A stretch of 31,673 nt of DNA. Origin: Tilletiaria anomala UBC 951 (lineage: Eukaryota; Basidiomycota; Exobasidiomycetes; Georgefischeriales; Tilletiariaceae). A program made the position numbers and the translations under genes. The notes under the pieces were generated by a model. The model worked only from the letters and a program-made list of their open reading frames with translations, searched no databases and was not told where the DNA came from. Of this stretch, positions 1-31,673 are shown piece by piece (position 1 is the stretch's first letter; each line of letters begins with the position of its first letter). The stretch lies in contig NW_013546873.1 in the NCBI RefSeq assembly GCF_000711695.1, forward strand, positions 1 through 31,673. The letters are read 5' to 3'.

Positions 1-175
1 CCCTGCCCTCGGAACCCCAACTCGCCCTGCCAAACTCCCCCGCACCCACTCTCCGCTGGCCATTATTTTGCACCTGCTTCCGCCCTGCCGTCAGAACTCG
101 CCGAGTCCATAGCACCCTTCACCTATAACCCATGTTACAGACACGCACAGAACCCGAGAACTGAGATTTTCAGCC

Positions 176-2401
176 ATGTCAATCTCATCGTCAGCAGCTT
201 CCCCATCTGTCAAGGCGGCAGAAAAGGAGCTCGCTCAGTCTCAAGACGTGCTCGCGAGCGGCGGAAATAGCCAGCAGAATGCCATTCCCATCGCAACCTC
301 TTCTGCGCCGCGAAACCGAAAACGCACGTGGGCCCTTGTCGGACTCGCAGCCCTGGCGGCCATCATCGTCGTGCCCGTCGTCGTCTCGCGCAAGGGCCGC
401 CACTCCTCTCCGTCCGATTCCAATTCCAACGCAGCGGGCGCGTCCGTTGCCAAAGACGGTGCCATCGGCTTTGAGGGATCCACCGTCACCATGGAGAACG
501 GCACGACATTCACTTACCGCAATCCCTTTGGCGGGCACTGGACCGCCGGCGAGCTGGACAACACGGCGCGTGCGCAAAACTGGACCAAGAGTCTCGCGGA
601 GGAATGGGACTACGTGCAGGATCGCATCTATGGCGTCAATCTCGGCGGTTGGCTCGTCCTCGAGCCTTTCATCTCCCCAGAGATGTTTGAGCCGTACGTC
701 AACCGCCAGAACATCAGCGCGACGACCGTGATCGACGAATATTCGTTGGCCAAGCAGTACCTCTCCGAGCCTGGCGGGCAAGACAACCTGCGCGCAAAGA
801 TGACCGCGCACTACGACACATTTGTCACCGAAAAGGACTTTGCGGACATTGCTGCTGCTGGCCTCGCCTGGGTTCGCCTGCCGATCCCTTTTTGGGCGTT
901 CGAGACGTACCCGGAGCAGGACGAGCCATACCTGCAAGGCGTCGCCTGGACGTACGTCCTTAAGGCCATCCGCTGGGCGCGCAAGTACGGCATACGCCTC
1001 AATATCGACATTCACACCGCGCCCGGATCGCAGAACGGGCTGAACCACTCTGGAAAGCAGGGCAGCATCAACTGGTTGCAGGGCCCGCAGGGCCTGGTTA
1101 ATGCGCAGCGCATGCTCAACTACATCCGCCAGGTGACTGAGTTCATCTCCACACCTGAGATCGCACCCGTCGTTCCCATGCTGAGCGTTCTCAACGAGCC
1201 AAAGTTGAGCTCGGCCATTGGCCAGGAGCCCGCGTTCGGCTTCTTCCAAGAGGTCTACACCATGATGCGCAATATCTCAGGCACCGGCAAGGGCAATGGA
1301 CCTTACATTGTGCTACACAACGGCTTCCTTGATTCCAGCAAGTGGCAAGGATTCTTGCAGGGAAGGTGAGTTGCAGTCGCCTGCGATGAAAGGCTAAAGA
1401 AATAATGTTCATCGTCTTTGCTTTTTTCTTTCATCGTTCTTCACAGCGATCGAATGGCCCTTGACAAGCACACATACCTTGCATTCAGCCCGCAATACTT
1501 TAGCACTGACTACAATGTTGTCATCCCGGAGGCTTGCAACTACTATGCACCCAGCATCGACCAGAGTCGCGTCGACTTTGGCGTCAGCATCGCCGGCGAG
1601 TGGTCGAATGCTATCTTTGATTGTGGCTACTTTCTGCGCGGCGTCAACGTCGGCAACCTTTACGAAGGCACGTATTCTTCATACGAGAGGCCTGGCAAAG
1701 TCTATGGCAACTGCAGCGACTGGCAGAACTACCCTGCGTGGAACACGTCCACCGTTGCACTCTTCAAGGGCTTGGCGACCGCCTCAATGGACGCCAACAA
1801 AGACTGGTTCTTCTGGAACTGGAAGATTGGAAACGACCCCAACATGGGTCTTGTCGGCAGCCCGCTCTGGTCATATCGGCTCGGTTTAGAGCTCGGCATC
1901 ATCCCCGCGGACCCTCGCAGCGCGCAGGGAGCCTGCGCGAGCCAGATCGCCCGCATACCTGGCGCGAGCTTGAGCGCAACCACCTCGTGGTCCAGTAGCT
2001 TCTCCGACTGGCAGACTGGCGGCGCGGCGGCGTACGCACCCAACACACAGCGATACGCCTGGCCGCCCGTGTCGCTGTCGTCGGTCAACGCGGCCGCCAT
2101 GTCCGCGCTGCCGTCGCTGACGCAGACCGGCGCGACGATCAAGCTTCCCGCGCCGACGTTTGCGGCAGCCAATGCCAGCGCGTTCAATTCCGCCGGCGGC
2201 TGGGCGGCCACGGCGCACGACTTGACGCCGTTCTACGCGACGGTCAGCGGCTGCCAGTACGCGACGGACGTGTACGACCTCACGGCCGTTCCTGGTCAAT
2301 GGCCGTGCGGAACCACTGTACCCACTTCGTCTGGCTTCTCAAGGCGCGCGGCGCCAGTGGCGGCGCGAGGGGCCAAGGCTACGCCTGCTGCCAAGGCATG
2401 A
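176..2401 (+). CDS. Membrane-anchored exo-beta-1,3-glucanase (GH5), two exons
   Basis: The protein should hydrolyse beta-1,3-glucan from its ends during cell-wall remodelling. Exon 1 is 176..1365 and exon 2 is 1447..2401; the 81-nt intron runs GTGAGT to TTCACAG, and joining in phase gives 714 residues. Residues 1-50 are a Ser/Ala-rich, probably cytosolic tail ending in basic RNRKR. Residues 51-70 are one hydrophobic segment, so this is a type II membrane protein rather than a freely secreted enzyme. The GH5 core begins near YGVNLGGWLVLEPF, followed by AGLAWVRLPIPFWAFE and IDIHTAPGSQNG. The acid/base Glu is in LNEP (about E341) and the nucleophile Glu is in GEWS (about E448), right after the splice region. 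The C-terminal 100 residues are Ala/Ser-rich. The architecture resembles fungal EXG2/exgD-type glucanases. The start is the first ATG in frame. I am confident of the family; the anchor topology is inferred. Confidence 0.93.
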
Positions 2402-3474
2402 GCTCGAGCTTTTCCGGATAGATTCTCACACCCTTTGCTTAACGTCGTTTCCAATGTCACCAGATAGCGATATCAAGCACAGGCGCAAGGACATTTATAT
2501 GCACAATTTTACTCCTGTATACGCATGCACAAGGGGATTTAGAGCATTCGAGCATTGGCGCCCCTCCATGGTTAGGCCTCCAGGTGGTACTTTCCGTCGC
2601 GAGGCGGCACCCAACGCCTTTGTGCACCCCGCGATACCAATCAAAAAGGACGAACCGGACACCGGAAACGCATGCTGCACGGCAGGCACAAATTCGCGGT
2701 CAACAGCAGTAGAGCTCTTCGTACGACCCGAATTCACCGCTCAGACCTCCATTTCAACGTGCCTCAGCGTGCAGTCGCGGCCATCGAGTGTGCATTTTCC
2801 GCATCGCCAGCGTCGTCTCGATGGCGTTGATGGAGACTGGGCACTTGGATGCTGTAAAGAGACTCTCTGAACAAACTCTCGGCTCGTTCTTTGTTTATCA
2901 TCATCGACCGGAGCTTGGGTGGCAGGCTGTGGTATCGTTTCACATGATAAAGTCTTGGTCGAGGAGAGAGTTAAAATCAACCAGAATGGATGAATACCTA
3001 CCGGGGAATTTGGGCGGGGCTGTGGGGTGTGGATCGGAGACTTGTGCTGAGCGCTTTAATTTAAGCCCGATTGCCCGGAGCCGACTTTGCCAAGTTTGGT
3101 CGAGTAAGTCGCCTACTCTGCTCTGGTTTGTGGGGAACTGGGGCTATCCCCGCATTATCCAAAGCGGCGGCACTGTGCAGCACTGCACCCACTCCATTCC
3201 GAATGAACGACTGCATACAGCAAGGTATCCCCCAGTTGGAGAGGTAGTGTGCATATCCAAAGATGTTGAGCTTGTGCTAGGCTTTCGCATACATAGTACC
3301 ATCTACTCCATATAAGATTGGTTCTTCGCAGTATTCCGGCGAGCACAGCTCACAGGCTGCTGGAGGTAGCTACTTGCGTCCGTACGGCTCCATCGCCTGC
3401 ACACTCGCAGCCTGGCAGCGGAGTACGACAAGACGGCAGCGACTCAGTTTCAAACGCTCTCATCAGCAGTTTCG
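2402..3474. other. Intergenic spacer, no supported gene
   Basis: This 1.07 kb lies between the glucanase stop and the first ATG of the next open frame. Open frames up to about 175 codons occur on both strands, but they begin without ATG, resemble no family I know, and no consistent splice pattern joins them. The frame of the next gene stays open back to 3370, where an in-frame TAG ends it and no ATG precedes 3475, so a 5' exon could lie here undetected. The spacer should also hold the glucanase 3' end and the promoter of the next gene. Confidence 0.5.
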
Positions 3475-5439
3475 ATGCAAGCCGTGGAGCACTCATGCTC
3501 CAGGAGCAGAGGAAGCGGCTCCGCCATCGACCTGATCGCCTCTCCTACTTCGGGCACTGTTTGTACAGCTACATCGAGCATTCCGCCGAGCGGCGGCATC
3601 CTGAACAATGCGCACGAGGTCCCAAAGCGAAAAATTGGCGCGGATAACAAGGGGGTGGCCGCAGCGCTCAAAGGCATGTTCAAGCATTCTCACTCGGGCA
3701 AGCAGGTCAAGGTCGCACCAGGCTCTGGGCCGCTGGGAAAGACATTTGAACGGACGCAGCCACTTCCGGCCGAAAAGGTCAAGGAGATCAAGGGCCCCGA
3801 GGTGCTAGCATTCGACCCGAGAGCTCAAGATGCGAGCATCGGCAACGGCATCATCATCAGTCCCACCTTGCTGATGAAGAGCAGCGGCAGCCCAGAGCGA
3901 AACCAAGCGAATCGACCTTCACCCACAGTGGCATCCGCAGGGGCGACCGATACGAATCAGCTCAGCGAAGATGGCCCCGCTAGTCCCAACCGGCTAGGCA
4001 GCACGAGTGGCGAAGTTGAAGAATCTTTGCCTTGCAGCACTTCTCAGTCCGAATCAGAATTCAGAGATGAAGCAGCTGATCGGCCGTCTTCAACCAAGGG
4101 TGGCAATGGGTCACACACCACAACATCGGGTTATCAAGGCGGTGATTCCTACGGACGGCAGCCAAGTGCGATCTCCCAAACCTCGACTACTATCAGCAAC
4201 GTCCCGGCTACTTCTATTGACAGCGGTACACGCAGAAGCGAATGGCCATCGGCGGGCGCTTCAATCCGGTTCTGCCCCTTACCCGTGTCGGGGCGGCTGA
4301 AGCGAGCCAACTCGATCACGATTGGCGTCGCAGCTCGCTCGCACCTTTTGCAATCGCAAGGATCTGCGCGACAGAACTACGCTGTCGTGCCTCCGCATCA
4401 ACAGCAGCAGCATAGCTGGGTCCCTTTTGAGCAGAAGTCGCCGCATCAGACGCAGGCGTTGAGCAGCCCGCAGGGAAAGGACGACATCGTCGGCGTCGGA
4501 GAGTTGATGCAAAGGGGGGCGATGAAGGCATGGCGCAAGATGCGACGACGCAGCGCGAGTCGGGACAGCAGCACCTCGGCTTCGGCAGCGAAAAACTCTT
4601 CTGTGGCGGCGGGGACGACCATTGGAAAAGATGACACGGTGGTGGGCAAAGCTGTGGAGAACAAGGCTACCGTTGCGGCATCATCAGGGAAAGAAGGTGG
4701 TGCTGACGATGAGCATGAAGCTCAAAGCGGAGGGAAAACCCCACGGCGAACTGCATCTCCCCCGCGCCTGTTACACATGCCACCCGCAACATCGGCAGCA
4801 GAAGCGGATGGAATGCACACACCGCAAGGTGCTGTGGGTACAGAGGACGGAGCGCTAGCGCACGATGATGCCATACCGCACATCACCCGGCGACTCTCTA
4901 CCGGCACCTTTCTTAAGGATGCATCGCTGCGCCAGATCCAGGAAACGCGCCGTCGCGAACTGCTCGGCGACGAGGAGGGCATGGTGCATGCTCACGGCGA
5001 CAATGGCGCAATGGGCCCCGGAGGCGGCGATGCGCATGATGCCACACTCGTCCCGGAGCATGAAGAGCACAAGGAGCAGAGAGGCTGGATCTCCGGATAC
5101 ATCCCGCGTGAGCTGTGTGGGCTCACCCTCCCTGGTCCTGGAAAATTCGAGGATGGCTTGCGCGCGAAAGCGCCGGCCGCCGTCGCTCGCCGCGCCAACA
5201 GCGCTGACTCGGACCAGTTTGTCGATGTGCGCGAAGAAGGCTCTGGGGGCGGAGCGGAAGGGGAAGAGGGGGAGCGCGACGACGAGAAGGAGAACGACGA
5301 TGGTGAAAGCGACGACGACACCAACAACGATGACGAGACGCGTGAGGCAGAGAAGTTGGCAGAACAGGCGATTCCAATCCACTCCAGCAAGGCCATGAAA
5401 ACTAGCGGGATCGAAAAGATTGAGCGGAGGAAAGCATGA
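3475..5439 (+). CDS. Hypothetical Ser-rich protein with acidic C-terminal tail
   Basis: I do not recognise this 654-residue protein. It is one uninterrupted frame with protein-like composition and no membrane segment or signal peptide. Residues about 45-130 are the most ordered-looking part, with VPKRKIGADNKGVAAALKGM, a basic Lys/His stretch and LPAEKVKEIKGPEVLAFDP. The middle 300 residues are Ser/Thr/Gln-rich and probably disordered, with basic patches such as KAWRKMRRRSASRDSS that resemble kinase-target sites. Near residue 480 lies LRQIQETRRRELLGDEEGM, then WISGYIPRELCGLTLPGPG, which looks like a conserved short motif. The end is strongly acidic (runs of E, D and N, residues about 590-640) before a basic last ten. 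The ATG at 3475 has a weak context, and a spliced upstream start is possible. Such layouts are common among fungal regulatory or scaffold proteins, but no function is assigned. Confidence 0.7.
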   Translation: MQAVEHSCSRSRGSGSAIDLIASPTSGTVCTATSSIPPSGGILNNAHEVPKRKIGADNKGVAAALKGMFKHSHSGKQVKVAPGSGPLGKTFERTQPLPAEKVKEIKGPEVLAFDPRAQDASIGNGIIISPTLLMKSSGSPERNQANRPSPTVASAGATDTNQLSEDGPASPNRLGSTSGEVEESLPCSTSQSESEFRDEAADRPSSTKGGNGSHTTTSGYQGGDSYGRQPSAISQTSTTISNVPATSIDSGTRRSEWPSAGASIRFCPLPVSGRLKRANSITIGVAARSHLLQSQGSARQNYAVVPPHQQQQHSWVPFEQKSPHQTQALSSPQGKDDIVGVGELMQRGAMKAWRKMRRRSASRDSSTSASAAKNSSVAAGTTIGKDDTVVGKAVENKATVAASSGKEGGADDEHEAQSGGKTPRRTASPPRLLHMPPATSAAEADGMHTPQGAVGTEDGALAHDDAIPHITRRLSTGTFLKDASLRQIQETRRRELLGDEEGMVHAHGDNGAMGPGGGDAHDATLVPEHEEHKEQRGWISGYIPRELCGLTLPGPGKFEDGLRAKAPAAVARRANSADSDQFVDVREEGSGGGAEGEEGERDDEKENDDGESDDDTNNDDETREAEKLAEQAIPIHSSKAMKTSGIEKIERRKA

Positions 5440-6068
5440 GCTTGCAGCGGCATTACACTGTACATTCTCTCTGCATTTATACCCACTAGCTCAGCCACTT
5501 CTTTTTGCCATCGCCACCAGTCAGCGACGACCCTCAGGCCATCAGAAACCCAAAGCTGATACGCATACATTGCCTTGGCAAAAATAATTCTGCATGCATG
5601 ACGGTGCCCAACCCTGCACTTGTACATATCTACATTACCGCATTGCCGAGGCTCTTGGTGGCTCATGAGATACTACGTCGGTAAGTATCTGCACTCTTTG
5701 ATCATAGCCTGGTAAGCGCTGAGTTAACGCATAGCAGGCCACTAGGCACCTTGGGCGCGCTGGAACTGCGCTGGTCCTCTGCAAGCGAAGCAAGGTCTCT
5801 CCAATTGCTGGGCACATGTACAAGGAGAGGGTTCCTTGGTGCAGCGGCAGCGAAGAGGTCGCTGAGATGGAGAAGTGATGCAGACTTCATTGCAGAAATC
5901 GGAATTGCCTGTTATTATCTGCGCCTTGATTGATTGGTGTGTGCTTGCTTATATTAGCGCGTGCACTCCAAAAATACGGGCACTGGCTCACACTTGCAAC
6001 CGCCACCCACGCGCTGCCAACATGTCTTGTCCACGTCTTGCGCTTCTGTGATATCAAGACGAGCTTGG
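5440..6068. other. Intergenic spacer and aldolase 5' leader
   Basis: About 630 bases with no supported gene. The first part is probably the 3' region of the preceding gene and the last 130 bases the promoter and leader of the aldolase. A nine-codon upstream reading frame, ATG at 6022 to TGA at 6051, lies in the presumed leader and is out of frame with the aldolase. Confidence 0.5.
5933..5956 (+). promoter_or_regulatory. Possible TATA and inverted CCAAT box of the aldolase gene
   Basis: ATTGG (inverted CCAAT, 5933-5937) lies about a dozen bases upstream of the TATA-like TTATATTA (5949-5956). Transcription starting some 30-60 bases downstream would place both candidate start codons (6069 and 6153) in the mRNA. 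This is a pattern match only. Confidence 0.3.
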
Positions 6069-7427
6069 ATGCTTCGTCCTCTCCTCACCCACATCTGTGA
6101 CAGCGTGCACAGGAATATCCGGCCTCGCCCGAAACTGATCGCAGCCCCATTAATGACATCCACACTCCACGGTGCGCCACCTCCGCCGCTTGGCGCGCTC
6201 GCCCCGACGACCGGGACCGGGAACGGTGCCGCTGGCCGCAGTGTGCCTCCGCCAGCGATCATTTCCCGCGCCCTGCGACCAGGTATCTATGCACCCGTGC
6301 CCACCTTCTTCACTGCCAACGAGGAGCTAGATCTCGTCAGCTTCAGCAAGCACGTCGTCCGTCTTGCGCAGGCTGGCGTCTTCCCCGTCATTAGCGGCTC
6401 GACGGGCGAAGCACCGCACCTGACTCCGCCAGAACGCACGGCGCTCATCAAGGCCGCTCGTTCGGCGTTCGCTTCGAACAGGCTCGACGGCGTGCCGATC
6501 ATCGCAGGTGCCAACGGCAGCTCCCTCAAGCACTCCATCGAACTCGCGTACGACGCTGCCAGCGCAGGCGCCGATGCCGTCATCGTCATCCCCTCCGGTT
6601 ACTTTGCTGGCGTAACCAACACATCAGACGGCAAGGCGGCCCTGCGCGAGTTCTACATCGAGCTGGCAAACCACAGCCCCATTCCGATCTTGATATACAA
6701 CTACCCTGGCGCCAGTGGCGGCATCAACATGGACAGCGACTTTTTGATCGACCTTGCCAAGAGCGCGCCCAATACTTGCGGCCTCAAGCTGACCTGCAAC
6801 GAGATTGGCAAGCTGCTCCGCATTTGCTCCGTCACTGCCGTGCCGGAATTCGCGACGTCGTACCCGCGGAAATTCCCGTACATTCCTTTCCTCGTCTTCA
6901 CTGGATACTCTGACACACTCGTGAGTCGCTGCTTACGCACACCGTCCATACACAGAGGCATTGACCTTTGATGAATGAATGTTCTTCACGGGTAGTACCC
7001 CGCGCTGATCGCCCGCGGTGCAGGGGCGATCACAGGTCTCGCAAACTTGGTCCCGCACACGGTACGGCGCCTCTTCGACATTGCCGTCACCTCAATCAAC
7101 GCCGGCTCCACAAATCACATGATTGAGGCCCAAGCGCTACAATCGACCGTCGCGCAAGCAGACTTCAACCTCTCCACCCACGGCATCGCAGGCATCAAAT
7201 GGGCCCTCTCGCGCTACGGTGCCGATTTGGGGTACGACTATACTGGCGGGCTCCCGCGTAAGCCGCTGCCGCCCTTGTCGGCCGGCGTCGACTTGCAGCT
7301 AGAACGACAACTGCACGAGATCATCGTGCGCGAGAAGGCACTCTTGCGCGAGCGCGAGCAAATTGGTGCCACTGCTGGCGTCGGCGCGTCAGCCGGTCCT
7401 AACCGCTCAACTACCTCTCTTCGCTAA
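6069..7427 (+). CDS. DHDPS-superfamily (class I) aldolase, two exons
   Basis: A pyruvate-type Schiff-base aldolase of the dihydrodipicolinate synthase/N-acetylneuraminate lyase superfamily. Exon 1 ends at 6920 and exon 2 is 6996..7427; the GTGAGT...GGTAG intron is 75 nt and phase 0. The TIM-barrel signatures are GSTGE (about residues 110-114), YNYPG with the catalytic Tyr (about Y210), and GLKLTCNE with the Schiff-base Lys (about K240). The Arg that follows the YNxP motif in true DHDPS is absent (PGASG instead). Fungi also make lysine through aminoadipate, so lysine synthesis is unlikely. 4-Hydroxy-2-oxoglutarate aldolase or the 2-keto-3-deoxy-L-galactonate aldolase of galacturonate catabolism fit better; the sequence alone does not decide. 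The first in-frame ATG (6069) gives 427 residues and adds 28 Arg-rich, nearly acid-free residues resembling a mitochondrial presequence. The ATG at 6153 gives a 399-residue form. The last 40 residues are a charged helix and a Ser/Gly tail. Confidence 0.9.
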
Positions 7428-7765
7428 ACAGCACAAGCCCCAATGTAGGTGAGCCGGTCGGTGATATGCAACATTGTTTCCCTTTACATTCTTATAATTG
7501 AAACAGCAAAAGCAACAGCGATAACAATGCGAGCGGGCGGGCGGTGTGCAATACAATTTGAATTAAATTATCTGATGAACCCATGTGTTGAAGGTTGACG
7601 CGTGCGGATTGATGCAAGACCCCGGAAGAGGCGACTTGCACGAACTGCAAGAAAGAAGGTATTGCGGGCGTCCAAGTATCGGGTCCAAGTTGTGGTGCTT
7701 TTGATGATGTATCCAGATTCCAGCTTGACGCTTTCCCTTGAATAAGACTGAGCACTCTGCAAAGG
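7428..7765. other. Convergent 3' spacer
   Basis: This 338-base gap lies between the stop of the aldolase (+) and the stop of the peroxiredoxin-fusion gene (-). It is relatively A/T-rich and should hold both 3' UTRs and polyadenylation signals. No gene was seen. Confidence 0.6.
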
Positions 7766-10751
7766 CTACATCTTGCCAAAAGTCTCCAAGTCGTACAAGA
7801 AGTCTCCCGTCTCCTTGTCTTCTTCCGTAAACCACGTGCGGCAGACGAGATCAAAGCCCTCCGCATTACACGACCAAAACGGATCCGCTGTGTCCCAGTT
7901 AATCTGCGGCAGCATCAGGTTGGTGAGCGATGCTGGCGGCGTCGGGGAAGGCGGAGGCAGAGGCATAGGCGGGTCAAAGAATGGGATGGGCAACTGCGAA
8001 GGCAAGCAGCCGCCGCTGCTGGGCCTGGAGCGGGTGCTGTTGATCGACAGGCGCGAGCCAGGCTGATGCAGCAGCCGCTGCTCACACCCATACCCGCCTG
8101 CACCAAATTCGCCGTCATCCTCAACGCTTCCATTGAAGCTGCCGACTTGTCCGGAAGGGGACTGCGAGTAGATTCCATCTTCTGACTGACGATGGCCGTT
8201 GAGCAAGGCTCGCGATCTGCCCAATGACCTTCTCAAGGATCGATTCGAGTGGGCGCCCGGCCCGTCATGGTGACTGCACTTGTCGATGCGGTGGCACTTC
8301 ATCAGATCCCCACCGTCGTTGTCGTCCTCGACAAGTGCGGAAGCAAGCGCCAGCGCGCTGCGAGAGTGCAGCGTTGTCGCTGCCAATTGACGCTGGTTAT
8401 GCCGCACAGGAGGCTGTAGCGGCTTCAGCTCCACATCGATGACGCCCTCGGCGTTCTGTGAGATGAACCCTTCCGTGGCTTGCGCTGCATTGATCATCAC
8501 GTCATCGCTGGCCATGTCGCGGTTCTTTTCAACAGGCGACCAGGGCATATGCAGAGAAGGACTGGCGCCGCTGATCGCCTGTGGCGAGTCATACACATTC
8601 TCGTCCCGCGCGGAACTCGAGCTGCGGCTGCTCGGGCCGATCACAGTAACTTCCCCTCCTCCTCCTTCACTACCGCTTTGCGCGTACGCATGCGCATGCG
8701 ATCCAGATGTGGGTAAAGACGCGGGCATCGCATCGCCAGATGTTGCCCCAGCCGCAGAGGGCGGGCGGCTGCTGCGCTCCGGAATGGGAGGCACGGCTGA
8801 CGGCATGGACGAGCCGGCGGTAGAACCTTTGCCGGGGAGGTAGGCGTGGCCATTGTCGGCGCTGCCTGCACCTGTAGCTGCACTTCCACCTGTGCCTGCG
8901 TTTGCAGCTGCAGCTGCGGCTTGGCTGCTCTGCGGATTTTCAGGGCTTGTCTTGGTTGTGGAGAGTGACGCGATCGAGATGGTACCCCATGTGGAGTCGT
9001 GCCACTTTGGGCTGGATGTGTCGCGGCCGTCGCCGTCAGAGTCGTCCGTCGTCCCACTCGACGCCTGCTGCGTCGATATCGGTGATAGGCACAGCTCAAA
9101 GCGTTGCAACTGCTGATGTGCGTTTGGAAGTGCATATACGTCCAGAGGGGGAAGAGGATACTGCTGCTGTGCGGTGCCTGATGCTGCTGCTCCTACTTCT
9201 GAGCCCGTCTGGCACGCCACGTCATAGTCCTGCATCTCGTCCAAGCGTATCGCCTCGTCGATGTTCTCATACGTAGGCGGCAGCGGCGGCATGGCGGTTA
9301 CATTCGCGTCGTAGAGTATCTGCCCACCACTGCTATTGGCAAAGATTCCGCCGCTACTGCCGCCTGCAGAACGGAAAGCCGAGACGGAACGCATGATGGA
9401 GCTGCTCCGCGAGCGCGTCGAGCTGTCGTCACTGCCGTACATAACGAAAGGAATCGACGGGGTCCCACCAGTAGCAGGAGCGGAGCCGGCGCCAGCGCCC
9501 TGCGATAGACGTTTTCCAAATGAGCGGTGCAGCGAGGGGTAGCGGATGGACCAGCCGACCTTGAACCTTTTCGACTTTGTTGACGATGGCGTCATCGGCC
9601 GCGCCTGTGCGTCCTTGGATGTCGTAGGCTGCGACGCGAAGCCGTCTGCGCCGTACCTCGGCGCGCGGCCAATGCCGACGCCTTCGCTGGCAGACGGCAT
9701 ACACACGACGCGGATGGGCCCCACATCCTCTGCGGCGCGATGTCGCGCGTCTGCGTCGCCTTTCTCCTGGCGCTGCTGGATGGACGGGCTGGTGCCGTAG
9801 ATAGCGGTGGTGTGGTACTGGCGCCGCGCTCGATTCGCCATCTCGTGCTCGATGCGTGTCATCCAGGCCTCGGCAAAGCGCTGGTGGCCCTTGACGTTGA
9901 ATGTACCTTCGCACATGCCTCGCACTATGCCTTGCGGGTCAATGGCAAATGTGCAGCGGCCTGCGGGAGCGGTCGTGTGAGAAGACGGCTTGCATCTGCG
10001 ATATTATGCGCGGCCCATCGCGAGACTCACGATTTATCAGCCCAAAGAAGACCGTGCCGACGCCCCACTCGGTCTGCACCTTTCTATCCACATCGTGAAG
10101 GATTCTGAAGGCCAGCTGGTGCTCGTCTACAAACTTCTTTGCGCGCTCCCTGCCATCCTGGCTGTGTGCGAGGACGGAGCAGAAAAGGCAAGAGGGGGTA
10201 AGGTAGGAAGGAGATAGCGTCAGCTCAAGGCTCTGCATGAACACTTTGGTTCAGTTCACCTGCCAGCCTTCATGCGCAACGCACCTTATGCCAATGACGA
10301 TGGCATTCAAATAGTTGAATACGGGAGATTGGCTGATGGCGTCGCGGAATGAGCAAGTCTGTTGCTTGCAATGCGGCGAACCAGAGAGAGGCAAAAAGCT
10401 GGTCACACAAGAGTTTGTTAGGGGGGGGAGAGGCAAATGAGGGTGCATACGAACACAGCGTGGTCAGCTCGATCGTCGGTGACTTGATGGCTCCCAAGGC
10501 TCGGCAAGCAGAGGAAACGCAAAGCGAAGAGCCACTCACACGAGTACGATCAGCCGCCCGAGCTGGATGGTGGCATGCAAAGAGCATCTCCTCCCCAGGT
10601 GGTCGTCGAGCTCAATCTCGGGGGCATACTGTCCAATGAGCGGGCACCTCTTTCAGTCATTGACGGCGAATTTGATGTGGCTGTCGACAACAGCGAATGA
10701 ATTGTTTTCGTCGGTGTCCGGGTAGTAGCCCGCCTTTGACAGAGTAGGCAT
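7766..10751 (-). CDS. PrxQ/BCP-type peroxiredoxin domain fused to a long disordered tail
   Basis: Exons on the minus strand are 10540..10628, 10285..10398, 10031..10161 and 7766..9960, all joined in phase by GT-AG introns of 141, 123 and 70 nt. The spliced protein shows a thioredoxin-fold peroxiredoxin: GQYAPEIELDDHLG, then LIVLVFLPLSGSPHCKQQTC with peroxidatic Cys and a second Cys five residues on, as in atypical 2-Cys BCP/PrxQ enzymes. AIVIGIS, FRILHDVDRKVQTEWGV and RCTFAIDPQGIVRG follow. It should reduce peroxides using thioredoxin; the yeast relative Dot5 is nuclear. After about 175 residues comes a tail of almost 690 residues rich in Ser, Gly, Pro and Gln. It ends in an aromatic/acidic block (NWDTADPFW, then EGFDLVCRTWFTEEDKE). 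The N-terminus is unsure. The ATG at 10751 opens in the right frame, but a TGA at 10653-10655 interrupts it before the domain. Only a 60-nt intron with a weak GTCGAC donor (10629..10688) would remove the stop, giving about 863 residues. Confidence 0.82.
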
Positions 10752-13700
10752 CTTGTGCGAGGCAGGAGCGGTCGATCCACACAACACTAAAGTATATGTG
10801 CGACCGGGGACGTATTCCAGTACCAAAGACGGGCGTGGGCTGCTACGGTAGAGGCAAGCGAAGGAGGCAGTGGTTGGCTTGTTGGGCCGTGTGCAACGCG
10901 GTACAAGGCGAGACGCCCGATGTCTATCCTACTGATGCCAGATGGCACGGGTGGTGTTACGGATAATGGGGGTGGTCGGGTGGATGAAAGGAAGAGCCGC
11001 AGACCCAAATGAAGAGGCAGAAGGAATCCGGAGTTGCGGTCGTGGTCTCCGCTCCCTATGCCCAGCATGTCCATCGCGCACCCGTTATCGACATCCAGCC
11101 AGACACGGAGCAAGGGTCAGGATCAGGATCCTGATCATGATGGGTGGAGTGGCAGGAAGGCGCTTGGACCCTGCTGCGACAGTGACTTGAAGATCCTTTG
11201 CCCACATTACATAGCAAATCGCATTGCGGGCAAGTGTGCAAAGGCCGCCGCCCCACAATCAGTCGGGTGGGTTATCTGAGCTACATTGTGCGCGTGATTG
11301 CCACCCCGCATGTCTTTGTCACTGGGTCCAGCTGGGCAGCGTGCGCATCGCAATAGACGAGTGACTGCGCCAGTCTCCGCCCGCCCTCTGTCTCACCGCT
11401 GTCCTGCGGGCCTGACGGTCAGAGGGCGTGGGGTGGGCGTGGGCGTGGGGGACAGCAGCAGTGGGCAAACGGGCTGAGCTACGATGAGAATCCAGAATAC
11501 TAGGTTGGATGCGAGAGACATGGCGGATGCGCAGTGCGCTTGACATCATTTGTCGCTTTCTCTTTCTGACTCACTCGTACATGATAATCAAAAAGGTGAC
11601 ACATCGCAAGTCGGCACTCTGGGCACCAGCTGTGAACTGACGCAGAGAGCCTGACGCGACCGCAGCGAAAGAGATTAAGTGAATGTAACAACATCGAAAG
11701 CTGCAACCGTGTTCCCAAAACATAGCAACTTTGTTAGTTGGATTGAGTCGCGTTGACAAATAAATTGCAATAACTTCAAGTTCGTGCTGGCGAGTGGGGA
11801 GGCCGAGGGAAACCCTTGTTGTAGACTGGCGCCTGTTACGGCGCTCCCTTTGGCGCTCTGACTGCGAGAGTCTGTGAGATCTCTTGAGCTTTTGTCGCAA
11901 ACTCGATCCCTTCGTCACAGCCCGTCCGAGCTCCAGCTTGCGGGCTGCGGTGGTGAGGCCGCTTTCAATGAAACATGCGGGAGGAGCGAGTGGCAGGCCG
12001 ACAAGGCAGCAGGCGCCTGGTAAAGACGTGGTAATAATGTACATGCGCTGTGAGACGCCGCAATCGTAGGAGACTTTGTCGGATGGTTCGAATTAACAAA
12101 AGATCTCACTTGAATCTGCCCAATACCCAAAAGGGAAATTGGGATGAACACATGGTGAACGATGCGATGAACAATTAACTGCCGCACTGTCAGAGAGATA
12201 CTTCTTGCAGCCAAGCGAATGCTTCCTCCGACCGGGTTGGCGTTGAGCCGGTATTGCAATGCGAGCAGGCGGGTGGCATCATTCTTGAGCTTTGCCACGA
12301 CGCGATGGGGCCTTGGATTGCCGCTCCTCAGGAGGAGTCGCGCAAGAAGCGCATGACTGAAGTGCAACACAGCCTGAAAGGTGCCCTAGTCGAGAAAGCG
12401 TTCGAGCAACGATGCAGCGATCAATTGATATCACGGATGGTTTTGAGAACGGTGAACCTCAAAGATGATGCGAAATTGAACGATTCCAATTCTTAGATTT
12501 GAGTGAAGGGCGAGGAGAAGCAACTCGCAGTGACGAGCGAGGACAACAGCTTCTGCTTTCCTCTAAACCCTCACCCTGTGTCTTATTTTCTTCTGCAGGA
12601 CTGGGCAGCCATGGTAAGCAATGCGCAAGCTGTTGCAATACGCAGCTACAAAATGAGGGAATGGTCAGATAATTAACGGCGTAACCCCATTCGCATCCGA
12701 TGCAAGCGTTTCGACGGCAGCCGATGCATAGAATGCCGCCTTGCCTGAAGCATGAAAGGGTCAAGTTCTTGTCGGCGAGGCACGCATACCAGCCACGCAT
12801 GTTGCACTGGATCTTGGGGTAGCTTGTTACGTTGCGCAGTGCAGCAGAAGAAAATGTAGAGAAATGGAAACACCTTGGGATGATGCCACCCGCCCATTAC
12901 CCCTTAAGGAGAGCAGTCAAGCTGGTGAGTATGTCTGAAGTCTGCAATCTGCACCTGTCTGAAGGCGAAGGAGCTGTGTAGAAGAGTCGGCGAAAGCCTG
13001 GACAGGGCAGTGCAGATAGGTTTGTTTGCGACTTTTCAATGCAAGAGCCATTCGCTGTAGCGCAATGGATCCGCTCGAGAGCAGAGGAGGCGCGCTTGGT
13101 GCGTCCTAGGAGGATACTGCAAAAAAAAGTGCAAAGCCGTAGAACCAACACCATTTGCATCACAATTGCGTTTCTCTATTGGACCCACCGTATTGAATCA
13201 TCTTCGCGGATGGAGACGATGGGGATTGATGTTGTGGGTCTGGTAGTAGTGCAGCCATGTATGTATGGTGCATGAGTAGTACGTTGAACGTTGCTGCTGA
13301 CTGCTGGAGTGTCCGAACCGGGGAAGGGGGGGTGGAAGAGTGCCTGTGAGCCTTGTGGGCAGCAAATGAATTAGAAGCTCTTTTGATCACGGTTGCCAAG
13401 ACAATATTCCGCCCCTAGCTAGGCTCGCTTGGCCGCTTTGTGTGGAAAGGCGAGAAAGAGGCACTCGGGGGCAGACCCGCCGTCACAAGAGACTAGCATA
13501 CTGCCGTCACAACCTGGGCTCACGGGAGAGTGGGTGGGATGGTCTTGATGCCGAATCAGATGATGCTTTAAAGGCCCGTCATCAGCTTGCAAGCACACAA
13601 TCTGCTTCGCTCTTCCGTTTCTTCCCAGGCTCATGTCAAAAGTGCTGAGCGCTAGGGAGCGCTGGTTGATGCTCTCTCGGCGGCGCGGTGCCAAGTTGCG

Positions 13701-14053
13701 CTTACAGTCCGGCTCCTGTCAGCACTCGACAGGGAGAGCAAGCAGCGCCACACACCTCGGCGCCGGTGCCGCAGCGACAGCTCGAGCTCGCAATCTCTCC
13801 CTCTGTGCAACTTTGGAGATCTCTACGAGTGATCCTCGGTTCCCATGAGCCTCATTGAGCCAGCTTCATCTGCGTTGAAGACTGTGCAGCACCAAACATC
13901 CTCTCAGCTGCGAGCCGTTACCGAGGCACGTCGTCGTTCTAGAAGAAGCTCCCGCCTCTCGCTCGCGCAAACGACGACGACGCGCGAGCATCGTCCTGGT
14001 CCTTCTTGATTACCATCTCCTTCTCACTGAAACATCACGCGCTGCCCATCAAG
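10752..14053. other. Divergent 3.3 kb intergenic region, no confident gene
   Basis: This is the spacer between the starts of the peroxiredoxin-fusion gene (-) and the flippase (+). I found no recognisable domain. Around 11571-12496 both strands stay open. On the minus strand 11915..12370 can be joined in phase to the frame ending at 11571 through a GTGAGA...CTCACAG intron. On the plus strand 12179..12496 is open with balanced amino-acid use. A minus-strand stretch near 12690-12800 is Cys-rich. None has a clear start, so no gene is called. G-rich GTGGGC runs lie near 11430, and 11121-11136 is a 16-base perfect palindrome. The last 150 bases are pyrimidine-rich, as expected for a promoter or leader. 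Confidence 0.45.
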
Positions 14054-17000
14054 ATGGCAGCCTACAGTAATGACGCAGGATACATCGCGCAAGGTCCGCG
14101 CTACCAGTTTGCCGACGAACGCGGTCTTGAAGGGCAGGATGCATGTGCGCATCGCCAACGGACAACGTATGACGTCGAACAAGCATGCAGCTACTACAGC
14201 CAGCCGCAGGACTCCTTCCTCTCTGATCCTTCGCATCCTCAGTATGCTCCTGCGCTGGATCCACAGCGCCAGCTGCGCAGTGTTAGAACAGCAGCCGAAT
14301 CGATTGCAGAGTCACATCGCTCCGAGGCAAGGCGAGATGCCAGGCGCAAAAAGATGTCCAGGCACAAGAAGGGAGAAAGCATCATCGCGAGGCTTGGGCG
14401 AGGTATGAGTCTGCGGCGAGGTATGAGCACAAAGAAGGGTTCCTCTCACGTAGCAGCAGGTGAGAAATCAGCAATTTCCAACCTCATCGCTGACGAATTT
14501 GGAAGAGACAAGATGCCGGTCGGAGCGTACGGGACGGGTGGAGATGCGATCGACGTACAATATGATTCAACACCGCAGCATCACATGCCGAATATTCCCA
14601 CGGCCGACGCACGCGAGGCAGCAGAAGAAGAGGCGCAAGCAGAGGCGGAAGACGTGAGCGCCGGCTTTAGCGGCGGTGCAGGGGTCGCCGACCTCAAGGG
14701 CAAGAAGAAGAAGCCGTCCGAGAGGCGGCAAGTGTTTATGAACGCGCCGCTACCGCGATCTGAGCTTAAGAAGAGCGGTGACCCGAAGCGCACCTATCCT
14801 CGCAATAAGGTCCGGACGTCCAAGTACACGATACTCACTTTCCTGCCGCGGTTCCTGTTCGAACAATTCAGACGCATCGCCAACGTATACTTCCTGCTGC
14901 TCATTATTCTTCAAGTGCGGCAAGAATTTACCGCTGGTGCCACAGTGCCACAGATCGCCATGCTCCCGCTTGTGGCTATCTTGACCATCACGGCCATCAA
15001 GGACAGCATCGAGGACTATAGGCGGCACGTCCTCGACAACCAGGTCAACAACTCTGCCGCCACGCGCCTCGGCATGTGGCGCAACGTCAACCAGCCCAAG
15101 GACCCTCGTAGCCTCTTGCAAAAGATGATTGGCCTCAAAGGCGGCCGCTCGCCAAACAAGGCCTCGCGTGGCGTCAAGAAGCTCCGAGAGAAGGAGGATG
15201 CAATCGGTATGCGCTCTGTCACATCCGGTCGCTCGCAAGCAGCTCACCATCAGCAGCAAGCACGGGGCCAAACGCAGGTCAGGCCCTCGACCGGACGGTC
15301 CCGTACCGACTCGTTGACCAGCGGAGGCTTTGCACTCGAAGCCATGACCAGCGAGAGCGAACGCCCCGAGTCCGAATGGCATTCCACCGCCTTCAGTATG
15401 GGGCGCTCGGGTAGCACGCGCAATTTGCTCGCACCAGTTTCGTCGTACACCAACTCGAACGCGCCGAGCCTTACACACGTTCCGAGTAACGGAGACAAGT
15501 CTTTCGCCCCTAGCGTGTCGCAGGGTGTCGTGGATTACTCGAGGCACGTGCCGGGGACCGCGCGCTGGGAGCGGACACTGTGGAAGAAGCTGGAGGTTGG
15601 AGATATAGTCCTTTTGCGCGAAGATGACCAGGTGCCTGCGGACATCGTTGTCCTCAGCACCTCGGACGCAGATGGCAATGCATACATCGAGACCAAGAAC
15701 CTTGACGGTGAAACCAACCTCAAAGTCCGTAAGGCACTCAAAGCGACCTCCGCCATCTTATCTGAGGAAGATGCCGAGCACGCACGGTTTGTCATCGACA
15801 GCGAGCCGCCGCACGCCAACCTGTACGCATACAATGGCTTGCTCAAATACAGCGTTCGCGACAGCTCGGATCCGTACGACTACGATAAAGAAGCGCCGCC
15901 GGACAGCAGCGCGGCCGCTGCGCAGAGCAAGCAGACCAGCAAGGTCGAGCCCGTCACGATCAACGAGCTCCTCTTGCGTGGCTGCTTTCTCCGGAACACC
16001 GAGTGGATCATTGGAATAGTCCTCTTTACGGGCGAAGACACAAAGATCATGCTCAACGGCGGTGACACACCTTCAAAGCGAAGCAAGATTGAAAAGGAGA
16101 CCAACTTTAACGTTCTGATGAACTTTGTGCTGCTCTTTGGCATGTGCCTTGCCTGCGCTATCGTCGGAGGGTTCAACCTCAATCGCACCGACACTTCCAG
16201 GTACTACTACGAGCAGAACTCGCTCTACTCCAGCTCCACTGTCGTCAATGGCATCATAATCTTCTTGTGAGTTGAGCTGAAAGCGTGCGGCGAGAATTCC
16301 TGTCTTCTGACGTGCTGCTCTGTACACACACAGCTCGTGCATGGTGGTGTTCCAGAACATCGTGCCCATCTCGCTGTACATCTCGATCGAGATTGTCAAG
16401 ACAATACAAGCATTCTTCATCTACCAGGACGTCGACATGTACTACGAACCGCTCGACTATCCTTGCGTGCCAAAGACATGGAACATCTCCGACGACCTTG
16501 GACAGATCGAGTACATCTTCAGTGACAAAACCGGCACGCTTACGCAGAACGTCATGGAGTTCAAAAAGTGCTCGATCAATGGCGTTGCATACGGCGAGGG
16601 CATTACCGAGGCTATGATCGGTGCGATGCGCCGCGAAGGCAAGGACACGTCTGGTATGGATGCGGACACGCAAGAGCGTCAGCTCGAGCAGTCGAAGGCG
16701 GCCATGATTAATACGATAACGCGCGCGTTCAAAAACCGCTACCTGCGCGAAGACAAGATGACGCTCATCTCTCCACCACTTGCGCAGGACATCTGCACGA
16801 GCACACCAGAAGGCGCCGGGCAGCGCAAGAACATCATCGCCTTCTTCCGAGCACTCGCGCTTTGCCACACCGCACTGGCCGACCGGCAAGACGCGAACGA
16901 CCCATTCACAGTGGACTACAAGGCCCAAAGCCCGGACGAGTCAGCGCTGGTCGCTGCTGCCCGTGATGTTGGTGCTGTGTTTTTGAACAAGAACAACCAG

Positions 17001-19860
17001 ACGATCGACATCGAAGTCATGGGCCACCCCGAACGCTTCATCCCGCTCAAAGTGCTAGAGTTCAACTCGACGCGCAAGCGCATGAGTGTTATTGTTAGGG
17101 AGCCAGAGGGACGCATTCTCCTAATCACCAAAGGAGCAGACTCGGTTATCTTCGAGCGCCTGCGCGCAGATCACCCTGCGGAGCTCAAGCAGAAGACCCA
17201 TCAGGATCTGGAAGACTTTGCAAATGCGGGTCTTCGGACGCTCTGCATCTCATACCGGTACCTTGATGAGGGCGAGTACCTGGAATGGAGCAAGATCCAC
17301 GACGAGGCCGCCGCTGCGCTGCAAGACCGTGACGAGCTTGTCGATGAGGCAGCCGAGAAGATCGAGGTCAACCTGACGCTCATCGGTGCCACAGCCCTTG
17401 AAGACAAGCTGCAGGTCGGTGTGCCTGAGGCAATCGAGAAGCTGCACAGAGCCGGCATCAAGCTCTGGATTCTGACGGGCGACAAGCTGCAGACGGCAAT
17501 CGAGATCGGCTTTAGCTGCAACCTTCTTACGTCCGAAATGGAGATCATGATCATTTCCTCAGATCATGCCGAAGGCACACGTGCCCAGATCGAGGCCGCT
17601 TGCCACAAGATCGCATCAGCAGGCCGACCAGTCATTATCAACGGAAAGGAGTGTCGCACCTTCCTGCGTGCTCCGGACTCTCAGATCTCTGCTATGGGCA
17701 AAGGGGGGTTTGCGGTCGTTATTGACGGCGAGACGCTCAAGTGGGCTCTATCTTCAGACCTCAAGGCGCTTTTCCTCGGCCTCACTACGCAATGCGAGGC
17801 CGTTGTCTGCTGCCGTGTCAGTCCGGCACAGAAGGCGCTCACGGTCAAGCTCGTCAAGGACGGCATGAATGCAATGACGCTTGCCATCGGAGACGGTGCG
17901 AACGATGTCGCCATGATTCAAGAGGCTCACTGCGGTGTCGGCATTGCTGGCCTGGAAGGAGCGCAGGCATCAATGTCCGCAGATTATGCCATTGGGCAGT
18001 TTCGCTTCCTGACCAAGCTGCTCCTTGTGCACGGTCATTGGAGCGTTGTCAGAATCGCTCGTATGCATGTGGTCTTTTTCATGAAGAACCTGGTCTGGAC
18101 CGGCACGCTTTTCTGGTTCCAGATCCACAATCAATTTGATGCGACTTGTGAGTTCAACTTTGCCTTCAAGTTATGATCTGCATTAACATTGCCCTCGGCG
18201 CTCGCCCGCCATTCGCAGATTTATACGACTATTCTTGTAAGTGATGATTAGCTCTGCTCTCCTTGGACGCCATCTGACGTGTTCCACTCCTTGCCTCACA
18301 GACATGTGAGTTTTTCGATCAGCCTCAAGGTAGCGCTCCGGCGGAGGCAACTGACATTCTCTCCATCTGTTCTTCACCCCTTCTAGCCTGCTATTCAACC
18401 TTGTATTCACGTCGCTTCCGGTGATTATTCTGGGAGCACTCGACCAAGATGTGAACGCGAAGGCATTACTCGCCGTACCCGAGACATACCGCAAGGGCAT
18501 CACTGGCGAATACTACACGCGCAGCATCTTCTTCTTGGCAGTCATCGACGCGATCTATCAATCCGCAGTCTGCTACTTTATTCCCTGGATCATGTGGTCG
18601 CTGTTCCCCGGCACATCCTGGAATGGCCTGGACATGACGACGCTCCTGCTCTTCGGAACGACTGTTGGCGCTGCAGCTGTCTTCTGTTGCAACTTGGTCG
18701 CAGCTCTTTCACAGAGCTATTGGTGAGTTACTCAATTGATGTGCAGAGGTGGCGGCGACTGATAACATACATTGTGCAGGACGGTCATCTTCTGGATTAT
18801 TACCGGTCTATCCATGGTCTCCTACCTCATTTGGGCGGCAATCTACTCGGCGCTGCCTTTTAGCTTCCGCAACATTGCGTTCGAGCTCTTCTCAACGCTT
18901 CTATTCTGGCTGACGATCTTACTTGTCGTCGTCGTTGCCATGCTTCCTCGCTACGTTTGCCAGGCTTGGCAATCGTGCTTCGCTCCGTCAGACTGCGATG
19001 TGGTGAGGGAAGCTTGGATTGCCGGCGATCTGAAGGACCGTCTTGGCGTTCCCCGCACCAAGTCACGTCCTCCGAATACCAAGACGCTCAAAAACATGGA
19101 AGAATACAATCCGACGGACGTTCATGCCCTTCCGCAGCGGCGAAGCAGAGAAAGCTCGGCCAACAATTCGGCAGATCCGCTTACGACAGATCCTGATGCC
19201 AAACAAGGCCCCTTTGCGGATCAGGCTTCCCAACATCGGGAGCCTCAATGGCACGTGGAGCAGCCTCAGGGCCAGGGCAAACAGAACCGGCTGAGCTTGC
19301 AGCCGCTCCAGATGCAGCGGTCAGGCACGGCGTTCAGTTTTTACGACCCAGAGCTGCTTTCGAGCATGTCACCACAATCACCGGAGCGGCATCAAGGCTG
19401 GACTCAGCAGCAAGGCAAAGGCCCCTTCGTCCCACAGATCAACGTGCAAAGGGGATCCGCTTCCAATTCCTTCACCTCCAAGGATCCACACGCCAAGCAG
19501 GATGTGTACAGCCCGTATGGGGTATACGCAGGTGGTGCTAGCAGCCACACTGCCCTAAATCAGTCGACAGACTCTTTTGAGCAACATTTCGAACAAGCCT
19601 TTGGCGCTCAACAACAGCGTCAATGGCAGGAGCCAACGCGTGGGCAACCGGTGGCCGCTATCTACAACCCTGCTTCGCGTTTCCATGATCGCTTCCGCAA
19701 CGGCCCCAGCTCGCCTCAGGCGTCGCCGCTCCGGCTACAAGACGACGCTTTCGAGCAGCTGACACCAACGCAAGCGCACCCATCTCTGCATCCGCGCGAC
19801 CAATCTGGAATGACCAACCAGAGCTATCACACTGCGGACGGAGATGGTGACTATCGGTAA
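14054..19860 (+). CDS. DNF1: P4-ATPase phospholipid flippase, Dnf1/Dnf2 type, six exons
   Basis: This ATP-driven flippase should move phosphatidylcholine/ethanolamine-type lipids to the cytosolic leaflet at the plasma membrane or endosomes, normally with a Cdc50/Lem3-family subunit. Exons are 14054..16266, 16334..18147, 18219..18236, 18302..18305, 18387..18722 and 18780..19860, totalling 1821 residues. Residues 1-250 are a basic, disordered N-terminus. TM1-2 begin after NKVRTSKYTILTFLPRFLFE. The actuator motif NLDGET is near residue 549, and PISL in TM4 near 748. The phosphorylated Asp is in FSDKTGTLTQN (about D802) and the hinge is GDGANDVA (about D1258). TM segments follow through LLFNLVFTSLPVIILGALDQ. 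Between TM2 and the actuator core lies a low-complexity insert of about 160 residues, at the place where yeast Dnf1 also has one. The tail after TM10 is about 300 Gln/Pro/Ser-rich residues. The start is the first in-frame ATG, context ATCAAGATGG. The match to yeast Dnf1/Dnf2 is clear; which paralogue is not. Confidence 0.96.
18219..18236 (+). other. 18-nt mini-exon of the flippase gene
   Basis: This exon lies between an acceptor ATTCGCAG and a donor GTAAGT. With one base from each neighbour it encodes the YLYDYS segment before TM7. The family sequence at this point in yeast Dnf1 is YLYEYTY, so the coding content is conserved. Confidence 0.9.
18302..18305 (+). other. 4-nt microexon (ACAT) of the flippase gene
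   Basis: The four bases are flanked by an acceptor CCTCACAG and a donor GTGAGT. The upstream intron (18237..18301, 65 nt) has a CTGAC branch-like site, and so does the downstream intron (18306..18386, 81 nt). Only by including exactly these four bases does the frame pass from YLYDYS through Tyr-Ile into LLFNLVFTSLPV. Skipping them shifts the frame of the last two exons. It supplies the last two bases of a Tyr codon and the first two of an Ile codon. Confidence 0.88.
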
Positions 19861-20383
19861 AGCACACACATGGACTCTATAGGTCGCACGTACTGTACAT
19901 TACACTTTCCGAATATGCCGTTGCTATAGAACTTTAGCACGTTATACACGAGCTTTTGATCACATCAGGTTAGCTGGGAGGCGTGCTGGATCCACCTCAG
20001 AGGGCGTCGCGTGCTCTTCGGTGCCAGCTTCATCCAGCCATGCTTGGTTTCTTGGGTGATGAGCCCAGGTGTGATATACCCCTGACGTATGTTCAACAAC
20101 TACCCGTGTAAAATATGCGGAGATGAAGCAAAGTTGATGACTTCCGTTTTCTTTTCTCGGCCGAGTGACTCTCCCTTTCACTTTTTGCAGCAGGTGTCTC
20201 ATCTCTCCCTCGTCCCAACCTCGTCATGCCTCCTATGGCGCAGGGCACACGTAGAAGGCAAACCTCGCTCCTGGCTTTGACGTTCGTTGACTTCCCGAGG
20301 CTTAGAATATCCTTTGGCGGTGGGTCGAAGTCGCTCTTGCATTTTTTGAAGCTTGCGGTAGCAATATCTGATCCTGAAGCAAG
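19861..20383. other. Spacer between flippase and PRPP synthetase
   Basis: The 523 bases hold the flippase 3' end and the promoter and leader of the PRPP synthetase. No additional gene was found. The bases just before the start at 20384 include pyrimidine-rich tracts. Confidence 0.6.
20166..20171 (+). promoter_or_regulatory. Possible Gcn4/Bas1-like TGACTC element
   Basis: TGACTC, about 215 bases upstream of the PRPP synthetase ATG, equals the core bound by the Gcn4 and Bas1 factors that control amino-acid and purine genes in yeasts, including PRS genes. A six-base match occurs often by chance, so this is suggestive only. Confidence 0.2.
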
Positions 20384-21976
20384 ATGCCGGGCGCGATTCG
20401 ATTGTTGACGGGAAGCTCGCATCCCGAGCTCGCCAACCTCGTTGCAAAACGACTGGGGGTACCGGTGACAAACTGCAGCTGCAGTCGTTTTGCGGACCAG
20501 TCGATCAATGTCCAGGTCGCGGACAGCATCCGAGACGATGACACCTACATCGTGCAAACGGGCTACAGTACCAGTATGGACCCCAATGATGCTTTGATGG
20601 AGCTCTTGATCATCATCTCCGCGTGCAAGACTGCCTCGGCTCGACGGATCACTGCAGTCATTCCAGCTTTTCCATACAGTCGTCATGACAAGAAGGACAA
20701 GTCGAGAGCGCCTATCACGGCCAAGCTGGTCGCCAACATGATCACAATAGCAGGCGCAGACCACGTTATTACGCTGGACCTACACGCCAGCCAGATTCAG
20801 GGATTCTTTGATATTCCGGTGGACAATTTGACCAGCGAGCCAAGTGTCGCTAGGTGGATCAGAAGCAACGTTCACAACTGGCGAGACTCGATCATCGTCA
20901 GTCCAGACGCCGGAGGTGCTAAAAGGTAAGCCGTAGCTAGTATAAACATTAGAGTTGTCAGAGGTCTGACACTATGCGAACTCTCGCCGCCTCAAGAGCG
21001 ACAGCGCTTGCGGACGCGCTCGGCGTGGACTTCGCACTCATCAACCGAAATCGCAAACGGGAAGCAAACCGACGAGCGCGCGCTGCCAGACTTGCGAAGC
21101 ACCCAGGAGCATTGAGCACACGATCCAGCTTCAGTGACCTGCGTAGCCACCCGCAAACTCCACTCTCTGGCAGCATCGTCGTCGACCCTCAGATGGCACC
21201 GCAGCAGCCAGGCCGTGGTGAGCCCTCTTCCGGCGTTAACAGTAATCAGCAGATCCCACTTCCTTCAGCTATGAACGACTCACTACAAGCACTTAGTATG
21301 GGCGATGGCAATAGCAGTGGAGCGTCGCCTCCAGCCGTGGTCAAGAAACAGCAATTCTTCGATGTTGCCAATGGCGTCCAGGCGAATGAGAATGGCGAGT
21401 GGGTTATGACCGATGCTGAAGGTTACCGCGTCACCTCGGGAAGCAAGAGCCGTCCGTTAGACAGTGCAACCAACGATAACGCCGAAAGCGGCGTGAGCGA
21501 GACAGAAGATGAGAGAGAAACCAAGATGGAGATTTTGGTCGGAGACGTAGCTGGCAGGATTGCGATTCTCATCGACGACATGATCGACACCGGCAAGACT
21601 CTTGCGCTTGCCGTCAAAACCCTAAAGGATGCCGGCGCCAGCGAAGTGTATGCTATCGTTGCTCATGGCTTGCTCAGTGGGAAAGCGACAGACCTGATCA
21701 AGCGCCTCGATGTGGAAAAGCTAGTGGTGAGTGACGGTCCACGCGATGCATATGACTTGCACCTCCTTTCGTTTGCAGATCCGCTGGCTCACTGTTCTTC
21801 GCTTACTACGCACGCAGGTCACTAACACCATTCCAAACAGCGAGAAAATCGCCGCCACGGAAAACAAGCTGGAGATCATGGACGTCAGCGCGGTGCTCGC
21901 GGAGAGCATCCGGCGATCGCACAACGGCGAGAGCATCAGCCTCCTCTTCCGTGAAGATGCTGCGGCATTGTACTAG
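20384..21976 (+). CDS. PRS1: Ribose-phosphate pyrophosphokinase (PRPP synthetase), Prs1/Prs5 type
   Basis: It should make phosphoribosyl pyrophosphate from ribose 5-phosphate and ATP for purine, pyrimidine, His, Trp and NAD synthesis in the cytosol. Fungal Prs proteins work as hetero-oligomers and touch cell-wall integrity signalling. Exons are 20384..20925, 20997..21726 and 21818..21976; introns are 71 and 91 nt with GTAAGC and GTGAGT donors; the total is 476 residues. The PRPP synthetase signature [16 protein letters not shown] starts at D132, the loop DAGGAKR at about D175, and the ribose-5-phosphate loop DDMIDTGKT at about D374. Residues about 195-357 form an insert not found in ordinary PRPP synthetases, placed as the non-homologous regions of yeast Prs1 and Prs5. 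The C-terminus ([14 protein letters not shown]...AAALY) resembles Prs1 more than Prs5, but the assignment between the two is tentative. Unlike yeast Prs1, the DAGGAKR loop is canonical, so it may be catalytically competent by itself. Confidence 0.95.
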
Positions 21977-22096
21977 GCTGCCGCCGGTCGCACCGCTTGG
22001 TGAACCTTGCCATCAACGCAAATCTTCTCATTCCATCGCAATGAAGTGTATTGTAGGAGGCATGAACACTGAATGGTACAATCTGTCTTTGGGGTC

Positions 22097-24041
22097 TCAG
22101 CCAACAACACCGACCCGGTCAATGTCGGGCGCGTATTGCGAAAGGTACGTGCCGCCACTGATCGAGATAGTGTTTTCCTTACCGGGCTGGAAGCCGCTGA
22201 GTTCAACGAGGAAACTCTTCCACACGTCTTTGTCCCAGTTGTATCCGCTGAGCGGGAAGTAGACCTGCTGAGACAGGCCATTGTTGACACTTACGCTCGC
22301 GCCACGAGCATTGGTGACGTTGACGAAACTACGAATTCAATGGAAGCGTACGTCAGGTACGTGTTCCAACATGACCAAGCGGCCCCACTTTGAGCTCACC
22401 TGTATTGAACATCAGCATTTATATAGTCGAACCTGACGTTGGATTTCATTTGCGATGTCTGGATGTTTTTGAATGTGAGCGTGCCGATATTGCCAACCTT
22501 CTTGCTTCCCGAGCAGCCAGACCAGCTGGCGACGGCCGCACCGTTACTGAGAACTGCATTTTCAGCCTCGTAGTAGTTGTACGTAGGGTTACTCGGCGTA
22601 GAAACCTTGATGTTGGAGATACGAAGGGCAATATTTCCGTGAGCATTGATGATCGCCGACCAGGAACTAGCCCCGGTGCGCGTAGCACCGCTCCAGAGAT
22701 CATTGACATCGGCTGAAGTGATGTTGAGTTGCTGGAAAATGATGGACTTGGTGCCGGTGTTGCCTCCTTGCTTGTCGAGCAAGACAACGACATCGCCGTT
22801 CGCCAAAGGTCCAGAGTACAGATCATAGTCATTGCTCCAGCGTTGGACGAGCGTGATCGGCCTGCCAAGGCTGTCCTGGTTGATCGCGATTAGATCTTTG
22901 TTGAGAAGAATGCTCGGTCTGGCTGGAAGGCGAAACGACATCGGTCGAGATCATCAGAGCTGACTTCATGGCTGCCCATAAGGCGAAGTGTGTCTTCTGC
23001 TCGTCAAAGGTGAGGGCCTTGTTACCGACTTCGAGCAGGTCACCGTCAGCAAAGTGTCCTGGATCATGAAGGCCTCGCAGGTTGATGTTCATGGCTTGGT
23101 TCGAGATACGGACGACAGAAATCCAGTCATTAGTAATGTCGTCACTGAGCCTGAAGCGAGTGGCGAGTGGTGGTGTCCATTGAGCGGGACCCTGTAGGCC
23201 CGTCGGGCTTGCATACGGAATGCCCCATGCGCACACGAGCATACCATTGATACCATTGTTTTGCAGGGCTGTCGACATGTTCCCATACCGAGAGGGGAAG
23301 TCAGTCCGAGGGTCCTTGGGGGCGTTGTTGACACCATCGACGTAACAGTTGTCGACTTTGGTCTTGCGTCGCCGTTGAAATTCATGATCAGTTCACCGTG
23401 CACATTTCCACGCCAGCAATGTACAACTCACGTATACGTGCCCAAGGACGCGAATAACTTTGCATCTATCTCTTCGTAACCGAGCGAGCCGAATGGGGGA
23501 GGGTTGCGAGTGTCGCAGGATTTGAGGCCTGCATCAGTGTACCTGATTTGATTGGACCGACGTTGCATATGTCAGTATCCATGCAGAGTTTTGTTACTGT
23601 TGAAGCGTGCGCGGAAAACATATATTGACTACAGCAGACCATTGCTGCGTGCAGAGTTGGCGAGAGCAGACAGACCATTCGGAAAAGCCTTGTGATTGAC
23701 GGCAGGTTGGCCGTTAGCGGACCTGTTCGTACCTTGCCACCCGCAGTCGATTTGAAAGTACTTGTATCCAGCTGCGACGAATCCATTCGATTTGAGCGCG
23801 TTGATGGCGTTCTGGATGCCGTTTTCATTCGGCGAGCAGGAAGATTGATTGTACCTATTCCAGCCTTGATTTGTCAAGCGTTTTTGTGTCAGGCTCATAG
23901 TTCCCTGCAAGAACCTCCGCCAAGAACATATCGACTCACCATCACTGGCGTTTAGCCAAACCCATTATTAAACGCGGAGACTCGAGCGGTCGCCAGCGAG
24001 AAGACCGTCAGAGACAAAATGAAGGCGGCAAAGGGCTTCAT
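22097..24041 (-). pseudogene. GH27 alpha-galactosidase with CBM35-like domain, disrupted
   Basis: The intact ancestor would be a secreted enzyme removing terminal alpha-galactose from oligosaccharides or galactomannan. The ATG at 24041 opens a signal peptide (MKPFAAFILSLTVFSLATA), then FNNGFG. Further pieces show GWNRYNQSSCSPNENG, YKYFQIDCGW, KVDNC with the nucleophile Asp, and DPGHFADGDLLEVGN with the acid/base Asp region. The C-terminal part has YEAENAVLSNG and DIDRVGVVG, a CBM35-like galactose-binding fold. Its last intron (22329..22399) splices perfectly to a TGA at 22097. The 5' half does not: an in-frame TAA at 23952-23954 replaces a residue between FNNGFG and TPVM, and the next acceptor reads CAAG one base out of phase. 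The FGxY strand before YTDAG is missing, and the join at 23362 does not keep frame. Near 22930 the frame changes between STDV and SILLNKD with no possible intron. Conservation is otherwise high, so loss is recent or the assembly has indel errors. It converges on the PRPP synthetase with 120 bases between. Confidence 0.85.
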
Positions 24042-25995
24042 GGGAGGAATTCTAAAGAAACGCTTGCGCATCACGCGGCAAGCAGGCAGGTGGTATGGTT
24101 GGTGATTCGCAGGAGACGGTACCAATCCAGCCCCATGCTACAAAATAGCTCCTCCATATATCTGCTTTTTTCATTCCCATGAGCTTTTCGTTACGCAACG
24201 AGCCTCCCTCCTGTTGAATCTTCTCGGCATCGTGGGGTGCCCTCGTGCAGAAAGCGAGCAAGTCAGCAAGGACAGGTGCTTGAACTGGGTCATTAGATTT
24301 AGAGTACATAGGAGTCCCGGCCTCCTGAATCCTCGAGCTTGCTGACCTGGTCTGACGAAGCAACGAGATATGGTCGGCTCTAGAGTGTGGAGTAGAGATG
24401 AACGGCGGAAACATATTGAGCGCTGGAAACCCGACAATGCTGACACCCCAGGCTCTACGATGCTACATCCATGCCGGAGCAGGCCAGTGTACCAGGCCTT
24501 ACTTCCATGATATCGCGTCGCGTCAACAGATGAGCGTCTCGTCAATGGGTGAACGTCAGTGCGCACACAGAAATATAACCTTTAGGTAGACTTGTGCGAG
24601 GAAAGGGAGTCCCCCTGTCCGTGAAGAGCGCGGGGCAATGGATAGTTTGCCTAAAGCCTGAGGGTCGATATCAAAGACTCATAATTAGTACTGTGATAAC
24701 CCTTGCGGCCTCCGACGCGGCGCACGGTTTAAATGCGCCTGGCGCATACCCATGGATCTCTGGCGCCAAGCCTTGTTGGACCATCCTTAAATAATCACCA
24801 TTCTCTTCGCCAATCTTGCTCCAATGTGCAACCATCGACCGTGGTGCCGTCTTCCATTCGATATTCCATCGTCCACTCCATATATCTTTTTTTTTTGCCT
24901 CTGGTGCACTGAATACTCAATTACTGAGGCAGTGAAGAGAGATTTGTGAAGGACGCAAGGGTTCACGTGCCCATGCATCCAGCCCTGCCACGGCATGGGC
25001 TCATTATCAGTGCATCAACCAGCGCCACCGCCCCGTTTATCACCATAAGCGACTATGCTATATGCACCGGGACGCTCCTCGGACTTCTAAGAATCTAGCC
25101 ATTATCTCTGCCTTCTTAGAATGCCACTGCAACTCTGTGGATTGGTCTACTGTGAGCACCAACGGCCCCAATAAGGGATGGCGCGTTCAATGGGCCAAGA
25201 TCAACAGACCCAACATCATTTGCATTTTCAGCCTATTATTACATAGGCCACCGAAACTGAATAGCAAGCTGTCTTTGTGGGAGGCGGGTATGCTTCTTGT
25301 GGGTAGGTACATATGTATGTATATTTCAAAATGTACTCTGCCTTTGGTCCTTGGGATGCGAAGACAGCAGCGTTGTCAGGGCCGCACGGCGAAGCAGCCC
25401 CTGATATCTGCTGATATTCGTTCGCAAAAAAATTCACAGATCAGACACAGATCACAGATATCCTCTTATTAACCTTGTTAATTTGCTTCACGTCTTGCAC
25501 CATTCTAAGCGACGAGAAGACATCACATTTAATTACAAGATGCGCCCTGTGGGTTCTTGCCACGTATCTTGGCTAGCGGCCAGCTCTTCTCACATCCCTG
25601 CTATTTCATTACTCTTCCTCCGATTCATCGTCCCCTCATCCCGCTGATGACCTATGAAAGTGATCCGTTTGCTATGCTTATTGCTTCCGGCGAAGAACTG
25701 CGACGTGCACTCAGCAAGATAGGCAGGAAAACATTGTTCATAGTTCGGACGTGCGCGGATAATTTTCATCACATACCCCGCATACTCGCGATTGTGAACC
25801 TCGCTTCTTCGCCTGGACTACCCAGCATCGATTTTTGGTGACACGCTGTGAAGTCCGAATCGGTGGCCTGGCGTGAAAACGATTGTGTTGGCAACGCTGA
25901 CCTCACATCCCTTCAAAGGCTCTTTCTGCCAGCTACCTGCCGTTGCTGATCCCTCTTTCCATCAAATCGCGTCTAGTGTTCACCGTCCGTGCACC
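24042..25995. other. 1.95 kb spacer between two broken glycoside hydrolases
   Basis: This lies between the starts of the divergently arranged alpha-galactosidase and chitinase relics, so it holds both former promoters. Open frames up to 136 codons have no recognisable family and no joining introns. The stretch is more A/T-rich than the coding regions, with short T runs near 24885 and A runs near 25425. A 15-base hairpin-like palindrome lies at 24733-24747. No transposon ends or target-site duplications were seen. Confidence 0.5.
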
Positions 25996-27677
25996 ATGGT
26001 TCTTCCATCTATTCTGACGGTTCCCACCATCCTCCTGTCAGCCGCAGGACTGACACTGTGGGTGACGTGGAGTTCTCCGGACGCTCCCTTCAGCGCTCCA
26101 AAGTTTCACGAATCGTCCCATCATTACTCTGACGTCGCTGAGCGATCTCTGCGCCTGCAGCGGCCGCAGATGCGCATGTATGAAGCGGAAGACGTGATGC
26201 CGCAGCCAGCCCTGCCAAAGGGAAGATCCAGAAGATGTGTACCAAAGGTGAGCACGATGCATGCTTTACCATGGCGCTGATCCACGCTCTGTCATCAGGG
26301 CTACTACGGTGACTGATCCATTTATGCCAAGGCGGACTTCCCCATGGACGTGCCTACTACCGATTTGAACCATCTTACATTCTTGTTCGCGGACGTCAAG
26401 CCCACCGGAGATGTTTTTCTCACCGACTTGTGGGTCGAGTGAGAATGAGCTGCACGAACACAACGAAGCCCAGTTCCCTCGCTGACCAGAGCTTCGCCTC
26501 TTCTTTGCCTCCTCCTCGATTGGATGTCCACACCGAGTAGATTCACTATAATTAGCCCGGCCTCGCGGAAACGGACTTCTGGAAGGACCGAGCGGGCATG
26601 AACAATCTCTACGGCAGCCTGAAGTGCTTTGGCTTGATGAAGCTGCTGAACCGCTCTTTCAAGCTGCCGGTATCGATTTAAGGGTGGACGTACATCCCCC
26701 ACTTCTGGCCTATGACGATGAGCATTGATCGGCGCAGGCTGTTTATACGCACGACCGTGCAGCTGCTCGAGGACCACGGCTTTGGCGGTGCTGACATTGA
26801 CGGGGAGTTCTCCGCGGACGCCAAGCGGACGACAGCGATGACGAACTTGCTCAAGGTGCTCGTGGCCCTGAATGCGGCGCAAGCCAAGCGGACGACTACG
26901 ACCAAGCCAAAGTTCCTGCTTACCGTTGCCGTGTCTGCGAGTCGGACGCACATCTCGACGATGAACCTGGCCGGCATGGACCAGTGGCTAGACTCCTGAA
27001 ACATCATGGCATGCAACTTTGCAGGCTCGTGACCCAGCACGGTGGAGCACCAGGCAAACCTGTACAATGCCACCAACACGTCGCCGGCGTCGGAAGCGAA
27101 GGGCTCGGGCTCGGGCGAGATGCAGGCGCGCATGAAGGCTGGCATCGCGGCGCACAAACTCGTCCTTGGCCTGCTGCTCTACGGGTGCTCATTCGTTAAT
27201 ACGGCCAGCTTGGCAAATCGTTCCAGGGCGTCGGCGCCGGCGGCGATGGGTACTGGGAACTGAAGGCGCTGCCGCTGTCTGCCAGCCAACATCACAGAGG
27301 ACATGTACGATGGCGCTTCGTACTCGCACTACAAGACGCAACCCATCCCTCGTCTCGTATGATATGCCCGCCGTTTTTGACTTTAAAGGCCAATTACATC
27401 AACAGCACCGGTCTTGCGGGCGCCATGTACTGGGAGATTGCTGGCGATTACTGAACCACGTCCAAACCTGGCTCGATGATCAGCCGCGTGGCTTGGCAAG
27501 GCGAGTGGCTCGCAGCTACCCCTTCCCCACGGCAACCTGCGCGACTGCGATTGTTGGAGACTAATTCAAAACATGTACATGCCCTGCTGGTAATTCCAGC
27601 TCGGCAAGCTCGACGCGACCAAGAACTACATCAGCTACCCCTTCAAGTTTGACAATGCCCGCAACGGCTTCAATTGA
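25996..27677 (+). pseudogene. GH18 chitinase relic, heavily degraded
   Basis: The intact relative would hydrolyse chitin, in wall remodelling or nutrition. The ATG at 25996 (context CACCATGG) starts a hydrophobic N-terminal segment. The first exon ends in VPK at 26247, and the GTGAGC intron (26248..26298) joins in phase to GYYGD. There TGA (26314) stands where chitinases have Trp, followed by SIYAKADFPMDVP and NHLTFLFADVKPTGDVFLTD. Later pieces are recognisable: GWTYIPHF (preceded by TAA), QLLEDHGFGGADIDGEF, KFLLTVAVSAS, MNLAGMDQWLD, HQANLYNATNTSP, KLVLGLLLYG. The last piece is LDATKNYISYPFKFDNARNG, ending in TGA at 27675. The active-site DGxDxDxE motif has become GGADIDGEF, losing the first Asp and the Trp. 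Several stops and frame changes separate the pieces, so no functional chitinase is expected. This decay is older than that of the neighbouring alpha-galactosidase. Confidence 0.85.
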
Positions 27678-28924
27678 ATTGCTAGCCCCAGGCCGCTGCA
27701 CCCACGATAGCAAGACTCGACCTGTCCGACCGTGAGGTGACGATTCCCCAATCCCGACACGTCGTGCTCGAAACGAGCAAGGGATACATTCTTTGATGTG
27801 TATACTGCGGTTTTCTTCATTATAATGTTACATGCGAGGGACGCAGTTGCGGACAACCTTTTGAACATGCTTGCGACCTTCACATCTTTCGGGTTCGAAG
27901 CGTAGATTTATTTACGATTTTTATGGTGGGTTAGGCTTTGCCTTCAAGTGTTCCGCGCTTGTGTGGTGCTGGAGCAGCCTTCTCGCCGCCACGTGCGAGA
28001 TTCTGCAAACGTCGTTTCTGTTGGCTGGCTGCTACGGTGCCGCTGGCGTCTGCCCCACTCCAGAGGGTAGGCACTCTCGGCTCGCGCTGTGGGCCACTTG
28101 CAAATTTGCAGCCTCTGGGTCTCGATCACATCCCATTCTTGCCGCTGCGCGCCGGGACGAGAGCATGGCCAGTGAGGAGTCCAGGCCTGTGCGCCGTGCG
28201 GTTCCGCCCCTGCGGTCCTGTGCACCAGCTGGTGGCGCACAACCCCAGTCAACACACAGTCGAGTTTCTCGCTCGCGCCGAATGGATATATTTTGGGGAC
28301 GAGGCTGTGGGCAGTTTGCGAGCAAAAGAAAGGAGGCGGGGAAGCCGAGTGTGTCAAGATGGTGGCCAGGCGCAAGAGGAAGGGAAGGAAGGATGGGACC
28401 TGCACGGAAAGAGAGAGAAAAAAAGGAGGAAAAACACATGAAAGGACTCTAAAAGTTCAGAGGCTGGAAGGTGGCGACAAAGAAAAGAAAACGGTCACTG
28501 CAGCGCTTGTTTTGGACGTGTGGCTCGTCGTGCTGTCTCTCCCGTTTGTAATTTGGTTGGAACACGCTTCAAAGCGAGGAGAGGAATAATGATCCGACGA
28601 GTGCAAGACGGCAGGTCTGGGAGAGAGTAGATTTATTGCTTTTGCTGGACGTGTGCACGTCAACTGCTGCAGTCTGCTGTCGCGCTCCGGGATTCACGTT
28701 GGACAGGCCTACGTTTCCTTTCCTCCTGCCACTGCCAACTGGTCTGCGTCAAAAAGCACCGTGATTTTTCTAACCCAGCAGCCATATCTGCTCGTGTCAC
28801 TCCTTCCTTACAAGAGCTACTCTCTTGGCCGGCACGTCTCTCCTACACCTAGCCCCTTGAGAGGTCCAAGCGCAGGAATCGCATCAAGACCCACCCCGTT
28901 TCGTGACTAGCACCTTAGACCACC
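27678..28924. other. Spacer and promoter region of the desaturase
   Basis: 1.25 kb with no supported gene. Several frames of 130-190 codons are open on both strands between 27871 and 28452, but they overlap each other, are Arg-rich and resemble no family, which is typical of GC-rich noncoding DNA. A purine-rich tract (28325-28500) precedes pyrimidine-rich sequence. An inverted CCAAT-like TTTGGTTGG (28553-28561) lies about 365 bases upstream of the desaturase start. A 5' UTR intron cannot be excluded. Confidence 0.5.
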
Positions 28925-30561
28925 ATGGCGTCGCCAAACGTGACGACGGCGTCGCTTCGCAAGTCCGCCACGCAGGCCGCTGCCACGCAGGCCGCTGCCA
29001 CGCAGGCATCAGGGCCCGCCGCCGGCTCCGCCACTGCGAACCCGACGCCCACTAAATACTCGCACAGGCAGGCCAAGGCATACAAGCCGTCTGAGCTGCC
29101 GCAGTACACGGTGCCCAACTTCACCATCAAGGACTTGCTCTCCGCCATTCCCGCACACTGCTTTGAGCGCTCGGCGCTGCACTCCTTCGCTTACGTCTTT
29201 GCCGACCTGGCGATGGTCGCTGCGCTGGCATATGCCGCCACTTTTATTGACCCGCTCGTTTCAAGTGTCGACTTCAGCCGCCAGTCGCCCCTACCGGCGA
29301 GCGTCCTGTCGGCCGCCGCTCAACAAACGGCTGCACGCTGGTCTCTCTGGGGCCTGTACACCTTCTTCCAAGGCTGCGTCTTCACCGGCCTGTGGGTCAT
29401 CGCACACGAGTGCGGCCACCAGGCATTCTCCACGTCCAAGTCACTCAACAACGCCGTCGGCTGGGTCCTCCACTCTGCTCTCCTCGTGCCGTACCACTCC
29501 TGGCGCATCAGCCATGCCCGCCACCACGCCGCCACGGGCCACCTGACGCGCGACGAAGTCTTTGTACCACGCACCCGTGCGCAGAAGGGCCTCCTTCCGC
29601 TCAAGCGGGCTGAACAGCAACTCCAGGACGACGGTTCGGACGTTGAGGCTGAAGAGGGGCAGGTGCTCAACGCCGTCGCGCCTGCTGCGAAGCACGAGAG
29701 CGTCACCGTTGCGCCAGAGTACCAGAATGAGCACGAGAAGGAGTCCTTTGGCGAGTGGCTCGCCGAGGTGCTCGAGGACGCACCTGCATACAACCTTGTC
29801 ATGCTCGTTCTGCAGCAGCTGTTCGGCTGGCCGATGTACCTCATCAAGAACACCTCCGGCCAGCTCCACTACCCTAAGGGCACCAATCGTGAGCAGCATT
29901 TATCCGATCATCCGAAATATACACGAATGCGCATGCTAACTTTGCTCTGCTGACAAACACAGACTTCCAGCCGGAGTCGGTCATCTTTGACGCACGCCAC
30001 CGCATGCAGATCATCGCCTCGGACATTGGCCTGGCTATCACACTGTCTGCGTTGTGCGTGTGGGGCACCCACCTGTCGCCGAACGGCTTTGTCGACGTCG
30101 CACGCTACTACTTGGTCCCGTACCTGTGGTGCAACCACTGGCTGGTGATGATTACATGCCTGCAACACACGGACGTCGCGCTGCCGCACTACCAGGCGTC
30201 TGAGTGGACCTTCCCGCGGGGCGCGTTGTGCACCATCGACCGCAGCTGGCTGTGGCCCATCGGCCCGTACCTGCTCCACGGCATCGCCGAGACGCACGTC
30301 TGCCACCACATCTCCTCCAAGATCCCGCACTACCACGCGTGGGAGGCGACCGAGGCGCTCAAGCAGCGCCTCGGCGAGCACTACAAGGCAACGACCGAGA
30401 ACGTCTTTGTTAGCCTCTGGAGGAACTCGCGCGCGTGCAAGTTCGTCGATGAGAACGACAAGATCGCCTTCTACCGCAACGCCCACGGCGTCCCCTCCGC
30501 CATCGTTAAGAACAGGAAGGCGGATGAGAACTCGGATTCCGGCCTTGCGCTCTCCGATTAG
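28925..30561 (+). CDS. FAD2: Delta-12 (oleate) fatty acid desaturase, two exons
   Basis: This ER membrane di-iron enzyme should introduce a second double bond into oleoyl chains to give linoleate, using cytochrome b5 electrons. Exon 1 is 28925..29888 and exon 2 is 29963..30561; the 74-nt intron runs GTGAGC to ACACAG and the join gives ...GTNHFQPES. Total 520 residues. The three histidine boxes are HECGH (about H161), HARHH (about H197) and HVCHH (about H433). Hydrophobic segments flank them in the usual two-plus-two arrangement. Between box 2 and the later membrane segments lies a charged loop with DDGSDVEAEEGQ. The first 60 residues are an Ala/Thr/Gln-rich tail. The start has a near-ideal context, CACCATGG. 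Box spacing and sequence favour delta-12; the closely related delta-15 enzymes cannot be ruled out without a phylogeny. Confidence 0.94.
28967..29007 (+). repeat. 15-bp tandem repeat in the desaturase N-terminus
   Basis: A 15-base unit, GCCACGCAGGCCGCT, occurs twice exactly and then as an 11-base partial copy. In frame it adds repeated Ala-Thr-Gln-Ala-Ala blocks to the N-terminal tail. Copy number may vary between strains without affecting frame. Confidence 0.85.
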
Positions 30562-31595
30562 ACGGGACGCGAGCTGTGCGACTGGCTGTGCCTGTGCCTG
30601 CTCCACTTTCCCTCCCTTTCAAGCCCGCTGCCCAACAATCAACGAAATGACCAAGCACTTTAGCATCGCAACTTCCCTGCGGCTCATCTCTTGCCTTCGC
30701 CTTCGTTTCCCTTTTCCATTTCTTATACTGTAGATCGTGCGATTTGGGCTGCTGGTTGTTTCAGTGGTTCCTTCCAAAGAGAACGTCACCTCAAAAGCGT
30801 CCTCCTAGCTAACAATTGCGATGGAGGATGATAGAAATGTAAGAAGACAGCCACCAACGACAGCAGAATAGAGCATTCATAATCGCTCGACAAATCTAGA
30901 AACGCGCACTGTCCGCTACACATGGCGCCGGTTCCAGCGGTACTTGGATGTATGGCACATGGTTCGTGACAATTGCATGTGTGCCATGTGGAGTAGCGTT
31001 GCCTTTGATGAATAGAGTATAGTACAAAAGCGCGCTTTTAAAGTCCCGCGTGCGTTGCCCCTGGCAAGCCGACGAGGGGAAGAATACAGTGAAGGGTAAG
31101 GGGGCCGTAGGAAAGCCAAGAAACATGACGTTTGTTGCTGCGATGATGATGGCGATTTACGATTTAGGAAGAAAGCCAAAAAAAAGAAGCGAAGATGCCG
31201 GTAAGATGGTTGAGAAAGTTCGATTGAAGGCGTGAAAGGAGATGGAGCCCTAACGTTGTTCACCCCTTACAAGCCGGGGGCATAGACGTATTTCTGAACC
31301 CAGACCTGTCCGTAACCAGATGTGATGTGACCAGAAGTGGGTTGATGTGCATGACGATCCCCGATGCGTATCTTATCTTTAACTATCCGGTCGAATGGGT
31401 AGTCGATCCGTGCCACATTTTGAGAATCGATACCGTGTCGTTAGCACCCAACAAGTCGGGCAGGCGGCCTGCCTGCCTGCCTGCAAAGTACAAGTCTGCG
31501 TACTCGCGTGCTGGTGCCTAGCGGAGCGCAGCAGCACTCGTGAGCGTGCGTTCTGTTGTACAAACACCCGTCGTCTGGGCTGATCCAGACTTGGC
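30562..31595. other. 3' spacer after the desaturase
   Basis: About 1 kb between the desaturase stop and the possible minus-strand gene end at 31596. Both gene ends point inward, so two 3' UTRs are expected. No frame longer than about 115 codons is open and none is recognisable. A four-base microsatellite lies at 31467-31484. Confidence 0.5.
31467..31484 (+). repeat. (GCCT)4 microsatellite
   Basis: Four exact copies of GCCT plus two further bases, in noncoding sequence downstream of the possible minus-strand gene end. Confidence 0.8.
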
Positions 31596-31673
31596 TTAGT
31601 CATCGAGGTAGGCCAGGCCGCCACCGTCGCTGCTGGTTGTGATGGAAGAGTACCGGTCCTGCTGGTACCTCTG
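31596..31673 (-). CDS. Possible C-terminus of a gene running off the right edge
   Basis: Read on the minus strand from the window edge, 25 codons encode RYQQDRYSSITTSSDGGG then LAYLDD and a TAA at 31596-31598. The composition (Gln/Ser-rich, acidic final residues) is protein-like and similar to the tails of other genes here. The fragment is too short to identify, and chance openness is possible. Confidence 0.4.
   Translation of the reverse strand, partial: QRYQQDRYSSITTSSDGGGLAYLDD

Follow-up and report, generated by a model that had tools for sequence, protein, structure and literature searches.

Does a conserved membrane-transporter gene of a basidiomycete contain an internal exon of only four nucleotides? 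The question is raised by one stretch of Tilletiaria anomala UBC 951 (contig NW_013546873.1), 31,673 nucleotides long and referred to below as the window. On the forward strand, positions 14054-19860 form the coding region of a Dnf1/2-like phospholipid-transporting P4-ATPase, and inside it the tetranucleotide ACAT (18302-18305) is found between two short introns. From the sequence, the splice sites, the frame and the alignment, all of which can be read directly, we infer that the RNA is spliced so that these four nucleotides are kept. Judged from the DNA, the probability that this gene truly has ACAT as a constitutively included internal exon of 4 nt is about 0.88.

Joining six exons gives a protein of 1821 amino acids with no internal stop. 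Exon 1 (14054-16266) begins at the presumed start codon ATG 14054 and ends within the helix M4, and its open frame contains the Pfam domains PhoLip_ATPase_N (PF16209) and E1-E2_ATPase (PF00122). Intron 1 (16267-16333, 67 nt, GTGAGT..CACAG) contains a branch-like CTGAC motif. Exon 2 (16334-18147) codes for most of M4, the cytosolic P and N domains, M5 and the start of the M5-M6 loop. It matches Cation_ATPase (PF13246), two HAD-type hydrolase families (PF00702, PF08282) and the start of PhoLip_ATPase_C (PF16212). After two tiny exons follow exon 5 (18387-18722), coding for M6-M8, intron 5 (18723-18779, 57 nt, GTGAGT..TGCAG) and exon 6 (18780-19860), which contains M9, M10 and a long C-terminal tail and ends with TAA at 19858-19860.

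The protein was assigned to the P4-ATPases by the presence of both the PhoLip_ATPase_N and the PhoLip_ATPase_C domains, by DKTGT at residue 802 and by GDGANDV at residue 1257. The solved structures were ranked on the M5-M10 part only. The best match is 6lcp (247.9 bits), a fungal Dnf1, followed by yeast DNF1 (234.8), DNF2 (223.8) and, next, 9dzv (183.9). By this part of its predicted sequence, the flippase is closest to Dnf1/Dnf2 among the solved flippases.

Hydropathy peaks, together with the PISL motif (749-752) and the two catalytic motifs (802, 1257), place M4 at approximately 734-752, M5 at 1317-1335, M6 at 1350-1368 and M7 at 1397-1415. The helices M4-M10 are numbered by the P4-ATPase scheme. 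Weaker hydropathy peaks near 639, 1127 and 1213 belong to cytosolic domains.

The first-pass annotation had placed exons of 18 and 4 nt between introns of 71, 65 and 81 nt, and these coordinates are all borne out in the sequence. Intron 2 (18148-18218, 71 nt, GTGAGT..CGCAG) has a branch-like TTAAC motif 33 nt from the 3' splice site. Intron 3 (18237-18301, 65 nt, GTAAGT..CACAG) and intron 4 (18306-18386, 81 nt, GTGAGT..TCTAG) both contain CTGAC, at 25 and 33 nt from their respective 3' splice sites. The branch-like motifs were found by comparison with the branch-site consensus. All three introns thus have GTRAGT donors, YAG acceptors, branch-like motifs and lengths of 65-81 nt. The CACAG acceptor and the GTGAGT donor that had been named for ACAT are in place; with CTGAC in both flanking introns, ACAT has the canonical signals of an internal exon of at most 15 nt.

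The codons are divided over the exons as follows. The last base of exon 2 (18147) is base 1 of the first Tyr codon of YLYDYS. Exon 3 (18219-18236, 18 nt) finishes the YLYDYS codons and adds base 1 of the next Tyr codon, and ACAT, as exon 4, provides bases 2-3 of the codon for Tyr-1349 and bases 1-2 of that for Ile-1350. The joined frame reads NQFDAT-YLYDYS-YI-LLFNLVFTSLPV and is open to the stop ending at 19860; across the junction the protein is NQFDATYLYDYSYILLFNLVFTSLPV. The site had been described as lying around TM7, a placement that is one helix off, since residues 1349-1350 are at the start of M6.

The proposed line-up with yeast Dnf1 after ACAT was reproduced as an ungapped alignment across the junction. 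The junction is ungapped in all five HMMER alignments listed, out of 20 matched PDB sequences. YLYDYS, encoded by exon 3, aligns without gaps to YIFEYT in 6lcp and YLYEYT in DNF1, and at the junction itself these proteins have YTYILMFNLF (6lcp), YTYMMFYNLA (DNF1) and YTYLTFYNLA (DNF2). The Tyr-Ile given by the split codons is therefore also Tyr-Ile in 6lcp, Tyr-Met in Dnf1 and Tyr-Leu in Dnf2.

More distant sequences were searched with the M5-M8 peptide. In genome_contigs, ten pattern matches gave two loci (L001 and L002), both in records labelled as bacterial MAGs; their identities of 36% and 35% make them too distant for a comparison of introns. According to a hand count back from FTSLP, L001 has Leu-Ser where Tyr-Ile stands here. 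In viral_contigs the same peptide gave no match, and exon 2 gave three pattern matches with no relative among them.

Including ACAT had been presented as the only way to carry the frame. To this there is an exception. We enumerated the parses of 18100-18460 that contain at least one and at most three GT/GC..AG introns, each 40-300 nt long. Of the resulting 36931 parses, 2289 stay open and keep the frame: 5 have a single intron, 314 have two and 1970 have three. The parse containing ACAT ranks first of the 2289 by summed BLOSUM62 score against five solved flippases, with 1015. The runner-up, with 947, has the two introns 18148-18218 and 18241-18386; it is open, in frame and gives a protein of equal length without ACAT, with Cys-Asn replacing Tyr-Ile.

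In this two-intron parse a single intron of 146 nt (18241-18386, forward strand) takes the place of introns 3 and 4, giving the protein sequence YLYDYS-CN-LLFNLVF. The 18-nt exon grows to 22 nt, the donor becomes GTGATG, 4 nt downstream of GTAAGT, and the final acceptor is shared. One intron fewer is needed, and a suitable dinucleotide is always at hand, as every GTRAGT donor has a GT at +5, and a donor shift of 4 nt changes the phase exactly as a 4-nt exon does. Donor pairs spaced by 4 nt and used alternatively (GYNNGY) also form a published class (PMC4267661). However, the donor GTGATG departs from the consensus in positions +5 and +6, while each of the nine introns that we modelled has a GTRAGT or GTRAGC donor (although the four outside the gene were partly picked by consensus), and 146 nt is about twice the 57-81 nt of the modelled introns. 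The shifted donor also leaves the signal set CTGAC..CACAG|ACAT|GTGAGT unexplained.

The protein comparison points mostly in the same direction. Tyr-Ile outscores Cys-Asn in 15 of the 20 distinct PDB sequences, by 4.3-6.7 bits in the four best matches, and on PF16212 the scores are 260.3 bits for Tyr-Ile and 256.4 for Cys-Asn, a gap of only 3.9 bits. Judging by their names, the 20 sequences come from some ten proteins, with several of these present as many constructs. The other five, four DRS2 constructs (by 0.4 bits) and 6k7g (by 1.9 bits), score slightly better with Cys-Asn, and Tyr-Ile is therefore not a class-wide rule. Given this split and the small Pfam gap, the protein evidence is moderate, and the splice-site evidence supplies the remainder. 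Because its donor is poorer, its intron longer and its conservation mostly worse, the parse with the shifted donor is ranked second, and we consider it very unlikely.

Both outcomes could also occur side by side. Inclusion of ACAT and the 4-nt donor shift would then be interchangeable, a frame-buffered splice choice giving either Tyr-Ile or Cys-Asn at the start of M6. If so, a transcript that misses ACAT and slips to the downstream donor would stay in frame and encode a flippase of unchanged length, and the locus would be able to make two flippase forms differing at one membrane helix. This possibility is as unlikely as the shifted donor itself.

The intron yardstick used above comes from ten exon joins tried in the window. 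Six introns other than those around the tiny exons were kept, two of the flippase gene and one each in a GH5-like, a DHDPS, a PRPS and a desaturase gene; they are 57-81 nt long with GTRAGT or GTRAGC donors. The PRPS intron was the third-listed candidate, tied for the top score, and was taken for its sensible join at the GGAKR motif. Four joins, three in an alpha-galactosidase gene and one in the minus-strand gene 7766-10250, gave no convincing candidate and were dropped. At the last of these, the sole candidate intron is 42 nt long, its donor being GTGAGT and its acceptor GCAAG. As the introns were picked partly by consensus, the yardstick is small and partly circular.

To estimate how often such a site arises by chance, 18243-18380 was shuffled preserving dinucleotides, with both ends of 18237-18386 kept, 20000 times per setting. 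A shuffle was counted when it contained YAG and GTRAGY, introns of at least 50 nt and a restored frame; the site was already known when these rules were set. With a branch motif required in each intron, an exon of 1 or 4 nt appeared in 4 of 20000 shuffles, none coding [YF][ILMV]; when branch motifs were not required this rose to 23 of 20000, two of them coding [YF][ILMV]. When exons could be as long as 25 nt, the counts per 20000 were 21 if branch motifs were required and 83 if they were not, and no 4-nt exon among them codes [YF][ILMV]. The bare pattern YAG-N4-GTRAGY occurs four times in the window when both strands are counted, the ACAT site included, so the motif alone is not rare. With rules set post hoc and four motif occurrences, the case for ACAT as an exon draws its strength from signals, phase and homology taken together rather than from the motif.

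If ACAT is an exon, its splicing would most likely proceed as follows. The introns of 71, 65 and 81 nt would each be recognised by intron definition, through a strong donor, a branch site and a YAG acceptor of their own. Introns 3 and 4 would probably be removed sequentially, because only 4 nt lie between the acceptor of intron 3 and the donor of intron 4. Joining would restore the four nucleotides, so that the reading frame of the M5-M6 loop continues into M6 through Tyr-Ile.

The first-pass annotation regarded exons this short as below the range of intron definition. This is contradicted by a review, which states that splicing efficiency under intron definition is set by intron length, not by exon length (PMC8624252), and the introns here are of 65-81 nt. 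Microexons of C. elegans are described as being freed from the need for PRP-40 when their flanking introns are shorter (PMC8378409). Plant microexons are reported to be spliced less efficiently, as simultaneous assembly of the machinery at their two sites is not possible, and stronger splice sites are among the compensations (PMC8831610). The lower efficiency described in the plant paper partly favours the earlier remark on short exons.

What would happen if one of these pieces were mis-spliced can be computed. An exon of 4 nt breaks the frame when it is skipped: the stop comes at codon 1361, compared with 1821 residues when ACAT is included. If the 18-nt exon is lost along with ACAT, translation stops at codon 1355, and if intron 2, 3 or 4 is retained, it stops at codon 1351 or 1352. 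Loss of the 18-nt exon alone keeps the frame with six residues fewer, and the PF16212 score falls from 260.3 to 240.5 bits. The expectation that skipping truncates the flippase is thus correct in that an early stop follows, but the part lost was given as TM7-10; with the site at the start of M6, it would be M6-M10.

A regulated on/off switch had been proposed. In such a switch ACAT, by itself or together with the 18-nt exon, would be conditionally skipped, leading to a frameshift, a flippase lacking M6-M10 and probable nonsense-mediated decay. Loss of ACAT or of both exons would put the end of the stop codon 38 nt inside exon 5, leaving about 300 nt to the last junction, and a microexon of Trichoderma virens Xlr2 has been reported to depend on the carbon source (PMC11121469). 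However, both Xlr2 forms encode functional proteins, which skipping here would hardly do, and 4 nt is not a multiple of three, unlike the usual microexons that give alternative proteins (PMC11121469). The sites are also strong, like those of constitutive human-brain microexons as described in PMC8831610, and constitutive inclusion accounts for the observations. The computed outcome tells what skipping would do and is no sign that skipping happens. Exon skipping and small splice-site shifts are reported for some genes of Cryptococcus neoformans (PMC3990503), so alternative splicing in fungi is real, yet on our analysis nothing at the flippase locus seems to point to regulation. We regard a switch as very unlikely.

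A spliceosomal twin intron (stwintron) covering 18237-18386, with ACAT wholly removed, has a probability close to nil: stwintrons are numerous in some fungi (PMC9024468, PMC12403724) and by our own reading can resemble adjacent short introns, but on inspection the removal of either inner intron rebuilds no GT donor or AG acceptor at the edge of ACAT, removal of ACAT loses the frame, and the candidate was rejected. A stwintron is defined by an internal intron interrupting the donor, branch site or acceptor of an external one, with nothing exonic between.

An introner-like origin of the introns by duplication was considered separately. Among the 36 pairs formed by the nine introns the best local score is 21, and the six best pairs have shuffle fractions of 0-0.065, uncorrected for the 36 tests and for pyrimidine tracts.

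If ACAT is included as proposed, a very short exon is added in a conserved fungal membrane-transporter gene. Gene-finding programs may miss an exon of 4 nt. An annotation unable to place it could choose the shifted donor, with the frame preserved but two residues wrong where M6 begins, or it could truncate the flippase.

Our narrow literature search found no paper joining a P4-ATPase with a microexon, and the locus can be compared with several systems in other genes. In CYP621A of Fusarium, a 1-nt exon was inferred from phase and homology, with support from RNA reads (PMC12940212). Like ACAT, it is an ultra-short internal fungal exon that restores the codon phase in a conserved motif, and the route of inference is the same: phase, homology and an overlong apparent intron. 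The Fusarium exon differs in being 1 nt long, in a P450 and backed by 20 orthologues and RNA reads, whereas the exon here is 4 nt long, in a P4-ATPase and argued from the sequence. P450 genes of another basidiomycete, Phanerochaete chrysosporium, also have many short introns and very short exons, the shortest reported being 6 bp (PMC1184071). Compared with these, ACAT has 4 nt, is not a multiple of three, splits two codons and belongs to a flippase gene.

In plants, Arabidopsis APC11 has a constitutive exon of 1 nt (PMC4674806), and exons of at most 15 nt have been catalogued (PMC8831610). The exons of APC11 and VPS55 resemble the one described here in being ultra-short and often missed by annotation, with conserved GTRAGT donors in the case of VPS55; they differ in kingdom and genes, and in being conserved across land plants and examined by RNA-seq, RT-PCR or reporters (PMC4674806, PMC8831610). 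The microexon of Trichoderma virens Xlr2 is likewise fungal, but it is regulated by the carbon source and gives two protein forms (PMC11121469).

Compared with the Dnf1/Dnf2-type P4-ATPases of the three best PDB matches (6lcp, 7drx and 7ky5), the protein described here has the P4-ATPase domains and aligns without a gap at the junction, whereas its gene is split by two tiny exons and it carries a long low-complexity insertion and tails. The flippase ACAT brings no new mechanism and no proven switch, and looks like a further example of the ultra-short exons already known.

To gauge how frequent the bare microexon-like motif is (YAG-N4-GTRAGY, an acceptor, a 4-nt exon and a donor), we scanned both strands of the window for copies other than the flippase ACAT site. 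Three further copies were found, at 5708 (+), 7919 (+) and reverse-complement position 16832.

The N- and C-terminal extensions of the flippase are both long, as the first hydrophobic peak lies near residue 268 and the last one ends near 1529. A long low-complexity insertion, in which Ser, Gln and Arg are abundant as judged by eye, is located at 15060-15600 (+), after M2 and before the actuator domain's conserved portion.

Downstream lies a ribose-phosphate pyrophosphokinase gene (20380-21825, +), with Pfam Pribosyltran_N in its first open frame; 20926-20996 is likely a 71-nt intron of this gene. Its second open frame contains a low-complexity stretch, seen by eye. Pfam also identifies a DHDPS family member (5958-6971, +), an alpha-galactosidase (Melibiase_2; 22829-23392, -), a GH18 protein (26682-26999, +) and a fatty acid desaturase with DUF3474 (28919-29953, +). 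At E 0.001 the Pfam search returned no family for the open frames at 113-1369 (+, 418 aa), 3370-5439 (+, 689 aa) and 7766-10003 (-, 745 aa), the first of which, judged by eye, presumably resembles a GH5 glucanase.

The two MAG loci matched by the flippase M5-M8 peptide contain P4-ATPase-like sequences, L001 at 2697-3167 and L002 at 2560-3030, each on a short contig of a different MAG. P4-ATPases are regarded as eukaryotic, yet both MAGs are labelled bacterial, and these sequences may therefore be eukaryotic contamination.
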